Part shown: piece after piece, positions 1 through 64,000 of the stretch
How the letters are laid out: every line of letters begins with the position of its first letter
How positions within the stretch are numbered: position 1 is the first letter of the stretch
From: Arthrobacter sp. APC 3897
GTDB lineage: Bacteria; Actinomycetota; Actinomycetes; Actinomycetales; Micrococcaceae
DNA: 64,000 bases
Direction of reading: 5' to 3'
NCBI RefSeq assembly: GCF_030407495.1
Contig: NZ_JASDDG010000016.1
Location: 1 to 64,000, forward strand
Notes under the pieces: generated by a model
Database searches by the model: none
The model's input: the letters and a program-made list of their open reading frames with translations, nothing else
Told to the model about the DNA's origin: nothing
Position numbers and translations under genes: made by a program

Positions 1-1830
1 CAGTTTGTCCGGGAGCAGTGGATCAATCTCAATGGTGCCTGGGACTTCGAGATAGACCGCAGCGATTCGGGCCTGGACCGCGGCCTCCTGCAGCGCCCCC
101 TGCTGGGTTCGATCATTGTGCCGTTCGCTCCCGAATCCGAACTCTCCGGAATTGGAGAAACAGACTTCATGGACGCGGTCTGGTACCGCCGCACCATCAC
201 CGTTCCGTCGGACTGGAACGGATTGCGCCCCATTCTGCACTTCGGCGCAGTGGACTATGACGCCACGGTTTGGGCCAATGGCACCGAAGTGGCAAAGCAT
301 CGCGGCGGTTTCACTCCCTTCGACGCAGACCTCTCTGCTGTGGCAGGCCCGGGCGACGACGTCGAAGTCACCGTGCGTGCCCGCGACCTGCACGGTGAAG
401 TACAGGCCCGCGGCAAGCAGGCCACCTGGTTTGCCAACACACACTGCCAGTACACCCGGACCACCGGCATCTGGCAGACAGTCTGGCTTGAAGGCGTGCC
501 CCCCACTGCTGTCACCCGGATTCAAATCACTCCCAACGTGGCCTCAAGCAGCTTCACAGTCACCGCACCGCTGACGGGAAACCTGCCGGAGGGCCGGCTG
601 AATGTTTCCTTGACGGACAATGACGGCCGCAGGGTGGCCGAAGCGTCGGTGGGCACCGGCTTTGACCTCGCTCCCACGCTGGTCCTCACCCTGGCCGAAG
701 CTGACGTTCGGCTCTGGGATGTGGGCAACCCCCAGCTGTACGGAGTGGAGGTCTCCCTGTTCACGGGGGACACCCGGGTGGACAGGATCCGCAGCTACAC
801 CGCATTGCGCTCAGTCAGCATCGATGGCAATTCCTTCCGCCTCAACGGCCGCCGGGTTTTCCAGCGCCTGGTGCTGGACCAGGGCTACTGGCCTGAATCG
901 CTGATGACGGCGCCGTCGGACCAGGCGCTGATTGATGACATTGAATTGTCGCTGGCCGCCGGCTTCAACGGCGCCCGCCTGCACCAGAAGGTCTTTGAGG
1001 AGCGCTTCCTGTTCCATGCGGATCTGCGCGGCTATCTGGTCTGGGGAGAGTTCGGCGACTGGGGCGTTTCCGGTCAGGGCCCCATGGGCGACAACCAGAA
1101 ACCTGACGCGTCCTTCATATCCCAGTGGCTTGAGGCGGTCCAGCGGGACATCAACCACCCCTCGATTGTGGGCTGGTGCCCCCTGAATGAGACCCACCAG
1201 GTGCTCCACGACCGGATTACGGTTCTGGATGATGTCACCCGTGCCATGTTCTTGGCCACCAAACTTGCCGACCCCTCCCGTCCGGTCATTGATGCCTCCG
1301 GATATTCTCATCGGGTGATGGAAACGGATGTCTATGATTCGCATTCGTATGAACAGGACCCGGAAGCCTTCCAGGCCGAGCAGCAGGGCCTTGCCGACGG
1401 CAAGCCGTTCCTGAACCGCCCGGCCACTCTGGGGGAAATCGGTCTTCCGCACGGGAAGACCGAGTACTCCCTCCCATATGCCGGCCAGCCTTTCTTCGTT
1501 TCCGAATACGGCGGCATCTGGTGGAACGAGCAGGAAGCAGTGGCCGCGGCTGAGGGACGTGCCCCGGTTGCCGTTGGCAGCGACCAAGCCGATTCCTGGG
1601 GGTACGGAGACCGCGTCCGGTCCGAGGAGGAGTTTTACGCCCGGTTTGAAGGTTTGACCAACGTACTCCTTGATGACCCGAACATGTTCGGGTACTGCTA
1701 CACCCAGCTGACGGACGTCTTCCAGGAGAAGAACGGCGTCTATGACTTCAAGCGCGGGGATAAGTTCGACGTCGAACGCCTGCGCCGCGTTCAGCAGCGT
1801 CCGGCGGCTTACGAACAGCGGACGGATTAA
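1..1830 (+). CDS. Glycoside hydrolase family 2 protein, 3' part (5' end outside window)
   Basis: The reading frame is open from base 1, so the start lies upstream of the window; about 609 residues are present. The order is a jelly-roll sugar-binding domain (about residues 1-170, with the typical WYRRTITVP strand), an immunoglobulin-like middle domain, and a TIM-barrel catalytic domain. The acid/base glutamate sits in PLNETHQ (codon at 1189) and the nucleophile glutamate in VSEYGG (codon at 1504), so both catalytic residues of family GH2 are present. GH2 enzymes cleave beta-galactosides, beta-glucuronides or beta-mannosides; the substrate cannot be told from what is visible. No signal peptide can be judged because the N-terminus is missing. 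A strong hairpin follows 30 bases after the stop. Confidence 0.9.
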   Translation, partial: QFVREQWINLNGAWDFEIDRSDSGLDRGLLQRPLLGSIIVPFAPESELSGIGETDFMDAVWYRRTITVPSDWNGLRPILHFGAVDYDATVWANGTEVAKHRGGFTPFDADLSAVAGPGDDVEVTVRARDLHGEVQARGKQATWFANTHCQYTRTTGIWQTVWLEGVPPTAVTRIQITPNVASSSFTVTAPLTGNLPEGRLNVSLTDNDGRRVAEASVGTGFDLAPTLVLTLAEADVRLWDVGNPQLYGVEVSLFTGDTRVDRIRSYTALRSVSIDGNSFRLNGRRVFQRLVLDQGYWPESLMTAPSDQALIDDIELSLAAGFNGARLHQKVFEERFLFHADLRGYLVWGEFGDWGVSGQGPMGDNQKPDASFISQWLEAVQRDINHPSIVGWCPLNETHQVLHDRITVLDDVTRAMFLATKLADPSRPVIDASGYSHRVMETDVYDSHSYEQDPEAFQAEQQGLADGKPFLNRPATLGEIGLPHGKTEYSLPYAGQPFFVSEYGGIWWNEQEAVAAAEGRAPVAVGSDQADSWGYGDRVRSEEEFYARFEGLTNVLLDDPNMFGYCYTQLTDVFQEKNGVYDFKRGDKFDVERLRRVQQRPAAYEQRTD

Positions 1831-1859
1831 GCCGCAATTCCCTGCATCCAGCGATAGAA

Positions 1860-1895
1860 AGCGCTGCCGGCTTTCCATCCGGCAGCGCTTTTCTC
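1860..1895 (+). terminator. Intrinsic terminator after GH2 gene
   Basis: Perfect 11-bp inverted repeat (AGCGCTGCCGG and its complement) around an 8-base loop, followed by TTTT. It lies 30 bases after the GH2 stop codon. Confidence 0.8.
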
Positions 1896-2059
1896 CTTAA
1901 ATCCCACCCTCTGTTAGCTCCAGCTCCACCGGCGTGTCACCCGTTTGTAACCCAGACCACATAGTATTACGTGCGTCACTCCAGTAACCCCCCTTCGGCG
2001 CCGCTCGGCGGTGTCCACAACCGTCGGCTGGCATCCCAGCGGACCAAGGAGCAAGAGGC

Positions 2060-5000
2060 ATGAAAAGACCATTCTGGAAGGCTGCGCTGGGAACCACCCT
2101 GACAGCCGGCCTGCTGGCAGCACCAATCACGGCGCTTCCGGCCTTTGCACAAGACAGCCGTGCAGCTGTTGCCCCCGGCATCATCATCAATGAGGCCTAC
2201 CTGAGCGGCGGCAGCGCCAACGCGCCGTTCGTCAACAAGTTCGTGGAGCTGTACAACCCCACTTCCGCCGACGTCAGCCTTGACGGCTGGTCCCTCCAGT
2301 ACCGGGCAGCGGGTTCGACGGCGGCTCCCACCGGCATCGGTGCACTCTCCGGCACCATCCCCGCCGGCGGTTACTATCTGGTGTCCGGCGCCTCCAACGG
2401 AGCCGCCGGAGCACCCCTGCCCGAAGCCGATGCGACCATCGGCGCCAGCTTCTCCGGGTCGGGCGGCACCCTCATCCTGTCCAGCCAGTCCACCCGCGTG
2501 GATCCGCTGCCCACCGGTTCAGTCACCGCCGCCGCCGGCGTCGTTGACCTGCTGGGCTACGGCACCTCGAACACCTTCGAAACCTTGGCCGCCGCCGCGC
2601 CGGCAGGCAACAGCGATCCCAAGTCCCTGAACCGGACCGGGTTCGCCGACACGAACAACAACGCGGCAGACTTCGTGCTCAACGCGGCCGTGACCCCCAC
2701 CGGAACGGGCGGAACGGCTCCCACTGAGCCGACCCCCACACCCACACCGACGCCGTCACCCACTGCGCCCGTCGAGCCCCCTGCCGGCGCCGTGCCCATC
2801 GCCGAGATCCAGGGCTCCGGCGACACCAGCCCTCTGGTGGGACAGAACGTCACCACCCGCGGGATAGTCACCGGTGTCTATCCCACCGGCGGCTTCAACG
2901 GCTACTACATCCAGACCCCCGGCACAGGCGGCACGCTGGATCCGGCCGCCCACACCGCTTCGGACGGCATCTTCGTGTTTTCCGCAGACACCGTCGGCTC
3001 CGTCGCAGCAGGCGACTATGTTGAAGTCACCGGCGCCGTGGGCGAATACTTTGGCCTCACCCAGCTCACCGTTGCCGCCGGCCAGATGACCAAGCTCGAG
3101 GAGGCGGCCGAAGAGGTCAAGCCCGCCGCTGTTGCCTGGCCCGCCTCCGATACGCAGCGCGAAGCCCTCGAGGGGATGCTGCTGGCACCGCAGGGCAGCT
3201 ACACCGTCACCGACAATTACTCCCTGAACCAGTACGCGGAGATTGGGCTGGCTGCCGGCGATTCGCCCCTGGTCCAGCCCACCGCTGTGGCTCCCGTGGG
3301 CACCCCCGAGCACGCCGCCGTCGTCGCCGACAATGCGGCCCGTGCCGTGAAGCTCGACGACGGCACCAGCATCAACTTTCTGGGCGCCGCCAACCAGGGC
3401 ATCCCGCTGCCCTACCTGACCCTGGACAATCCGGTGCGCATCGGGGCAGCCGCCACCTTCACCACCGGCGTCATCCTGGACTACCGCAACAGTGCCTGGA
3501 AGTTCCAGCCGCTGACCGCGCTCACCGCTGAGAACGCCGCGGAGGCCGCCCCGGCGTCGTTCGAAGCCACGCGCACCGCCGCTCCGGAAAGCGTGGGAGG
3601 CAACCTCAAGCTCGCCTCCTTCAACGTGCTGAACTACTTCAGCACCACGGGCACGGACCTCACCGGCTGCACCTACTACAACGACCGTTCCGGCGCGCCG
3701 CTGACCGTGCGCGGCGGCTGCGATGCCCGCGGCGCCGCAAACCCGGAGAACCTGGAACGCCAGCAGGCAAAAATCGTGTCCGCCATCAACGCCCTCGGCG
3801 CCGACGTCGTGTCCCTGATGGAGGTGGAGAACTCCGCCGTGTTCGGCAAGGACCGTGACGATGCACTGGCCAACCTGACCGCTGCCCTGAACGAGGCCGC
3901 GCCGGGCACCTGGGACTATGTCCGCTCCCCCGCGGCACTGCCGGACGATGAAGACGTCATCCGCACCGCCTTCATCTTCCGCACGGCCGCTGCAGAACCG
4001 GTGGGTGAATCCGCCATTCTGAACGATGAAACCGTGTTCTCCAACGCCCGTGAACCACTGGCGCAGGCCTTCAAGCCCGCCGGCGGGGAAGACAACTCCA
4101 CCATCCTGGCGGTCAGCAACCACTTCAAGTCCAAGGGATCTGCTCCGTCAACCGGCGAAAACTCCGACACCGGACAGGGCGGCTGGAACGCTGACCGAGT
4201 GCGGCAGGCCCGGGCGCTGGCAGCCTTCGCTGACGCTGAAGCGGAAGCCGCCGGCACGGAAAAGGTCTTCCTGCTGGGTGATTTCAATTCATACGCCGCC
4301 GAGGACCCGATGACCGTTCTGGCCGAGGCCGGCTACGTCAACCTGGGCAAGGCCACCGGCAAGCACTCCTATGCCTTCAGCGGACTGGTTGGTTCCCTGG
4401 ACCACATCCTGGCCTCTGAGGAAGCAGCGGAAGCCGTGACCGGTGCCGACATCTGGAACATCAACTCGGTGGAGTCCCTGGCGCTGGAATACAGCCGCTA
4501 CAACACCAATGTCACCAACTTCTACGCTCCGGATCCGTTCCGTTCCTCGGACCACGATCCCATCCTCGTCGGTTTGGACCTCACCCCGGCAGGGACCGAA
4601 ACCGAGAAACTGAACCTGCTGAACATCAACGACTTCCACGGCCGCATTGATGCCAATACCGTCAATTTCGCCGGAACCGTTGAACAGCTCAAGGCCGCCG
4701 CACCCGAGGGCAGCTCGCTGTTCCTCTCCGCCGGAGACAACATCGGCGCTTCGCTGTTCGCGTCCTCCGTGCAGCAGGACAAGCCCACCCTCGATGTGCT
4801 GAACGCCCTCGGACTGCGGGCCTCGGCCGTGGGAAACCACGAGTTTGACGCCGGATACGCCGATCTGACCGACCGGGTTGATCCGGCTGCGGACTTCCCG
4901 TACCTGGGCGCCAACGTCTACCTCAAGGGCACCGCAACCCCGGCTCTGGATGAGTACACCATCCTGGACGTCAACGGTGTCTCAGTGGCAGTGATCGGTG

Positions 5001-6562
5001 CGGTCACCGAAGAGACCTCCGCGTTGGTCACCCCGGGCGGCATTGCCGACCTGGAGTTCGGCGACCCTGTGGAAGCCGTCAACCGGGTCGCCGAACAGCT
5101 CCAGGCGTCCGGAGACGTCGACGTCATTATCGCCGAATACCACGAGGGCGCCGGCAGCGGCACCCCGGACGGTGCTTCCCTGGAAGAGGAACTGGCGGCC
5201 GGCGGTGCGTTTGCCGAGATCGTCAACGGCACCACACCGCTGGTGGACGCCATCTACACCGGACACACCCACAAGCAGTACGCCTGGGATGCACCCGTTC
5301 CCGGCGCCGGCGGCAAGACCCGTCCGGTGCTGCAGACCGGTTCCTACGGTGAGTTCATTGGCCAGATCACGCTGGACTACAACCCGGCCACGGATGAGGT
5401 GCTGTCCTACACGGCAACCAACGTTCCGCGGACCACCGCGAGCGCCGCGTCACTCGTGGCCACCTATCCCGCCGTGGCAGAGGTCAAGTCCATCGTGGAC
5501 GCAGCCCTGGCCTCCGCCGCGGAGATCGGCAACCAGCCGGTTGGCTCGGTCACCGCTGACATCACGACGGCGTTCAACGGCACCGCCCGCGATGACCGCA
5601 GCGCGGAATCCACGCTGGGCAACCTCGTGGCCGACTCCCTGCTGACCACGCTGTCCTCCGCGGAGCGCGGCGGTGCCGAAATCGGCGTCACCAACCCCGG
5701 CGGGCTGCGGGCCGAGCTGTACTACGGCGACGACGGCGTGATCACCTACGCTGAAGCCAACGCCGTGCTGCCGTTCGTCAACAACCTGTGGACCACCACG
5801 CTTACCGGTGCCCAGCTCAAAACAATGCTGGAACAGCAGTGGCAGCCCGAGGGAAGCTCACGTGCCTTCCTGGCACTTGGCCTGTCCGACAACATCACCT
5901 ACACCTATGATCCGGACCAGCCGCGCGGCTCCCGGATCCAGACCGTCACCATCAACGGTGCCGCCATGGATCCGACCCGCGCCTACCGGGTGGGCACTTT
6001 CAGCTTCCTGGCCCAGGGCGGCGACAACTTCAGCGTCTTCTCCGAAGGCACTGACACCCGCGACTCCGGACTCGTGGACCGTGATGCCTGGATCAGCTAC
6101 ATCGAGGCGAACAGCCCGCTGTCACCGGACTTTGCCCGCCAGGGCGTCATCACCAAGGGCGCCCCGGCAACTGCGAAGGCCGGAACCGCGGTGTCCTTCA
6201 CCGTATCCGGCCTGGATCTGACCTCGCTGGGCAGCCCCGCGAACACCGGACTGGCCGCCAGCTGGGTGAATGCAGCCGGCACCTCCACCACTCTGGGCAC
6301 CGCTTCCGTGGCGTCGGGCACGGCTACCGTGAACGTCACCCTTCCGGCGTCGGCTGCCGGCGCCGGAACCCTGGTACTCACCGCGGCTCCGTCCGGAACC
6401 ACTGTGACTGTTCCCGTCACAGTGGAGGCTGCGCCGACCGTTCCGCCGGCTCCGGTGTGCAAGGCTCCGGTTCCGCCCCAGTACTGGTGGGACGTCCGGG
6501 GCTGGCTCCGATACGCCATCGAATGGGCCAAGTATCTGGTCTGCCTGAGCCAGCGCGGCTAA
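2060..6562 (+). CDS. Secreted ExeM/NucH-type endonuclease fused to a 5'-nucleotidase
   Basis: 1500 residues. Residues 1-30 are a Sec signal peptide (KR, hydrophobic core, cleavage after AFA). Then come a lamin-tail domain (about 37-170), a Thr/Pro linker (TPTPTPTPSP), an OB-fold domain (about 245-345), and an endonuclease/exonuclease/phosphatase domain (about 510-840: LASFNVLNYF, GDFNSY, SSDHDP). A complete 5'-nucleotidase follows: metallophosphatase motifs NDFHGRID, GDNIG, GNHEFD and GHTHKQ (about 850-1070), then the nucleoside-binding C-terminal domain (NPGGLR, about 1150-1350). An Ig-like domain and a short Trp-rich tail with two cysteines end the protein. The likely role is outside the cell: cutting DNA and removing phosphate from the nucleotides to scavenge phosphate and nucleosides. 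The start has an AAGGAGCAAG-like ribosome site. There is no LPXTG anchor. Confidence 0.92.
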   Translation: MKRPFWKAALGTTLTAGLLAAPITALPAFAQDSRAAVAPGIIINEAYLSGGSANAPFVNKFVELYNPTSADVSLDGWSLQYRAAGSTAAPTGIGALSGTIPAGGYYLVSGASNGAAGAPLPEADATIGASFSGSGGTLILSSQSTRVDPLPTGSVTAAAGVVDLLGYGTSNTFETLAAAAPAGNSDPKSLNRTGFADTNNNAADFVLNAAVTPTGTGGTAPTEPTPTPTPTPSPTAPVEPPAGAVPIAEIQGSGDTSPLVGQNVTTRGIVTGVYPTGGFNGYYIQTPGTGGTLDPAAHTASDGIFVFSADTVGSVAAGDYVEVTGAVGEYFGLTQLTVAAGQMTKLEEAAEEVKPAAVAWPASDTQREALEGMLLAPQGSYTVTDNYSLNQYAEIGLAAGDSPLVQPTAVAPVGTPEHAAVVADNAARAVKLDDGTSINFLGAANQGIPLPYLTLDNPVRIGAAATFTTGVILDYRNSAWKFQPLTALTAENAAEAAPASFEATRTAAPESVGGNLKLASFNVLNYFSTTGTDLTGCTYYNDRSGAPLTVRGGCDARGAANPENLERQQAKIVSAINALGADVVSLMEVENSAVFGKDRDDALANLTAALNEAAPGTWDYVRSPAALPDDEDVIRTAFIFRTAAAEPVGESAILNDETVFSNAREPLAQAFKPAGGEDNSTILAVSNHFKSKGSAPSTGENSDTGQGGWNADRVRQARALAAFADAEAEAAGTEKVFLLGDFNSYAAEDPMTVLAEAGYVNLGKATGKHSYAFSGLVGSLDHILASEEAAEAVTGADIWNINSVESLALEYSRYNTNVTNFYAPDPFRSSDHDPILVGLDLTPAGTETEKLNLLNINDFHGRIDANTVNFAGTVEQLKAAAPEGSSLFLSAGDNIGASLFASSVQQDKPTLDVLNALGLRASAVGNHEFDAGYADLTDRVDPAADFPYLGANVYLKGTATPALDEYTILDVNGVSVAVIGAVTEETSALVTPGGIADLEFGDPVEAVNRVAEQLQASGDVDVIIAEYHEGAGSGTPDGASLEEELAAGGAFAEIVNGTTPLVDAIYTGHTHKQYAWDAPVPGAGGKTRPVLQTGSYGEFIGQITLDYNPATDEVLSYTATNVPRTTASAASLVATYPAVAEVKSIVDAALASAAEIGNQPVGSVTADITTAFNGTARDDRSAESTLGNLVADSLLTTLSSAERGGAEIGVTNPGGLRAELYYGDDGVITYAEANAVLPFVNNLWTTTLTGAQLKTMLEQQWQPEGSSRAFLALGLSDNITYTYDPDQPRGSRIQTVTINGAAMDPTRAYRVGTFSFLAQGGDNFSVFSEGTDTRDSGLVDRDAWISYIEANSPLSPDFARQGVITKGAPATAKAGTAVSFTVSGLDLTSLGSPANTGLAASWVNAAGTSTTLGTASVASGTATVNVTLPASAAGAGTLVLTAAPSGTTVTVPVTVEAAPTVPPAPVCKAPVPPQYWWDVRGWLRYAIEWAKYLVCLSQRG

Positions 6563-6600
6563 TCCCGCACTGACACGAGGCCCAGCGCCTGAGCACTAAA

Positions 6601-6646
6601 GGGCGGTGCCGCCCGGACCCGGGGTCCGGACGGCACCGCCCTTTTT
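6601..6646. terminator. Terminator between convergent nuclease and alcohol dehydrogenase genes
   Basis: Long GC-rich hairpin starting GGGCGGTGCCG and ending CGGCACCGCCC, followed by TTTTT on the plus strand. It lies between two convergent genes and may serve both. Confidence 0.8.
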
Positions 6647-6658
6647 GTGTGTAACCCG

Positions 6659-7609
6659 CTAGTCCCCGAAGCGGGCGACGAGCCGGCCGAGCACCTGGTT
6701 GTTCTTCAACCGCTCAAGTCCTTCGCCCACCTGATCAAAGGAGATTTCCTCGTAGCCCGGGGTGATCTCGCCGCGAAGCATCAGGTCAAAGACCTCTTCG
6801 ATGTCTGCCACGGTGCCGCCGAGCGAACCTTCGATGGTCTTACCCAGGACGGAGTTGGTGGCCACGGTAAAGGTGGGCCGCCCGAGGCCCACCTGCACCA
6901 CCTTGCCGCCGCGTTTGACCGCGTTCACGGCTTTCTGAGTGGTATCGAAACCGGCGTAGTCAACAATGAGGTCGAAGTCGCCGCCCCGCCGCGGATCGGT
7001 CACCCATTCCGCGGCGTCTTTAACGCAGGAAACCGCACCGGCTTCCTTTGCAGCAGGCCAGGCTTCCTCCTTCATCTCGGCCACGTGCACCTCAGCACCG
7101 GCAAGGACTGCAGCGCGTGCACCTATCTGCCCCAGGCCGCCAAAACCGATCACGCCAACCTTCATGCCTTCCTTGGCACCGCCGGCCTTGATCATGGCGT
7201 GATAGGAGGTCATGCCGGCGTCGGTGGCCAGCGCGGCCAACGAGAGGTCCAGTCCGTCCGGAACCCGGGCAAGGTCGCGGTAGTCCGCAGCCAGCTTGTC
7301 CGCGAAGCCGCCCGGGGTGAACATCCCCAGCGGCGGCTGAACGCCGGAGGAGCAGACGCCCACCACGTCGCCCACCTTGAAGCCCGTGACCTCCGAGCCC
7401 AGAGCCGTGATGACTCCCGCGTTTTCGTGACCCTGTGTCATAGGAAGGAACGGCATGGCCTGGTCCCCCACCTCCATGTACATCACGTCGGAGTGGCACA
7501 GGCCTGCAGCCTTGACGTCGATAATCACCTGGGTGGGGCCGGGAACCGGCTCCTCAACCTCGTTGAGCTGGATCGGCTGCTGTTCCCCCATGTACTGCCA
7601 AGCCTTCAT
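6659..7609 (-). CDS. Zinc-type alcohol dehydrogenase lacking the structural-zinc loop
   Basis: 316 residues from the ATG at 7609, which has AAAGGACGAGTC upstream; a longer reading frame exists but has no ribosome site. It is a medium-chain dehydrogenase: GroES-like catalytic domain with C38 (GLCHSD) and H61-E62 (GHE) for the catalytic zinc, then a Rossmann domain with GFGGLGQIG for NAD(P). Family members usually have 335-350 residues and a four-cysteine lobe binding a structural zinc. Here that segment (about residues 81-103) is short and holds only C86. Substrate unknown; an aldehyde dehydrogenase gene lies 2 kb away, so alcohol oxidation is plausible. Confidence 0.88.
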   Translation of the reverse strand: MKAWQYMGEQQPIQLNEVEEPVPGPTQVIIDVKAAGLCHSDVMYMEVGDQAMPFLPMTQGHENAGVITALGSEVTGFKVGDVVGVCSSGVQPPLGMFTPGGFADKLAADYRDLARVPDGLDLSLAALATDAGMTSYHAMIKAGGAKEGMKVGVIGFGGLGQIGARAAVLAGAEVHVAEMKEEAWPAAKEAGAVSCVKDAAEWVTDPRRGGDFDLIVDYAGFDTTQKAVNAVKRGGKVVQVGLGRPTFTVATNSVLGKTIEGSLGGTVADIEEVFDLMLRGEITPGYEEISFDQVGEGLERLKNNQVLGRLVARFGD

Positions 7610-7727
7610 GACTCGTCCTTTCTGCCGGGGCCGAGGGCGGCGGGCCCCGTGCGTGCAGCGTCTGGACGGCACGCGTGTTCGAGAACCCTCAGAGCCAGTT
7701 TAAATCCACCGGGCAGGCACTTCCGGG

Positions 7728-9482
7728 CTAGTCGCGCGGGTCCGGGTCATTGGGCTTTTCGCTGCCCATGTCCGCGGCGCCGAAGACCTTCACCGCCGGG
7801 TTGTCCGTCTCCTCGTTGGGGCGCGGCTTGAGCTCCGGATGGTGCAGGTCCAGGGCCGGACGCTCGGACCGGATACGGGGCAGGGAGGTGAAGTTGTGGC
7901 GCGGCGGCGGGCAGGAGGTGGCCCATTCCAGCGAACACCCGAAGCCCCAGGGGTCATCAACGTCCACCCGGCGTCCGCGGCGCCAGGTGATGTAGACGTT
8001 CCAGAAGAACGGAATCATTGAAACGCCCAGGATCATGGAGGAAATCGTGGACAGCTGGTTCATCGCGGCGAAGTTATCCTCCACCAGGTAGTCGGCGTAG
8101 CGGCGGGGCATGCCGATAACACCCAGCCAGTGCTGGACCAGGAATGTGCCGTGGAAGCCAATGAACAACAGCCAGAAATGGATTTTGCCCAGGCGCTCGT
8201 TCAGCATCTTGCCGGTGAATTTTGGCCACCAGAAATAGAAGCCGGCGAACATGGCAAACACCACGGTTCCGAAGATCACGTAGTGGAAATGGGCCACCAC
8301 AAAGTACGTATCAGAGACCTGGTAGTCCAGCGGGGGCGAGGACAGGATGATGCCGGTCAGGCCGCCGAAGAGGAACGTGATGAGGAAGCCTATGCTCCAC
8401 AGCATGGGGGTCTCAAACGTGATGGATCCCCGCCACATCGTGCCGATCCAGTTGAAGAACTTCACGCCCGTTGGCACCGCGATCAGCATGGTCATGAAGG
8501 CGAAGAAGGACTGCATGATCGCGCCCGTGACGTACATGTGGTGGGCCCACACGGTGACGGACAGTGCGGCGATGGCAATCGTGGCGAAAACGAGTCCCTT
8601 GTAGCCAAAAATCGGTTTTCGGCTGAAGACCGGAAGCACTTCCGAAATGATGCCGAAGAACGGCAGCGCGATGATGTACACCTCGGGGTGGCCGAAGAAC
8701 CAGAACAGGTGCTGCCACAGGATGGCGCCGCCGCGCTCGGGGTCGAAGATGTGCGCTCCGAACCTCCGGTCCGCGCCCAGTGCAAACAGCGCGGCGGCCA
8801 GCGGCGGAAACGCCATGAGAATCAGGATGGCTGTGACCAGGGTGTTCCACGTGAAGATTGGCATCCGCCACATGGTCATCCCGGGGGCACGCAGGCAGAT
8901 GATGGTGGTGACGAAGTTGACCGCACCCAGGATGGTTCCGAATCCGGACAGCGCCAGTCCAAACACCCACAGGTCTCCGCCGATCCCCGGCGAGAACGTG
9001 GTGTTGGACAGCGGGGCATAGGCGGTCCACCCAAAGGACGCCGCACCCTGGGGTGTGATGAATCCGCTGACCGCAATGGTGGAGCCGAAGAGGAAGAACC
9101 AGAAAGCCAGTGCGTTCAGACGGGGGAAGGCCACGTCCGGCGCTCCGATTTGCAGCGGCATGATGACGTTGGCGAAGCCGGAGAACAGCGGGGTTGCGAA
9201 CATCAGCAGCATGACCGTGCCGTGCATGGTGAACAGCTGGTTGTACTGTTCCTTGGTCTGCAGGATCTGCATTCCGGGTTCGAAGAGTTCGGCGCGGATC
9301 ACCAGCGCCATCACCCCGCCCAGGCAGAAGAAGATGAATGATGCGATCAGGTACATGTACCCGATGGTCTTGTGGTCCGTCGAGGTGATCCAGTTGACGA
9401 CGATGCGTCCTTTGGACAGCGGAACGACGCGCGGCGCGACGAAGGTGCCGGATTCATCTGCGGAGTACTTGAGCGTCGACAT
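7728..9482 (-). CDS. ctaD: Cytochrome c oxidase subunit I (aa3-type), stand-alone copy
   Basis: 584 residues from the ATG at 9482 (AAGGATGG upstream), the usual length for actinobacterial CtaD. This is the catalytic heme-copper subunit that reduces oxygen to water and pumps protons in the plasma membrane. Visible family signatures: [14 protein letters not shown] at the start of helix I, HGTVMLL with the low-spin heme ligand, HPEVYI with the CuB-ligand His and cross-linked Tyr, VWAHHMY with the paired CuB histidines, and HFHYVIFG near the end. About twelve membrane segments. No ctaC, ctaE, ctaF or cytochrome bc genes lie beside it, so the other subunits must be encoded elsewhere and this may be a second, condition-specific copy. 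Confidence 0.95.
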
Positions 9483-9703
9483 GCAGTGCCATCCTTGGGT
9501 GCATAGGCCAGAACCACGTACTTCCAGCGGCCCTTTCGGAGCCGGCCGTTTCTGTATCGTAGGTCTCCGCTTTTGCTGCCGTCCAGAGGTTTGTGCTCCC
9601 GGCTCCTCCGGAAAGCCCACGCAAAGCCGGAGGCTGCAGGGAATGAAAGTCTTTCGAGTCCGGTTGTGACGGGGACATGCATCGAGACTCCAAGGAGAAA
9701 CAC

Positions 9704-11197
9704 ATGACAACGCAGGTTCAGTCACAGACTCCGGCCCGCACGGACTGGATTCCTTCGAAGCAGTACATTGCCGGTCAATGGCGCGACGGCGGTTCGGAAA
9801 AGACCCTCTCCGACAAGAGTCCCTTTGACGGCACCGAGCTGATGAGCATCCGCCAGGCATCCCGGGAAGACCTGAACGAGGCCTACACCGCAGCGGCCAA
9901 AGCCCAGCTGGAGTGGGCGGCGCAGACGCCGGCCGCCCGACGCGCCGTCATGGAACGCGCAGCAGAGATCTTCGACGAGCGCCGCGACGAAATCATCGCC
10001 TGGCTCGCCGCCGAATCCGGCAGCACCGTCATCAAGGCCAACATCGAAGTGGACTCCGCGCGGTCCATCACCAAGGAATCGGCCACCTTCCCGCACCGTG
10101 TATCCGGCAAGATCCTGCAGTCCGATGTTCCCGGCAAGGAATCCCGTGTGTACCGCGGCCCGCTCGGCGTCGTCGGCGTCATCAGCCCCTGGAATTTCCC
10201 CCTCCACCTGTCCCAGCGCTCCGTGGCGCCCGCGCTGGCACTGGGCAACGCCGTCGTCCTCAAGCCCGCGTCGGATACCCCGGTGACCGGCGGACTGATG
10301 ATCGCCCGCATCTTCGAAGAAGCCGGGCTTCCCGCCGGCGTCCTCAGCGTCGTCGTCGGCGCCGGGTCCGAAATCGGTGACGCCTTTGTGGAGCACCCGG
10401 TCCCCTCGTTCATCTCCTTCACCGGATCCACCCCGGTGGGCAAGAATCTTGGCGCCCTGGCCGCCTCCGGACCCACGCTCAAGCATGTCGCCCTGGAGCT
10501 CGGCGGCAACAGCCCGTTTGTGGTCCTCGCCGACGCGGACGTGGACCAGGCGGTCAAGGCCGCCGTCATGGGCAAGTTCCTGCACCAGGGACAGATCTGC
10601 ATGGCGGTGAACCGGATCATTGTCGAGGACGCCGTTTATGACGAATTCGTGGAGAAGTTCGCCGCGCACGCCAAGACGCTGAAGTCCGGCGACCCCACGG
10701 ACCCGCAGAATACTGTGGGGCCGATCATCAACGCCAAGCAGCTCGAAGGCCTGCAGAAGAAGATTGAGCTGGCCAAGGAGCAGGGCGCACGGCTTGTTGT
10801 TGAGGGTGAAACCAACGGACAGGTCCTCTCCCCTTACGTCTTCGCGGACGTTACCCGGGACATGGAACTGTTCCAGGAGGAAATCTTCGGTCCGATCGCA
10901 GGCATCATCCGCGCGGCCGACGCCGAAGATGCCCTGGCGCTGGCCAACGCCAGTGACCTCGGGCTGGCAAGCTCGGTCTTCACCTCGGATCTGGACCGCG
11001 GCGTCCTGTTCGCCCGCCGCATCAAGGCCGGTATGACCCACGTCAATGACATTCCGGTCCAGGATGAAGCCCATGTTGCCTTCGGCGGCGAGAAGAACTC
11101 CGGTCTGGGCCGTTTCAACGGCGAATGGGCCATCGAGGAATTCACCACCGACCACACGGTGACCCTGCAGCGCGAGCCGCGGCAGTACCCGTTCTGA
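9704..11197 (+). CDS. NAD(P)-dependent aldehyde dehydrogenase, benzaldehyde/vanillin dehydrogenase-like
   Basis: 497 residues from the ATG at 9704, which follows AAGGAGAAACAC; an upstream in-frame ATG has no such site. It oxidises an aldehyde to its acid. Catalytic C299 sits in GQICMA and general-base E265 in LELGGNSP; the fold signature [10 protein letters not shown] is present. The sequence style ([23 protein letters not shown]) is closest to benzaldehyde and vanillin dehydrogenases, so an aromatic aldehyde is likely, but this is a family-level guess. It is divergent from ctaD and monocistronic, with a terminator 35 bases after the stop. Confidence 0.93.
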
Positions 11198-11231
11198 TCG
11201 GTGCCGCTTCCCCGCGGAGCTGAAAGCTGAA

Positions 11232-11275
11232 AGGATGCCGTCCCGGATGAATGCCGGGGCGGCATCCTGCTTTTG
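11232..11275 (+). terminator. Intrinsic terminator after aldehyde dehydrogenase
   Basis: 15-bp stem with one mismatch (AGGATGCCGTCCCGG against CCGGGGCGGCATCCT), loop ATGAATG, followed by GCTTTT. Confidence 0.8.
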
Positions 11276-11316
11276 CCCGGCGCCAAGTACAAGACAAGTA
11301 CAGGAAAGGGATTCCC

Positions 11317-12237
11317 ATGCAGACCAGGCGGCAGTGGACAGTGGAGAACGACGGCGCCCGGCTGGCCGTTTTCGAGTACGGCCTGCCGGCGGCACCGGCG
11401 ACTCCCACAGTGCTGCTGGTCCACGGCTACCCGGATGACCATACGGTGTTCGGCAGCGTCATCGAGGACCTGGCCACGGACCACCGGGTCCTCGCCTACG
11501 ACACGCGCAATGCCGGTGCATCGCGGGTGGACGCTGTGCCGGCCGGGGGAAATCCTCTCCAGCCGTACCGCCTGCCGCTGCTCGTCAACGACCTCTACGC
11601 CGTGCTGGCATCGGCCAACACCGGTGGCCCGGTGCATCTGGTGGGCCATGGCTGGGGGTCCATCCAGTGCTGGGCCGCAGTCCGCGATGACCGCGCCGGC
11701 GGCAGGATCCGCAGCTTCACGAGCATTTCCGGACCCGACATCGGACACCTGCGGCGTTGGTTCGCCGCGTCCCTGCGGTCCCCGCGCCGCTGGCTGCTCG
11801 CTGCCGGCCAGGCCATGCGCAGCACGTATGTGGCGTTCTTCCAGCTGCCCGCCCTGCCGGAGCTTCTCTGGCCGCTGCTGGGACCGCGCTATGCACAGCG
11901 CGCCGGAACCAGTGCACGGACCGCCTCGGACAACGGGGTCCGCGGCCTGCAGCTGTACCGCGCCAACCTGCTCGGCTCAGGCGTGAGCGCAGCAACCGGG
12001 CAGCCGCCCCTGGAGGTACCCGTTCACGTGGTTGTCCCGCTGCACGATCCCTTCCTCTCGCCGCGGCTGACGGACGGGCTGCGTGAGGAGGTAAAGGATC
12101 TGCGGATCAGCGCCGTCGACGGGGGACACTGGTGGCCCGTCGAAAACAGCGGGGCGTTTTGCCGGCTGCTGCGGCAAAACGCTCCGGCCCCGGACAGCGC
12201 AGACGGGGCTGGCCAAACGGACCAAAGCGGCCGATAA
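11317..12237 (+). CDS. Alpha/beta-hydrolase of the epoxide hydrolase (EphD-like) type with nucleophile replaced by Gly
   Basis: 306 residues from the ATG at 11317 (AGGAAAGGG upstream). It has the oxyanion-hole motif HGYPDD and a final histidine, H271, in GGHWWP. The nucleophile elbow reads VGHGWGS: the position held by Asp in epoxide hydrolases and dehalogenases (GHDWGS) or by Ser in esterases is Gly112 (codon GGC at 11650). The closest family style is the hydrolase half of actinobacterial EphD-like proteins. As read, the protein should lack classic hydrolase chemistry; it may bind a ligand, work by another mechanism, or be decaying. It overlaps nothing and ends 16 bases before a convergent transporter gene. 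Confidence 0.85.
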   Translation: MQTRRQWTVENDGARLAVFEYGLPAAPATPTVLLVHGYPDDHTVFGSVIEDLATDHRVLAYDTRNAGASRVDAVPAGGNPLQPYRLPLLVNDLYAVLASANTGGPVHLVGHGWGSIQCWAAVRDDRAGGRIRSFTSISGPDIGHLRRWFAASLRSPRRWLLAAGQAMRSTYVAFFQLPALPELLWPLLGPRYAQRAGTSARTASDNGVRGLQLYRANLLGSGVSAATGQPPLEVPVHVVVPLHDPFLSPRLTDGLREEVKDLRISAVDGGHWWPVENSGAFCRLLRQNAPAPDSADGAGQTDQSGR

Positions 12238-12253
12238 CCTGATCAGCCCGAAA

Positions 12254-13468
12254 CTACCGGGGTTCTTCGGCAGGAACATCGGCCGCACCCAGCTTACGAA
12301 GAGCCCAGGGGCCCAGCACGGCACCGCTCAGGATCAATGCCCCGGAAACCAGACACGCCGCCTGCCAGGAACTGAACTCATAGAGCACGCCTGCGGCCAC
12401 GGCGCCGGCGGCCGCACTGAGCAGTCCCACCGCGGTGTAAACGCCCATGGCCGTGCCGACACTGTTCGGGGCTGCTTCGGCAACCACGGACTGTTCAATC
12501 GGCATGAGCACGGCAAACGCCACTCCGCTGAGAATCCACAGGATTGAAATCAGCACCGGGCTGCCGACCCACGCCAGCGATACGGCAAAGGCCGCGCTAA
12601 AAACAGACGCGGCCATGACCGCCCGGCGCCGCCCGATCCGCACAACGGCCCGGTGCAGGACGGGAGGCAGGACCATCATGGCAATGGCTCCGGGAAGAAA
12701 GACATAGGCGGCCTCAATGACCTCCAGTCCCATCCCGCGCTGCAGGTGCAGCAGCAGCAGAATGGAAACGGCGGCTTCGGCCACCGTGGTGGTTGCCGAA
12801 GCGATCAGCATGGGCTGCACAAGCCGGGCAACAACCCCGGATCCCGCTCGTCCTGTGGTTTCCGCTTCAGTGCCGTCCGGCACCCGGGCCTGCCGGACGG
12901 GGCTCGCGAACAGCGCCACAGCGCCCACCAGGCAGGCCACACCGCATCCTGCGAGCACCGGGGCGAAGAGGGTGGTCTGTCCCAGTAACATCAAGCCGGC
13001 GACGAAGGCGATCCAGGAACCGGTTGACTGCACGGACATAAACCGCGCAAAGACGCCGGAGTCAACCGCCAGCCGTTCGCTCACAATGGCACGCAGGGAC
13101 ACCCATAGGACGGCTCCGCCGGCACCGCCTACAGCAGCGGCAGCGAGGGCCAAAGGCAGGGAATCTGCGATGGCGTATCCGAAGCAGGAGATCCCGTAGA
13201 CAACAGCACCGGTTCCGGCCAGAGTTCGCCGTTCCCTGCTGTCGGCCAGCCGTCCCGCCAGCGGGCGGACAAGGACTGAGACCAAGAGCTCCGCCGCTAT
13301 CAGCAGTCCAACCTGCGAGGCGCTGGCGCCGAGGGCAATTCCGGCCCACAGCGGGATGAGGAAATCGATCAGTTCAGCAGGACCGTAAGTCAATCCGGCA
13401 GCGAGCAGTGCAGACCGTTCCCGCCGCAGCACGCTTCCTGATTCCCCGGCAGAGGTTTTCGCAGACAT
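12254..13468 (-). CDS. MFS transporter (probable drug/metabolite efflux)
   Basis: 404 residues from the ATG at 13468; a second ATG seven codons upstream (13489) is possible and neither has a strong ribosome site. About twelve hydrophobic segments are visible, with the loop motif GRLADSRERR after helix 2, a hallmark of the major facilitator superfamily. It begins MSAKTSAGES, a short cytoplasmic tail. Substrate not recognisable. Convergent with the hydrolase gene; the next gene upstream on the same strand ends 45 bases away, so the two may be co-transcribed. Confidence 0.85.
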   Translation of the reverse strand: MSAKTSAGESGSVLRRERSALLAAGLTYGPAELIDFLIPLWAGIALGASASQVGLLIAAELLVSVLVRPLAGRLADSRERRTLAGTGAVVYGISCFGYAIADSLPLALAAAAVGGAGGAVLWVSLRAIVSERLAVDSGVFARFMSVQSTGSWIAFVAGLMLLGQTTLFAPVLAGCGVACLVGAVALFASPVRQARVPDGTEAETTGRAGSGVVARLVQPMLIASATTTVAEAAVSILLLLHLQRGMGLEVIEAAYVFLPGAIAMMVLPPVLHRAVVRIGRRRAVMAASVFSAAFAVSLAWVGSPVLISILWILSGVAFAVLMPIEQSVVAEAAPNSVGTAMGVYTAVGLLSAAAGAVAAGVLYEFSSWQAACLVSGALILSGAVLGPWALRKLGAADVPAEEPR

Positions 13469-13512
13469 CGCCTGAGCATAGGCACGCATGCGTGTGCAGG
13501 CAAGGAAACGGG

Positions 13513-15528
13513 TCAGCTGGAACTGGCGAGGCCCGCTCCCTGGCGCTCATTTTCCCCGCCGGTCCGGCTGCCGCCGGCCGCCGCCGCCAGGACCGCGGCC
13601 GCAATATCGTCCGCATCCCGCAGCGTGCGGGCCCCGGCCCCGGCCGAAGAACCCGCTTCAGCGGCAATCGCGGTTCCCCACTGCACCGATGACAACTGGA
13701 GTCCCAGTACATACAGGTCCTCCTGCGGCTCACCGCTGATGCCCACCGGCCGGTATGGCGGCGCGGTGACGTCCAGCCCGGGAGTGATCACCGCCGTCCC
13801 GTCCGCTGCCATCATGACCTTCGGCCGTGCCTGGCCGTCGCGCAGTATCCCGCTGAGCAGCGGAGAGATGTTCCGGTCCACCCGGTTTGGCGGCATCATC
13901 GCTTCCACCAAAGTCCGCGCCGCATATTCCGTTCCCGCCCACGGCGACGTACCGGTGAACACACCGCGCGCTTCATCCACGTCGAACCGCGGATCCGGGC
14001 CCACAAAGTGCACGACGCCGGCACGCACCAGAGCCGCCAGCTGTTCGATCCGCTCGGGCGGAGGACCGCTCGCCAGCCCCTCGACCAGCGGCTCAAACCA
14101 GCCCCGCAGTTCGGAGAGCCAGGACGCGTCGGCGAGTCCGCCGTCGGCCACTATGGATTTCAGCAGCGTGCGTCCGGCGTTGAGGGCACCGATGGCCATC
14201 TTCAGGGGATCGTCTTCGCCCGCGGCCGATCCGGCGGCGTCGTCCTCCAAGTAGGTGAGGATTGCGTTGTCCAGGTCCTGCGCGTCCCGGTATGGACGGC
14301 GGCCCAAAGGCTGGGCCAGGGCTTCGAGGTTGGTGCGCCGATCCGCCGGCACAAAGCGGTCCAGGACCTTTTCCTTGGCCCGGTCCCATTCGGCGCCGGG
14401 CAGTTCCAGGGCTGCCCGCAGTTCTTCGAGGAACAGCTCGGCCGGTTCCAGCAGTTCGTGTGATGACACCCGGGCCAGCGTGGAGTAGTAGGCCCAGACG
14501 GCGTCGCGGTGCAGCAGCGGCCACAGATCATGGTCGAAGCCGGGCAGAATACCCTGCCGCTTGAAGGCCTCAGCTGCTTCCGGAGTGAGATAGCGCAGCT
14601 GAACACTGCGCGGCACGTAGGAGTCCAGCCGTGCCTTGGCCCGGTACGGGGTTCCCCGCCGCGAGGCCGCTACCAGGACGGGTTCGCGGCCGCTGGGCTC
14701 GTAGCGCAGTGCCCGGCCCGCCGGGAGTCCGCTGGGCAGGAAGCGTCCGCCGCGGCCGGTAGTCACCTGGATCATGATGTCGAAAAAGTTCAGGCCGAGA
14801 CCGCGGACAAGCACCGGCTCACCCGCAGGAAAGACGCTGAAGTCCACATCCGAGGGAACAGCAGGCGGCAGGTAGCGCAGATTGTGGCGGTCCGCGGCGT
14901 CCCGCAGCCTGTCCTGATCCGCGCTCAGCGCTGCGGGAAGGTGTCCCAGGGCAAGCACAACGGCGTCAGCGTCGATGCTGCCTTCGCCCGCCACATCCAG
15001 GACCCAGCCCGAACCTGTGTCCGGCCGGACCAGGCTGAGCACCTCGGCGCGGACGTGTTCCAGCTCCACTCCGGCAGCGAGCGCCGCCTCCTGAAGCTGC
15101 GCGTAGGTCCACTCGAGGTAGCGTCCGTACACGGCCCGGCTCGGGAAAGCCCCCGATGTCAGGCCGGCCAGTTCCTCCCGGTCCGCGGCGGGCAGGTCCG
15201 CCGCGTTGCGTGGTTCGGCCATCAGCATCCGCCACTGGTCAAAGGACAACCCGCCGGACGGCGACGCCGGCAGCTCATCCGCCGTGGCACCGGCCGGAAC
15301 CACGGTCGGAAAGAGGCAGGGCGTGTTCATCAGGAACAGCCGGGACTGTCCGGTGCGCCAGACGTGGCCCGGTCCGGGGTTGAACGGGTCAAAGACCGTA
15401 ATTCTGAGGGCGGGGCGGCACTCAGGCGGCAGGGCCAGGTGCCTGGCCAGGATGCGTTCCACAACAGAGATTCCGCGCGGTCCCGCACCAATCACGGCCA
15501 CCTGGAAGCTCTGCGTGGTATTCATCAT
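13513..15528 (-). CDS. FAD/NAD(P)-binding protein (NAD_binding_9 type)
   Basis: 671 residues. The N-terminus shows the dinucleotide-binding motif VAVIGAGPRG followed by SVVERIL, and further on ALGHLPAAL. This matches the large family of FAD-NAD(P)-binding proteins (FAD/NAD(P)-binding domain, Pfam NAD_binding_9), whose members are mostly uncharacterised and 600-680 residues long. The start ATG at 15528 is followed at once by a second ATG; the ribosome site is weak. Probably in one transcript with the MFS gene downstream. No reaction can be assigned. Confidence 0.82.
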   Translation of the reverse strand: MMNTTQSFQVAVIGAGPRGISVVERILARHLALPPECRPALRITVFDPFNPGPGHVWRTGQSRLFLMNTPCLFPTVVPAGATADELPASPSGGLSFDQWRMLMAEPRNAADLPAADREELAGLTSGAFPSRAVYGRYLEWTYAQLQEAALAAGVELEHVRAEVLSLVRPDTGSGWVLDVAGEGSIDADAVVLALGHLPAALSADQDRLRDAADRHNLRYLPPAVPSDVDFSVFPAGEPVLVRGLGLNFFDIMIQVTTGRGGRFLPSGLPAGRALRYEPSGREPVLVAASRRGTPYRAKARLDSYVPRSVQLRYLTPEAAEAFKRQGILPGFDHDLWPLLHRDAVWAYYSTLARVSSHELLEPAELFLEELRAALELPGAEWDRAKEKVLDRFVPADRRTNLEALAQPLGRRPYRDAQDLDNAILTYLEDDAAGSAAGEDDPLKMAIGALNAGRTLLKSIVADGGLADASWLSELRGWFEPLVEGLASGPPPERIEQLAALVRAGVVHFVGPDPRFDVDEARGVFTGTSPWAGTEYAARTLVEAMMPPNRVDRNISPLLSGILRDGQARPKVMMAADGTAVITPGLDVTAPPYRPVGISGEPQEDLYVLGLQLSSVQWGTAIAAEAGSSAGAGARTLRDADDIAAAVLAAAAGGSRTGGENERQGAGLASSS

Positions 15529-15690
15529 GCTTCAAGAGTATCTGCCCGGTAGCCGCGGCTCAGGAGAGGTGCGGGCGAAGGCACCCCGGAACTGCAGGTA
15601 TCCGCGCGCCCATCTCCGCCGTAAAAGGGTGGACGGGCAGCCCGACACCGGTGCAGCCGCCGCCGGTCTCATCGCCCCTAGGATGGGCTC

Positions 15691-17829
15691 ATGACTTCCT
15701 CGACTCATGACCAGTCCCCCGCACCGTTTGCCGATGATGAGTTCCTGTGGCTGGAGGACATTTACGGCGACAAACAACTGGATTGGGTGCGCGCCGAGAA
15801 TAAGGTCACCGAGGAGCTGCTGTCCGAAACAGGCTTCCGGGACACCGAGAAGCGTCTGCTGGAAGTCCTGGACTCCACCGACCGGATACCGATGGCCGCG
15901 AAACGGGGCGGTCATTACTACAACTTCTGGCGAGACGCCGAGCATCCCAAAGGCTTATGGCGCCGCACCAGGTGGGAAAGCTACTGCACGGACAATCCGG
16001 ACTGGGAAATCCTGCTGGACGTGGATGAACTCAGCCGCGCCGAGGATATCGACTGGGTCTGGGGCGGCTCGGCATTCCTGCGCCCAACCGAAGGCGGCCC
16101 TTACCGCAGGGCATTGGTGGCCCTCTCCCCCGACGGCGGTGACGCCGCCCGCTACCGTGAGTTCGACGTCGTCGACCGCGCCTTTGTTCCCGGGGGTTTT
16201 GACATTCCTGCGGCGAAAAACCGGATCAGCTGGGCCGGGCCGGATGAGCTCTACGTCGGCACCGACTTCGGCCCCGGCTCCATGACCAGCTCGTCCTATC
16301 CGCGCACCAGCCGAATCCTTCGCCGCGGGATGGAACTGGCAGACGCGGTTCCCTATTTCGAGGTTCCCGAGGACCACATGATGGCGGTGGTGGCGCACGA
16401 CCAGACTCCCGGATTTGAACGGGATCTCGCCGTGGACATCGTGGACTTTTACAACAGCTCCACCTTCCTGCGCCGCGGTGATGCCTGGGTGCGCCTGGAC
16501 GTTCCGCTGGATGTGACTGTGGATGTGCACCGGCAGTGGCTTGTGCTCCGTCCGCGCACGGACTGGCAGCCGGGCGACACCGTGCATGCGGCAGGTTCCC
16601 TGCTGGCGGTGGAACTGGAGGCCTTCCTCGCGGGCAGCCGGGATCTTCTCACGCTGTTTACGCCGGACCCGGCCACCTCGCTGCAGTCCTGGAGCTGGAC
16701 CCGGGACTACCTGCTGCTGAACCTGCTGCGCGATGTCTCCTCCCAAATCTCGGTGCTGGATCCGGCTAACGGGTGGGCCGCCTCCGAACTGGAGGCCTGT
16801 CCTCCCCTGCACAGCGTCGATGCCTACGCCGTGGACGATGAGGATGAGGAAGCCGGCAACGATTACTGGCTCATCAGCACCGGTTTCCTGACCCCGTCCA
16901 CGCTCTCCCGCGGAGTCCTCGGCCAGGCTGAAGGTGGCGAAGCAGCGTCGGTTAAGACGTCGCCGTCGTTCTTTGATGCTTCTGCCTGCACCGTGGAACA
17001 GCACTTTGCGGTCTCCGCTGACGGCACCAGGGTGCCCTACTTCCAAGTTGGCCCCAAGGACCTGGCGCTCGACGGCGGCAACCCCACGCTGCTGAACGGG
17101 TACGGCGGCTTCGAGCAGGCGCTCACTCCCGCCTACAGCGGACTGGTGGGCAGGGGCTGGCTGGAGCGCAGCTTCACCGACGCAGCCGGGGTGCAGCGCG
17201 GCGGCGTGTACGTGCTGGCGAACATCCGCGGCGGCGGGGAATACGGCCCCGAATGGCATCGGGCGGCCCTGCAGGAAAACCGGCACCGCGCCTACGAGGA
17301 TTTCGCCGCCGTGGCGCAGGACCTGATCGACCGCGGCGTCACCTCGAGGGAGCATTTGGGCTGCACCGGACGCAGCAACGGCGGTCTGCTCGTCGGCAAC
17401 ATGCTCACCACGTATCCGCACCTGTTTGGAGCCGTGTCCTGCGGGGTGCCGCTGCTGGACATGCGCCGCTACACCAAGCTCTCCGCCGGGTACTCCTGGA
17501 TTGCCGAATACGGTGACCCTGATGATCCCCGGCAGTGGGAATTTGTGCAGACCTTCTCCCCGTATCACCTGATCAAAGAGGATGCCGATTATCCGCCCGC
17601 ACTGATCTGGACCGCCACCAGCGATGACCGTGTTGGACCGGTGCAGGCGCGGAAAATGGCAGCACGGATGAAGGCCATGGGAGCGGAGAACGTCTGGTTC
17701 CACGAAGCATTGGAAGGCGGCCACGCCGGCGCTGCCGACAACCGCCAGGCCGCCCGTATGCATGCCATGTCCTATGAATTCCTCTGGGAAGCCCTCACCG
17801 GCGGCCTCCGCGGGGGCGGTGCGGCCTAG
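15691..17829 (+). CDS. Prolyl oligopeptidase family serine peptidase (S9A)
   Basis: 712 residues from the ATG at 15691, preceded by AGGATGGG. It has an N-terminal beta-propeller (about residues 70-420) and a C-terminal alpha/beta-hydrolase catalytic domain. The catalytic triad is visible: Ser562 in GRSNGG, Asp645/646 in SDDRVGP and His678 in EGGHAG. Length and layout fit prolyl oligopeptidases, which cleave short proline-containing peptides. No signal peptide, so cytoplasmic. Monocistronic; a tRNA gene follows 114 bases later. Confidence 0.93.
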   Translation: MTSSTHDQSPAPFADDEFLWLEDIYGDKQLDWVRAENKVTEELLSETGFRDTEKRLLEVLDSTDRIPMAAKRGGHYYNFWRDAEHPKGLWRRTRWESYCTDNPDWEILLDVDELSRAEDIDWVWGGSAFLRPTEGGPYRRALVALSPDGGDAARYREFDVVDRAFVPGGFDIPAAKNRISWAGPDELYVGTDFGPGSMTSSSYPRTSRILRRGMELADAVPYFEVPEDHMMAVVAHDQTPGFERDLAVDIVDFYNSSTFLRRGDAWVRLDVPLDVTVDVHRQWLVLRPRTDWQPGDTVHAAGSLLAVELEAFLAGSRDLLTLFTPDPATSLQSWSWTRDYLLLNLLRDVSSQISVLDPANGWAASELEACPPLHSVDAYAVDDEDEEAGNDYWLISTGFLTPSTLSRGVLGQAEGGEAASVKTSPSFFDASACTVEQHFAVSADGTRVPYFQVGPKDLALDGGNPTLLNGYGGFEQALTPAYSGLVGRGWLERSFTDAAGVQRGGVYVLANIRGGGEYGPEWHRAALQENRHRAYEDFAAVAQDLIDRGVTSREHLGCTGRSNGGLLVGNMLTTYPHLFGAVSCGVPLLDMRRYTKLSAGYSWIAEYGDPDDPRQWEFVQTFSPYHLIKEDADYPPALIWTATSDDRVGPVQARKMAARMKAMGAENVWFHEALEGGHAGAADNRQAARMHAMSYEFLWEALTGGLRGGGAA

Positions 17830-17943
17830 GAAGCCGGCTGTCCGGAGCCGTTCCGGCCTGCGGCGTTTTGCTCTAACCCGCCCCTTATGGGTAGTCTTGT
17901 CAGGCTGGCAGCGGAAGCTGCAAGCCATGTTGAGAAGCATGTT

Positions 17944-18031
17944 GGAGACGTGCCAGAGCGGCCGAATGGGCTTCACTGCTAATGAAGTGTGGGCCTAAAG
18001 CCCACCGGGAGTTCAAATCTCCCCGTCTCCG
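17944..18031 (+). tRNA. tRNA-Ser (anticodon GCT)
   Basis: 88-nt class II tRNA with a long variable arm (GTGGGCCTAAAGCCCAC). The acceptor GGAGACG pairs with CGTCTCC, discriminator G. The anticodon loop CTGCTAA gives anticodon GCT at 17978-17980, reading AGC/AGT serine codons. The T-loop TTCAAAT is present. CCA is not encoded. Confidence 0.95.
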
Positions 18032-18035
18032 CGCT

Positions 18036-18064
18036 AAAACCCCCGGGCAACCGGGGGTTTTTTT
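18036..18064 (+). terminator. Terminator after tRNA-Ser
   Basis: Stem AACCCCCGG / CCGGGGGTT with a GCAA loop, followed by a run of seven T. Confidence 0.9.
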
Positions 18065-18069
18065 GTTTC

Positions 18070-18249
18070 TTACGACCGCCGGCCCACCGTATTGGCCAGT
18101 GCGCCTATACCGGCGATTTCAACCTCCACCCTGTCTCCGGGCTTCAAAGTGATCCACCGGGTTATCCACTCAAGAAGCTCGCCCACGCCAAACACCATGT
18201 CGGAGGTTTGGCAGTCCTGAACAATCATCAACGGCGCGGGAATCCCCTG
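18070..18249 (-). pseudogene. Remnant of a fumarylacetoacetate hydrolase-family gene (C-terminal scrap)
   Basis: About 60 codons ending at TAA (18070-18072). The protein reads like the C-terminal end of FAH-family hydrolases: QTSDMVF (the metal-site region after the Q..nTSdMiF motif), WITLKPGD, then VEVEIAGIGALANTV. In complete relatives about 25 residues including the TGTPAGVG motif lie between TL.PGD and the final L..GD.VEVEI segment; here the two PGD blocks are collapsed into one. The first 200 or so residues are absent. It is therefore read as a dead fragment, not a small gene. Its upstream end meets a second, opposite-facing remnant. Confidence 0.72.
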
Positions 18250-18505
18250 CGGCCCCGTGCTGTCAGTGGACGAAGTTTTCAACCACCCCCTCGCAACGGA
18301 ATTGGAATTGGCCGGCACGGTGCGTCATACAACGTTGGGCGACTTGCAGGTGCTGGGCCGTCCTGCCGACACAGGTGACGCGCCGTGGCTGCACTCCGCT
18401 CCCCCGCTCCTGGGCGAACACAGTCATGCCGTGCTATCCGACCACGGCTTTTCGGATGCCGAAATCGCTGGGTACACGCAGCGCGGCATCATCGCCCAGA
18501 GATAG
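18224..18505 (+). pseudogene. Remnant of a class III (CaiB/BaiF) CoA-transferase gene (C-terminal scrap)
   Basis: About 93 codons, open from just after a TGA at 18218 to the TAG at 18503. The text INGAGIPCGPVLSVDEVF, then HPLATELELAG, LGEHSHAVL and GFSDAEIAGY is the normal C-terminal quarter of family III CoA-transferases (formyl-CoA/carnitine CoA-transferase type, about 400 residues). The catalytic Asp and the whole N-terminal domain are missing. A GTG at 18257 could in theory start an 82-residue protein, but there is no ribosome site and no functional core. Confidence 0.75.
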
Positions 18506-18571
18506 GGAGACAAGTACCGGCCGACCACGCATATGCTGTCAGTCCGACAGAATCAAGCAAAGGACCCTTCC

Positions 18572-19600
18572 ATGGAAATGCGCCTTCTGGGCCGCAGCGG
18601 CACTGTTGTCAGCAGTTACGCCCTCGGCACCATGACCTTCGGCAACGAATCGGACCAGCACGTCTCCCACGCACTGCTGAACGCCTACGTCGAAGCCGGC
18701 GGCAACTTCATCGACACCGCGGATGTCTACACCGAGGGTGCCTCTGAGGAAATCATCGGCCACTGGCTGCAGGCCCGCCCGGAGGCGGCGAGGAACCTGG
18801 TGCTCGCCACCAAGGGCCGGTTCCCCATGGGCGCCGGACCGAATGATCTGGGCACCTCGCGCAGGCATCTTCGCCAGGCACTGGACGCGTCGCTGAAGCG
18901 GCTGGGTGTGGACCACATTGACCTGTACCAGCTGCACTCCTGGGACCCGCTGACCCCTCTGGAAGAGACCCTTGGTTTCCTCCAAGACGCCGTCACAGCC
19001 GGAAAAATCAGCTATTACGGCCTCTCCAACTTCACCGGCTGGCAGCTGACCAAAGCGGTGTACACCGCCCGGATGCACGGCTGGAACGAGCCGGTGACCC
19101 TGCAGCCGCAGTACAACCTGCTGGAACGCGAAATTGAGTCTGAAGTAGTGCCGGCAGCGCTCGACGCCGGACTGGGCCTGTTGCCCTGGTCGCCCCTGGC
19201 AGGCGGATGGCTCACGGGCAAGTACCGGAGGGAATCAGTTCCGGCGGGCAAGACGCGGGTTGGAGACAACCCCGCCCGTCAGTTCCAGGGCTGGGATCTG
19301 CGCAGCAACAATGAACACACCTGGCAGATCATCGATGCCTTGAAAGCCATTGCCGATGCGCATCGAGCCAGCTCTGCCCAAGTGGCCCTGGCCTGGCTTG
19401 CCGCCCAACCGGGTGTCACCTCGGTGATCCTCGGTGCCCGCACGGTGGAGCAGCTCACTGACAATCTTGGTGCTGCCGCCCTCCGGCTCACTGCTGCCGA
19501 GGAAAAGCAGCTTACCGAGCTGAGCCGGCCGGCCGTTGGCAACTATCCCTATGGAGCAGACGGCCGAAACCAGCGCTCCCGGCAGCTTCCCCCGGCATAA
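18572..19600 (+). CDS. Aldo/keto reductase
   Basis: 342 residues from the ATG at 18572 (AAAGGA upstream). It is a TIM-barrel NADPH-dependent oxidoreductase. The tetrad is visible: Asp and Tyr in DTADVYTEG, Lys in LATKGRF and His in LYQLHSWD; the C-terminal cofactor segment VILGARTVEQLTDNL is intact. Substrate not recognisable; the family reduces aldehydes and ketones. It follows the CoA-transferase remnant and converges with the next gene 32 bases away. Confidence 0.92.
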   Translation: MEMRLLGRSGTVVSSYALGTMTFGNESDQHVSHALLNAYVEAGGNFIDTADVYTEGASEEIIGHWLQARPEAARNLVLATKGRFPMGAGPNDLGTSRRHLRQALDASLKRLGVDHIDLYQLHSWDPLTPLEETLGFLQDAVTAGKISYYGLSNFTGWQLTKAVYTARMHGWNEPVTLQPQYNLLEREIESEVVPAALDAGLGLLPWSPLAGGWLTGKYRRESVPAGKTRVGDNPARQFQGWDLRSNNEHTWQIIDALKAIADAHRASSAQVALAWLAAQPGVTSVILGARTVEQLTDNLGAAALRLTAAEEKQLTELSRPAVGNYPYGADGRNQRSRQLPPA

Positions 19601-19632
19601 CAGGCGAACGGGCAGGACATCTGCGGCAGATC

Positions 19633-20382
19633 CTAGAAGTCCTCCGGGCGGAGGTTCTTGACCCACTTGCTGATTTCGTCTTCTTCAGGAGTGGCGGAAG
19701 GTTTGGCTGCCGGACCCTGGCGGGGCTTGTCCGCGGAAGCGAGCGGGCCCTCCGGCGCTGCATCCTTCGGATTGATATCCTCCCGGTCTGATTTCCTGTC
19801 CGCCTCCAGGTCAGGGGCGTGCAACGTGTCAGGGCCCAAATGCTGATCCGCTGCTGTCCGGCCAGTGACCGGTGAACCGGTGTCCCCGATTTTCGGAGAC
19901 CCCGGTTCGCCGGCTTCCCCCGGTTCAGCCGCTGCAACCGGTTCAGCGGCTGCAACCGGTTCAGCGGCTGCAGCACCGGCAGGAGCGTCCGGGGCCGGAC
20001 GCTGCGGCTTTTGCGGCTGCTGAGGGTGGTGCGGCTGCGGGTGCACCGCGAGATTCTCCACTGCGGCGCCTGCGGCACGGACCCCGACGCCGGTGAACTG
20101 GGCGTAAAGTTTGACGGCCTTAATGGGATGCCCCTGGGCAATCGCTGCGTACACCTGCTGGTGCTGGGTCTCGTCCAGCCGCGCATTGGCCTCGCGCGCC
20201 GCCTCAACGGAGGTCCGGGGCGTTCCCGGAGCAGCTTTGGCCGCTCCCTTGGACGCACTCCGGCTTTCTCCGCCCGCCGGAGACTCGCCGTCGGTCTGCT
20301 TCTTCCTCCGCTGGGCGCGGCTGATCACGAAGTTGACCGCAACAATGGCTACGACAAAAAGAACAATCACCAGGAACTCCAT
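19633..20382 (-). CDS. Membrane-anchored protein with an L7/L12 C-terminal-like motif and Ala/Pro repeats
   Basis: 249 residues. Residues 1-20 form one membrane segment (MEFLVIVLFVVAIVAVNFVI) followed by a basic stop-transfer stretch. The central segment GHPIKAVKLYAQFTGVGVR, then AAGAAVENL, resembles the C-terminal domain of ribosomal protein L7/L12 (IKxVKxxxxxTGxGLxEAK). After this the chain is low-complexity, with AAEPV repeated in tandem, and ends with an acidic tail (PEEDEISKWVKNLRPEDF). Similar membrane-anchored L7/L12-like proteins occur in Arthrobacter-type genomes but their role is unknown. Function not assigned. Confidence 0.8.
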   Translation of the reverse strand: MEFLVIVLFVVAIVAVNFVISRAQRRKKQTDGESPAGGESRSASKGAAKAAPGTPRTSVEAAREANARLDETQHQQVYAAIAQGHPIKAVKLYAQFTGVGVRAAGAAVENLAVHPQPHHPQQPQKPQRPAPDAPAGAAAAEPVAAAEPVAAAEPGEAGEPGSPKIGDTGSPVTGRTAADQHLGPDTLHAPDLEADRKSDREDINPKDAAPEGPLASADKPRQGPAAKPSATPEEDEISKWVKNLRPEDF

Positions 20383-20469
20383 ATACCGATCCTAGCTTTG
20401 CCCGCGGCAGCGGCACCTTCCTGCCGGTATATTGACGTGCAGCCCTGCCCGCTGATCATTGGAGACGCC

Positions 20470-21294
20470 ATGAGCCTGAGCACTTCCCTGCGTTCGCTGA
20501 GCCTGCGCATTGCTGACGGAGTAGCCGACGTTGAGCTCATAGGTCCGTCCAAGGGAAACGCGATGGGACCGGATTTTTGGCGGGAACTCCCCGAAGTCTT
20601 TGACGCCCTGAGCGCGGATGAGAGCGTGCGCTCCGTGCTGCTGTACGGTTCCGGCGGAAACTTCAGCTACGGGCTGGATCTGCCGGCCATGGCTCCGGTT
20701 TTTGCTCCCATGCTGTCTGCCGACGGCATGGATGCCCGCCGGCGGGAAGGCTTCCGGCGCAGTATTCGTGACCTCCAGGAGTCAGTGAATTCTCTGGCCC
20801 GCTGCGCGAAGCCCGTCATCGCAGCCGTGGACGGCTGGTGCATCGGCGGTGCGATTGACGTCATCGCTGCCGCAGATATCCGTATTGCGTCCCCGGCCGC
20901 CAGGTTCAGTGTCCGGGAGGTGAAGGTTGCCATAGTTGCGGACCTGGGATCCCTCCAGCGGCTTCCCGGCATCATCGGCGAAGGACCTACCCGACATCTC
21001 GCTCTCACCGGCGAAGATTTCGACGCCGGCCGCGCCCACAGCCTGGGGCTGGTCACAGAACTGGCGGACGACGTCGTCGGCCGCGGACGCGAACTGGCCG
21101 CCGTGGTTGCCGCTAATCCTCCGCTGGTGGTGCAGGGTGTGAAACAGGTGATGAACCACGGCCGCGAAGCCTCCGTCCGGGCCGGGCTCGATTACGTTCA
21201 GGTCTGGAACTCGGCTTTTCTGGCCAGCCGTGATTTCCATGAAGCGGCAACCGCCTTCGCTGAACGCCGTCCCGCAGTCTTCACCGGCGACTGA
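20470..21294 (+). CDS. Enoyl-CoA hydratase/isomerase family protein (crotonase)
   Basis: 274 residues from the ATG at 20470 (TTGGAG upstream). It has the crotonase fold with oxyanion-hole segments GGNFSYGLDL and GWCIGGAIDV. The later segment EVKVAIVADLGSLQRLP resembles dienoyl-CoA isomerases (ECH1 type, which have vaDvGtLqRLP with the catalytic Asp) more than standard hydratases, so a delta3,5-delta2,4-dienoyl-CoA isomerase role in fatty-acid oxidation is plausible. Divergent from the L7/L12-like gene with an 87-base gap. Monocistronic. Confidence 0.88.
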   Translation: MSLSTSLRSLSLRIADGVADVELIGPSKGNAMGPDFWRELPEVFDALSADESVRSVLLYGSGGNFSYGLDLPAMAPVFAPMLSADGMDARRREGFRRSIRDLQESVNSLARCAKPVIAAVDGWCIGGAIDVIAAADIRIASPAARFSVREVKVAIVADLGSLQRLPGIIGEGPTRHLALTGEDFDAGRAHSLGLVTELADDVVGRGRELAAVVAANPPLVVQGVKQVMNHGREASVRAGLDYVQVWNSAFLASRDFHEAATAFAERRPAVFTGD

Positions 21295-21309
21295 AGTTTC
21301 CTGCACCGT

Positions 21310-21485
21310 CCCGGTCGAGTGTGGGCATCCCGCCGCTCACTCCCGCCGACTGTAGACATCCCGTTGACTTAGCCCGCCGGATTCCGGCAGGAGCTCGACA
21401 CTCGACCAGCGGAAACAACATCTGCTCGACATTCGATGGGTGACTGACTCCCACACCAGCGACACTCAACGGGCGACATTCAAAG
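21310..21485. repeat. Cluster of degenerate CGACAYTCRA motifs between genes
   Basis: The 266 bases between the crotonase and FadR genes hold several near copies of one motif: CTCGACACTCGAC, CTCGACATTCGATGGG, GCGACACTCAACGGG and GCGACATTCAAAGGG, and an inverted copy GTCGAGTGTGGGC near the left end. Spacing is irregular. No coding signal is seen. This looks like an intergenic repeat family or a multi-site protein-binding region. Confidence 0.45.
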
Positions 21486-21548
21486 GGCCGGCGCCGCACG
21501 GCACCGGTTCGCTCTTCCTGGCCCGTCGGGCTGTCCCACAGCAGACCC

Positions 21549-21554
21549 TAAGAT
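21549..21554 (+). promoter_or_regulatory. Probable -10 box (TAAGAT) for a leaderless FadR-type gene
   Basis: TAAGAT ends 6 bases before the GTG start at 21561 and there is no Shine-Dalgarno sequence. This spacing puts the transcription start at or next to the GTG, as in leaderless actinobacterial transcripts. Confidence 0.45.
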
Positions 21555-21560
21555 AGTCGG

Positions 21561-22541
21561 GTGGCTGTTACCGATGAAGCGATTACCAAGATCAAGGAGA
21601 TGCTCATCAGCGGGCAGCTCAAGGCTGGTGACCGGCTTCCGCCGGAGAATGAACTGAGCGAACAGCTCGGTCTGTCGCGCAGTTCTCTTCGGGAAGCCGT
21701 AAAGGCACTGGAGTTGATCCGCGTACTTGATGTCCGCCGAGGCGACGGCACCTACGTGACAAGTCTGGAACCCGGTCTCCTGACGGAAACCATGGGCTTC
21801 ATGGTGGAGATCCACCAGGAGAGCTCGGCCGCTGAGCTGCTGGAGGTGAGGCGCATCCTTGAGCCCGGGGCTGCCGCCCACGCTGCCGGACGGATCGATA
21901 CCCGTTCCGTGGCGGCTCTGCGCAAGTGTCTGGAGTCCGTTCCGCCGGAAGCCTCAGCCGCCGATCTGGCCGCCCACGATTTCACCTTCCACTCGCTCAT
22001 TGCACGCGCCTCCGGAAACCCTTATCTGGCCGGGCTGCTGGACTCGCTGACCGGCAGCGCATTGCGGCTGCGGACCTGGCAGCGGATTACCGAGGCAGGA
22101 GCGGAAGAGACTGTCATTGGGGAGCATGCGGCCATCCTCGAAGCCCTGACCGTGGGCGACGCCGAGCTCGCGCGCTCCCTCATGACCGTCCATGTTTCAT
22201 CCGCTGAGCGCTGGCTCCGCCGTCCGCCGGCGGACGATTTACCCCGCACTGTTGCCTCACCCCGAACCGGTTCGCCGCCCAGTCCCGTGACGCCGGACCA
22301 GCACCGGGCGGCAGTGATTCCGGCTTCAGCGCCGAAGGAAACACCCCGTAGGAAAACCAAGGACGCAGCACGAAAGGAGCCGGAAACGGCCCCCGCCCCG
22401 CTTCCGTCAACACCACCGCAGGTCCGGACTCCGGCACCGCAAATAGCCCGCATCGCCCCCGATCCGGCCGTGTACGAGTTGTTCGCTATGCCTTCAACGC
22501 CAGGACAAAAGGCAGCACGGAAGCCGCGCCGGCCTGCCTGA
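21561..22541 (+). CDS. FadR-family (GntR superfamily) transcriptional regulator with long disordered tail
   Basis: 326 residues from GTG. Residues 5-70 are the winged helix-turn-helix (LPPENELSEQLGLSRSSLREAVKALE, a textbook GntR motif shown in part). Residues about 85-220 are the all-helical FCD ligand-binding domain with metal-site residues (DFTFHSLIARASGNPYL; GEHAAILEAL). Family members end near residue 230; here about 100 more residues of Pro/Ala/Lys-rich, probably unstructured chain follow, ending KAARKPRRPA. The 3' end overlaps the convergent recQ gene by 56 bases, so part of the tail may be an evolutionary read-through. Ligand unknown, usually an organic acid or sugar acid. Confidence 0.88.
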   Translation: MAVTDEAITKIKEMLISGQLKAGDRLPPENELSEQLGLSRSSLREAVKALELIRVLDVRRGDGTYVTSLEPGLLTETMGFMVEIHQESSAAELLEVRRILEPGAAAHAAGRIDTRSVAALRKCLESVPPEASAADLAAHDFTFHSLIARASGNPYLAGLLDSLTGSALRLRTWQRITEAGAEETVIGEHAAILEALTVGDAELARSLMTVHVSSAERWLRRPPADDLPRTVASPRTGSPPSPVTPDQHRAAVIPASAPKETPRRKTKDAARKEPETAPAPLPSTPPQVRTPAPQIARIAPDPAVYELFAMPSTPGQKAARKPRRPA

Positions 22542-24705
22542 GCACCCGACCGGCCTCGGTCAGGGTCCAGCGGCTGTCCGCGAAGTCATCCACCAGCAAA
22601 ACCGGACCGGGGTTGGCAGCAAACCAGGCTGCTCCCTCTTCAGGAACAGCAAACTGGTCCCAGACGGATGCCAGCCTAAAGGCGCTGTTTCCGCCGGACC
22701 CTCCGGTGGGGCCGCCGTGCGGCAGCTGCAGCGCCCCCAGATACGGGATCCGTCCCAGACGTGAGATGCCGTGTGCCAGCGACCCGACCAGTTGGGGCCG
22801 GGAGCGGGAGGGAATGCTGACCACGGCCACCGGCCGCTGGTCCCAGCCCCACTGCGCCAGCACCTGCACACAGCCTTTCAGGAGAGCATCATCCACGGTG
22901 GTGTCCGCCGCTTCCGGGCCGAAAATCTCCCGCAGCCGGCCACCCCAGCCGAGGTCGGTCAGGCGGGCCAGCGCACGGCCGGTGGACAAGGCCAGATCGG
23001 GCTTGATCTTCCCCTTCACCGGAACCCCCAGGCGATCCATGCCGGAGGGGTACATGCCGCGCGGATCCACATCCACTCCCACCCGGCTCAGAGCCTGTCC
23101 CGCACTGTCAGTGGCTTCTTCCGCCACCTCTGAGGAGAACCAGCGTCCGGCGCAGTTGTCGCACCGCCCGCACGGAGCTGCAGCGGGATCATCGAGCTGA
23201 ACGGAAAGAAACTCCATGCGGCAGCCGGTGGTGCTTTCATAATCCAGCATCGCCTGCTGTTCGCGGACCCGGGCGGCCGAAATCCGTTCATAACGTTCCC
23301 GGTCATAACTCCATGGTTCTCCCGTGCCGCGCCATCCCCCCGCGACCCGTTCAACCGCGCCGTCCACTGCCAGAACCTTCAGCAGCAGTTCCAGCGGCGA
23401 GCGCTTCAGGTTGACCCGTGTTTCCAGGGCTCCCGTGGACATGACGGCACCGGCTGCGAGCTCCGACAGCACCGCAGTGGCCGGGCCTTCCGCGGGCATG
23501 GACGAAGTGGCGAAGTACTCCCAGATGTCCTTGTCCTCGGCACCGGGAAGAAGAAGCACATCGGCGCTCGGGGTGCCGCGGCCGGCACGGCCCACCTGCT
23601 GGTAGTAGGCCACCGGCGAGGACGGAGCGCCGAGGTGAACCACGAACCCCAGGTCAGGCTTATCAAACCCCATGCCCAGGGCACTCGTGGCCACCAGGGC
23701 CTTGACCTCGTTGTTCTTGAGCGCCGCTTCAGCCTGTTCCCGGTCCGCAGGATCGGTGCGCCCGGTGTAGGCGAGGACGGGATGTCCTGCCTTTTGCAGC
23801 AGGCGGGCTGTATCCTCCGCGGCGGAGACAGTGAGTGCATAAATGATGCCGGAGCCGGGCAGCTCGTCGAGGTGGGTAAGGAGCCATCCCAGCCGGGCCT
23901 TGGCTGTGGGCAGCCGCAGCACCCCCAGACGGAGGGACTGCCGGGCCAGTGCCCCGCGGATGGTGAACACGTCTTCACCGCCGGAGGCCAGCTGCTCCTC
24001 GATGTCCTTCACGACGCGGGAGTTGGCCGTTGCGGTGGTGGCCAGCACCGGAACCGAGGCGGGCAGCTGCTCGATCAGGCTGCGGATGCGCCGGTAATCC
24101 GGGCGGAAGTCGTGGCCCCAGTCGGAGATGCAGTGCGCTTCATCAATGACCAGCAGGCCGGAGCGGCGAATCAGCTCCGGCAAATGGGTTTCCCGGAACC
24201 CCGGATTATTCAGGCGCTCGGGCGAGACGAGAAGAACATCCACTTCATCGGTTTCCAGCTTGGCGGAGATGTCCTGCCATTCCAGCTGATTGGCGGAGTT
24301 GATTGCCGCCGCACGCACACCGGCACGGGCGGCAGCGGCCACCTGGTCCCGCATCAGCGCCAGCAGCGGCGAGACAATCAGTGTGGGACCGGCACCGCGG
24401 GCACGCAGCAGCAGGCTCGCGACGAAGTAGACGGCCGACTTTCCCCAGCCGGTGCGCTGGACCACCAGGGCCCGCCGTCCGCCGGAGACCAGGGCCTCGA
24501 TGGCTTCATACTGCCCCTCATGGAACTCGGCCGTGTCATTTCCTACCAGGGCACGAAGCAAGCCCACGGCTTCAGCCCGCAGACCGGCATCAGGCGCGAC
24601 GTCATAACCGGACTCTGAAGCCTGCCGTGCGGGTTCCTGCTCTGTAAGTTCCTGCTGTGCGGTTTCTGGGTGGGTGATGTCTTGCCGGATATCCATACCT
24701 TCCAC
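22486..24705 (-). CDS. recQ: RecQ-family ATP-dependent DNA helicase with phosphoribosyltransferase-like C-terminus
   Basis: 739 residues from a GTG at 24705; the in-frame ATG three codons later (24696) is an equal candidate. Walker A RTGWGKS (84-90), DEAH box VIDEAHCISDWGHDF (about 186-200), RecQ motifs VATSALGMGFDKPDL and QVGRAGR, then the RQC zinc-binding cysteines in CRMEFL...CGRCDNC. The last about 120 residues (VLLVDDFADSRWTLTEAGRVL) carry the PRPP-type loop of a phosphoribosyltransferase fold, as in many actinobacterial RecQ proteins. It unwinds 3'-5' DNA in repair and recombination. It is convergent with, and overlaps by 56 bases, the FadR-type gene. Confidence 0.93.
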   Translation of the reverse strand: MEGMDIRQDITHPETAQQELTEQEPARQASESGYDVAPDAGLRAEAVGLLRALVGNDTAEFHEGQYEAIEALVSGGRRALVVQRTGWGKSAVYFVASLLLRARGAGPTLIVSPLLALMRDQVAAAARAGVRAAAINSANQLEWQDISAKLETDEVDVLLVSPERLNNPGFRETHLPELIRRSGLLVIDEAHCISDWGHDFRPDYRRIRSLIEQLPASVPVLATTATANSRVVKDIEEQLASGGEDVFTIRGALARQSLRLGVLRLPTAKARLGWLLTHLDELPGSGIIYALTVSAAEDTARLLQKAGHPVLAYTGRTDPADREQAEAALKNNEVKALVATSALGMGFDKPDLGFVVHLGAPSSPVAYYQQVGRAGRGTPSADVLLLPGAEDKDIWEYFATSSMPAEGPATAVLSELAAGAVMSTGALETRVNLKRSPLELLLKVLAVDGAVERVAGGWRGTGEPWSYDRERYERISAARVREQQAMLDYESTTGCRMEFLSVQLDDPAAAPCGRCDNCAGRWFSSEVAEEATDSAGQALSRVGVDVDPRGMYPSGMDRLGVPVKGKIKPDLALSTGRALARLTDLGWGGRLREIFGPEAADTTVDDALLKGCVQVLAQWGWDQRPVAVVSIPSRSRPQLVGSLAHGISRLGRIPYLGALQLPHGGPTGGSGGNSAFRLASVWDQFAVPEEGAAWFAANPGPVLLVDDFADSRWTLTEAGRVLRQAGAASVLPFVLALKA

Positions 24706-24810
24706 TATTCCAGCTGGTACTGACTGTTTCCTCCGATCCGATACGCCCCTGTGGACAAAATCCTCTGTGGACAGGCAACGGATTCGGCAACCGAGCTGCC
24801 GGAGCTGGCC

Positions 24811-24816
24811 TATAGA
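24811..24816 (+). promoter_or_regulatory. Probable -10 box (TATAGA) for leaderless manB
   Basis: TATAGACT lies 8 bases upstream of the GTG start at 24825; no ribosome site is present, which suggests a leaderless mRNA. No convincing -35 box. Confidence 0.45.
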
Positions 24817-24824
24817 CTGTCGGG

Positions 24825-26231
24825 GTGACTAGTGCATTCGATCTTTCCGCGTCCTTTAAGGCCTACGACGTCCGCGGTGTCGTAGGCGAGACCATCACCC
24901 CGCAGATCGTCAAAGCCGTAGGTGCCGCATTTGTGGACGTGCTTGATCTTGCCGGTCAGACCGTTCTGGTGGGCGGAGACATGCGCCCGTCCTCTCCCGA
25001 ATTCATCAAGGACTTCGCTGCCGGCGCCACCATGCGCGGCGCCAACGTCCTCCTGCTGGATCTCATCTCCACAGATGAGCTCTACTACGCCTGCGGCGCC
25101 CTCAACGCGGCCGGCGCCACTTTCACGGCCAGCCACAACCCGGCGCAGTACAACGGCATCAAGATGGCCAAGGCCGGAGCTGTTCCCATCTCCTCTGAGA
25201 CGGGCCTCCACGAGATCCAGGCCCTGGCCGAGCAGTACCTCAACGACGGCAGTATCCCCTCCGTCGCCACGCCGGGCCAGATCAGTGTCCGCGACATCCT
25301 GCGCGATTATTCCGAATACCTGCGCAGCCTCGTGGATCTGACCGCCATCCGGCCGCTGAAAGTAGTTGTGGACGCAGGCAACGGCATGGCCGGCCTCACC
25401 ACACCGGCTGTCCTGGGCGACACGCTGCTGGCCGGGCTTCCGCTGGACATTGTTGACCTGTATTTCGAGCTGGACGGTTCCTTCCCGAACCACCCGGCCA
25501 ACCCGCTGGAGCCGGCGAACCTGGTGGACCTGCAGGCTGCCGTCGTTGAGCACGGCGCGGACCTGGGCCTGGCCTTCGACGGCGACGCCGACCGCTGCTT
25601 CGTGATCGATGAGAAGGGCGACCCGGTGAGCCCTTCGGCCATCACCGCCCTGGTGGCCCGCCGCGAGATCGCACGGGCAAAGGCCGCCGGAGAAGCGACG
25701 CCGGTCATCATCCACAACCTCATCACTTCGCGCGCCGTTCCCGAGCTGGTGGAGGCCGACGGCGGCCGCGCCGTCCGCACGCGCGTGGGCCATTCCTTTA
25801 TCAAGGCTTTGATGGCCGAGGAAGGCGCCGTCTTCGGCGGCGAGCACTCTGCCCACTACTACTTCCGCGACTTCTACAACGCTGATACCGGCATGCTTGC
25901 GGCCATGCACGTGCTCGCGGCACTGGGCGAGCAGACGCTGCCGCTCTCCGACCTGGCCCGTGAATATGAGCCGTACTTTGCCTCCGGCGAGATCAATTCA
26001 GAGCTCTCCGACGTTCCCGCGGCCGTGGCCCGGGTCCGGGCGGAATTTGACCGCGACGGCGTCACCGTGGATACGCTCGATGGATTGACTTTCACCGCCG
26101 ATGACGGACAGTGGTGGTTTAACCTCCGCGCGTCGAACACCGAACCCTTCCTCCGGCTGAACGCCGAGGCCGAAGACCTTCCCACCATGGTGCGGGTCCG
26201 CGACCGCGTACTTGAACTAGTTAGGAACTAA
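24825..26231 (+). CDS. manB: Phosphomannomutase/phosphoglucomutase
   Basis: 468 residues from GTG. It interconverts hexose 6- and 1-phosphates, giving mannose-1-phosphate or glucose-1-phosphate for glycan synthesis. The phospho-Ser loop TASHNPAQYNGIK (Ser103) is intact, as are the metal loop GDADRCF, the sugar loop GGEHS and the phosphate-binding loop RASNTEPFLRL. Length fits the alpha-phosphohexomutase family. It starts 119 bases from the divergent recQ start, and the next gene begins 5 bases after its stop, so the two form an operon. Confidence 0.94.
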   Translation: MTSAFDLSASFKAYDVRGVVGETITPQIVKAVGAAFVDVLDLAGQTVLVGGDMRPSSPEFIKDFAAGATMRGANVLLLDLISTDELYYACGALNAAGATFTASHNPAQYNGIKMAKAGAVPISSETGLHEIQALAEQYLNDGSIPSVATPGQISVRDILRDYSEYLRSLVDLTAIRPLKVVVDAGNGMAGLTTPAVLGDTLLAGLPLDIVDLYFELDGSFPNHPANPLEPANLVDLQAAVVEHGADLGLAFDGDADRCFVIDEKGDPVSPSAITALVARREIARAKAAGEATPVIIHNLITSRAVPELVEADGGRAVRTRVGHSFIKALMAEEGAVFGGEHSAHYYFRDFYNADTGMLAAMHVLAALGEQTLPLSDLAREYEPYFASGEINSELSDVPAAVARVRAEFDRDGVTVDTLDGLTFTADDGQWWFNLRASNTEPFLRLNAEAEDLPTMVRVRDRVLELVRN

Positions 26232-26236
26232 AACCA

Positions 26237-26701
26237 ATGGCTGATGTTGAACTGAACGGCTCCGAGCCCTCCGCCCAGGTCCAGGAGGACCTGAATTCCC
26301 TGCTGGGCACCGCTTTGGGTGTCGCCCAGGAGCAGCTGGAAGCGCAGGGCGCGTTCCTGCCCGCCGCTCTGGTGGTCCAGAACGACGGCGAGCTGCGGAT
26401 GATTGCCGTGGCTCCGGAGGAAAGCGACGAGGACCTCGACGCCGATGCCATGATCGATGACATCTACCAGGTCCTCACGGAGCAGAAGGGCGACAACCGC
26501 GCCGCAGCCGTGTTCTCCGACATCCACCTGCCGGATGAGTCCACCGATGCCATCCACGTTGTGGCCGAGCACTCCGAGGGTGTCTGCATCTCCGCGATTC
26601 AGACCTACTCCGAGACCGACGGTGAGTGGACCTTCAACGAACCGCAGTGGGAGTCCGGCGACCGGCTGGTCTGGGGACCCGAAGAGTCCAGCGAAGCCTA
26701 A
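26237..26701 (+). CDS. Small acidic conserved protein co-transcribed with manB
   Basis: 154 residues from the ATG at 26237, 5 bases after the manB stop, with TTAGGAACTAAAACC as ribosome site overlapping the manB stop. The protein is strongly acidic (Asp/Glu clusters such as EESDEDLDADAMIDD) and has no membrane segment. The tight coupling suggests a link to manB, perhaps as accessory or regulatory partner, but no domain is recognised. A strong terminator follows. Confidence 0.82.
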   Translation: MADVELNGSEPSAQVQEDLNSLLGTALGVAQEQLEAQGAFLPAALVVQNDGELRMIAVAPEESDEDLDADAMIDDIYQVLTEQKGDNRAAAVFSDIHLPDESTDAIHVVAEHSEGVCISAIQTYSETDGEWTFNEPQWESGDRLVWGPEESSEA

Positions 26702-26716
26702 GGCTTCCCGCACGGA

Positions 26717-26766
26717 CCAAAAGGCCGGCGGTACCGCGCATCTGCGCAGTACCGCCGGCCTTTTGG
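26717..26766. terminator. Bidirectional terminator between manB operon and pckG
   Basis: 18-bp stem CCAAAAGGCCGGCGGTAC with its complement GTACCGCCGGCCTTTTGG around a short loop, sitting between two convergent genes; AAAA and TTTT flanks serve both directions. Confidence 0.9.
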
Positions 26767-26778
26767 CTGCCTGTCGGA

Positions 26779-28671
26779 TTAGGCGGCCGCGAAGCGCTCC
26801 TTGAGCGTCTGCAGCTCCGCCACAAGATCCTCCGGCAGGGATTCACCGAAGCGGGCGTACCACTCTTCGATGCCCGCCAGTTCCTTCTTCCATTCCTCCG
26901 GGTCAACATGCACAGCGGCGTCAACATCGGCCGGCGTCATGTCCAGGCCGGTGAGGTCCAGTGACTCCCCGGTGGGCACGTAACCGATCGGGGTCTCGAC
27001 GGCGTCGGCGGTTCCTTCGATCCGCTCGATAACCCACTTGAGCACGCGGGAGTTGTCGCCGAATCCGGGCCAGGCGAATCCGCCGTCGGCGGTGCGGCGG
27101 AACCAGTTCACCAGGAAGATTTTGGGCAGTGTCTCCTGGTTGGCCTTGCCGCTGAGCGTGATCCAGTGCCGCAGGTAGTCACCGGCGTCGTATCCCATGA
27201 ACGGCAGCATGGCCATCGGATCGCGGCGCACCACGCCCACCTGGCCTGCCGCGGCAGCCGTGGTTTCCGAGGACAGCGTGGAGCCCATGAAGATGCCGTT
27301 GGTCCAGTCTCGGGACTGGGTCACCAGGGGAACCGTGGTCTTGCGGCGTCCGCCGAAGAGAATGGCTGATACCGGCACGCCGTCGGGAGAGTGGTATTCC
27401 TCGGCCAGCATGTCGATCTGGTCGATCGGCGTGCAAAAGCGCGAATTCGGATGCGCAGCGGGACGCCCGGATTCCGGCGTCCACTCATTGCCCAGCCAGT
27501 CGGTCAGGTGCGCCGGAGCTTCGTCGGTCATGCCTTCCCACCAGACACCGCCGTCGTCGGTCAGTGCCACGTTGGTGAAGATGGAGTTGCCCTTGGCAAT
27601 CGCCCGCATGGCGTTGGGGTTGGTGCTCCATCCGGTGCCCGGAGCGACACCGAACAGACCGGCTTCCGGGTTGGTGGCGCGCAGTTCGCCGTTGTGGCCG
27701 AACCGCATCCAGGTGATGTCGTCACCGAGGGTCTCAACCTTCCAGCCCTCAATCGTGGGATCCAGCAGGGCAAGGTTGGTCTTGCCGCAGGCGGAGGGGA
27801 AAGCCGCCGCCACGAAGTAATCCTTCTTTGCCGGGCTGGTGAGCTTCAGGATGAGCATGTGCTCGGCCAGCCAGCCTTCGTCGCGCGCCATGATGGAGGC
27901 TATGCGCAGGGCATAGCACTTCTTGCCCAGGAGGGCGTTGCCGCCGTAGCCGGAACCGTAGGACCAGATGGAACGGTCCTCGGGGAAGTGCACAATCCAT
28001 TTGTCGTCGCTGCAGGGCCAGGCCACGTCCTGCTCGCCCTCGGCCAGGGGCGCCCCCACGGAGTGCAGGGCCGGCACGAAGAACGCGTCCAGCTCCTCCA
28101 TCTTCCGCAGTACGTCGGTCCCGATGCGGGCCATAATCCGCATCGATGCCACCACGTAGGCGCTGTCCGTGATTTCGACGCCGAACTTGGGGTCCTCGGC
28201 TTCCAGATGCCCCATGACGAAGGGAATGACGTACATGGTGCGCCCGCGCATGGAACCGGAGAAAAGCCCGTTGAGCTTGTCCCGCATTTCAGACGGGTCC
28301 ATCCAGTTATTGGTGAAGCCGGCGTCTTCCTTCTTCTCGGAGCAGATGAAGGTCTGCTCTTCGACGCGGGCCACGTCCTTCGGATCCGAGAAAGCGGCAA
28401 AGGAATTGGGGAACGTCTCCGGGTTGAGCCGGACCAGGGTTCCAGCATCCACCAGCTCATCGGTGAGGCGCTTGTTTTCCGCCTCGGAACCATCCACCCA
28501 ATAAACGCGATCAGGCTGCGTCAGCTCGGCCACTTGCTGGACCCACGCAAGGAGTGCCTGGTGGGTGGTGGGAGCATCCGCGGAGGCCCCCGGTGTGTTG
28601 CTGTCCAAATGGCTAGGAGCAGCGTTGTCGCCGCTCTCATTGAGAACTAGCTGACGCGCGTCATCGCCCAT
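26779..28671 (-). CDS. pckG: Phosphoenolpyruvate carboxykinase (GTP)
   Basis: 630 residues from the ATG at 28671 (GAAGGGAAGAG upstream). It converts oxaloacetate and GTP to phosphoenolpyruvate, CO2 and GDP, the entry step of gluconeogenesis; the GTP type is usual in actinobacteria. Visible: YWVDGSEAE near residue 60, the P-loop-like kinase-1 motif [13 protein letters not shown] with the catalytic Cys, and [10 protein letters not shown] near the end. It would allow growth on the acids and aromatic compounds whose breakdown genes lie 3-20 kb away, which all end in C2-C4 acids. A long AT-richer leader with palindromes precedes it. Confidence 0.96.
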
Positions 28672-28976
28672 GACTCTTCCCTTCGTTGGGCCAGTGGTGT
28701 GGTTTTGATGCTAGTTGCCGGTGTGCCGTGGACCACGGCACCTAAGGTATTACCAATATTTGGCGACACCTGAGGTTCAGCTAGATTTCAGGGAACTTTC
28801 AGCTCGCACCCTACCGTTAAGTGACGAAGGTCATATAGACCGGTCTAGTAACTTTACGGCCGGCGGTCCCGATTAGGCGCGTCTGTAAATCTGGGCTATA
28901 GTTATTTACGGCAAAACAGCCACGGAGAAACTTTGAAGGAAGGCCTCACCGGCCGGAAAATAAAGAAAATCCAGAT
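28672..28976. promoter_or_regulatory. Divergent control region of pckG and tRNA-Arg
   Basis: About 305 bases without a gene. It holds two clear palindromes: CCGTGGACCACGG near 28727-28739 (on the pckG side) and TAGACCGGTCTA near 28836-28847. A TATAGT box at 28897-28902 is a good -10 for the plus-strand tRNA-Arg, with TTAGGC 18 bases upstream as weak -35. AT-rich TATTACCAATATTTGG on the pckG side probably holds its promoter. The palindromes are candidate operators for pckG. Confidence 0.5.
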
Positions 28977-29052
28977 GCGTGCGTAGCTCAACGGATAGAG
29001 CATCTGACTACGGATCAGAAGGTTGGGGGTTCGAATCCCTTCGCGCGCACCA
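28977..29052 (+). tRNA. tRNA-Arg (anticodon ACG)
   Basis: 76 nt including encoded CCA. Acceptor GCGTGCG pairs with CGCGCGC (one G-U), D-loop AACGGATA, anticodon stem TCTGA/TCAGA with loop CTACGGA giving ACG, T-loop TTCGAAT. Reads CGT/CGC arginine codons after conversion to inosine, the reaction carried out by TadA (gene at 51639). Confidence 0.95.
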
Positions 29053-29057
29053 CTGAG

Positions 29058-29103
29058 AAACCCGGTCCCACCAGTATAAATGCTGGTGGGACCGGGTTTT
29101 TTA
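29058..29103 (+). terminator. Terminator after tRNA-Arg
   Basis: 17-bp perfect stem AAACCCGGTCCCACCAG / CTGGTGGGACCGGGTTT, loop TATAAATG, then a T run. Confidence 0.92.
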
Positions 29104-29157
29104 TTGCCCGGTTTTTGGCGCCCTGAACTCCATGACAAAACTAGCTGCTGCTCAGGG

Positions 29158-29760
29158 CTACCGGACTTTCCCCTGCGGTTCGGCCGGATCATCACCTTGC
29201 CGTGCAAACTGCGGAACAGACGGCGCCGTGGTGGTCAGATGGGAAACCGCCGGGCCGCCCACTGCGCGGTAACAGTGCCGGACATCCCCGGGGAAACGCA
29301 GGAAATCTCCGGCGCCAAGGACCCGCAGCTCGGCTTCGGGCCCGGCCTCCAGCGTTCCGCTGACGACGTACAACTGATGAAGTGTTCCCGTCCCGTCCGG
29401 CTCAACCACGGAGAGTTCGGGGCCCGCTTCAAGACGCAGCAGCTGGGTTCGTACATATCCGGACCCGTAGACACGGTCCAGATGCCGGGCCTGCCCTGCC
29501 GGTGAGGCCCGCCAGGACGCCCCGTCCGCCGGCGACAGATGCACCTGCGTTCCCCATTCGGTGAGAAGCCGGAGCATGCCCACACCCAGCCCCCGGCCCA
29601 CGCGCTCGAGGGTATCCACCGTGGGGTTGCCCACTCCGGCCTCGACTTTGGACAGGGTCTGCTTGGAGATGCCTGCGCGGGCAGCGAGCTCACCGAGGGA
29701 CAGTTCCCGCTCGAGCCTGAAGCGCCGAATATTCCGGGATACCAGCTCGTTGGTCTGCAT
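29158..29760 (-). CDS. XRE-type helix-turn-helix regulator with cupin domain
   Basis: 200 residues from the ATG at 29760; the frame stays open upstream but the helix-turn-helix begins right after this start. Residues 5-65: XRE helix-turn-helix (LSLGELAARAGISKQTLSKVE). Residues about 110-185: cupin beta-barrel (LEAGPELSVVEPDG; LHQLYVVSGTLEAG; GDFLRFPGDVRHCYRAVGG). Such proteins bind a small metabolite in the cupin and repress or activate nearby genes. It is divergent from an IclR regulator gene, and the space between them holds a set of TGTCA half-sites, a probable autoregulatory operator. Confidence 0.88.
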   Translation of the reverse strand: MQTNELVSRNIRRFRLERELSLGELAARAGISKQTLSKVEAGVGNPTVDTLERVGRGLGVGMLRLLTEWGTQVHLSPADGASWRASPAGQARHLDRVYGSGYVRTQLLRLEAGPELSVVEPDGTGTLHQLYVVSGTLEAGPEAELRVLGAGDFLRFPGDVRHCYRAVGGPAVSHLTTTAPSVPQFARQGDDPAEPQGKVR

Positions 29761-29771
29761 GCCGGCCAGTC

Positions 29772-29806
29772 TGTCACATATAAGTGACAATATGTCATGT
29801 TTGACA
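29772..29806. promoter_or_regulatory. Paired inverted repeats (TGTCAC-n6-GTGACA and TGTCA-n4-TGACA), candidate operator
   Basis: Two adjacent dyads share the half-site TGTCA/TGACA, giving four half-sites in 35 bases just upstream of the XRE-cupin gene. The AT-rich centre of the first (CATATAAG) could hold the minus-strand -10 box, so binding would block the promoter. Likely bound by the XRE-cupin protein itself. Confidence 0.55.
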
Positions 29807-29912
29807 CGCCTATCTGTGGCGGGCAACACTGATATTGCCCGGTTGTTCCACAGGCCGGCACGTTGCCCCGCTCCATCCGGGCCAGCACCCACTTCCAGCG
29901 TCGGAGGAACCG

Positions 29913-30725
29913 ATGACCCGCAGCACTCCACCTGTCCGTGATTCGCGGACGGCCGTCGACAAAGCCATGTCACTGCTCAGTGCCTTCGGAGACGACGCGT
30001 ATATCGGCGTCGGGGTCAGCGAACTTGCACGCCGGGCCTCGCTGTCCAAGTCCACTGCCTTCCGGCTTCTGGCCACGCTGCAGGACAACGGCGCGGTGGA
30101 GCGTGCCGGCAACAACTACCGGCTCGGCAAGATGATCCAGGATTTGGGTGCCACACAGGAGGACGCCCTGCAGGGCCGGATACGGGACGCCCTGACACCC
30201 TTCCTGGCGGACCTTTACGTACTGAGCAAGCAGACGGTGCATCTGGCAGTCCTGGACGGCACTGACGTTGTTTATCTGAACAAGCTGTACGGCCACCTTC
30301 AGGTCCGCAGCCCGTCACGCATCGGCGGACGGGCTCCGGGCTACTGCACGGCAGTGGGCAAGGTGCTGTTGGCCTACAACCCGGACGCCGCTGAGCAGGC
30401 TATGGCAGCGGGAATGCTCAACTGGACTCCGGCCACCATCACCAACCCGTCCCGGCTCCGGGCTGAGCTGCTGGAGGTACGGCGCACCAACCTCGCCTAC
30501 GACCGGGAGGAGATCCTCACCGGCCTCAACTGCATCGCAGCCCCTGTCTTCGGCCCCAACGGGCGGCCGGTTGCCGCGCTTTCCGTCTCCGGACCGGTGG
30601 GCAAGTTTGTGCCGGAGTCCCAGGCAACGCCGCTGCGCAAGGTTTGTTACGCGGCGTCACGGGCCGTTGCCGCGGTCAGCGGCCAGCAGCACCAGATGCG
30701 CCGCCCGCTCGTCCAGAGCGCCTAG
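29913..30725 (+). CDS. IclR-family transcriptional regulator
   Basis: 270 residues from the ATG at 29913 with GGAGGAACCG as ribosome site. Residues about 12-75: winged helix-turn-helix (VSELARRASLSKSTAFRLLATL). Residues about 90-255: IclR effector domain (SRIGGRAPGYCTAVGKVLLAY; GLNCIAAPVFGPNGRPVAALSVSGP). IclR proteins often control aromatic-acid catabolism, and this gene ends next to the dioxygenase operon, so it may regulate it. A perfect hairpin separates the two convergent units. Confidence 0.92.
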   Translation: MTRSTPPVRDSRTAVDKAMSLLSAFGDDAYIGVGVSELARRASLSKSTAFRLLATLQDNGAVERAGNNYRLGKMIQDLGATQEDALQGRIRDALTPFLADLYVLSKQTVHLAVLDGTDVVYLNKLYGHLQVRSPSRIGGRAPGYCTAVGKVLLAYNPDAAEQAMAAGMLNWTPATITNPSRLRAELLEVRRTNLAYDREEILTGLNCIAAPVFGPNGRPVAALSVSGPVGKFVPESQATPLRKVCYAASRAVAAVSGQQHQMRRPLVQSA

Positions 30726-30748
30726 CGCGGCAGGTGCGGCCGGCGCGG

Positions 30749-30785
30749 CCGCTGACACGCAGTACGACGGCGGCCGTGTCAGCGG
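30749..30785. terminator. Hairpin between convergent iclR gene and catabolic operon
   Basis: Perfect 11-bp inverted repeat CCGCTGACACG / CGTGTCAGCGG with a 15-base loop. It overlaps the end of the minus-strand operon (stop at 30779). No T tract, but placement fits a two-way terminator. Confidence 0.55.
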
Positions 30786-31240
30786 GTGGGAACGTCGTCG
30801 ATCCTGCGGGATTCCTCCAGTACCCAGGCCGGTTCAGCCGCCATCAGTGACACTGACCGGTCCGGCAGATCCACGTCCACAACGTAGCGGTAACCGGCCC
30901 GTTCCGCGCGGGCGATCTCTGCCACATCGCCTTCCGCTGTAGCGATCACCAGGCGGCGGCACTGCCGATCCGCTGCCATTACCTTTTCCGAGACGAGCTG
31001 CAGGGCTTCCGCAGCTGCGTCCGCCGAAGGCTGCAGGACACGGTCACGCACCGACGCGGGGTAGGCGGCATCCAGCTCTCCGCGGACCACGAAGCCAACC
31101 TGCACAACACCGCGGGGCTCGCCCGCCTCTGTGACGGCAAAGGCTTCGGCAAAACCCGCTGCCGGCAGGACCGGATCGGCGGACCAGCACGCGGGAAGGC
31201 TGGCGGGCCACTTCAAAAGGTCAACTTCGTCGGCAGACAT
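30779..31240 (-). CDS. GNAT-like protein, last gene of the dioxygenase operon
   Basis: 153 residues from the ATG at 31240, 2 bases after the ligase stop codon, with GGAGGAGAACTGACC inside the ligase gene as ribosome site; translation is therefore probably coupled. The C-terminal half (RRLVIATAEGDVAEIARAER, AGYRYVVDVDLP, SVSLMAAEPAWV) resembles the second half of GNAT acetyltransferases, but the acetyl-CoA loop (Q/RxxGxG/A) is not evident. Position after an acyl-CoA ligase suggests an accessory or regulatory role (for example ligase lysine acylation), which is inference. Function unassigned. Confidence 0.72.
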   Translation of the reverse strand: MSADEVDLLKWPASLPACWSADPVLPAAGFAEAFAVTEAGEPRGVVQVGFVVRGELDAAYPASVRDRVLQPSADAAAEALQLVSEKVMAADRQCRRLVIATAEGDVAEIARAERAGYRYVVDVDLPDRSVSLMAAEPAWVLEESRRIDDVPTR

Positions 31241-31242
31241 GG

Positions 31243-32823
31243 TCAGTTCTCCTCCGATGCCATCTCGCGGATGGCGATTTTGTTCAGTTTTCCGGCACCG
31301 TTGCGGGGAACGGAACCCGTCAGCACCAGTTTCTTCGGCAGCTTGTAGCGGGCAAGGTACGTTCCGGTGAAAGCACGGACCTCTTCGATGTCCGGCACAA
31401 TTCCATCCACGCAGCTCATGACGGCAACAACGGACTCTCCCCATTTGCTGTCTTCAACGCCGACGACGGCGACATCAAGGACGCCCGGAAACTCCATGAG
31501 CGCGCGCTCAACCTCAGCGGGATAGACGTTCTCTCCGCCGGTTACGATCATGTCCTTGAGCCGGTCGACGATATAAAAGAATCCGTCCTCATCCTGATAT
31601 CCGATATCCCCGCTGCGGAACCATCCGTCGCTGAAAGCCGCTTTAGTGGCCGAAGCGTCATGCCAGTAGCCCGGCGTGACGTTGGGTCCCTTTACCCACA
31701 TCTCACCGGTGCTGCCGCGCTCAGCAACGTCGCTGCCGGTTGCGGGATCAACGATCCGCACTTCCGTGTACGGCATGGGGATGCCGCACGATCCGGCTTT
31801 GGCATAGGTCAGTTCAGCCGGGAGGTACGTGGCGAACGGCGCCGTTTCCGTGAGCCCCCAGGCCTGCTGGACACGGACGCCCTTGCCTTCATACTGCTTC
31901 AGCAGCACCGTCGGAACCGGAGCCCCCGCGCAGATGAGGGCCCTCAGGCTGGAGATATCGGCATCCTCGAAATTCTCTGCCTGCTGCATGGCGGAAAGCT
32001 GTGCAGGCACGAGGAAAGCCTGGGCAACGCCGTGCTGCTCAATGTCCCGCAGCGTTTGCCGGGGATCGAAGGCACGGCGGATGACCGTGGTTCCTCCCCG
32101 TGCCAGGACGCGGAGCGTGAGGGCGTTCAGTCCGCCGATATGGAACAGCGGGGCGACGGCGAGGTTGACGTCTCCGCGGCGGGTATCCACCAGGGAATCC
32201 ACGTTGACGGAGTTCCACCACAGGTTTCCGAAAGAAAGCTGCACTCCCTTGGGAACTCCGGTGGTCCCCGAGGTGAACATCAGAATGGCCAGATCTTCCT
32301 GTACCCGCGGGGTAACCTCCGGGGCCGGGCCTCCCCCCTCGCCGAGGAAATCGCTCAGCAGGGTCCAGATCGGGGAGTTTTCGGCTGCCGCGGGAACAGC
32401 CGGATCATTGTCGACCAGCACCAGCGTCAGGTCGCCGGCATCGAAACCGTCATATCCGGACAGGATTTCCACAACGTCCTGATGGCACGGCTCAACAACG
32501 AGAACTTTCGGGGTGGAACGCTGGAGCAGGACGCTCACTTCACGCGGGGCAAGCCGGAAATTGAAGGGCTCAAAAACCCCGCCCACCCACCAGGCGGCCA
32601 GCATGGTGCTAATGAAGGTTCCGCTGTTAAGGCCCAGGTAGGCCACCCGGTCCCCCTCGGTCACGCCCCTGGCACGCAGAGCGGCAGCAAGCTGCCCGGC
32701 TTCCGCAAGCAGTGACGAATAGCTGATCTCCCGGTCCTCGTAGATCAGAGCCGTCGACTCCGGGGCATACGCGGAAACGCGGTGGACTGCCGCCACCGGA
32801 TTGAGGTTGGTTGCAGTGCTCAC
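31243..32823 (-). CDS. Acyl-CoA synthetase / AMP-dependent ligase
   Basis: 526 residues. It activates a carboxylic acid with ATP and CoA through an acyl-AMP. AMP-binding motif MFTSGTTGVPKG (about residue 180), A5 QAWGLTETAPF, A7 WFRSGDIGY, A8 RLKDMIVTGGENVYP and C-terminal lysine in NGAGKLNK are all intact. Its start codon overlaps the stop of the upstream dehydrogenase gene by 4 bases. The substrate could be the phenylpropanoid acid or a side-chain acid; the classical Hca/Mhp route needs no CoA ligase. Confidence 0.92.
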   Translation of the reverse strand: MSTATNLNPVAAVHRVSAYAPESTALIYEDREISYSSLLAEAGQLAAALRARGVTEGDRVAYLGLNSGTFISTMLAAWWVGGVFEPFNFRLAPREVSVLLQRSTPKVLVVEPCHQDVVEILSGYDGFDAGDLTLVLVDNDPAVPAAAENSPIWTLLSDFLGEGGGPAPEVTPRVQEDLAILMFTSGTTGVPKGVQLSFGNLWWNSVNVDSLVDTRRGDVNLAVAPLFHIGGLNALTLRVLARGGTTVIRRAFDPRQTLRDIEQHGVAQAFLVPAQLSAMQQAENFEDADISSLRALICAGAPVPTVLLKQYEGKGVRVQQAWGLTETAPFATYLPAELTYAKAGSCGIPMPYTEVRIVDPATGSDVAERGSTGEMWVKGPNVTPGYWHDASATKAAFSDGWFRSGDIGYQDEDGFFYIVDRLKDMIVTGGENVYPAEVERALMEFPGVLDVAVVGVEDSKWGESVVAVMSCVDGIVPDIEEVRAFTGTYLARYKLPKKLVLTGSVPRNGAGKLNKIAIREMASEEN

Positions 32824-33671
32824 AGCTGGTCTCCTCCTGCTGCCCGGTCTCCGAAACCGCGCACCGCGATGCCGCCGTCAACGGGAACAATGGCGCCGGT
32901 GATGTTGCCGGCGTTTTTGCGTGATGCCAGCAGCACGTAGGAACCCGTGAAGTCCTGCGGCTCCACGGAGGCGTCATGCAGGGGTATCAGCGGATTGTTG
33001 CCGGTGATCTCCGACCGGGCAAACGAGTCGGAGATGGTCCGTTCATTCAGCCCAATGGAGGCCGGGCCGCGCAGATCGGTGTTCATGGCACCCACAGCCA
33101 CCCCGTTGACGCGGACCTTCGGAGCCAATTCGTAGGCCAGCTGGTTGACCAGGCCCCGGCCGGCAAACTTGGACGCCGTGTACACGGGCCCGCCGCCGGC
33201 AGTATGGAAGGAGGCGTTGGACAGTGTCATGACAACGCTGCCGCGGGTTTTGACCAGTTCCTGCCATGCGGCCTGCACGGTCAGCAGGTAGCCCAGGACA
33301 TTGATGGAAAACAATTCATTGAACGTGTCAGTGAGCTGCTGTCCGTCCAGGCGCGTGATGGACCGGTTGTAGTCCCAGATCCCGGCATTGGGCACCAGGA
33401 TGTCCAGTTTTCCGAAGCGCGCTACAACCTGCGCGACGGCAGCGTGCAGGTCTTCGCTGCTGCGCACGTCGCCGGGAAGAGCGAGCATACGTTCCGGGGC
33501 GGAGGATGCCTCCACCACCGCTTTCAGTTTGTCGGCGTCGCGGCCAAAGACGGCAACGGAAGCCCCTTCGGCAAGATAACGCTCGGCCACCGCCTGTCCG
33601 ATGCCGGAGCCGCCGCCGGTGATCAGGGCTACGTCGCCCTGCAGCCAGCCGGCCTGCTGTGTTGCAAACAT
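32820..33671 (-). CDS. hcaB: Dihydrodiol dehydrogenase (SDR; HcaB/BphB-like)
   Basis: 283 residues. Short-chain dehydrogenase with cofactor motif TGGGSGIG, NAG in VPNAGIWDY, and catalytic Ser-Tyr-Lys (LSNAS, YTASK). The start GWLQGDVALITGGGSGIGQA, the NAGIWDYN stretch and overall length match cis-dihydrodiol dehydrogenases of the BphB/HcaB type, which turn the dioxygenase product into a catechol (here 2,3-dihydroxyphenylpropionate) and recover NADH. It follows the beta-subunit gene after 108 bases and overlaps the ligase start by 4 bases. Confidence 0.88.
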   Translation of the reverse strand: MFATQQAGWLQGDVALITGGGSGIGQAVAERYLAEGASVAVFGRDADKLKAVVEASSAPERMLALPGDVRSSEDLHAAVAQVVARFGKLDILVPNAGIWDYNRSITRLDGQQLTDTFNELFSINVLGYLLTVQAAWQELVKTRGSVVMTLSNASFHTAGGGPVYTASKFAGRGLVNQLAYELAPKVRVNGVAVGAMNTDLRGPASIGLNERTISDSFARSEITGNNPLIPLHDASVEPQDFTGSYVLLASRKNAGNITGAIVPVDGGIAVRGFGDRAAGGDQL

Positions 33672-33779
33672 GTGTACCTCTCATACGCAGATGTGGAAGG
33701 TGCTGGTTTGACGCGCAGCGGAACAGAACCCCGGAGAGATGGTTCCGGAGTTGGCTGGCCACCGGCCCTGTTGGTTGGC

Positions 33780-34346
33780 TTAGAAGAACGTGCTGAGGTT
33801 TTTGGCCTGCAGTACATTGGCGTCGAACATGATTTCCCTGCGCGCCACCTTGAAGCCGCCGTCGGGCTGGATCCGAAGGATGTCGGTGCGGCCTCCGGCA
33901 TAAATGTCGGTTTCCGTCTGCAGCCGGTTGCGGTACACCAGGAAGGCGCATCGGGCGCTGAGCGTTCCGTCCGATTGGTGGTGGACGGTGACGTTCGAAA
34001 TCAGGTGCCGGGTGCGCGAGGGCGGGTCTTCCGCCCAGGCCATCCCGGAGTCGTAACGGCGGATTCGCCAGGCCAGCGATTCCTTTGTTTCATCGAAGTA
34101 CGCGGCTTCGCCCTGGGCTCCCACGGAGAGGGCGGCCTGGCGGCGCAGCCTGTTGGTCCGCAGCGGCGCCCAGTAGAACAGATCGTCGTCGAAGACTTCC
34201 AGCCAGTCCGCAAAGCGGCCGTCATCAAGCAGCTCGGCTTCCCGGAAGTAGAACTGCTGGACGCGGTACGCCAGCTCGGAGTCGACCAGCCGGCCGTCCG
34301 TCGGTGGAATGTCGGTGCCCGCAGCCGGGGCCATGGTCTCGGTCAT
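33780..34346 (-). CDS. hcaF: Aromatic-ring-hydroxylating dioxygenase, beta subunit
   Basis: 188 residues. Members of this family have a NTF2-like cone fold and cap the alpha subunits in an alpha3-beta3 oxygenase; they carry no cofactor. Recognisable: QQFYFREAELLDDGRFADWL, YWAPLRTNR, TRHLISNV, FLVYRNR and the C-terminal DILRIQPDGGFKVARREI. Length is normal. In the cluster order the reductase and ferredoxin genes lie between alpha and beta, which differs from the usual alpha-beta adjacency of hcaEF. Confidence 0.92.
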   Translation of the reverse strand: MTETMAPAAGTDIPPTDGRLVDSELAYRVQQFYFREAELLDDGRFADWLEVFDDDLFYWAPLRTNRLRRQAALSVGAQGEAAYFDETKESLAWRIRRYDSGMAWAEDPPSRTRHLISNVTVHHQSDGTLSARCAFLVYRNRLQTETDIYAGGRTDILRIQPDGGFKVARREIMFDANVLQAKNLSTFF

Positions 34347-34373
34347 CGTGTCAGCTCACGTTTCGTCAAAGGG

Positions 34374-35585
34374 TCAGCGGGCAAGTTTTTTGAGGTCGAC
34401 GCCGGGATCCGCGAGGAGCACGGGATCCACCCGGATGCCGCGGTCGATAATGCGGCGCGCAGCGCGGACGGTCAATCCGCCGTCGATGGCGGCACAGCCG
34501 GCCATGGTGCCGTCAGCCGCCAGCCGGAAGCTCGCCACAGGGACTCCGTCCTTCTCGCGCACCACAATGATCCCGTCGCCGAGCATCGATCCGACGCCTT
34601 CAACGTGCACGCCGTGACGGTCGGACCAGAACCAGGAAGCGCCGTGCACCGGCAGGTCCTGGCCGAGCAGCGCCGCGGCCGCCGTCGATCCGGTGTGCAT
34701 GGCATGTTCCCAGTGCTCGGCCCGGCGCAGGAGCGTACCGTCCGGCTGCCGGGTGCGGGAGGAATCACCTACGGCATAGACATTGGGGTGGCTGGTGCGC
34801 TGGTGGTCGTCAACCAGGGTTCCGTTATCAATGTCCAGCCCGGCAGATGCGGCCAGTGCGGTTTCCGGCACGATGCCGATGCCCACCAGTACCAGATCGG
34901 CCGTGATCGCTTCACCGCTGTCCATCTCGATGCGGTGTGCGGCTTCGTCGGCGCTGATGGCCAAGGGGACGCCGGTGACCACCTTGATGCCGCGGGCGCC
35001 GTGCATGTGGTGCAGCCGCTCGGCAAGGGCAAGCCCGACGGCGGGAACCAGCGGCGGCTCCACGGGATCGATCAGGGTCACCTCGGCGTCGAATGCCAGC
35101 GCTGAAGACGCCGTTTCAGCACCGATCAGCCCGGCCCCGATGATGGCCAGGTGCACTCCGGGCCGCAGCAGGCTGCGCAGATTGTCCGCATCGGCACGGT
35201 TGCGCAGTTCAAGGACTGACTCGAGATCTCCGCCGGGGATATCCAGCCGCCGGGCAGCTCCGCCGGTGGCCAGCACAATCTTGTCCGCGGACAGCTCCCG
35301 GCCGCTTTCCAGAATCACCATGCCCTCGTCCGGGCGCAGGGCCACGGCCTTGCCGGTGATCACCTGAACGTTCTGTTCCTCGAACCAGGAAGCGTCCGCC
35401 AGCTGGATCTGCTCGCCGGTGCGGGTGCCCAGGAGGTAATCCTTGCTGAGCGGGGGCCTGTCGTAGGGCAACCCCTCCGGATCGACGATCGTCAGCGTTC
35501 CTTCGAAACCGCGGGCTCGCAGGTCCTTGACCGTAGTGAAGCCCGCCATCCCGCCGCCTACGACGATGACTGATTCAAGCGCCAT
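34374..35585 (-). CDS. hcaD: Ferredoxin reductase of the ring-hydroxylating dioxygenase
   Basis: 403 residues from the ATG at 35585, preceded by AAGGAAGAAC. FAD-binding motif IVVGGGMAG at the start, NAD-binding motif IIGAGLIGAE in the middle, and the third signature VYAVGDSSRT; the C-terminal reductase domain is present. It is a putidaredoxin-reductase/BphA4/HcaD-type flavoprotein that passes electrons from NADH to the Rieske ferredoxin whose gene lies 70 bases upstream. Confidence 0.93.
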   Translation of the reverse strand: MALESVIVVGGGMAGFTTVKDLRARGFEGTLTIVDPEGLPYDRPPLSKDYLLGTRTGEQIQLADASWFEEQNVQVITGKAVALRPDEGMVILESGRELSADKIVLATGGAARRLDIPGGDLESVLELRNRADADNLRSLLRPGVHLAIIGAGLIGAETASSALAFDAEVTLIDPVEPPLVPAVGLALAERLHHMHGARGIKVVTGVPLAISADEAAHRIEMDSGEAITADLVLVGIGIVPETALAASAGLDIDNGTLVDDHQRTSHPNVYAVGDSSRTRQPDGTLLRRAEHWEHAMHTGSTAAAALLGQDLPVHGASWFWSDRHGVHVEGVGSMLGDGIIVVREKDGVPVASFRLAADGTMAGCAAIDGGLTVRAARRIIDRGIRVDPVLLADPGVDLKKLAR

Positions 35586-35655
35586 GAAATGTTCTTCCTT
35601 GCAGATCGGTACAGCTCGGTGCAGCGGTGGCCGGTTCAGGCCGCAGTGCGGGTGG

Positions 35656-36006
35656 TCAGGCAGACGCCGGCACTGCTGAGGTGTTCGGGTAGAGCAGCAC
35701 CTCTCCGTCTTCAACAACTACCTTGTGGGTCCGCGCAGCAATCGTTGCCGGCATGCACAGCGCGGCTCCGGATTTCAGGCAGAACTTCGCGGAGTGCACC
35801 GGGCATTCGACCTCGGTTCCCTCAATCCAGCCGTCCGCCAGGGACGCGGTTTCGTGGGTGCAGTTGTCATCGAGGGCGTAAAAGTTGCCGTCCTCGGCGT
35901 GGAAAACAGCGATGTCCTCCCCGGTGCCGTTTTCGGCGCCGGAAACCACCTTCGCTTCGCCCTCATCGATGTCGTCGATGCTGCCCAGGTTGATTGCTTC
36001 GCTCAT
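35656..36006 (-). CDS. hcaC: Rieske [2Fe-2S] ferredoxin of the dioxygenase
   Basis: 116 residues. Rieske ligands C49-x-H51 (NCTHETA) and C68-x2-H71 (CPVHSAKF) are intact. Soluble electron carrier between the ferredoxin reductase and the oxygenase, of BphA3/HcaC type. It starts 28 bases downstream of the alpha-subunit stop, in the same operon. Confidence 0.94.
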   Translation of the reverse strand: MSEAINLGSIDDIDEGEAKVVSGAENGTGEDIAVFHAEDGNFYALDDNCTHETASLADGWIEGTEVECPVHSAKFCLKSGAALCMPATIAARTHKVVVEDGEVLLYPNTSAVPASA

Positions 36007-36034
36007 GATAAAAGTCCTAACTCAAAAGTTGCTG

Positions 36035-37390
36035 TTACTGGCCCGGCTGGCCCTGCTCATGCCAGGCCGGCGTGTTCATCAGCCCGGCCCAGTGCTTGTA
36101 GAACGAGCGTCCGGCGGCATCGGAGTACAGCTCGGAAGTCTGGCCGGGGTACACGCCGTCGTTCCGTTCGCTGCCAATTCCCATCTGGAAGTTCAGCGGC
36201 ACGCTGTTGGTCACGAACCCGTGCGAGATGGCCTGGACCTCGGACCAGTTCTCGCCGTCGTCGGCCTCGAAAATGCCCGAAGGCCCAAAGGTGCGCAGGT
36301 TGTACAGCCGCTGTGCATCCTTGACCTCGTCCGGCATGGACTTGTCCACCAGGATCCAGGCCCAAACCTCTATCTTGTCAGGTCCCTTGGGGTGCCAGAC
36401 GCGGATGGATCCGTTGACCGGAAGGTAGGAGAAATTTGGGAACACCGTGGCGTGCCCGGTGGTCATGGGACCCTCCACTGCGGCGTCACCGAGCCGCTCG
36501 CGCAGGGCGGGATAGTCGTAGTACTCGTGGACGGGGCCGGCGTCGAACCGCGATTTCGGATGGGTGGGGAACCCTGCGCCGTGGCCGTTCGGCGCCACGA
36601 ACTGCCGGCCCGGGGTGGCGGCAATTTCTGCCTTGGGGCCGCGTCCGGTGGGGGACATGACCATCAGCGCCGAAGCGTGGGACATGTTCACGTGGTACCA
36701 GTCCGTGGCAAACTGCTCTGCGGCGAGCTTCCAGTTGCCCTCCAGCTCCCACTTCATGACCCCGCCCATAACCTCGGTGCCCTCGGGATCACGGTCCAGC
36801 ATGGCGTCCATGTAATACCGCATGTCCCCCAGGCTCTCCTCAAGGGGTTCGGCGTTGGGGTCCCAGTTGCCGAAGATGAGTCCCTTGTACGTAGCCAGGC
36901 TGGGCACGTCGATGAGGCTCCAGTCCTTCCGGTCGAAATCCTCCGGGTAGGCCTTTTCATTGGGCACGGACTGCAGTGCGCCGGCCAGGTCAAAGGACCA
37001 GCCGTGGTACGTACAGGTAAACATCTTGGTGGCGCCGGCATCAGCCCGGCACAGGCGGACCCCGCGGTGGCGGCAGGAGTTCAGGTAGGCGCGGATGGTC
37101 TTGGTCTTGTCCATGGTGACAATCACCGGGTCCTCACCCATGAATGTGGTGAAGAAGTCGCCGGGCTTCTTGAACTGGCTCTCATGGGCCAGGAACAGCC
37201 AGCTGCGGGCAAACACGCGGCGCATCTCCTGGCCGTAAAGACCACGGTCCGTGTAGATGGAACGGTCGATCATTCCGCCGTCGGTGTCCACCAGCGCGGA
37301 CACATCAACATTGGTGATCATGGAAGCCGGGCGCGGCAGCCGACCAATAGCCGGATTGGCCTTCGACGGGCAGGAGTCCTCGGTACTCAT
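36035..37390 (-). CDS. hcaE: Aromatic-ring-hydroxylating dioxygenase, alpha subunit (HcaE-like)
   Basis: 451 residues from the ATG at 37390 (AAGGAATG upstream; an in-frame ATG three codons earlier is possible). Rieske ligands C106/H108 and C126/H129; the catalytic iron site has the bridging D230 and H233/H238 in TDWYHVNMSH. Segments such as RSWLFLAHESQ, KPGDFF, YKGLIFGNWD and IRVWHPKGPD match my recollection of E. coli HcaE, the 3-phenylpropionate/cinnamate dioxygenase, better than biphenyl or naphthalene enzymes. Reaction: insertion of O2 to give the cis-2,3-dihydrodiol. It is the first gene of the operon. Substrate remains inference. Confidence 0.92.
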   Translation of the reverse strand: MSTEDSCPSKANPAIGRLPRPASMITNVDVSALVDTDGGMIDRSIYTDRGLYGQEMRRVFARSWLFLAHESQFKKPGDFFTTFMGEDPVIVTMDKTKTIRAYLNSCRHRGVRLCRADAGATKMFTCTYHGWSFDLAGALQSVPNEKAYPEDFDRKDWSLIDVPSLATYKGLIFGNWDPNAEPLEESLGDMRYYMDAMLDRDPEGTEVMGGVMKWELEGNWKLAAEQFATDWYHVNMSHASALMVMSPTGRGPKAEIAATPGRQFVAPNGHGAGFPTHPKSRFDAGPVHEYYDYPALRERLGDAAVEGPMTTGHATVFPNFSYLPVNGSIRVWHPKGPDKIEVWAWILVDKSMPDEVKDAQRLYNLRTFGPSGIFEADDGENWSEVQAISHGFVTNSVPLNFQMGIGSERNDGVYPGQTSELYSDAAGRSFYKHWAGLMNTPAWHEQGQPGQ

Positions 37391-37675
37391 GTGGATCATT
37401 CCTTCTGACGGGTCGACGGGTAGGCGCCGGTCGGCACGATTGCGTTGGTTCAATCTCACCGCGACCGCCGGGCAGACACCAGCCGGCGTTCCGAACACTA
37501 GGACGAACTTCTTTGTCAAATAGGTTTCAGCCGCGCGGAGACGGGCGATACTCCTCCCGAACAAGAGAAATCCCACACCCGGATGTTCCACACTGCGGCA
37601 CGAGGGTTCGGGTGATGGCCGTCACACGCATCAGGCTCATAGAAGACATCCGCACATTTCTTCCGGGAGACCCCC
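37391..37675. promoter_or_regulatory. Divergent control region of the dioxygenase operon and MHS transporter
   Basis: 285 bases between divergent start codons. On the minus strand a TTGACA (plus 37514-37519 as TGTCAA) is a perfect -35 hexamer, with no ideal -10 at 17 bases (TAGTGT at 13). Toward the transporter a dyad GTGATGGCCGTCAC lies at 37612-37625 and is a candidate operator. The AT-rich patch around 37510-37530 is the most promoter-like part. Confidence 0.45.
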
Positions 37676-39055
37676 ATGCCATCAACACCCGAATCCCTGC
37701 CTCCGTCCCCGCGGGCAGCAGGTCAGCGCACCTCCGCGAAGGACTCGCGCCGCGCACTGGTTTCCAGCTTCCTGGGATCGACCGTTGAATACTACGATTT
37801 CCTTCTCTATGCCGCCGCCGCGGGCCTGGTCTTTCCCAAGCTGTTCTTCTCCGCGGAGATGGATCCCACGCTGGGCACCATCCTCTCCTTCGTCATCCTG
37901 CTGGCCGGCTACATTTCGCGGCCCATCGGCGGCGTGCTCTTCGGCCATTTCGGTGACAAGTACGGCCGGAAGAACATGCTGTTCATTACCCTGATGATGA
38001 TGGGCCTGGTCTCCGTTGCCATTGGACTGATGCCCACCTACGCCGCCATCGGAGTGGCCGCACCGCTGCTGCTGGTGCTCCTGCGCGTAGTGCAGGGACT
38101 CGCCGTCGGCGGCGAATGGGCCGGGGCCACACTGATGGCGGCCGAGCACGTGAAAGAAAAGAACCGCGGCCTTGCCGCCTCCATCGCCGTGACCGGCGGG
38201 CCCACCGGGTCGGTGCTCGCCACGCTGATCCTGGGTCTCTTCGCCGGCCTGCCCGAGGATGACTTCCTCAACTGGGGCTGGCGCATTCCCTTCCTGCTCT
38301 CCGCGGCACTGGTGGTTATCGGCCTGTACCTGCGCTACCGCGTGACCGAGTCCCCTGACTTCGTGGAAGCACGGGCGGCCGGGACGGTGCACACGGGCGT
38401 GCCGATCGTGCGGGTCCTCAAGAAGTACCCGTTGTCCTCGCTGTACGGCATTCTCGCCGCCGCGGGCCCGCTCTTCATGCAGGCGCTGCTCGGCGTCTTC
38501 ATGGTTCCCTACGTTGTTGGCACCGGCGCCCTGGACCGGCAGACCGCGCTCATGATGCTCACCGCCTCCTCCTTCGTGCACATCTTCGCCATTCCCTTCT
38601 TCGCCTGGCTGTCCGACAAGCTCGGCCGCCGACCGGTCATGCTCGCCGGTGCCGGAGTCTCGGCTGTGCTGGTCTTTCCCATGTTTGCCATGTTCAACTC
38701 GGGCAGCTTCTGGCTGATTGCCCTGGCGTTCATGGTGGGCAACCCCATCATCCAGGCCTCCATGTACGGCCCCATCGGCGCCTTCCTGGCGGAGAAGTTC
38801 GATACCCAGGACCGCTACACGGGTGTCTCCCTGACCTTCCAGCTGGGTTCGGTCGTTGGCGCCGGAACGGCTCCGCTGCTGGCCACCTGGCTGATTGACC
38901 TGGACAACGGGCGCGGCACCGACAACATTGCCTGGTACTTCATCGCCCTCATTGCGGTGGGCGCGGCTTCGGTGATCCTTTCCAAGGAGACACGGGGCAG
39001 GTCTGCCCGCGCTCTGACGGCCCGCGACGACGCCGGTTTGACGCCGGTCAGCTAG
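37676..39055 (+). CDS. MFS transporter, metabolite:H+ symporter (MHS) family
   Basis: 459 residues with about twelve membrane segments. MHS-family marks: SSFLGSTVEYYDFLLYAAAA at the first helix, GGVLFGHFGDKYGRKNML loop, and VVQGLAVGGEWAGA in helix 4. The family imports organic acids such as shikimate, ketoglutarate, protocatechuate or proline with protons. Divergent from the dioxygenase operon, so uptake of the aromatic acid is the natural guess. The known enterobacterial pathway uses other MFS branches (HcaT, MhpT), so this is a replacement. Weak ribosome site GGGAG; a terminator follows. Confidence 0.9.
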   Translation: MPSTPESLPPSPRAAGQRTSAKDSRRALVSSFLGSTVEYYDFLLYAAAAGLVFPKLFFSAEMDPTLGTILSFVILLAGYISRPIGGVLFGHFGDKYGRKNMLFITLMMMGLVSVAIGLMPTYAAIGVAAPLLLVLLRVVQGLAVGGEWAGATLMAAEHVKEKNRGLAASIAVTGGPTGSVLATLILGLFAGLPEDDFLNWGWRIPFLLSAALVVIGLYLRYRVTESPDFVEARAAGTVHTGVPIVRVLKKYPLSSLYGILAAAGPLFMQALLGVFMVPYVVGTGALDRQTALMMLTASSFVHIFAIPFFAWLSDKLGRRPVMLAGAGVSAVLVFPMFAMFNSGSFWLIALAFMVGNPIIQASMYGPIGAFLAEKFDTQDRYTGVSLTFQLGSVVGAGTAPLLATWLIDLDNGRGTDNIAWYFIALIAVGAASVILSKETRGRSARALTARDDAGLTPVS

Positions 39056-39082
39056 TCCTGCCCCTTCATCTGTTCTGCCTGG

Positions 39083-39120
39083 CGGCACCCGGCTTCAAAA
39101 GCCGGGTGCCGCCGTCTTTA
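39083..39120 (+). terminator. Terminator after MHS transporter gene
   Basis: 11- to 12-bp stem GGCACCCGGCTT / AGCCGGGTGCC with CAAA loop, followed by a short T-rich stretch (GTCTTTA). Confidence 0.7.
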
Positions 39121-39162
39121 GGGTGGAAACAGATACCCGCAAACCGTTCAAAGGAACCGCCC

Positions 39163-39612
39163 ATGGCATTGCCCGCCAGCCTCGAAGAGTTCAAGACCTA
39201 CGTGGACAAGTTCGCCGCCAGACGCGGCTTCGATGACATTGCCGCAACGCTGGACCTGCAGCCGCACGCCGTGGATGCCGACTCGATCAGCATGAGCATG
39301 CCGCTGACCGAACCTCTGGCCCAGGCCAACGGCATGTTTTCCGCAGCCGCCCTCTTTGGCGCAGCGGACATTACCGGCACGTTCCTGGCCATGCAGGCCT
39401 ACGCCGGGTCCGGCCAGTTCCCCCTGGCCGTGCAGTCCAGCCTGAACTTCATGTCCAACTCCAAAGCCTCGCCCGCTGTCGCCACCGCCCGTATCCTGCG
39501 CGGCGGCGGATCCGTGGCCGTGGCAGAGGTGACGGTTCGTGACGCAGACGGCAAGGACCTGGTGCACTCCACGTTCACCTACGTGCTTAAGGAACGGTCC
39601 CTGGGCAAGTAA
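39163..39612 (+). CDS. Hot-dog fold protein (PaaI/DUF4442-like thioesterase)
   Basis: 149 residues from the ATG at 39163, with AAAGGAACCGCCC upstream. The pattern LAQANGMFSAAALFGAADITGTF followed (outside the limit) by SSLNFMSNSKASP fits the hot-dog fold helix and the strand after it, as in PaaI-type or DUF4442 thioesterases. It lies first in the meta-cleavage gene block and could release CoA from dead-end acyl-CoAs made by the ligase of the neighbouring operon. This pairing of ligase and thioesterase is inference. Confidence 0.75.
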   Translation: MALPASLEEFKTYVDKFAARRGFDDIAATLDLQPHAVDADSISMSMPLTEPLAQANGMFSAAALFGAADITGTFLAMQAYAGSGQFPLAVQSSLNFMSNSKASPAVATARILRGGGSVAVAEVTVRDADGKDLVHSTFTYVLKERSLGK

Positions 39613-39704
39613 GCCCGGCGCGTACCGCAGGACGGAACAAGCGTGCGGAAGACGCGCACCGCCGGGTGTGCAATGAATGCAGGACGATCCAAAGGAGTAA
39701 TGCC

Positions 39705-40646
39705 ATGAAGCAGGCCCTCGTGTGCATGTCACACAGCCCGTTGCTCGAACACACCGATCCGCCGGCCGAAGTGAAGGCCGCCGTTGAAGCTGCCTTCGAC
39801 CAGGTGCGGGCGTTCGCCGCCGAATTCAAGCCGGACCTGATCGTGAACTTTGGTCCGGACCACTACAACGGCTTTTTCTACGACCTGATGCCGCCTTTCT
39901 GCATCGGCTACGAGGCCCACGGCACCGGCGACTACGATTCATGGGACGGCCCCCTGAACGTCCCCACTGACATTGCCCATGAGCTGGCGCAGTACGTCAT
40001 CGACCAGGACATCGAGACCGCAATTTCGCGGAAGATGGAAGTTGACCACGGCGCCGTCCAGCCGATGGAGATTATCTACGGAGACCTGAGCAGCGTTCCG
40101 GTCATTCCCGTGTTCATCAACTCGGTGGCCCCGCCCTTCTCCAAGATGAGCCGGATCCGCGAGTTCGGCACTGCGGTGGGCAACTACTTCAAGAACACCG
40201 ACAAGAAAGTCCTGTTCATTGGTTCCGGCGGACTGTCCCATGACCCGCCCGTTCCCCAGATCGCCACGGCCACCGAAGAGCAGCGTGCCTTCCTCACCGA
40301 CGGACGCCGCCCCACCGCCGAAGCGCGGGCAGCCCGCCAGCAGCGCACCATCGACACCGCCAAGGCTTTTGCCCGCGGCGAGGCCGACATCATGGAGCTC
40401 AACCCGGAATGGGACCGTGCCTTCCTTGACGTTTGCCGGTCCGGCGACGTGTCCCGGTTCGACGCCTACATCCCCGCGGAAATGGACGCCGTTGCCGGCC
40501 ATTCCTCCCATGAGGTGCGCACCTGGGTTGCCGCCTACTCCGCACTGCGGGCCTGCGGCGAATATGAAGTGACATACGAGTTCTACAAGCCCATCAAGGA
40601 ATACATTGCCGGCTTTGGTGTCACCACGGCGGTGCTGGTCCCGTGA
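39705..40646 (+). CDS. mhpB: 2,3-dihydroxyphenylpropionate 1,2-dioxygenase
   Basis: 313 residues from the ATG at 39705 (AAAGGAGTAATGCC); E. coli MhpB has 314. Class III extradiol dioxygenase (LigB fold) using Fe(II): it opens 2,3-dihydroxyphenylpropionate or dihydroxycinnamate next to the diol. Catalytic histidines fall at the same numbers as in MhpB, H115 in VDHGA and H179 in GGLSHDPP. The stop overlaps the hydratase start by 4 bases (GTGA). Confidence 0.95.
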   Translation: MKQALVCMSHSPLLEHTDPPAEVKAAVEAAFDQVRAFAAEFKPDLIVNFGPDHYNGFFYDLMPPFCIGYEAHGTGDYDSWDGPLNVPTDIAHELAQYVIDQDIETAISRKMEVDHGAVQPMEIIYGDLSSVPVIPVFINSVAPPFSKMSRIREFGTAVGNYFKNTDKKVLFIGSGGLSHDPPVPQIATATEEQRAFLTDGRRPTAEARAARQQRTIDTAKAFARGEADIMELNPEWDRAFLDVCRSGDVSRFDAYIPAEMDAVAGHSSHEVRTWVAAYSALRACGEYEVTYEFYKPIKEYIAGFGVTTAVLVP

Positions 40647-41485
40647 CGGCGGCGGCAGAAGCCGGCGCAGCGGACTGGACCTCCAACCAGTCCGGTGACG
40701 CCACGCGCAGCGAGCAGATGATCCGCCTGGCCGATGAGCTCTTCGAAGCCACCCGGACACTGGTTCCCGTAGCTCCTTTGCGGAACCGGGTGCCGGACCT
40801 GACGCTCGATGACGCCTACCTGATCCAGAGCCGCCAGCTCGAGCGGCACCTTGCCGGCGGCCGGGTCCTCGCCGGCCGCAAGGTGGGGCTAACGTCCCCG
40901 GCCATGCAGCGGCAGCTCGGCGTGGACTCACCCGACTTCGGCTATTTCTTCACCGACATGGTGCACCGCGACGACGACGCCGTGCCCGCCGACGCTTTCA
41001 TCTCGCCGAAGGTGGAGCCCGAGTTCGGGTTTGTGCTGAAAGAGACCCTGCAGGGTCCGGGCGTCACCCTGGAGCAGGCCCGCGCCGCTATCGGCGCCGT
41101 CTACCCGGCCATCGAGATCATCGACTCCCGCATCGCCGACTGGGACATCAAGCTCCTGGACACGGTGGCGGATAATGCCTCCTGCGGCGCCATTGCGGTG
41201 GGCGCCACGGCGCTGCCCGTCTCCGTCGAGGACCTGACCTCGGTCACCTGCTCGCTGCTCATCAACGGCGAGATCCGTGAAACCGGAACCGGTGACGCCG
41301 TCATGGGCGACCCGGTGGCCCCCCTGGCCTGGCTGGCCAATGTCCTGGGCGAGCAGGGCGTGGCGCTGGAAGCCGGACAGCTGGTCCTGCCCGGTTCCTT
41401 CACCAAGGCTCTTCCCGTTGTTGCCGGCGAATCGGCGACGGCTCATTTCGGGGATCTGGGGTCCCTCACCATCCGGTTTGTTTGA
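40643..41485 (+). CDS. mhpD: 2-hydroxypenta-2,4-dienoate (2-keto-4-pentenoate) hydratase
   Basis: 280 residues from GTG overlapping the mhpB stop. FAH-fold hydratase that adds water to 2-hydroxypentadienoate to give 4-hydroxy-2-oxovalerate. Family marks: AGRKVGLTSPAMQRQLGV, metal site VEPEFGFVL, EIIDSR, and the C-terminal GDLGSLTIRF. The N-terminus carries about 20 extra residues relative to E. coli MhpD, so a start slightly inside is possible, but the 4-base overlap argues for this one. Confidence 0.93.
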   Translation: MTAAAEAGAADWTSNQSGDATRSEQMIRLADELFEATRTLVPVAPLRNRVPDLTLDDAYLIQSRQLERHLAGGRVLAGRKVGLTSPAMQRQLGVDSPDFGYFFTDMVHRDDDAVPADAFISPKVEPEFGFVLKETLQGPGVTLEQARAAIGAVYPAIEIIDSRIADWDIKLLDTVADNASCGAIAVGATALPVSVEDLTSVTCSLLINGEIRETGTGDAVMGDPVAPLAWLANVLGEQGVALEAGQLVLPGSFTKALPVVAGESATAHFGDLGSLTIRFV

Positions 41486-41623
41486 CTCCGCTTTAGAGAT
41501 CGCCGCTCTTCAGATCAGCAATTTATAGAACGTTCATCGACCTCAGGGCTGCCGGCGCCCTTCAGCGCCGGCCCCGCTGCACCTTTCCGCAGCCGCCCCC
41601 CCTTCCGCAAAGGAACAGCTCCC

Positions 41624-42583
41624 GTGACTCCAACGCCCAAGAAAACCGCCGCGATCGTCGGCTCCGGCAACATCGGCACAGACCTCATGTTCAAAATCAT
41701 GCGCCGCAGCAAGAACGTCGAGGTGAAGTACATGATCGGCGTGGATCCGGCCTCCGACGGCCTGGCCCGTGCCGCCCGCCTGGGCCTGACCACCTCCGCC
41801 GAGGGCGTGGACTGGCTCCTGGCCCAGGACGAACTGCCGGACTTCGTGTTTGAGTGCACGTCCGCCAAGGCCCACGAAGCCAACGCCCCGAAGTACGAGG
41901 CTGCCGGCATCCGCGCGATCGACCTGACCCCGGCCGCCGTCGGCCCGTACCTGGCCCCCGTGGTGAACCTGGATTCCCTCACGGACGTCATGAACGTGAA
42001 CATGATCACCTGCGCCGGCCAGGCCACTACGCCGATTGTCGCTGCAGTGTCATCGATCGTTGAGGTGGAGTACGCGGAAATCGTCGCCTCCATCGCCTCC
42101 AAGTCCGCCGGCCCGGGCACGCGCGCCAACGTGGACGAGTTCACCGAAACCACGGCAAAGGCCCTGGAAGCAGTGGGCGGCGCGAAGCGCGGCAAGGCCA
42201 TCATCATCATCAACCCGGTGGAACCGCCCATGATGATGCGCAACACCGTTTACTGCTCCATCCCGGCAGAAGCCGCCGAGCCCGGCGAAACCCAGGACCG
42301 CATCCGCGCTGCCATCGAGGAAGCGGCAGCCAAGATCCGCGACTACGTCCCCGGCTATGAGCTCCGCGTCGCCCCGCAGTTCGACGCCGCGCGCGAGGAC
42401 TGGGGCGGCAACGGCCGCGTAGGCATCTGGGTCCAGGTGGCCGGCGCCGCCGATTATCTGCCGGAATACGCCGGCAACCTGGACATCATCACCGCCGCCG
42501 CCACCCGTACCGCCGACCTGCTCGCACAGCGCATGGACGAGCGTTCCGCCGAGCTGGCCGCCGCCGGCACCCAGAGCAACTAG
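41624..42583 (+). CDS. mhpF: Acetaldehyde dehydrogenase (acylating)
   Basis: 319 residues from GTG at 41624 with AAAGGAACAGCTCCC upstream. It turns acetaldehyde, NAD+ and CoA into acetyl-CoA. NAD motif [11 protein letters not shown] at the start; catalytic C130 in [22 protein letters not shown] near residue 200. It partners with the aldolase encoded next, passing acetaldehyde through a tunnel in known MhpE-MhpF/BphI-BphJ complexes. The 138 bases before it hold no gene. Confidence 0.96.
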
Positions 42584-42592
42584 GAGCATCCC

Positions 42593-43618
42593 TTGAGCAC
42601 CACGACTGCGCCCTTCAGCGTCCGTCTCACCGACACCACTCTGCGCGACGGCTCCCATGCCATGAGCCACAAGTTCACCGAACGCCACGTCCGCGACGTG
42701 GTCCGCGCCCTGGATGACGCGCGCGTTGACGTCATTGAAGTCACCCACGGTGACGGACTGGGCGGCTCCTCCTTTAACTACGGGTTCTCCCTGACCCCGG
42801 AACTGGACCTCATCAAAGCGGCAGTGGACGAAGCGAAGCGGGCCCGCATCGCCGTCCTCATGCTGCCGGGGCTGGGCACCATCCATGACCTGAACCAGGC
42901 GCACGACGCCGGTGCCTCGGTGGCGCGCATTGCCACCCACTGCACCGAGGCGGACATTTCGATCCAGCACTTCCAGCACGCCCGCAAGCTGGGCATGGAG
43001 ACCGTGGGCTTCCTGATGCTCTCGCACCGCACCTCTCCGGAGAACCTGGCGAAGCAGGCGCGGATCATGGCCGACGCCGGCTGCCAGTGCGTCTATGTGG
43101 TGGACTCCGCGGGCGCCCTGATCCTGGAAGACGTGTCCGACCGCGTTGAAGCCCTGGTATCCGAACTGGGCGATGACGCGCAGGTGGGTTTCCACGGCCA
43201 CCAGAACATGAGCTTCGGCGTGGCAAACTCGGTGTTTGCCGTGCGTGCCGGAGCCAAGCAGATTGACGGCACGCTGGTTGCCCTGGGCGCCGGCGCGGGA
43301 AACTCCCCCACCGAGGTCCTCGCAGCTGCGTTCGACCGCCTGGACATCGCCACGGGCGTGGACACCCAGGCCCTGATGGCTGCCGCCGAGGACATCGTGA
43401 AGCCGTTCATCACACGCATGCCGGTCATGGACCGTGCCTCCATCATGCAGGGTTACGCCGGGGTGTATTCCTCCTTCCTGATCCACGCTGAACGGGCAGC
43501 CGAGCGCTACGGCGTTCCGGCCTACCGGATCCTCGAGGAAATCGGCAAGGCCGGGTACGTGGGCGGCCAGGAAGACATGATCGTGGACGTCGCCGTCCAG
43601 CTTGCCGGCGCCAGGTAA
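42593..43618 (+). CDS. mhpE: 4-hydroxy-2-oxovalerate aldolase
   Basis: 341 residues from a TTG at 42593; its ribosome site TAGGAG overlaps the mhpF stop codon, so translation is coupled. HMGL-like TIM barrel with the DTTLRDG start motif (metal and substrate ligands), the [13 protein letters not shown] metal site and a C-terminal DmpG-type communication domain. It cleaves 4-hydroxy-2-oxovalerate to pyruvate and acetaldehyde. Confidence 0.95.
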
Positions 43619-43630
43619 CCAGCAGCACAC

Positions 43631-43665
43631 GAGGCAGGGTTCCGCATTCCGCGGCACCCTGCCTC
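43631..43665 (+). terminator. Hairpin after mhpE
   Basis: Perfect 10-bp stem GAGGCAGGGT / ACCCTGCCTC, 13 bases after the mhpE stop. No T run, so a factor-dependent or weak terminator. Confidence 0.5.
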
Positions 43666-43692
43666 CTGCGTTCCTGTGAAAAGATCGTCACC

Positions 43693-44421
43693 GTGGCCCA
43701 ACACCAGACCGATGCAGCACGCGCTGCAGATTCCCAGCCCGCCCAGTCGTCCCGTACCGCGGGGTCCCAGACCCTCGCCCGGGGCCTGGAGGTGCTGCGT
43801 GCCGTTGCCGCGGCACCGGACGGCATGGCAGTGGCGGATGTCGCCGCGAATGCCGGTGTGCACCGGACCGTGGCCTACCGGCTCCTGAACACCTTGGAGG
43901 ACGCGCGCCTCATTCACCGGGGCGGGGACGGCCGCTACCGCGGCGCGGCGGGGCTGCTTTCCCTCTCGTCCGCTGCGCATTCCTCCCTCGCCGCAGCGGC
44001 GAGACCGGTGCTGCGCGGGCTGGCTGACCAGCTGGGTTCAACGGTGTCTCTCCTTGTCCGGCAGGGGCAGGAGGCCGTTGCGCTCGCCGTCATCTCACCG
44101 GCGGACGGCACTTACCATGTGACCTTCTCCGAAGGCAGCACGCACCCCCTGACCCGCGGTGCCGCCGGACACGCCCTGCTTGCCGCAGCACCCGGCTCAG
44201 CGGATGAAGCAGAATCCGTGACCCGCGTCCGGCAGCTGGGCTTCGCCAGCACCTACGGCGAAGTGGAACCGAATATGCACGGGCTCGCAGTACCCCTCGA
44301 CGCCGCAGCCACCGGAGTTCCGGCCTGCCTGAATGTTATTTCAGCACGCAGTGACGCTGCAGGGAACCCGGTTGCCCTGCTGCAGTCCGCTGCTTCCCGC
44401 ATCGCTGCCCTTCTCCGCTAA
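43693..44421 (+). CDS. IclR-family regulator of the meta-cleavage genes
   Basis: 242 residues from GTG. Winged helix-turn-helix at about residues 25-85 (LEVLRAVAAAPDGMAVADVA; HRTVAYRLLNTLED) and a short IclR effector domain (THPLTRGAAGHALLA). E. coli MhpR, the activator of mhp genes, is also IclR-type, so this is the likely local regulator. No Shine-Dalgarno sequence is seen before the GTG (AAGATCGTCACC), which may mean a leaderless message. It sits between mhpE and mhpA. Confidence 0.9.
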   Translation: MAQHQTDAARAADSQPAQSSRTAGSQTLARGLEVLRAVAAAPDGMAVADVAANAGVHRTVAYRLLNTLEDARLIHRGGDGRYRGAAGLLSLSSAAHSSLAAAARPVLRGLADQLGSTVSLLVRQGQEAVALAVISPADGTYHVTFSEGSTHPLTRGAAGHALLAAAPGSADEAESVTRVRQLGFASTYGEVEPNMHGLAVPLDAAATGVPACLNVISARSDAAGNPVALLQSAASRIAALLR

Positions 44422-44447
44422 ACCGTTCCGCCCCTCAGAACGCCACA

Positions 44448-44476
44448 TTGACCTGCGTCACACAGGATGCTGTGAT
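44448..44476 (+). promoter_or_regulatory. Promoter of mhpA
   Basis: TTGACC (44448-44453) and TGTGAT (44471-44476) separated by exactly 17 bases, a sigma-70-like pair 78 bases upstream of the mhpA start. Confidence 0.55.
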
Positions 44477-44489
44477 GTGGGTCTAGTTC

Positions 44490-44527
44490 TGTGTAAATAA
44501 CGAATCTAGATGAACATTATTTACACA
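44490..44527 (+). promoter_or_regulatory. Operator-like inverted repeat upstream of mhpA
   Basis: Two perfect 11-bp arms, TGTGTAAATAA (44490-44500) and TTATTTACACA (44517-44527), with a 16-base spacer, in an AT-rich island unlike the surroundings. It lies just downstream of the candidate mhpA promoter and 27 bases before the start codon. Probable binding site of the IclR regulator encoded immediately upstream. Confidence 0.7.
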
Positions 44528-44553
44528 TTGTTGACGCTTTGAAAGGGCCTTCC

Positions 44554-46269
44554 GTGAACAAACCGCAGGACACCGCACCCCGGGACAGTGAAGTCCTTAT
44601 TGTCGGAGCCGGTCCGGCCGGCTTGATGCTGGCCAACATCCTTGGCATGTACGGCCGGCGGGTGACGGTGCTGGAAGCGATGGACACCCTCATCGATTTC
44701 CCCCGCGGGGTTGGCCTGGATGACGAATCGCTGCGCACCATCCAGACCGTGGGCCTGGTGGATTCCGTCCTGCCGCACACCACGCCGCAGCACATCATGC
44801 GCCTGGTCAACGGGGCCGGGAAGGTCATCCTGGTCAACAATCCGCAGACGGACGAGTTCGGGTGGGGCCGGAAGCACGGGTTTATCCAGCCCGCCGTGGA
44901 CCGCGTCCTGTTTGAAGGCCTGAGCCGTTTCGACAACGTGCAGGTCCTGTTTGGCCACCGCGTCGAGGATGTGGAGGAGACCGCAGACGGCGTCACCGCC
45001 ACAGCCCTGGTGTCCGGGCCTGACGGCACAGTGCAGGAACGCCTGTTCACGGCGCAGTATCTGGTGGGCTGCGAGGGCGGCAAATCCCCCACCCGCAAGC
45101 GCCTGCGCACCACGTTCGACGGCAAGTCCCCCGCCACCCGGTGGCTTGTCGTGGACGTCAACAATGACCCGCTGGGCACGCCCAATGTGTTCCTCGGCGC
45201 CGACCCAAAGCGCCCGTATGTCTCCATTGGCCTGCCGCATGCCGTACGCCGCTGGGAATTCATGCTCCATGACCATGAGACGGAGGACCAGGTCACCGAT
45301 CCGGACTACGTCAACGCACTCCTGAAGGACCATGTCCCGGATCCCTCGCAGCTGTCCTTCATCCGCCGCCGGGTGTTCACCCACCACGGGCGGGTGGCCG
45401 GCACCTTCCGCCGGGGGCGCCAGCTGGTGGCCGGCGACGCAGCCCACCTGATGCCGGTGTGGATGGGCCAGGGGTGGAACTCGGGCATGCGAGATGCCAC
45501 AAACCTCGGCTGGAAGCTGGCCTCGGTACTCTCCGGACAGGCCGGCGACGCGCTGCTGGACACCTACACTTCGGAACGCCGCGAGCACGCCCAGGCCATG
45601 GTCGATCTGTCCCTGACCTTCGGCAACATCATCAAGATCACCAACCCTCTGCTGGCGGCAGGGCGGGACGCCGCCTCTTCGGTGCTGAACCTCTTTCCGT
45701 CAGTGAAGAGCTACTTTTCGGACATGAAGTTCAAGCCGATGCCGCGCTACACGCAGGGCGTCCTGGCGGACCCGGGAACCAGGACGGCAGGCCGGGCAGC
45801 AGCGCGGATCGCCGGGAACCTGATCCCGGTCCGCACTGCCAACAGCAGGGTTTCTCCGGTGGGCGTGCAGTTCCCCCAGCCGCGGGTGAACTTCCGGCAC
45901 GGCCGCGATGTCCGGCTGGATGACGCCGTCGGCAACTGGTGGTCCGTGATCGTCTGGGGCAACAGCCCCAAGGACGTACTGCCGGACGCGTCGCTGGAAA
46001 AGCTCCGCGCCCTCGGCGCCAAACTCGTCTGCATCCTGCCGGAAACGCAACGCGAATGGGCGGAAAAGAGCATGGGTGAAGACGTGCTTGTGCTGGGTGA
46101 TTCCACCGGCCGGATGAAGAAATGGTTCGACGACCGCCCCACACCCATGGTGTTCCTGCGCCCGGACCGCTTCGTTGCCGGCGCCTGCCTGACCCAGGAC
46201 GGTCCGGCCACCCTGGACGCAATTCTGGCCTCCATGTCCTTCAACCCGCAGCCGGCCGAGCTGCACTGA
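44554..46269 (+). CDS. mhpA: 3-(3-hydroxyphenyl)propionate 2-hydroxylase
   Basis: 571 residues from GTG at 44554 (GAAAGGG upstream); E. coli MhpA has 554. FAD-dependent aromatic hydroxylase using NADH and O2. GxGxxG motif IVGAGPAGLML at the start, DG-type motif (VGCEGGKSPTRK) and the third FAD motif GRQLVAGDAAHLMPVWMGQG (about residue 290) are intact. It adds the second ring hydroxyl to 3-hydroxyphenylpropionate/hydroxycinnamate, feeding the same catechol to MhpB as the dioxygenase branch does. Confidence 0.94.
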   Translation: MNKPQDTAPRDSEVLIVGAGPAGLMLANILGMYGRRVTVLEAMDTLIDFPRGVGLDDESLRTIQTVGLVDSVLPHTTPQHIMRLVNGAGKVILVNNPQTDEFGWGRKHGFIQPAVDRVLFEGLSRFDNVQVLFGHRVEDVEETADGVTATALVSGPDGTVQERLFTAQYLVGCEGGKSPTRKRLRTTFDGKSPATRWLVVDVNNDPLGTPNVFLGADPKRPYVSIGLPHAVRRWEFMLHDHETEDQVTDPDYVNALLKDHVPDPSQLSFIRRRVFTHHGRVAGTFRRGRQLVAGDAAHLMPVWMGQGWNSGMRDATNLGWKLASVLSGQAGDALLDTYTSERREHAQAMVDLSLTFGNIIKITNPLLAAGRDAASSVLNLFPSVKSYFSDMKFKPMPRYTQGVLADPGTRTAGRAAARIAGNLIPVRTANSRVSPVGVQFPQPRVNFRHGRDVRLDDAVGNWWSVIVWGNSPKDVLPDASLEKLRALGAKLVCILPETQREWAEKSMGEDVLVLGDSTGRMKKWFDDRPTPMVFLRPDRFVAGACLTQDGPATLDAILASMSFNPQPAELH

Positions 46270-46285
46270 CCTGCCTGCGCTGACC

Positions 46286-46337
46286 GTACGACGACGGCGG
46301 CCTGCCTCCCCCGGGAAGCCGGCCGCCGTCGTCGTAC
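46286..46337. terminator. Two-way terminator between mhpA and mhpC
   Basis: Perfect 17-bp stem GTACGACGACGGCGGCC / GGCCGCCGTCGTCGTAC between convergent genes, 18-base loop, no T tract. Confidence 0.7.
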
Positions 46338-46354
46338 CGGATTGAAGGCGCGTC

Positions 46355-47221
46355 CTACTTGGCGCCGATGCCCTGCGCCGTGAGGTACTGCTTAACCACG
46401 GTGTTGAATTCTTCGGCGCGCTCCACCTGGGACCAGTGGCCGCACTGGCTGAAGATGTGGGCGTCCGCCGTGGGGATCACGTTCAGCAGCTCCCAGGTCC
46501 GCGACGGCGGGATCACCACGTCCTGCATCCCGTGGATGAGCAGGACGGGGACGTCGAGCTTGGCCAGCACGTCGAAGTCCAGCGGAAGGGCATCCCGGTC
46601 ACGGTCGCGGGCCGTGACAACTTCCACCAGCCGGTCCGAAGCGGTGTCATTGAGCGCGGCCTGGTACCGCAGGGAAACCAGCTCCTCGGTCACCAGTGAC
46701 TTGTCGACCACAAACTGTTCCAGCGTGCGGCGGATACCCGCTTCGGAGAGCTCAGGCTTGGCGTGGCCGGAGAGTGCCGCGGTCTTCTTGGCACCGCCGG
46801 TACCCATGGAAACAATGCCCAGCAGGCGTTCCGGGAAATCGATGGCGAACTGCATGGCAACCCAGCCGCCGATGGAATTACCCACGATCCAGGTTTTCTC
46901 GATGCCGAGCGCGTCGAGCACACGCACCGCGTGGCGGACCCATTCCCTGATGCCGTATTCCGTGCCGGGCGCGACGATGGACTGGCCGTAGCCGATGGAG
47001 TCGATGGCAATGCAGCGGCCCAGCTCGGAAATATCCGGCAGGTTCAGCCACCAGTTGGCGGCTGCGGTGACTCCGGTCCCGGAGCCGTGCAGGAACAGGA
47101 TCGGGGTCCCTTCGCCGAGCTCGTGATAATGGGTTACCTCGCCGGGAGCAGTCTCAAGCCATTTATCTTCCAGGCCGAAAAACGCGTCGGTGGTGTAATC
47201 GGGAATCTGTACGGTTGTCAT
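46355..47221 (-). CDS. mhpC: 2-hydroxy-6-oxonona-2,4-dienedioate hydrolase (C-C bond hydrolase)
   Basis: 288 residues from the ATG at 47221, 5 bases after AGGAG. Alpha/beta-hydrolase with oxyanion motif LHGSGTG, nucleophile Ser116 in GNSIGG, catalytic Asp in GMQDVVIP and His in QCGHWSQVE, all as in MhpC/BphD meta-cleavage product hydrolases. It cuts the ring-fission product into succinate (or fumarate) and 2-hydroxypentadienoate. It is the only Mhp enzyme on the opposite strand, convergent with mhpA and with its own promoter region. Confidence 0.93.
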   Translation of the reverse strand: MTTVQIPDYTTDAFFGLEDKWLETAPGEVTHYHELGEGTPILFLHGSGTGVTAAANWWLNLPDISELGRCIAIDSIGYGQSIVAPGTEYGIREWVRHAVRVLDALGIEKTWIVGNSIGGWVAMQFAIDFPERLLGIVSMGTGGAKKTAALSGHAKPELSEAGIRRTLEQFVVDKSLVTEELVSLRYQAALNDTASDRLVEVVTARDRDRDALPLDFDVLAKLDVPVLLIHGMQDVVIPPSRTWELLNVIPTADAHIFSQCGHWSQVERAEEFNTVVKQYLTAQGIGAK

Positions 47222-47288
47222 GGGCACTCCTGCTAACTCGTCAACGCGCCCCGGCCCAACGGTCCGGCGGCATGGATCACGGCGGTCT

Positions 47289-47303
47289 CTGCGCAGTGCG
47301 CAG
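47289..47303. promoter_or_regulatory. Palindrome CTGCGCAGTGCGCAG upstream of mhpC, candidate operator
   Basis: 7-bp perfect arms around one central G, 68 bases upstream of the mhpC start. Size and symmetry fit an IclR-type operator, though it differs from the mhpA inverted repeat. Confidence 0.45.
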
Positions 47304-47414
47304 CTGTCCTTTCTTCCAGCCTAGGTATGAGGGAGGCAGCAACGGTGTCCGCGTGCCGAGGGGCGGAACGATGCCGGGGTTCCGTCCGCCGACGACGCGT
47401 GCCAAGCTCTTTGC

Positions 47415-48887
47415 ATGACTGATCAGGAAGACAGCCCCGCACCCCGGCACCCGCAGCAGCTCGAGACCGACGTCGTCGTCCTTGGCGGCGGCGCGGTAGG
47501 TGAGAACGCAGCCGGGCGGGTGGTCCAGGGCGGTCTGGAAGCCATCCTCGTGGAGCCGTCACTCATTGGCGGCGAGTGCTCCTACTGGGCCTGCATGCCC
47601 TCCAAAGCCCTCCTTCGTCCGGGCACCGCACTGCACGCAGCACAATCCGTTGCCGGTTCCCGCGAAGCGGTGACCGGCGCCCTCGATCCACGGGCGGTGC
47701 TTAAACGCCGCGACAGCTTCACCTCACACTGGGATGATTCCGGGCAGGAGGACTGGGTCCGCGACACGGGAATCGGCCTGGTGCGCGGACGTGGACGGCT
47801 CACGGGTCCCCGGGAGGTGCGCGTGGAGTACGACGACGGCGGCTCCGTCACTATTTCTGCGCGCCGCGCGGTGGTGCTGGCCACGGGGTCCGTGCCGGCG
47901 CCTCCGCCGCTCCAGGGCCTGGAAGACGTCGACTACTGGGGCACCCGCGAGGCCACCTCGGCGCAGGAGGTCCCGCCGCGGCTGATCGTTCTCGGCGGCG
48001 GCGTGGCAGGCACCGAGCTCGCCCAGGCGTGGGCCCGGCTGGGTTCGAAGGTAACTCTGCTGGCGCGGCACGACGTACTGGAGAAGTATCCGGAACCGGC
48101 ACGGGAGCTGGTGAAGGCGGGACTGGCGGAAGACGGCGTGGACGTGCGCACCCATACCGGGGCGGAATATGTTCGTCCGGCCGGAGACGGCGGAGTGGAA
48201 CTCGGGCTTGGCGACGGTTCGGTGCTCAGTGCAGACCGGCTGCTCGTGGCCACCGGCCGGACGCCGGCACTGGCCAATCTGGGACTCGAGGAACTGGGAC
48301 TGGATGCGCTGCGGCCGGATGCGCACAGGCCGGAAACGGATGACTCCGGGCTGGTGCACGGCACCGACTGGTTGTACGTGGTCGGTGATGCCGCGGGCAA
48401 AGTGCTGCTGACCCACCAGGGAAAATATGAAGCGCGGGCCGCCGGGACTGCCATCATTGCCCGGGCCCGCGGAGAACTCCCGCCTTCCGGGGCACCGGAG
48501 CCCTGGAGCCGGGCGGCAGCCACCGCGGACCGCGCTGCTGTTCCCCAGGTGGTCTTCACCGATCCGGAAGTGGCCACTGTCGGCCGGACCCTGGAACAGG
48601 CGCGGGCTGACGGCATCAATGCCACGGAAACCTCGCTGGAGCTTTCCGTGGCGGGTTCCGCGCTGCACAGCGACGGCTACCGGGGCTGGGCCCAGATGGT
48701 GGTTGATGAAGACCGCAGGGTTCTGGTCGGTGTGACCTTCGCCGGCCCCGACGTATCCGAACTCCTGCATGCAGCCACCATTGCCGTCACCGGCGAAATG
48801 CCTCTGGACCGGCTGTGGCACGCGGTGCCCGCCTACCCCACAATCAGCGAAATTTGGCTGCGGCTGCTGGAGAAATACGGCTTGTAG
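47415..48887 (+). CDS. Pyridine nucleotide-disulfide oxidoreductase (mercuric reductase/lipoamide dehydrogenase-like)
   Basis: 490 residues from an ATG at 47415. FAD motif VVLGGGAVGENAA, redox disulfide C55-x4-C60 in GGECSYWACMPSK, NAD motif LGGGVAGTELAQ, third FAD motif VVGDAAGKVLLTHQGKYEA and the dimer-interface His in WHAVPAYPTISE. Active-site residues are complete, so it is a working flavin disulfide reductase. No partner (mer genes, E2 subunits) lies nearby; the true substrate is unknown. Divergent from mhpC. Confidence 0.92.
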   Translation: MTDQEDSPAPRHPQQLETDVVVLGGGAVGENAAGRVVQGGLEAILVEPSLIGGECSYWACMPSKALLRPGTALHAAQSVAGSREAVTGALDPRAVLKRRDSFTSHWDDSGQEDWVRDTGIGLVRGRGRLTGPREVRVEYDDGGSVTISARRAVVLATGSVPAPPPLQGLEDVDYWGTREATSAQEVPPRLIVLGGGVAGTELAQAWARLGSKVTLLARHDVLEKYPEPARELVKAGLAEDGVDVRTHTGAEYVRPAGDGGVELGLGDGSVLSADRLLVATGRTPALANLGLEELGLDALRPDAHRPETDDSGLVHGTDWLYVVGDAAGKVLLTHQGKYEARAAGTAIIARARGELPPSGAPEPWSRAAATADRAAVPQVVFTDPEVATVGRTLEQARADGINATETSLELSVAGSALHSDGYRGWAQMVVDEDRRVLVGVTFAGPDVSELLHAATIAVTGEMPLDRLWHAVPAYPTISEIWLRLLEKYGL

Positions 48888-48943
48888 CGCAGTCACCAGC
48901 CACCCCGCTGCGTTTGGCGCCGTGCCGGGATTTGCAGGTCAGG

Positions 48944-49468
48944 CTAGGCCCTGCGGACAATAAAGTCAGTCACCCGGGCGTCGCGCCCGTCGAGTTCGGC
49001 CCACGGCTTGTCCGTCTGCATCACGGTCAGGCCGGACGTGGGATAGCGCGTGGCCATTTCCATGACGGCGTCTTCATCTGAATCGACGGAAGCCAGCCGC
49101 ATGGCCAGGTCCTGCACGCCGGGCAGATGCGAAATGACCAGCAGGCTGGTCACGGTCTCCGGCACGTTGTTGATAATGCTCAGAATTTGGGTGGCCGGGG
49201 CGCTGTAGAGCCCGTCCTCAAGTTTGGGCGTTGGCCCCTTGTCGCCGAGTTCCTCGCAGATCCAGGTGCAGGTCTGCCGGGTCCGCAGTGCGGAGGAGCA
49301 GAGGATGAAGTCCGGGATGGAGTTGTGTTCCACCATCCAGCGACCGGCCAGCGGGGCGTCGCGGTGTCCCCTGCCGGACAGGGGGCGTTCGTGGTCGGAG
49401 ACATCCCGGGGCCAGTCCGCCTTCGCGTGCCGCAGGAGCATCAACTTTTTCAGGTGGTGGCCGCTCAT
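48944..49468 (-). CDS. sixA: SixA-type histidine phosphatase
   Basis: 174 residues. Phosphohistidine signature LLRHAKADW (H14) of the branched histidine phosphatase family, then HERPLSGRG and CSSALRTRQT, all typical of SixA. It removes phosphate from phospho-histidine or small molecules in the cytoplasm. Convergent with the flavoprotein gene (56-base gap). The next gene on the same strand ends 58 bases upstream, behind a hairpin. Confidence 0.88.
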   Translation of the reverse strand: MSGHHLKKLMLLRHAKADWPRDVSDHERPLSGRGHRDAPLAGRWMVEHNSIPDFILCSSALRTRQTCTWICEELGDKGPTPKLEDGLYSAPATQILSIINNVPETVTSLLVISHLPGVQDLAMRLASVDSDEDAVMEMATRYPTSGLTVMQTDKPWAELDGRDARVTDFIVRRA

Positions 49469-49484
49469 GGGCCCAGTCTATCGG

Positions 49485-49522
49485 CGGTGCCGGGATCCGA
49501 TCTCCGGCCCCGGCACCGCCCC
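49485..49522 (-). terminator. Hairpin after the winged-helix regulator gene
   Basis: Perfect 12-bp stem GGCGGTGCCGGG / CCCGGCACCGCC with a 14-base loop, just after the stop at 49527 on the minus strand. No T run. Confidence 0.55.
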
Positions 49523-49526
49523 GGCA

Positions 49527-50390
49527 TCAGATGCTGTATTCAGGCGCCGCCCACACAACAACCTCGGGGTGCTCATAGAAGCGGTAGCCCTGGCCCCGGA
49601 CCGTCCGCACCGTGTTGGCCAGCCGGCCCAGCTTGGAACGGAGCCGGCGGATGTGAACGTCGATGGTCCGCTCATTGGGCACTTCCTCGGCGTTGCGCCA
49701 CAGCCCGGCCAGCAGTTCTTCACGGCCAACGGTGCGGGCGGCGTTCTCCACCAGGTAGTTGAGGAGCTCAAATTCCTTGAAGGTGAGGTTCAACGTGTCG
49801 CCGTCCAGGTGCACTTCCCGGCGGGAGAGGTCAATCAGGACCCCTGAAGGCCTGGGTGCGCTCTGGGCCTGGACCGGCTGGGCCGCTTCAGCGCGGGGGC
49901 GGCGCTGCACCGTGGGGTCTCCCAGGGCCTGGCGGACGACGTCGATATCGGACCCGGCCGCTTCCGCCGGCGCCAAGGCAACGGCAGCGTGACTCTGGGC
50001 ACCGGGGCACAGCGTCTGAATGTAGGCGCGGACTTCCTGGGCGAGCTTGGTCAGCGACGTGCCGTTGGCTGCCGCCTGGCTCTCGTCCAGACCGACGTAA
50101 ATCACGAATCCACGGGCAACGGTGTCATTGCTGACCGGCTGGGGACCCGGAATCCCGTTGGGCGCGACTACTGCGGTGGGTGCCGTCATGGGCGAAGCCT
50201 CACTTGTGGGAGGAACGGACTGCAGGCGGGTCTCCGGCCTGCCGAACCCCTGGGCACCGTACTGCTGCGGCGCGTACCCCTGGGCCCCGTACTGACGGGG
50301 GAACTCCCCCATGGCACCCTGCCGCACTGCGGCGGCCCGGTTCTGCGAATTGCGCAGTGAGATGTGTACGTACCCTGATGCTACTGACAT
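49527..50390 (-). CDS. OmpR/PhoB-type winged-helix regulator without receiver domain
   Basis: 287 residues. The C-terminal 100 residues are a PhoB-type winged helix (FKEFELLNYLVENAARTVGR, LLAGLWRNAEEVPNERTIDV, RLRSKLG, VRGQGYRFYE). There is no response-regulator receiver domain: the first 65 residues are low complexity with QYGAQGY/QQYGAQGF repeats, and residues about 90-150 form an unassigned small domain (GFVIYVGLDESQAAANG). It is therefore an orphan DNA-binding protein whose input is unknown. A long AT-rich region precedes the gene. Confidence 0.87.
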   Translation of the reverse strand: MSVASGYVHISLRNSQNRAAAVRQGAMGEFPRQYGAQGYAPQQYGAQGFGRPETRLQSVPPTSEASPMTAPTAVVAPNGIPGPQPVSNDTVARGFVIYVGLDESQAAANGTSLTKLAQEVRAYIQTLCPGAQSHAAVALAPAEAAGSDIDVVRQALGDPTVQRRPRAEAAQPVQAQSAPRPSGVLIDLSRREVHLDGDTLNLTFKEFELLNYLVENAARTVGREELLAGLWRNAEEVPNERTIDVHIRRLRSKLGRLANTVRTVRGQGYRFYEHPEVVVWAAPEYSI

Positions 50391-50787
50391 GTTGCAACCT
50401 CAATGTGAATTACCGTCATCACGCTCGAATGCTGGGGGTGTGCCCAAGTCGAGATGGCGCAGTTTCGCCCGTCATTGGGCCTGAGTGGTGCCTGAAAGAT
50501 GGGGGTGGGTCAGTCAGGCGTGCATTCGACAACAGCACGTCTTCCCAACGGCGGAGCCGGAGAGAAGGACTGCGACAGGTGCTGCCGTGTGGATGTTCAC
50601 ATTACGGATTATTGCATGTAACAAAGGTTGTTGCGCAAGTAACAATGCAGCAGTTGTCTCACCATGTGGAACGTTTGGGCCCAAATGTGAGCTACTTCAC
50701 TAAATTTCACCATCAGGTGCAGGGCGTTCTGTTTTTGCGCCGAGGCTATATTTAGGCCTTCCAGAGCCGCCGGGGGACGTCTCAAGG
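50391..50787. promoter_or_regulatory. AT-rich region upstream of the winged-helix gene
   Basis: About 400 bases with no gene. It is more AT-rich than the neighbours and holds the perfect 12-bp palindrome TTTGGGCCCAAA (50674-50685), and TTGTTGCGCAAGTAACAA-like dyad sequence near 50628-50644. These are candidate regulatory sites for the regulator gene, possibly autoregulatory. Confidence 0.45.
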
Positions 50788-50832
50788 CAAAAAAACGCAC
50801 CCGTTCATAAGTGATCTTATAAACGGGTGCGA
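50788..50832 (-). terminator. Intrinsic terminator of upp
   Basis: 10-bp stem CGCACCCGTT / AACGGGTGCG with a 16-base loop, followed on the minus strand by seven T. It lies 76 bases after the upp stop. Confidence 0.85.
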
Positions 50833-50907
50833 GTCAAGTAATGCTGCAAGTGTCCAAATAATGGACGGCTCTCTTGACCGGGCAGGCGGTCCTGACGAAG
50901 CGGCGGG

Positions 50908-51543
50908 TTAGTCTACGACGCCGTACAACCGGTCTCCGGCGTCACCCAGGCCCGGCACAATGTAGGACTTCTCATCCAGGCGCTCATCGATGGAGGCCAG
51001 CACGATGGTGACGTTGGCGTCGGCCAGCTCGGACTTCAGCACCTCGAGGCCCTCCGGGGCGGCCAGCAGGCAGATGCACGTGATGTCTGCTGCTCCGCGC
51101 TTGAACAGGAACTTGATGGCTTCGCGCAGGGTTCCGCCGGTGGCCAGCATGGGGTCCAGGACAAAGACCTGACGGCCGGTGAGATCATCCGGGAGCCGCT
51201 CGGCGTACGTGATCGCTTCGAGGGTTTCCTCGTTGCGGGCCATGCCCAGGAAACCAACTTCGGCTGTGGGGACCAGACGGGTCATGCCTTCCAGCATTCC
51301 CAGGCCGGCGCGCAGGATGGGCACCACCAGCGGGGTCGGCTTGACCAGACCGGTGCCGACGGCGGAGGTTACCGGCGTCTCGATCTCAACGGGCTCAACG
51401 CGGACGTTGCGGGTGGCTTCGTAGGCCAGGAGGGTGACGAGTTCTTCCGTGAGCTGGCGGAACACCGGTGAAGGGGTGTCCTTGTCGCGGAGAACGGTGA
51501 GTTTGTGGGCAACTAGGGGGTGATCCACTACAAGTACGCGCAT
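50908..51543 (-). CDS. upp: Uracil phosphoribosyltransferase
   Basis: 211 residues, the normal length. Pyrimidine salvage: uracil plus PRPP gives UMP. PRPP loop [16 protein letters not shown], start [22 protein letters not shown] and the uracil-binding C-terminal [11 protein letters not shown] are all intact. Divergent from tadA with a 95-base gap. Confidence 0.97.
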
Positions 51544-51638
51544 GCTTCAAAAATACCACTCGCAGCCGGCCCCTCCCCTGCCGCGCGGGGATCCCGTCCG
51601 CTTTCCGGGCACTGCCGCAACTGCGGGAAGATAGGACC

Positions 51639-52109
51639 ATGATGCCCCCCACCGCACAGCACGAGTCCTGGATGGATCTTGCCCTGACCCAGGCCCGCGG
51701 CGCCCTGACAACGCAGGACGTGCCGATCGGCGCCGTCGTCGTAGGTCCGGACGGAACCGTGATCGGCACCGGCCGCAATGAACGCGAGGCCACGGGTGAT
51801 CCGACCGCCCACGCCGAGGTGGTGGCCATCCGTGAGGCTGCTGCCGCTGTTGGCGAATGGCGGCTGGACGGCTGCACGCTGGTGGTCACGCTGGAGCCGT
51901 GCGCCATGTGTGCCGGGGCGATTGTCCTGTCCCGGATCCCCAGGGTGGTCTTCGGCGCCTGGGATGAAAAGGCGGGGGCCGCGGGGTCGGTGTTCGACAT
52001 CCTCCGTGAACGCCGGCTGAACCATTGGGTGGAGGTCTTTCCGGAGGTTCGTGAGGCGGAGTGTGCCAGGTTGCTCACGGACTTTTTCGGCTCTCGGCGA
52101 TCAGGCTGA
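51639..52109 (+). CDS. tadA: tRNA(adenine-34) deaminase
   Basis: 156 residues. Zinc site H58-x-E60 (HAEVVA) and PCAMC (C88, C91). It changes A34 to inosine in tRNA-Arg(ACG), the tRNA whose gene is at 28977. The start is a double ATG; the first is taken. The next gene follows after 62 bases. Confidence 0.93.
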   Translation: MMPPTAQHESWMDLALTQARGALTTQDVPIGAVVVGPDGTVIGTGRNEREATGDPTAHAEVVAIREAAAAVGEWRLDGCTLVVTLEPCAMCAGAIVLSRIPRVVFGAWDEKAGAAGSVFDILRERRLNHWVEVFPEVREAECARLLTDFFGSRRSG

Positions 52110-52171
52110 CAGCCGGGGGATTCCTACGTAGGCTTACTAACTCAGAATCCGATATCCCAAGGAGTTCAGTA

Positions 52172-52657
52172 ATGAGTTCAGACCAGGACGGACTGGCTAC
52201 AGTCGTCAAGATTCTCGAGCACGCCGACATTGCACAGCTGACCACGGAGGACCTGAGCGGAAAGCTGGTCAGCCGGCCGCTTCAGCTGCAGGAAACGGAT
52301 TCCGACGGCAACCTTTGGTTCTTCACCCAGGACCCCTCGCCCAAGGCGGATGAGATCCGGGCCAACCCGAACGTGAACGTCTCGGTGCATGATTCCAAGG
52401 GATACCTGTCCATCAGCGGCACGGCAACCATCACCAAGGATGAGGGCAAGATCGAAGAGCTGTGGAAGTCCTCGGTTTCCGCCTGGTTCGACGAAGGCCG
52501 CGAAGATCCCTCGATTGCCCTGATCAAGGTGGATACCGACACCGCCGAGTACTGGGCTTCAGACGAACCGCGGGTGGCCACCATGTTCAAGATCGCCAAG
52601 AGCGCCGTCACCGGAGACACCCCCAACATCGGCAAGAATGACGTCGTCGACCTCTAG
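52172..52657 (+). CDS. Pyridoxamine 5'-phosphate oxidase-like general stress protein (GSP26 type)
   Basis: 161 residues from the ATG at 52172 (CAAGGAGTTCAGTA). Split-barrel flavin-binding fold: VKILEHADIAQLTTEDLSGK, LVSRPLQL, LWFFTQDPSPKADEI, VNVSVHD and W-D-E residues near the end. Members bind FMN or FAD and are induced by stress; the exact substrate is unknown. Confidence 0.88.
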   Translation: MSSDQDGLATVVKILEHADIAQLTTEDLSGKLVSRPLQLQETDSDGNLWFFTQDPSPKADEIRANPNVNVSVHDSKGYLSISGTATITKDEGKIEELWKSSVSAWFDEGREDPSIALIKVDTDTAEYWASDEPRVATMFKIAKSAVTGDTPNIGKNDVVDL

Positions 52658-52732
52658 TTTCATGAGCCGCTCAGGACTGCGGGGCCGGCCGTTTTGGGGC
52701 ATCGGCCCTTCACCCGGTAAGGTTGACGCGAT

Positions 52733-52820
52733 GGTGACGTGTCCGAGCGGCCGAAGGTGCAACACTCGAAATGTTGTTTGGTGAAAGCCAACGTGGGTTC
52801 AAATCCCACCGTCACCGCCA
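52733..52820 (+). tRNA. tRNA-Ser (anticodon CGA)
   Basis: 88 nt including encoded CCA. Class II tRNA: acceptor GGTGACG / CGTCACC, long variable arm (GTTTGGTGAAAGCCAAC), anticodon stem CAACA/TGTTG with loop CTCGAAA giving CGA at 52767-52769, T-loop TTCAAAT. Confidence 0.95.
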
Positions 52821-52826
52821 GATGAG

Positions 52827-52870
52827 AAAGACCCCGTTTCCCTTGTAACTCAAGGGAAACGGGGTCTTTT
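52827..52870. terminator. Two-way terminator between tRNA-Ser and the DUF808 gene
   Basis: 19-bp perfect stem starting AAAGACCCCGTTTCCCTTG, loop of five bases, followed by TTTT; flanking A and T runs fit both directions. Confidence 0.92.
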
Positions 52871-52893
52871 GCTTTGCTGGAGGCCAGCCGCGC

Positions 52894-53913
52894 TTATTCG
52901 GCGTCGGTGTCCGGCTTCTTCGGCCGGTGCCCGGCAATCGCCGCTCGGGTGTCACCGGGTTCGTGCCCGGCCTTCTTCTTGCCGAACGGCAGGACCTTCT
53001 TCAGCGGCACCAGGACAGCCATGACCACCAGGCCCCAGGCCAGTCCCACCACAGCCGAGCACAGCGTGTTCACGAGCCAGCCCAGGAAGCCGCCCACCAC
53101 CGCAATACCGGCGAAAGGATGCTCCAGGGCATGGACGAGGTCATACGGGGCATGCCAGCCGAGATCGGAGACCCCCACCAGCATGATGTGTCCGCCGACC
53201 CAGAGCATGGCGATCGTGCCGATGAGGGTGATGGCAGCCAGCACGGCCGGCATTCCCTTCACCAGCAGGCCGCCAAACCGCTTGGAACCTGCAGAGTCCT
53301 TCTTGGTCAGATGCAAGCCAATGTCGTCCATCTTGACGATCAGTCCAACAGCCCCGTAGACGAGCACCGTGATCGCTATGGCCACGACCACCAGGATCAC
53401 AGCCCGGACCCAGATGGAGGCATCCGCTACCTCGTTCATGGAGATCACCATGATCTCGCAGGACAGGATGAAGTCGGTGGTGATGGCGCCCTTGACGACC
53501 TTGGACTCGGCGTCGGGTCCCCGCTCCACCGCCGGTGCCTCTTTGGTCTCGTGATGACCGAAGAACTTGTGCCACACCTTTTCAGCACCCTCGTAGCAAA
53601 GGTAGGTGCCGCCCAGCATGAGGATGAACGGGATCACGCCGGGGATGAAGGCGCTGATGAGCAGCAGTGCGGGCAGGATGATCAGCAGCTTGTTCCGCAG
53701 CGATCCCCAGAAGATCTTTTTGATCATGGGCAGTTCGCGGGACGGATCGGCGCCGGACACGTACTGCGGGGTCACTGCGGCGTCATCAATAACGACGCCG
53801 GCCGCCTTGGCTCCTGCTTTCGCGGCGCCGGCAGCGATGTCGTCAACCGAGGCTGCGGCGATGCGGGCCAGGGCGGCGACGTCGTCCAGCAGGGCAACGA
53901 GCCCGCCGCTCAC
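52894..53913 (-). CDS. DUF808 family inner-membrane protein (YedI-like)
   Basis: 339 residues with about six to seven hydrophobic segments. The start MSGGLVALLDDVAALARIAA and AGVVIDDAAVTPQYV are the DUF808 signature; GGTYLCYEGAEKVWHK and EIMVISMNEV follow. Length is normal. Function of the family is not known. Convergent with tRNA-Ser; divergent from the DUF1905 gene. Confidence 0.92.
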   Translation of the reverse strand: MSGGLVALLDDVAALARIAAASVDDIAAGAAKAGAKAAGVVIDDAAVTPQYVSGADPSRELPMIKKIFWGSLRNKLLIILPALLLISAFIPGVIPFILMLGGTYLCYEGAEKVWHKFFGHHETKEAPAVERGPDAESKVVKGAITTDFILSCEIMVISMNEVADASIWVRAVILVVVAIAITVLVYGAVGLIVKMDDIGLHLTKKDSAGSKRFGGLLVKGMPAVLAAITLIGTIAMLWVGGHIMLVGVSDLGWHAPYDLVHALEHPFAGIAVVGGFLGWLVNTLCSAVVGLAWGLVVMAVLVPLKKVLPFGKKKAGHEPGDTRAAIAGHRPKKPDTDAE

Positions 53914-54058
53914 AGCCGGACTCCCTGCTGGTGCGGTGCAGTCAACTGCTTCTGGAGGGCGCCCTTGAGGCGTGGATTTTGCATACCGAAATTATAGGTT
54001 GCCGGGCTTTGGCACCGGCTATTCCGTTGGCTGTGCCTCTCGGACTACCTTCGACGAT

Positions 54059-54379
54059 GTGGACACAAATTTTTGTGCTGAGGTGTTCGAGTGGCGCGGA
54101 CCGGCACCGTTCTATTGGCTGCGCCTGTCCGAAGACGCGGCTGACTACGTGCGCATCCAGGCTGCCGCTGCCAGCTACGGGTGGGGCGCCGTTCCCGTCC
54201 GTGTCAGGATCGGATCCACGGATTGGGAGACTTCACTTCTCCCCCGCAGCGGAGGGTATGCATTGCCGCTGCGGAAGGACGTCCGCCTCAAGGAACGGAT
54301 AGACGACGGCGACACGGTGTCCGTTGGGTTGAGCGTAGCCACCCGGGGAGGCCGGGCTGCCGCTGCCCCGGGACGATGA
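54059..54379 (+). CDS. DUF1905 domain protein
   Basis: 106 residues from a GTG at 54059; the frame is open back to a GTG at 53972 (135 residues), but the DUF1905 homology begins at the inner start. Signature: FEWRGPAPFYWLRL, YGWGAVPVRVRIG, TSLLPRSGGYALPLRK. DUF1905 proteins are about 95-110 residues, with a small beta-barrel fold; role unknown. There is no clear ribosome site, so the start is uncertain. Confidence 0.8.
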   Translation: MDTNFCAEVFEWRGPAPFYWLRLSEDAADYVRIQAAAASYGWGAVPVRVRIGSTDWETSLLPRSGGYALPLRKDVRLKERIDDGDTVSVGLSVATRGGRAAAAPGR

Positions 54380-54455
54380 ACCCCGCAGCGATTCCGGAAT
54401 GCGACTGCACATCCTCTTTTAAAGTAACTCCAAAGGATCGAATACAGTCCTATTC

Positions 54456-55097
54456 ATGATCTCCACGAAATTAATGCCCAAAACTCATTTCGGCCGCAGT
54501 TCATCAGGCATCGCATTGGCCATGGCCGCCGTGTTCATCGTTTCGGGCTGCGGCGGTAATACTGAACCGCAGGCTGAAGCTGTCCCGACAGCAGAGGAAA
54601 CGTTCACGCCGCAGGCGCAGTGGCCAGAGGGGGACGAAAAGGGGACGCTCGCCAACCCGTACAGCATCGGCGAGGAAATGGTCGACGGCGACTGGTCCCT
54701 CACCATTGATGACATCAATCTGGATGCCAATGCTGAGATGGCAGCCAAGGACAGCATTATCTCCAAGGTTGATCCGGAACCGGGCAATACCTGGGTGATT
54801 CTCACGGCGACGTGGACATACAACGGTGACGAGCCGGCGGAGGGTGGCACAAGCTTCGCTGTGGTTAATGAGAACTGGAATGACGCCTTTGACACCGAAA
54901 ATAGGTACGGCACCACCTTTAATGACGTTTCGACGCTGAAACCCGACGAGTCAGAGGCAGGTCCTGCGGAGCCCGGCTCATCAGTGACCGGCGAGGCTAT
55001 CCTGCAGATGCCGGTGGAATATGCGAACGATTCAAGCATGATCGTCGCCAAGTTCAATTATGACGGCCTCGACGAGCACCTCGTCAAAATCGATTAA
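54456..55097 (+). CDS. Lipoprotein with DUF4352-like domain
   Basis: 213 residues. An N-terminal signal ends with lipobox VSGC (Cys at about residue 33), so the protein is a membrane-anchored lipoprotein exposed outside. The mature part (PYSIGEEMVDGDWSLTIDDI; NTWVILTATWTYNGDEPAEG) looks like the immunoglobulin-like DUF4352 fold with the usual pattern of a hydrophobic strand, a TWVIL core and a C-terminal barrel strand. Start at 54456; an in-frame ATG at 54474 is possible. Function unknown. Confidence 0.82.
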   Translation: MISTKLMPKTHFGRSSSGIALAMAAVFIVSGCGGNTEPQAEAVPTAEETFTPQAQWPEGDEKGTLANPYSIGEEMVDGDWSLTIDDINLDANAEMAAKDSIISKVDPEPGNTWVILTATWTYNGDEPAEGGTSFAVVNENWNDAFDTENRYGTTFNDVSTLKPDESEAGPAEPGSSVTGEAILQMPVEYANDSSMIVAKFNYDGLDEHLVKID

Positions 55098-55663
55098 TTC
55101 TTCCGGTTCACTGGAAAACGGCCGCATGCAGTACGGCGCGGGCCGTCACCCATGAGCCGATGACTCCGCGGGGATCGTCTGCGCCGCGATCCCCGCGCCG
55201 GGCTACGGCTGCCGGCCGGTCTGCCCCTCCCATGCAGGACCATAGGGGGGCCATGAGGCCAAAACGGACCTCAGCCGACTGCTCGGAACGATCAACCTCG
55301 GCATCATCCCTAGAAATTCATGCACCCCACGGTGAGTCCGCACCTGCCACCATGAAGCCGCACCACGACCACTGGCTGATCCGTCCGCTCCAGTCACAGT
55401 GCACTCGACCGATGCTCGTTGACTGTCGTTGTAACCAAAAACCCAACCGTCCTTCCGCTGTTACGTGACGATTTCGCCTGGGCAAAGAGCGCGGGGTGGG
55501 ACAGGAAATTCGCATGCCTGCATAATCCGCTTCCGTCTGGTCAAGCGGTTTCACGGTTCCTGCTGTTGTCACGCCAAGGAGCACCAGCGTTCATGCCAGC
55601 CATCGGTGCCCGGCATCTGCATCATTTATACCTCGATCGTCTGCCAAGAAACGCCCGTTCAAA
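55098..55663. other. Intergenic stretch without a supported gene
   Basis: About 570 bases between the lipoprotein gene and the last gene of the minus-strand RHS locus. Only short open frames on both strands, none with a ribosome site and a recognisable domain. It holds a hairpin near 55168-55196. It may be the worn end of the toxin locus. Confidence 0.5.
55168..55196. terminator. GC-rich hairpin, possible terminator
   Basis: Perfect 10-bp stem GCGGGGATCG / CGATCCCCGC with a 9-base loop, 71 bases after the lipoprotein stop. No T run. Confidence 0.4.
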
Positions 55664-56068
55664 CTAACCGGAAAAAGCTCCCGCATCATTAAGCATTGAC
55701 TGAACAAGAAAGCATTGACCGAAGAGGAAAAAGAGAAGCATGGGTACACCGATGCAGTAGATGATCATTCGCCCACCCTTATCCATGTAATCTATATCGG
55801 GTTTGGGATTCAGCAGAGGCCGCACCGTAAAGAAAACAGCCAAGGGCATTATTGCTACTACTAAGGGCATGGGAAGGCCGCTTCGACCAAGCCTTCCGCT
55901 ATAAGCAAGTCTTGTGTCAAGGGGAAGAACAATAAACGCAAAAACCGCGATGGCCAGGCACAGGATCAACACCCAAATACCCAGCAGCTTGGCGATTTTG
56001 TTCGCTCGGCCGCCAAGCTCAATGTCACGCTCCGTATACTTCGGGGAAGTACTTGTGTCGTCACTCAT
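55664..56068 (-). CDS. Small membrane protein, last gene of RHS locus
   Basis: 134 residues from the ATG at 56068 (GAGGCACC upstream; a GTG just before is possible). Three membrane segments: LLGIWVLILCLAIAVFAFIV (one), PLVVAIMPLAVFFTV, and IIYCIGVPMLLFFLFGQCFL. The N-terminus is charged (DDTSTSPKYTERDIELGG). The start overlaps the stop of a tiny upstream frame (TGATG). No known family. Its place in a chain of membrane genes after a toxin-like gene suggests an immunity or accessory role, which is inference. Confidence 0.7.
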   Translation of the reverse strand: MSDDTSTSPKYTERDIELGGRANKIAKLLGIWVLILCLAIAVFAFIVLPLDTRLAYSGRLGRSGLPMPLVVAIMPLAVFFTVRPLLNPKPDIDYMDKGGRMIIYCIGVPMLLFFLFGQCFLVQSMLNDAGAFSG

Positions 56069-56163
56069 CACGTGGTGCCTCTATGGGCAGACCCTCCCTG
56101 CGTTTCATCGACGGTAGGCAGCGCCTCAAAAGCTAAAAGCTGAGTATCAGTAGCTGTCATCAT
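56068..56163 (-). CDS. Tiny coupling reading frame (31 codons)
   Basis: ATG-ATG at 56163/56160 overlaps the TGA of the 79-residue gene upstream, and its own TGA (56068-56070) overlaps the ATG of the 134-residue gene downstream. The predicted peptide starts MMTATDTQLLAFEALPTV. The double stop/start overlap suggests it is translated, at least to carry ribosomes to the next gene. It could also be chance; no relatives recognised. Confidence 0.35.
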   Translation of the reverse strand: MMTATDTQLLAFEALPTVDETQGGSAHRGTT

Positions 56164-56399
56164 CCCACGTCCATTAAGGTTTCAGCCCCGTTCCTCGCCA
56201 AACACCTCTGGAGCTTTTCGCCAGAACGCTGGCAACCAACAGCGATCGAGATACTGACCAGAAGCACCAGTACGGCCAGGACAACGAGCATTATCCGCGG
56301 CCATGCGAACGGCGCGAGGTTTCGGAGCCAGGCGGTTTCCTTCAAGGTCTGGTAGTGAACAAAGATCAGGCACCGGGACGGGCCGTGCATTTTGGTCAT
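56160..56399 (-). CDS. Small single-span membrane protein of RHS locus
   Basis: 79 residues from the ATG at 56399, with AGAGGAATAGAG as ribosome site. One membrane segment (RIMLVVLAVLVLLVSISIAV) flanked by a basic N-terminal part and a cytoplasmic or outer tail with three Cys (GCQRSGEKLQRCLARNG). No known family. It lies 16 bases after the stop of the broken immunity-like gene and is probably in the same transcript. Confidence 0.6.
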   Translation of the reverse strand: MTKMHGPSRCLIFVHYQTLKETAWLRNLAPFAWPRIMLVVLAVLVLLVSISIAVGCQRSGEKLQRCLARNGAETLMDVG

Positions 56400-56414
56400 T
56401 CTCTATTCCTCTAG

Positions 56415-57111
56415 TTAGGGACAAGCGCGTGGCTTCTGCTTCTGCACCTGTGACCCATTCCGGCCCCAGCTTCGCAGCCCCCGGTTCCTGAGGAAGTCGC
56501 CCAAAGCTGCTGCCGCGGAGTCGAAGTCATTCACCAGCCTCGACGGCATGTAGCCCACGATCTTTCCCATGGGGACCTCCACCGTCTCATCCGGCAGGTG
56601 CCCTCGACGCGTCAGAACCGCCCATGGGCGCTCATCGGCAGCAGCGTTACTGCGGTGGCACACAATCCCTGACTCGGAGCACCCGACCACCTCCAGCAAC
56701 AGTGCTGAAGCCACGCCCGTCGACCTGCCACACCGCTTTCTTGACGGGCGCCGTCTTGCGGCGCTGCGCCGCAGTCCGCCAGGCGACGCCGATGTTCGAT
56801 CCGCCGACAAGCGCACCCATCCACGCCACGCCCGCCGGCCCGAATGCCTCCACCTCGGCCAGCAGGGCGACACACACCACCAGGGCCGCAATTAAGCACA
56901 CCAGGGTCACCCAGGCATGGCGCGCTCCGAGGCGGAACAGCCAGACTCCCAGGACTGTCCCGGCCGCAAAGGCCACCAGGGCGAGCCAGGTGACGTCTTG
57001 CCGCCCAAGGAACACCATGGCGATGGTGCCGCAGAGAATGGCGCTGCCCAGTACAAGGTAAGCCAGCCCTGATTCCTGACTGGCCTTGGATCGCTTAGTT
57101 GTGCTGTTCAT
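56415..57111 (-). pseudogene. Broken paralogue of the 57360-58139 gene (internal deletion and frameshift)
   Basis: The ATG at 57111 (AACAGGATTG upstream) opens a frame with four membrane segments ending KKAVWQVDGRG, which runs out of phase to a stop at 56647. From about 56705 the sense continues in another frame to TAA at 56415: LLLEVVGCSESGIVCHRSN, then DFDSAAAALGDFLRNRG. In the intact neighbour (57360-58139) the same blocks read DVWLVNG, then EAVGNAATGFIVHC and DLETASTALRGFFHHRG, with about 30 more residues between them. So this copy has lost about 90 bases and the reading frame. Sequencing error cannot account for the missing block but could for the shift. Confidence 0.72.
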
Positions 57112-57238
57112 CAATCCTGTTCATATTTACCAGCCCAATCGTCCCTAGACCCAGCACTGCCAATCCAAGCATCGTCCCCCAAAAGATCCATCGATCTTTG
57201 CGCAATTGCTGCGGGGACCTCGGTGAAAGATCTAGCAT
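57095..57238 (-). CDS. 47-residue single-span membrane peptide
   Basis: A short frame from ATG at 57238 to TAA at 57095. The peptide has a polar start (MLDLSPRSPQQLRKDR), one membrane segment (WIFWGTMLGLAVLGLGTIGL) and a polar end (RIDEQHN). AGAAGAAGAAAT precedes the start. It overlaps the start of the next gene by 17 bases, as in coupled operons. No known family. It fits the pattern of small membrane proteins in this locus. Confidence 0.55.
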   Translation of the reverse strand: MLDLSPRSPQQLRKDRWIFWGTMLGLAVLGLGTIGLVNMNRIDEQHN

Positions 57239-57359
57239 ATTTCTTCTTCTGCCTGGCGGGATATCAATTCACCTCGCGAGTGATCCAGTGTCGCATCCCT
57301 TCATGCATGACAGGTCTAATCAGTTGAATGGCAATGCATCACAGACCCAAGCGGGAGCT

Positions 57360-58139
57360 CTAACCGAACCGAAAGTCCAGCACGTCGGTGCCGGAAACCC
57401 AGGGCAGACCTGGGTCCGGGCCTCTATGATGAAAAAAGCCGCGCAATGCCGTACTGGCGGTTTCTAAATCGACAACAAACCTCCTTGGCGCATAGGCAGG
57501 ACCGGAAGGAAGCCTGATTTCAGTCTCGTCTTTCCCCGCCGTCGCCCCCAGGACCCTCCACTGGCTGTTATCCCGGAAACTAGATGTGCAGTGCACAATA
57601 AACCCCGTGGCAGCGTTACCAACCGCCTCGAAAAGGGCCTCGTTGCGCTGGACATAGAAACGACCCGTACCTGCACTGTCCCACGACGCCAGCGCGTTCA
57701 ATCCGTCGGCCCGCGCGCTCTCGGTCCGTGAGTTCTCGGAGCCGTTGACCAGCCAGACATCAGCCGGAGTGGGCTTGCTGATCAGGATGCCTTGTCTGAT
57801 GACGCTGCCCACCATCACACCAATGGCATTGGCTGGTATCAATACCGCCCATAGCCCGGACCATGGAGAGGGAAGCAACTGGGCAAGAACAGCGCATTCC
57901 GCTATGACAACAATGAATAAAATGACCGTTACCAGGTTCTCCCGAACCAGCGCCCTTATCAGGCTACCGCCGAGAAGACCGGAGAAGATCAGAACCATGG
58001 ACTCCGGCCCATAGGTGCCGTTAGTACTGAGAAAAACAGTAATAAACAGGGTGACTGAGAAGAATAATGCAATTCCCAGCGGAATACCTGCGTGCTTCAC
58101 AAAGCTCCGAAGATGCGACGGACTTTGTCTTGTATTCAT
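57360..58139 (-). CDS. Probable immunity protein: four-span membrane protein with cytoplasmic domain
   Basis: 259 residues from the ATG at 58139, 2 bases after the TAG of the RHS gene; GGTGAG upstream overlaps the RHS stop region, so translation is coupled. Four membrane segments lie in residues about 18-125 (IALFFSVTLFITVFL; MVLIFSGLLGGSLI; VTVILFIVVIAECAVLAQLL; GLWAVLIPANAIGVMVGSVI). Residues about 130-259 form a soluble domain (NEALFEAVGNAATGFIVHC; SQWRVLGATAG; RRFVVDLETASTALRGFF). No known family. In polymorphic-toxin loci the gene directly after the toxin encodes its immunity protein; this position and the broken paralogue nearby support that role. A membrane-located immunity protein would fit a membrane-acting toxin. 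Confidence 0.75.
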   Translation of the reverse strand: MNTRQSPSHLRSFVKHAGIPLGIALFFSVTLFITVFLSTNGTYGPESMVLIFSGLLGGSLIRALVRENLVTVILFIVVIAECAVLAQLLPSPWSGLWAVLIPANAIGVMVGSVIRQGILISKPTPADVWLVNGSENSRTESARADGLNALASWDSAGTGRFYVQRNEALFEAVGNAATGFIVHCTSSFRDNSQWRVLGATAGKDETEIRLPSGPAYAPRRFVVDLETASTALRGFFHHRGPDPGLPWVSGTDVLDFRFG

Positions 58140-58141
58140 AT

Positions 58142-61100
58142 CTACTCACCCGTAATCAAGAACTTCGCGGATTCAATCCCGGCCAGGGTCCCTGCTCCTA
58201 TGCCTCCGGAGCGCAGCAGAGCCTGTTTATTAACCCCGTTTTCAAGAAGGCCGGCGACCGTACTTGTATTCGTCCGTGCCGCTTGGGACAGCGTACTAGA
58301 GGGAGAAGGGCCGCCGGGGAGATAGGTCAGCCCCCCGCCAGTAATGGCCGCCCAGGTGAGATCCCCCGCACGTATCTCGTCCCCCGCGATGGTCTTGTCG
58401 GCCAATGTACCGGCTACGCCGCCGCCGCTCCCGAGAGCTGTCATTCGCCACAGCGTGTGTGACGTTCGACTTGCAGTGCCGTTGGCTAGCGCATACACCG
58501 AGTGTCCTCCGGCTTTGGCGAGGGTCCCGCCTGCAGGACCGGCAAGTCCTCCGACGGCGCCGCTGACTCCACCCCCGACCATGGCCCCGGCGAGCCCTCG
58601 CCAGCTGTCAACCCCTCCGTTCTTGACCGTGTAGATAGCCCCGCCGCCGACAGCACCTGCGGCTCCGTTCACTCCTGCGTTGATCGCTGCGTAGCCGCCA
58701 AGCCGCGACAACGACGACGACGTTGCCATAGCCGCACGTGACGCCGCGATGCCTGCACCGCCCAGAGCACCAGTCACGCCCACTGCAGCCGATTGCGCCC
58801 AATTGACCTCGCCGGTGGTGGCCTTCTGGATGACGACGTCGGCGCCAAAGCTCATCAATCCCAAACCGGCAACCTGGCCGCCGGGTACAAACATCAGCGC
58901 CAAGCCGGCCGCTACTGCCACGCCGCCGACGATATATGAGTGCTCGTTCATCCAGTCACCTACTGCCGTAAACGCTCCCCGGTTGGAACCGTCGTAGGCC
59001 TTCAGCTCCTCATCCGTCAACGGACTCAGTCCCGTCGGGTCCGAAGTGTTCAACGGGTTGTTGCCCGCGTAGGAGTACGGGTTCCCGTCCCAGCCAGCGC
59101 CGAGGACCGGGGCCAGCGGGTCCGTGGACAGGAAGCCGCGCGTAGCGGGGTCGTAGCCACGGGCGCCTAGCCATTCCAGCCCCGCGATATCCAGGCCACC
59201 GTCGCCGGTCAGACCGATGCCAGCGGGCAATCCACCGGCCATTCCGGGCGCTGTCCCGATGCCGGGCATGGCGCCTCCGGACATAGTTCCCGGTTCGGGG
59301 ATGACCGAAGCGCCCAGCACCGCCCACGGATCAGTTTCATCCGTAGGACGGGCAGCACGCCACCCCGGCGCGACCCAAGCCTCGCCGATCCCGGTCACAC
59401 CGCCGGGCAGGTTCAACACCTGCTCCTCGCTGATACCGGCCAGCGTCGGCACCGCGCTGGCACTGTCCCACCACACCGGGCAGCCATCCACGGACGCCAG
59501 CTCACCCAGAGCATCCACCCACAACGTATGCCGCGCCGTTTCCGCCCCGTCCGGGGTGCGGTCCACAGCCCCCTGCAGATACCCCGTCTCGCCCCAGGCG
59601 TATTCAGTCCAGGACCCGTCCGCGCCGATCAGCCGCGACCGGCGGCCCAACCCGTCGTAGACGTACTCCGTCCGGGAGCCGTCCGGATCCGCAACCGAGA
59701 GCAGCTGCCCGGCCGCGTCATAGGCATAGCTGCGGGGTCCAGCCGGGGTGTGTTCGCGGACCAGGCGTCCGCCGGCGTCGTACTCCCATTCCGGGACCTG
59801 CGCGCGGGCGTTAGCTGCAGCGCCGGTTTCCCGCATCGGCGTGGTGGCTGCGGCAACCAGCTGTCCGGCACCGTCGTAGCCGTACCGGCTCACCGTGCCT
59901 GCCCGGGTCAGGCCGGTGATCCGGCCGTCCTCATCCCGGCCGATCAGGGTGATATCCGCAGCGCTGTCAGAATCCGCTCCGTTGGTGCGGGTGTGCTCGG
60001 ACAGGTACCCGTTCCGGTATACCCATTCCTGCGCCAGGTCCCCGGCAGTGACAGCGGTCAGGCGGCCTGAGGGGTCATGCGTGAACTGCGCTTCTCCAAG
60101 GCGGGGCTTGTGCACGGTCTTGACCCGCCCGGCAGCGTCCCGTTTATAAGTGGTGGTGGTCCCGGTGGTGTCAGTGAAGGACGTACGGTTCCCGTCCGCG
60201 TCATACTCCCATGACAGGCCCTCGCCTCCGCGGATGCGGGAGGTCAGCTGGCCCCGGCGGTTGAACCCGAGTTCGTGCTCGACCGTCAGCTCGTCAACAC
60301 CGGTGTGATCACTAATGACCACGCGGCGGTTCATAGCGTCGCGGTCCACGGAGGCCAGCAGCTTTCCGTTATGGGAGGTGCTCTCCTCCCGTCCGGCCGC
60401 GTCATAGGTCCAGGTGGTGGTGTTGCCGTCCGGGTCCGTCTGGGACAGCTGGCGCCCCGCCGGATCATAGGTCGCCGTAGTGACCCGGCCCAACGGATCG
60501 CTGACCGAATCCACCTGATCCGTCTCGGTATACGTGCGGGTCGTAACCCCGCCCAGCGGGTCGGTGATCCGGATAAGCCGGCCGCGGACGTCGTACTCGA
60601 ACCGGGTCCGGCCACCGACGCCGTTGACGGTCTCGGTCAGTTCCCCGGCCACGTTGTACTTGAACCGGCGGGTGCCGTACCAGGAGTCCTGGGAGAAGCT
60701 CAGCCGGCCGACCTTGTCATACCCGTACCTGGCGTTGCCGTTCCCGGCGGTGACCCGCAGGATGAGCCGCCCGGCAGCGTCGTATTCGAAGGTTTCGGTT
60801 TCCCCGGTGGGAAGGATCCGTGCGGTCACGCGCTGATCAGCGTCATATACCAGTTCCGTCACCGCACCCAGCGGATCAACCGTTTTCCACGGACGTCCGC
60901 AGACATCGTATTCGTACCGGGTCACCGCACCGGACGGGGAGGTCACCGAGATGATCTTCCCGGCAACATCGCGTTCCAAGCGGGTCAGGCCGCCGTCGCC
61001 GTCGAGTAGTTCCACCGGGTTCCCGGCTGCGTCATAGGTGGTCAGCTCTGCGGACCCGTCCGCAGTTTCGGAACGGACCGGCCGGCCGTATTCATCGAAC

Positions 61101-63784
61101 GTGTAGGTGGCGGAGGAGAACGCATCTGCCACGGTGGCGGTGCCGGCCCGGCGGTCCGTAGCGACCTCCGACCTCACGCCGGTCGGGTCTACGACGGCGG
61201 TGAGGTTCCCGATCTTGTCGTACTCACGAATCCAGTCGTGCCCGGCCGGGTCCGTGATCCCGGTCAGCCGAGACAGGGTGTCGTGGGTGAAGCCCCAGCG
61301 GGCGCCGTCGGGCAGGATCGCTGCGGTGACGTTGCCGAGTTCGTCAAAGACCCGCTCAATACTCCGGCCCAGCGGGTCGATGGTGCGGACCAGCTCGCCG
61401 TTGGCAGCGTATTCCAGTGCGGTCCGGCCGCCGTCCGGTGCAACCGATGCGGTGATCCGCCCGGCGTCGTCGTATTCGAAGGACCAAACGGCGCCATCGG
61501 GGTCCTCACGCCGGGCCAACAGCCCGGCAGCGTTATAGGTGAAGCGGGTTTCCGCGCCGGATGGAGTGATGCCGGCTGCGGGGCGGCCGGCCTCGTCGCG
61601 GAGAATCCTTGCCGTGTCCCCGACAGCGTTTCGGGTTGCAACCAGGTCACCATATTGGTCGTAGTCGAACTCCACGCTTACGCCGGCCGGATCGGTGACG
61701 CGGGTGAGAAGCCCGTCCCGCCATTCCAGTTCAGTGCGCCCGCCCAGCGGATCCATGATCACCGAGGGATCACGGGAAAGCTCATCCGCGTACTCATAGG
61801 TGACAACGGACCCGGATTCCGTGACCAGGGTGGTGATGCGGTCCTGCTCGTCCCATCCATAGGTCAGATCTGCGCCTTCGGGCGTGACGGTGCGGATGCG
61901 GCGGCCCCGCTCGTCATAGGCATGGACGGTGACGGCGCCGTCGCGTTCGGTGAAGGAGACGAGGTTTCCGTGCCGATCATAGGCCATGGACTGGCGGTGG
62001 TCGTGCGAGTCCAGGACCCCGACCAGGCGGCCCTTGGTATCAGCGATCCAGGAGTTGGAGCGGGTGCCGTCCTCGTCCGAGACCGCCGTGACCCGGCCGG
62101 GCAGGTACGCAAAGCGGGTGCGGCGGCCGTGCTGGGTCACCTGCAGGATCACCCGGCCCTGCTCGTCATAGGTGTTTTCGGCTTCTAGAACTCCGGCCGC
62201 GGAGTACACGGCGTCAATCAGCCCGGCGTCGTTCCACCGGTACGTGCGTGTCCCGGTTTCGGTGGTGACGCTGACGAGCCGGCCGGCGTCGTCGTATCCG
62301 TATTCGGCTCTGCGCCCGTCCGACGCCCTCACCACGGCGGCAAGACCGTTCACGTAATCGATGTCCAGGAACCGGCCGCGCACATGCGACAGCCGGGACA
62401 CCAGGCCAGGGCGGCCGGCATCGTCGGCCTCACCGTTTTCCGCCGGGACCTCGCGGTGCACGGACACAGTCCGGCCCGGCCCGGACCCGGCACCCAGCCA
62501 CACCCCGGCCAGGGTGTAGGCCCACCAGGAGCCCCGGTTGTCGCGGACCACCAGCAAATCCGTGCTGCCCTCACTGACGGCGGACAGCTCTGCGAAGATG
62601 GCCCCGGCGGCCGGTTCGCGGGTCAGCCAATAGTTCTCCCCGATTCCACGGGCCCAACCCTCGCCTTCCCGGGGGAAGCCCACTGCGCGTCCGTCGGCCA
62701 TGGTCCAGGTACAACCGTCATCCGAGAGCTCCAGATGCTGATCCAGGACAGATGCCCAGCCCGGGCCAAACGCCCCGACAACTTCCTGCGGCGCCAAGGA
62801 GTTGTACATCCTCGACAACACCAGGTTCGAGGCAGCGCCGGTAAACCCCAGATCCCTTTCGGGTTCAATGAAGTTGCCCGTGGCCGTGTTCACCGGGTCA
62901 TCGGCGTATCCGGTGGTCGGGACCGCGCCATAAGCCGTAGGCGGATCAATGACCAGCGCGCCCCGCGTAGCGTCTACACCCGCGGCGGCTAAAGCAGCTG
63001 CCAGGGCCGCGTCTGACAGGGTTGAGACGTTCCCTTCGCCTCCTGCTGCCGCGAATGCGTCAGCGAGAGTGGTGGCCCATACCGCGTCGGCTTCATTGGC
63101 ATCCCGGTATTGCTTGAGGGCCATGAGCACCCCGCCGGCTTCGATGGTGCCCCAGTAGCAATTGTCCGTGAAGTCAGTGAGCTGGTTCCTCAGGCGCCCC
63201 ACCATCCCGTCCAGCTCATCATCCAAAGCCCGGGAGTCGGCCGCGAACTGCCGCAGGTTGGCCGGCCGCGCCGATGACGTTCCTCCGCCGTAGCCTCCGC
63301 CGCTGCCCGGCTGTGGAGTGGTGCGTGGCGCGACCGTTGCTGTCTGCTCGAAGTTCGGTCCCGGCACCGGGTCCATATTCGTGCGTTCCTTGACCCCGGT
63401 GATCCAGTCGGTGAACTTTTCCCACCCGTTGCGGTCTAGGTAATCCCTGACCCACGCGTTGTTTTCCCGTCGCCGGTTGTCCTCTTCCCGTCCCGCCTCG
63501 CTCATTTTCCTGACGTACTCGCCCACTTGGCGGAGCGCTTCAGCGAGCCGCTTGGCGTCGTTGGCCGCAGTATCGGCGTTCTCCTGGAAAATGTCCGAGA
63601 AACGTCCTTTGAAGTCTTCCTTTGCCTGCTGCACATAGGCGGAACGCGAGCCGGACTTTTGCTCAATGGAATCAGCCGCGGTTTCGAACATACGCTTCAC
63701 GGTGGCCGCAACGCCATAGTCGTAGCGGCCGCCGTATTTGCGGTCCGATTCCGGCAACAACGGCATTTCGACAAAATCAGTCAT
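58142..63784 (-). CDS. RHS/YD-repeat polymorphic toxin with WXG100-like N-terminus
   Basis: 1880 residues from the ATG at 63784. Order: an alpha-helical N-terminal region of WXG100-like type (about 20-110; FKGRFSDIFQENADTAANDA), Gly-rich linker (GSGGGYGGG, about 163), a second helical region, then the DUF6531 signature DPVNTATGNF (about 298-307). About two dozen YD repeats (YDRHGNLVSF, YDEQGRVILQ and so on) fill about 480-1510 and should form the RHS shell. The RHS closing motif (RGYDPATRGFLSTDPLAP; NPLNTSDPTGL) ends at residue 1586. The last 294 residues are hydrophobic and rich in Gly/Ala (GGVAVAAGLALMFVPGGQVA; GYAAINAGVNGAAGAVGGG), with no recognisable nuclease, deaminase or ART fold. No Sec signal, so export by a type VII (Esx) system is likely. 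Confidence 0.9.
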   Translation of the reverse strand: MTDFVEMPLLPESDRKYGGRYDYGVAATVKRMFETAADSIEQKSGSRSAYVQQAKEDFKGRFSDIFQENADTAANDAKRLAEALRQVGEYVRKMSEAGREEDNRRRENNAWVRDYLDRNGWEKFTDWITGVKERTNMDPVPGPNFEQTATVAPRTTPQPGSGGGYGGGTSSARPANLRQFAADSRALDDELDGMVGRLRNQLTDFTDNCYWGTIEAGGVLMALKQYRDANEADAVWATTLADAFAAAGGEGNVSTLSDAALAAALAAAGVDATRGALVIDPPTAYGAVPTTGYADDPVNTATGNFIEPERDLGFTGAASNLVLSRMYNSLAPQEVVGAFGPGWASVLDQHLELSDDGCTWTMADGRAVGFPREGEGWARGIGENYWLTREPAAGAIFAELSAVSEGSTDLLVVRDNRGSWWAYTLAGVWLGAGSGPGRTVSVHREVPAENGEADDAGRPGLVSRLSHVRGRFLDIDYVNGLAAVVRASDGRRAEYGYDDAGRLVSVTTETGTRTYRWNDAGLIDAVYSAAGVLEAENTYDEQGRVILQVTQHGRRTRFAYLPGRVTAVSDEDGTRSNSWIADTKGRLVGVLDSHDHRQSMAYDRHGNLVSFTERDGAVTVHAYDERGRRIRTVTPEGADLTYGWDEQDRITTLVTESGSVVTYEYADELSRDPSVIMDPLGGRTELEWRDGLLTRVTDPAGVSVEFDYDQYGDLVATRNAVGDTARILRDEAGRPAAGITPSGAETRFTYNAAGLLARREDPDGAVWSFEYDDAGRITASVAPDGGRTALEYAANGELVRTIDPLGRSIERVFDELGNVTAAILPDGARWGFTHDTLSRLTGITDPAGHDWIREYDKIGNLTAVVDPTGVRSEVATDRRAGTATVADAFSSATYTFDEYGRPVRSETADGSAELTTYDAAGNPVELLDGDGGLTRLERDVAGKIISVTSPSGAVTRYEYDVCGRPWKTVDPLGAVTELVYDADQRVTARILPTGETETFEYDAAGRLILRVTAGNGNARYGYDKVGRLSFSQDSWYGTRRFKYNVAGELTETVNGVGGRTRFEYDVRGRLIRITDPLGGVTTRTYTETDQVDSVSDPLGRVTTATYDPAGRQLSQTDPDGNTTTWTYDAAGREESTSHNGKLLASVDRDAMNRRVVISDHTGVDELTVEHELGFNRRGQLTSRIRGGEGLSWEYDADGNRTSFTDTTGTTTTYKRDAAGRVKTVHKPRLGEAQFTHDPSGRLTAVTAGDLAQEWVYRNGYLSEHTRTNGADSDSAADITLIGRDEDGRITGLTRAGTVSRYGYDGAGQLVAAATTPMRETGAAANARAQVPEWEYDAGGRLVREHTPAGPRSYAYDAAGQLLSVADPDGSRTEYVYDGLGRRSRLIGADGSWTEYAWGETGYLQGAVDRTPDGAETARHTLWVDALGELASVDGCPVWWDSASAVPTLAGISEEQVLNLPGGVTGIGEAWVAPGWRAARPTDETDPWAVLGASVIPEPGTMSGGAMPGIGTAPGMAGGLPAGIGLTGDGGLDIAGLEWLGARGYDPATRGFLSTDPLAPVLGAGWDGNPYSYAGNNPLNTSDPTGLSPLTDEELKAYDGSNRGAFTAVGDWMNEHSYIVGGVAVAAGLALMFVPGGQVAGLGLMSFGADVVIQKATTGEVNWAQSAAVGVTGALGGAGIAASRAAMATSSSLSRLGGYAAINAGVNGAAGAVGGGAIYTVKNGGVDSWRGLAGAMVGGGVSGAVGGLAGPAGGTLAKAGGHSVYALANGTASRTSHTLWRMTALGSGGGVAGTLADKTIAGDEIRAGDLTWAAITGGGLTYLPGGPSPSSTLSQAARTNTSTVAGLLENGVNKQALLRSGGIGAGTLAGIESAKFLITGE

Positions 63785-63926
63785 ATTCAGGCCCCCCACT
63801 GAGCGAGAAAAAGAAACACAAGAACATTCGGCGGCCCCGGCGCGGGAGGTAAACCGCGGACAACTGGCACGCACACTAACAGGGAACCGGCTCGAAGAAC
63901 CGGACCGGGCTTCGGAAAAGCATGAA

Positions 63927-63969
63927 AGGGCCGGGCAGCCAGCCGTCGGAACGGTGCCTCCCCGGCCCT
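63927..63969 (-). terminator. Hairpin at the right edge
   Basis: 9-bp arms AGGGCCGGG (63927-63935) and CCCGGCCCT (63961-63969); on the minus strand TTT follows. It may end a gene beyond the window, upstream of the RHS gene. Only 143 bases separate it from the RHS start, which should hold the RHS promoter. Confidence 0.45.
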
Positions 63970-64000
63970 ACACCAGCAAGCAGTTACCAGATGCTCAGGC

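Follow-up and report, generated by a model that had tools for sequence, protein, structure and literature searches.

The locus analysed here most probably (we put the likelihood at roughly 0.7) encodes an RHS toxin of a Type VII secretion system (T7SS)-like pathway, whose T1 tip would be membrane-active and neutralised by a membrane protein of family I encoded 2 bases downstream, the membrane action being proposed by analogy with characterized systems. In the window, i.e. the whole 64,000-nucleotide stretch of DNA examined, all frames of the chain lie on the minus strand:

58142..63784, minus strand: RHS polymorphic toxin, 1880 aa, with a helical N-terminus, DUF6531, RHS repeats, Rhs_assc_core and tail
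58145..59026, minus strand: C-terminal tail of the toxin (residues 1587-1880), tip group T1, the last 129 aa in common with the L016 toxin
57360..58139, minus strand: probable cognate immunity gene, family I, 259 aa; the first gene after the L016 toxin, the genus's other T1 member, belongs to this family too
57095..57238, minus strand: remnant family IV immunity gene, 47 aa, comprising just the N-terminus and span
56415..57114, minus strand: broken family II immunity gene, its ORFs of 155 and 158 aa lying in different frames; collinear with an unbroken gene behind the T2 toxin of L015
56160..56399, minus strand: 79-aa ORF, remnant of family I, apparently produced by a deletion spanning a tandem pair of copies
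56068-56163, minus strand: tiny frame of 30-31 aa
55664..56068, minus strand: intact family III immunity gene, 134 aa, three spans, an orphan here, by family III comparison
about 55338..55445, minus strand: a further family IV remnant, beyond the 55664..63784 span of the original prediction

The RHS repeats (Pfam, 2.7e-120), DUF6531 (3.2e-21) and an Rhs-associated core ending at about residue 1586 place the 1880-residue protein among the RHS polymorphic toxins, as does the occurrence, on this conserved core, of an exchangeable C-terminal tip with a matching next gene. The DUF6531 and RHS assignments of the original prediction stand, and its "WXG-like" label corresponds to a sub-threshold WXG100 match (18 bits against a cut-off of 27.3) present in one of five toxin N-termini examined. 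Including that of the window, 16 full-length RHS toxin genes are spread over 8 of the 29 genomes of the genus. A linkage to the T7SS is indicated by co-occurrence and adjacency with an EssC-like ATPase: the toxin core (E<=1e-20) was recovered in 35 and the ATPase (E<=1e-150) in 33 of 345 genomes, with both in 31 (p=2e-37), and in all 8 toxin-bearing genomes of the genus the ATPase gene lies divergently at about 5 kb from the toxin. The ATPase-adjacent toxin carries a membrane-type tip in each of these 8 genomes; as a general rule this fails outside the genus, where G163, G077, G177 and G135 combine a soluble tip with a soluble first gene.

The principal evidence comes from the pairing of toxin tips with the first downstream gene. 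Toxins of the genus were assigned, initially by eye, to class A, with soluble tips, or class B, with low-charge tails rich in small residues, three of 22 tails (L057_3749, L060_4916 and L062_14146, frameshifted or cut before the tip) being set aside before counting. The 13 intact class-B toxins form four tip groups, and in 13/13 cases the first gene encodes a membrane protein of the tip-matched family (I-IV). Behind all six class-A toxins the first gene is soluble, with no predicted spans, and no match to families I-IV was found at L051-L054, the loci of five of them. Outside the genus, within the same taxonomic family, tip and first gene match in 12 of 15 cases with none wrong, or in 9 of 12 once three potentially flattering cases are dropped; every row showing a match to a tip model is among those listed, and the toxin-core hits G303, G192:C5 and the start of G261:C8 were left out. 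No family II gene was detected at the T2 toxins L165, L168 and L170, all three from another genus; their first gene has N-terminal spans, the spans and soluble part of L170 being two overlapping genes. In other species the same families recur, again placed behind toxins whose tails match, so that the chain of membrane proteins is non-random, and the earlier inference of a membrane-protein immunity array suited to a membrane-acting toxin gains support from these matches and from the soluble controls.

Ancestry of the core offers no comparable account of the pairing. In a nearest-neighbor test on 11 of the 13 class-B toxins (omitting L056, near-identical to L055, and L062_16954, which has no full core), the RHS core predicted the first-gene family in 3 of 11 cases and the tip in 10 of 11, while the cores average an identity of 0.766 whether or not the toxins compared have the same immunity family. 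The failure of core similarity and the success of tip similarity as predictors imply that tip and immunity gene move together; judging from these genome comparisons, the two are replaced jointly, in the manner of a cassette.

The window array comprises an intact family I gene (259 aa), an intact family III gene (134 aa), a broken family II gene and remnants of families I and IV. All four families, whole or as remnants, are accordingly present in a single array of tandem heterologous genes behind a polymorphic toxin, the hallmark of polyimmunity, and its members would be expected to confer immunity. What had been described as a chain of small membrane-protein genes is such a chain in respect of the 259-aa and 134-aa proteins, the former beginning, in the ORF coordinates as predicted, 2 bases past the toxin stop, and the latter, the predicted three-span protein, being a bona fide member of family III. 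The rest consists in part of remnants: the supposed 47-residue single-span peptide is the cut-off N-terminus of the approximately 150-aa family IV, and the supposed 79-residue single-span protein is a relic of family I copies. The "broken paralogue" of the four-span protein was correctly perceived and belongs to family II, being 22-25% identical to the 259-aa protein and split over two frames. The window segment 56236-57137 is collinear with a stretch of L015, the same locus in a sister species, that starts approximately 10 bp before the end of a T2 toxin gene, directly behind which L015 retains an intact family II gene.

The 259-aa protein, which is probably the cognate immunity protein, has four predicted spans followed by a C-terminal soluble domain. 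For families I-IV, Pfam offered nothing convincing, the best E being about 0.001. Imm1 (PF14430) reached 17.5 bits on the 259-aa protein, below its cut-off of 22.4, and E<=0.1 in one of ten family I/II members, and is an unproven identity for the soluble domain. Sequence searches of the PDB gave a single match for families I/II (E 0.24), which we attribute to chance, and none for family IV; an AlphaFold2 model of the 259-aa protein with one homologue (mean pLDDT 37.8) was too poor for a fold search. The original prediction recognized none of the membrane-protein families, and we found none of families I-IV described in the literature and libraries searched.

The tail of the window toxin is approximately 294 aa long, rich in small residues and low in charge, with no recognized enzyme domain. 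Its last 150 aa matched no Pfam or NCBIfam family. In a comparison of 62 non-redundant toxins, the G/A/S fraction of the last 100 aa is 0.35 where the first gene bears a predicted span (n=43) and 0.23 where it does not (n=19; p=5e-8), the longest ORF being taken as first gene with at least one mis-pick (L060, family III by homology), decayed first genes such as L159 being counted unaltered, and some tails (L162, L182, L185 and L159) breaking the trend. This set excludes nine of 75 tails (short, or with no downstream ORF) and near-identical ones (66 reduced to 62). Glycine zippers were rejected as the underlying motif: counts of 2.30 with a membrane first gene and 0.74 with a soluble one (p=5e-5) are explained by composition, an excess over composition-matched shuffles (p<0.05) being seen in only one of 13 class-B tails, not that of the window, while the class-A tail of L051 reaches p=0.017. 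The labels "GIY-YIG-like" and "restriction-like" for class-A tips were likewise given by eye, and Pfam named two of the nine tested. An AlphaFold2 model of the window tail alone (mean pLDDT 39.9) was too poor for a fold search, and neither the tail nor the 259-aa protein found a match on plasmids.

By analogy with known toxins, the tip probably attacks membranes. A distinct alternative, which we regard as unlikely yet the most serious of those considered, is that the tail acts in the envelope without forming pores, on lipid-linked precursors or a membrane protein, with the immunity proteins shielding the target or capturing the toxin outside. On a simple scale a single strong hydrophobic span is found in the window tail, inside the part common to class-A toxins; the T1-specific part has none, which counts against the preferred reading, slightly reducing our confidence in it, and in favour of this one. 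Family IV, with one span, a probably extracytoplasmic domain and a cysteine pair conserved in 10 of 10 full-length members, would also fit it. LrhA of Listeria, for which its authors infer an envelope target, has a similar immunity protein (PMC10327511). Against this stand the small-residue-rich, low-charge composition, the want of a family match in all three class-B tips tested (that of the window against Pfam and NCBIfam, L057 and L055 against NCBIfam) and the charge distribution of family I, which suggests a cytoplasmic position for its soluble domain.

Considerably less probable is that the tail is just a delivery or translocation segment that has lost its toxic tip, the downstream membrane proteins being secretion partners or anchors. 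Soluble-tip toxins and the others do have in common the stretch that opens the tail past the RHS core, with its one strong span. The tails, however, run well beyond this shared part and stop at a common point in relatives of 60-72% identity (that of the window shares its last 129 aa with the L016 toxin at 60% identity); they also fall into four groups that change along with the next gene, whereas partner genes would be expected to track the core, and the families occur as arrays and orphans.

Of the 21 genomes of the genus that lack the toxin, 11 contain matches to families I-IV, fragments included. A single full-length relative is named, from an Arthrobacter MAG (L002), and no RHS frame lies near it; L003, matching the last 35-46 residues only, was not used. 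Homologues away from toxins, which had been named as evidence against the array, are in part what we find, but such copies are predicted by orphan immunity, as documented for exiC/exiD (PMC12744356) and lrhI (PMC10327511), and are consistent with the array without proving it. That these genes for small membrane proteins have nothing to do with the toxin and cluster by chance, as the orphan copies might hint, is scarcely credible given the position-specific matches (13/13 and 12/15).

Under the preferred reading of a membrane-active tip countered by family I, the toxin would be exported by the system of the nearby EssC-like ATPase, with the RHS shell enclosing the tail and rendering it harmless until delivery, as in Rhs proteins such as Tse5. 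The tail may then insert into the competitor's cytoplasmic membrane and, like functionally similar toxins, depolarize it, whereas in the producer the tip-matched membrane protein would block insertion or pore assembly. When tip and immunity gene are swapped, older immunity genes would remain downstream as a polyimmunity array, possibly protecting against rival tips until they decay to the remnants observed. In this soil-type actinobacterium the locus would then resemble a fossil record left by an arms race between bacteria, with a toxin, its probable protector and decaying protectors against rival versions. More tentatively, and with the odds rather against it, actinobacterial T7SS-linked RHS tips could have diversified into four or more types that attack membranes, every type being countered by an undescribed immunity architecture of its own that acts from a different membrane face: spans with a cytoplasmic domain in I/II (uniting two jobs that EsxX splits between ExiCD and ExiAB), a conserved outer loop in III and an extracytoplasmic disulphide domain in IV. 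The sister-species cassettes at one locus, with the displaced immunity gene still recognizable, offer a natural series for studying toxin recognition and membrane face.

The kind of system is already known. LrhA-LrhI of Listeria monocytogenes essC8 pairs a DUF6531/Rhs toxin, beside an EssC gene, with a next gene of 261 aa bearing an N-terminal span and with orphan copies in other strains; it differs in belonging to a Firmicute and in the single span and extracellular globular part of LrhI, and the text consulted mentions no series of alternative membrane tips paired with families of their own (PMC10327511). In Tse5-Tsi5 of Pseudomonas aeruginosa, an Rhs shell encloses a membrane-active C-terminal fragment countered by membrane-bound immunity; secretion is of Type VI, and the likeness, by description, is in function and layout (PMC10684867, PMC12744356). 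CDI ionophore toxins include numerous polymorphic tips that act on membranes, and their immunity proteins are specific and highly polymorphic; they use a CdiA carrier, and entry domains and five-helix bundles have been predicted for them (PMC11630599). EsxX-ExiABCD of Staphylococcus aureus, a membrane-depolarizing T7SS toxin, has both membrane (ExiCD) and soluble (ExiAB) immunity and orphan exiCD, but its carrier is LXG and these are separate proteins, unlike the spans and soluble domain that families I/II hold in one chain (PMC12744356). In TspA-TsaI of S. aureus, a polymorphic T7SS toxin that depolarizes membranes is accompanied by immunity genes of membrane-bound type arranged in strings; the toxin is not an RHS protein and there is a single immunity family (PMC7456083, PMC9484751). 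The T7SS membrane-acting toxins TspA, TelE and EsxX are non-RHS proteins of Firmicutes (PMC7456083, PMC9484751, PMC12744356); in Actinobacteria the present system would apply their logic to RHS carriers linked to an EssC-like pathway, each of four tip groups being paired with a membrane immunity family of its own.

Toxin, immunity genes and the neighbouring secretion ATPase are arranged as follows:

63784 to about 55338, minus strand: RHS toxin gene and immunity array (ORF reading and comparison with relatives)
G000:C8:68619-73073 (genome of the window), divergent from the toxin: EssC/EccC-type ATPase with FHA and FtsK domains

The single-strand array of a toxin and membrane-protein frames described in the original prediction is confirmed, with the correction that several frames are remnants. 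In the toxin, DUF6531 and the RHS repeats score over Pfam cut-offs, and the Rhs-associated core reaches residue ~1586, leaving a tail of 294 residues. Profile searches recovered no Pfam or NCBIfam family for the final 150 residues and scattered Pfam matches for immunity families III and IV (best E 0.0011 and 0.058). The last 100 residues are small-residue-rich and low in charge (G/A/S 0.42; charged residues including His 0.13). Elsewhere in the window, positions 2060-6562 encode a 1500-aa protein combining lamin-tail, endonuclease/exonuclease/phosphatase, metallophosphatase and 5'-nucleotidase C-terminal domains.

Relatives of the toxin were detected in 10 of 29 genomes of the genus (E<=1e-3) and are full length in 8, which contribute 16 full-length genes. 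Twenty-two C-terminal tails were taken from genus toxin loci and the DNA downstream, and exclusion of three as decayed left 19, initially divided by eye into class A (charged, soluble-looking tips; n=6) and class B (window-like; n=13). The 13 class-B toxins fall into four tip groups, two of which, T1 and T3, show distant similarity (best E 3e-9).

Class-B tip groups in the genus (blastp of the last 130 aa) and tip-immunity pairs in other genera of the family; L numbers are loci fetched for comparison, suffixes individual toxins
T1, family I. Genus: window toxin, L016. Other genera: L128; L154 (weak, 28 and 39 bits)
T2, family II. Genus: L015, L018. Other genera: L129, L130/L158
T3, family III. 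Genus: L055, L056, L062_16954, L060_15128. Other genera: L135, L136a, L141, L164 (family match 27 bits)
T4, family IV. Genus: L017, L057, L058, L059, L061. Other genera: L134, L136b, L166, L170b (family match 27 bits)

The first gene behind each class-B toxin belongs to family I (the 259-aa protein of the window) for T1, II for T2, III for T3 and IV for T4 (13/13), the odds of which under exchangeable labels, 1 in 540,540 or, with one near-identical orthologue removed, 1 in 166,320, are optimistic given relatedness. Behind class-A toxins the first gene lacks predicted spans in 6/6; no family I-IV match occurs at L051-L054, the loci holding five of them, and the closest to the sixth (L062_6682) lies 3.3 kb off. 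As a control for common ancestry, the nearest neighbours of 11 toxins were compared: the neighbour has the same immunity family in 3/11 when chosen by RHS core and in 10/11 when chosen by tip (exception L055). RHS cores are on average as similar between immunity families as within them (mean identity 0.766 in each case), and two toxins of one genome (L018 and L057) have 92% identical cores and different tips and immunity families.

Tip models trained on the genus set alone matched 15 distinct genes in other genera of the family, 12 of them with the matching immunity family first behind; this count may be flattered by L128 and L135, chosen via their immunity genes and absent from the toxin-core search list, and by L136b, the tip of a toxin gene broken upstream of it, and is 9/12 without these three. 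The misses (L165/L140, L168 and L170a) are T2 toxins of a single genus, none followed by a wrong family. Two have first genes encoding 278-aa and 272-aa proteins with N-terminal spans and a soluble remainder; behind the third (L170:1742-2439) two ORFs overlap, one of 107 aa with four spans and one of 126 aa that is soluble, which appear to be the two parts of a family I/II protein as separate ORFs. These first genes share the family II architecture without detectable similarity to it. Genomics thus supports the interpretation as an immunity array (13/13 in the genus; 12/15 outside, 0 wrong). By eye, an orphan tip-like ORF lacking an RHS core lies downstream of a toxin's first gene at L163:2683-3121, a possible source for tip exchange; family IV-like gene arrays lie close to RHS toxins and toxin fragments at L132 and L140, in a small-genome genus (g3).

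Homologues away from toxins, named with the original prediction as evidence against it, do exist: family I-IV matches, fragments counted, occur in 11 of 21 genus genomes without the toxin, and the sole named full-length relative, at 57%, is in an Arthrobacter MAG (L002), where the 3.5-11 kb listed around it contains no RHS frame. We read these copies as probable orphan immunity genes; similar orphans are reported for exiC/exiD (PMC12744356) and lrhI (PMC10327511).

Tip composition tends to differ with the presence of a predicted span in the first gene. Among 62 non-redundant toxins, G/A/S in the last 100 aa is 0.35 with a predicted span in the first gene (n=43) versus 0.23 without (n=19; p=5e-8); charge and hydropathy also differ as expected (p about 2e-5 and 1e-5). 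Glycine-zipper counts do not exceed composition-matched shuffles in 12/13 class-B tails, and hence no zipper is claimed. Families I and II are predicted by a simple scale to have 3-4 spans, the window protein having four, followed by a ~140-aa soluble domain. The window family I protein carries positive charges ahead of span 1, in the stretch joining spans 2 and 3, and behind span 4, a sequence pattern suggesting that both ends lie inside; a low-confidence structure model has helices at 8-38, 44-63, 69-88 and 94-121, and a below-threshold Imm1 match is confined to this protein among the family I/II members examined. Family III has three spans and a conserved, probably outer, loop; family IV members have a single span, and their probably outer domain contains two cysteines conserved in 10/10 full-length members. 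We infer, with a probability of about 70%, that a membrane-active T1 tip, which would insert into a competitor's membrane and depolarise it, is neutralised by the family I protein. Confidence in this pore reading, and in the broader one given below, was lowered slightly by a simple-scale hydropathy scan, which finds no strong span in the tip-specific part, the single one in the 294-residue tail lying in the part common to soluble-tip toxins.

The toxin is also linked to a secretion locus. Across 345 family genomes, an EssC-like ATPase (E<=1e-150) occurs in 33 and the toxin core (E<=1e-20) in 35, with both in 31, the toxin alone in 4 and the ATPase alone in 2 (p=2e-37); in the genus the ATPase is present in 8/8 toxin genomes versus 0/21 others, and 4.8-5.1 kb separate it from the toxin in every one of the eight. 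The 1485-aa ATPase beside the window scores best with the firmicute EssC model (TIGR03928; 482 bits, cut-off 778) versus 379 bits for actinobacterial EccC, also under cut-off. Its locus, L063:2420-13121 (G000:C8:64419-75120), further encodes proteins of 981 and 447 aa as well as a Ser/Thr kinase, and a second EccC elsewhere in the genome scores over cut-off. A below-threshold WXG100-type match was found in one of five toxin N-termini tested.

The array also appears to record exchange. Window positions 56236-57137 are collinear with L015 10285-11696 (DNA identity 82-90%), a stretch of a sister species (G008) that opens roughly 10 bp short of the T2 toxin gene's end. Both toxin genes diverge from the EssC-like gene and occupy comparable sites, so the window's broken family II gene corresponds to the gene directly behind the toxin in G008. 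In the window this gene is preceded by a T1 tip, then a family I gene and a remnant of family IV; compared with G008, the window copy of II lacks roughly 90 bp internally. In the likely direction of exchange older immunity genes would be left downstream, and the 79-aa ORF looks like the outcome of a ~0.4-kb deletion spanning two family I copies. By eye, a similar secreted-protein gene, lipoprotein-like in the window, flanks the array in two genera (window 54456-55097; L128 about 11164-11535) and may be an array boundary or a system component.

More broadly, these could be T7SS-linked actinobacterial RHS toxins with at least four membrane-attacking tip types, each with its own undescribed immunity architecture working from a different membrane face, a generalisation that we regard as tentative and rather doubtful. 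Judged by titles and abstract starts among the matches listed, the literature searched, which covers few subscription journals, showed no paper describing actinobacterial RHS toxins with membrane-acting tips. The individual elements have precedents: TspA and TelE are membrane-depolarising T7SS toxins, the former with strings of TsaI immunity genes (PMC7456083, PMC9484751) and the latter with a DUF5085 immunity protein; EsxX immunity is divided into membrane and soluble proteins (PMC12744356); Tse5 is an Rhs pore-former (PMC10684867); CDI ionophores are polymorphic (PMC11630599); polyimmunity loci are already in print; and LrhA, an Rhs toxin linked to EssC, has an immunity protein anchored in the membrane (PMC10327511).
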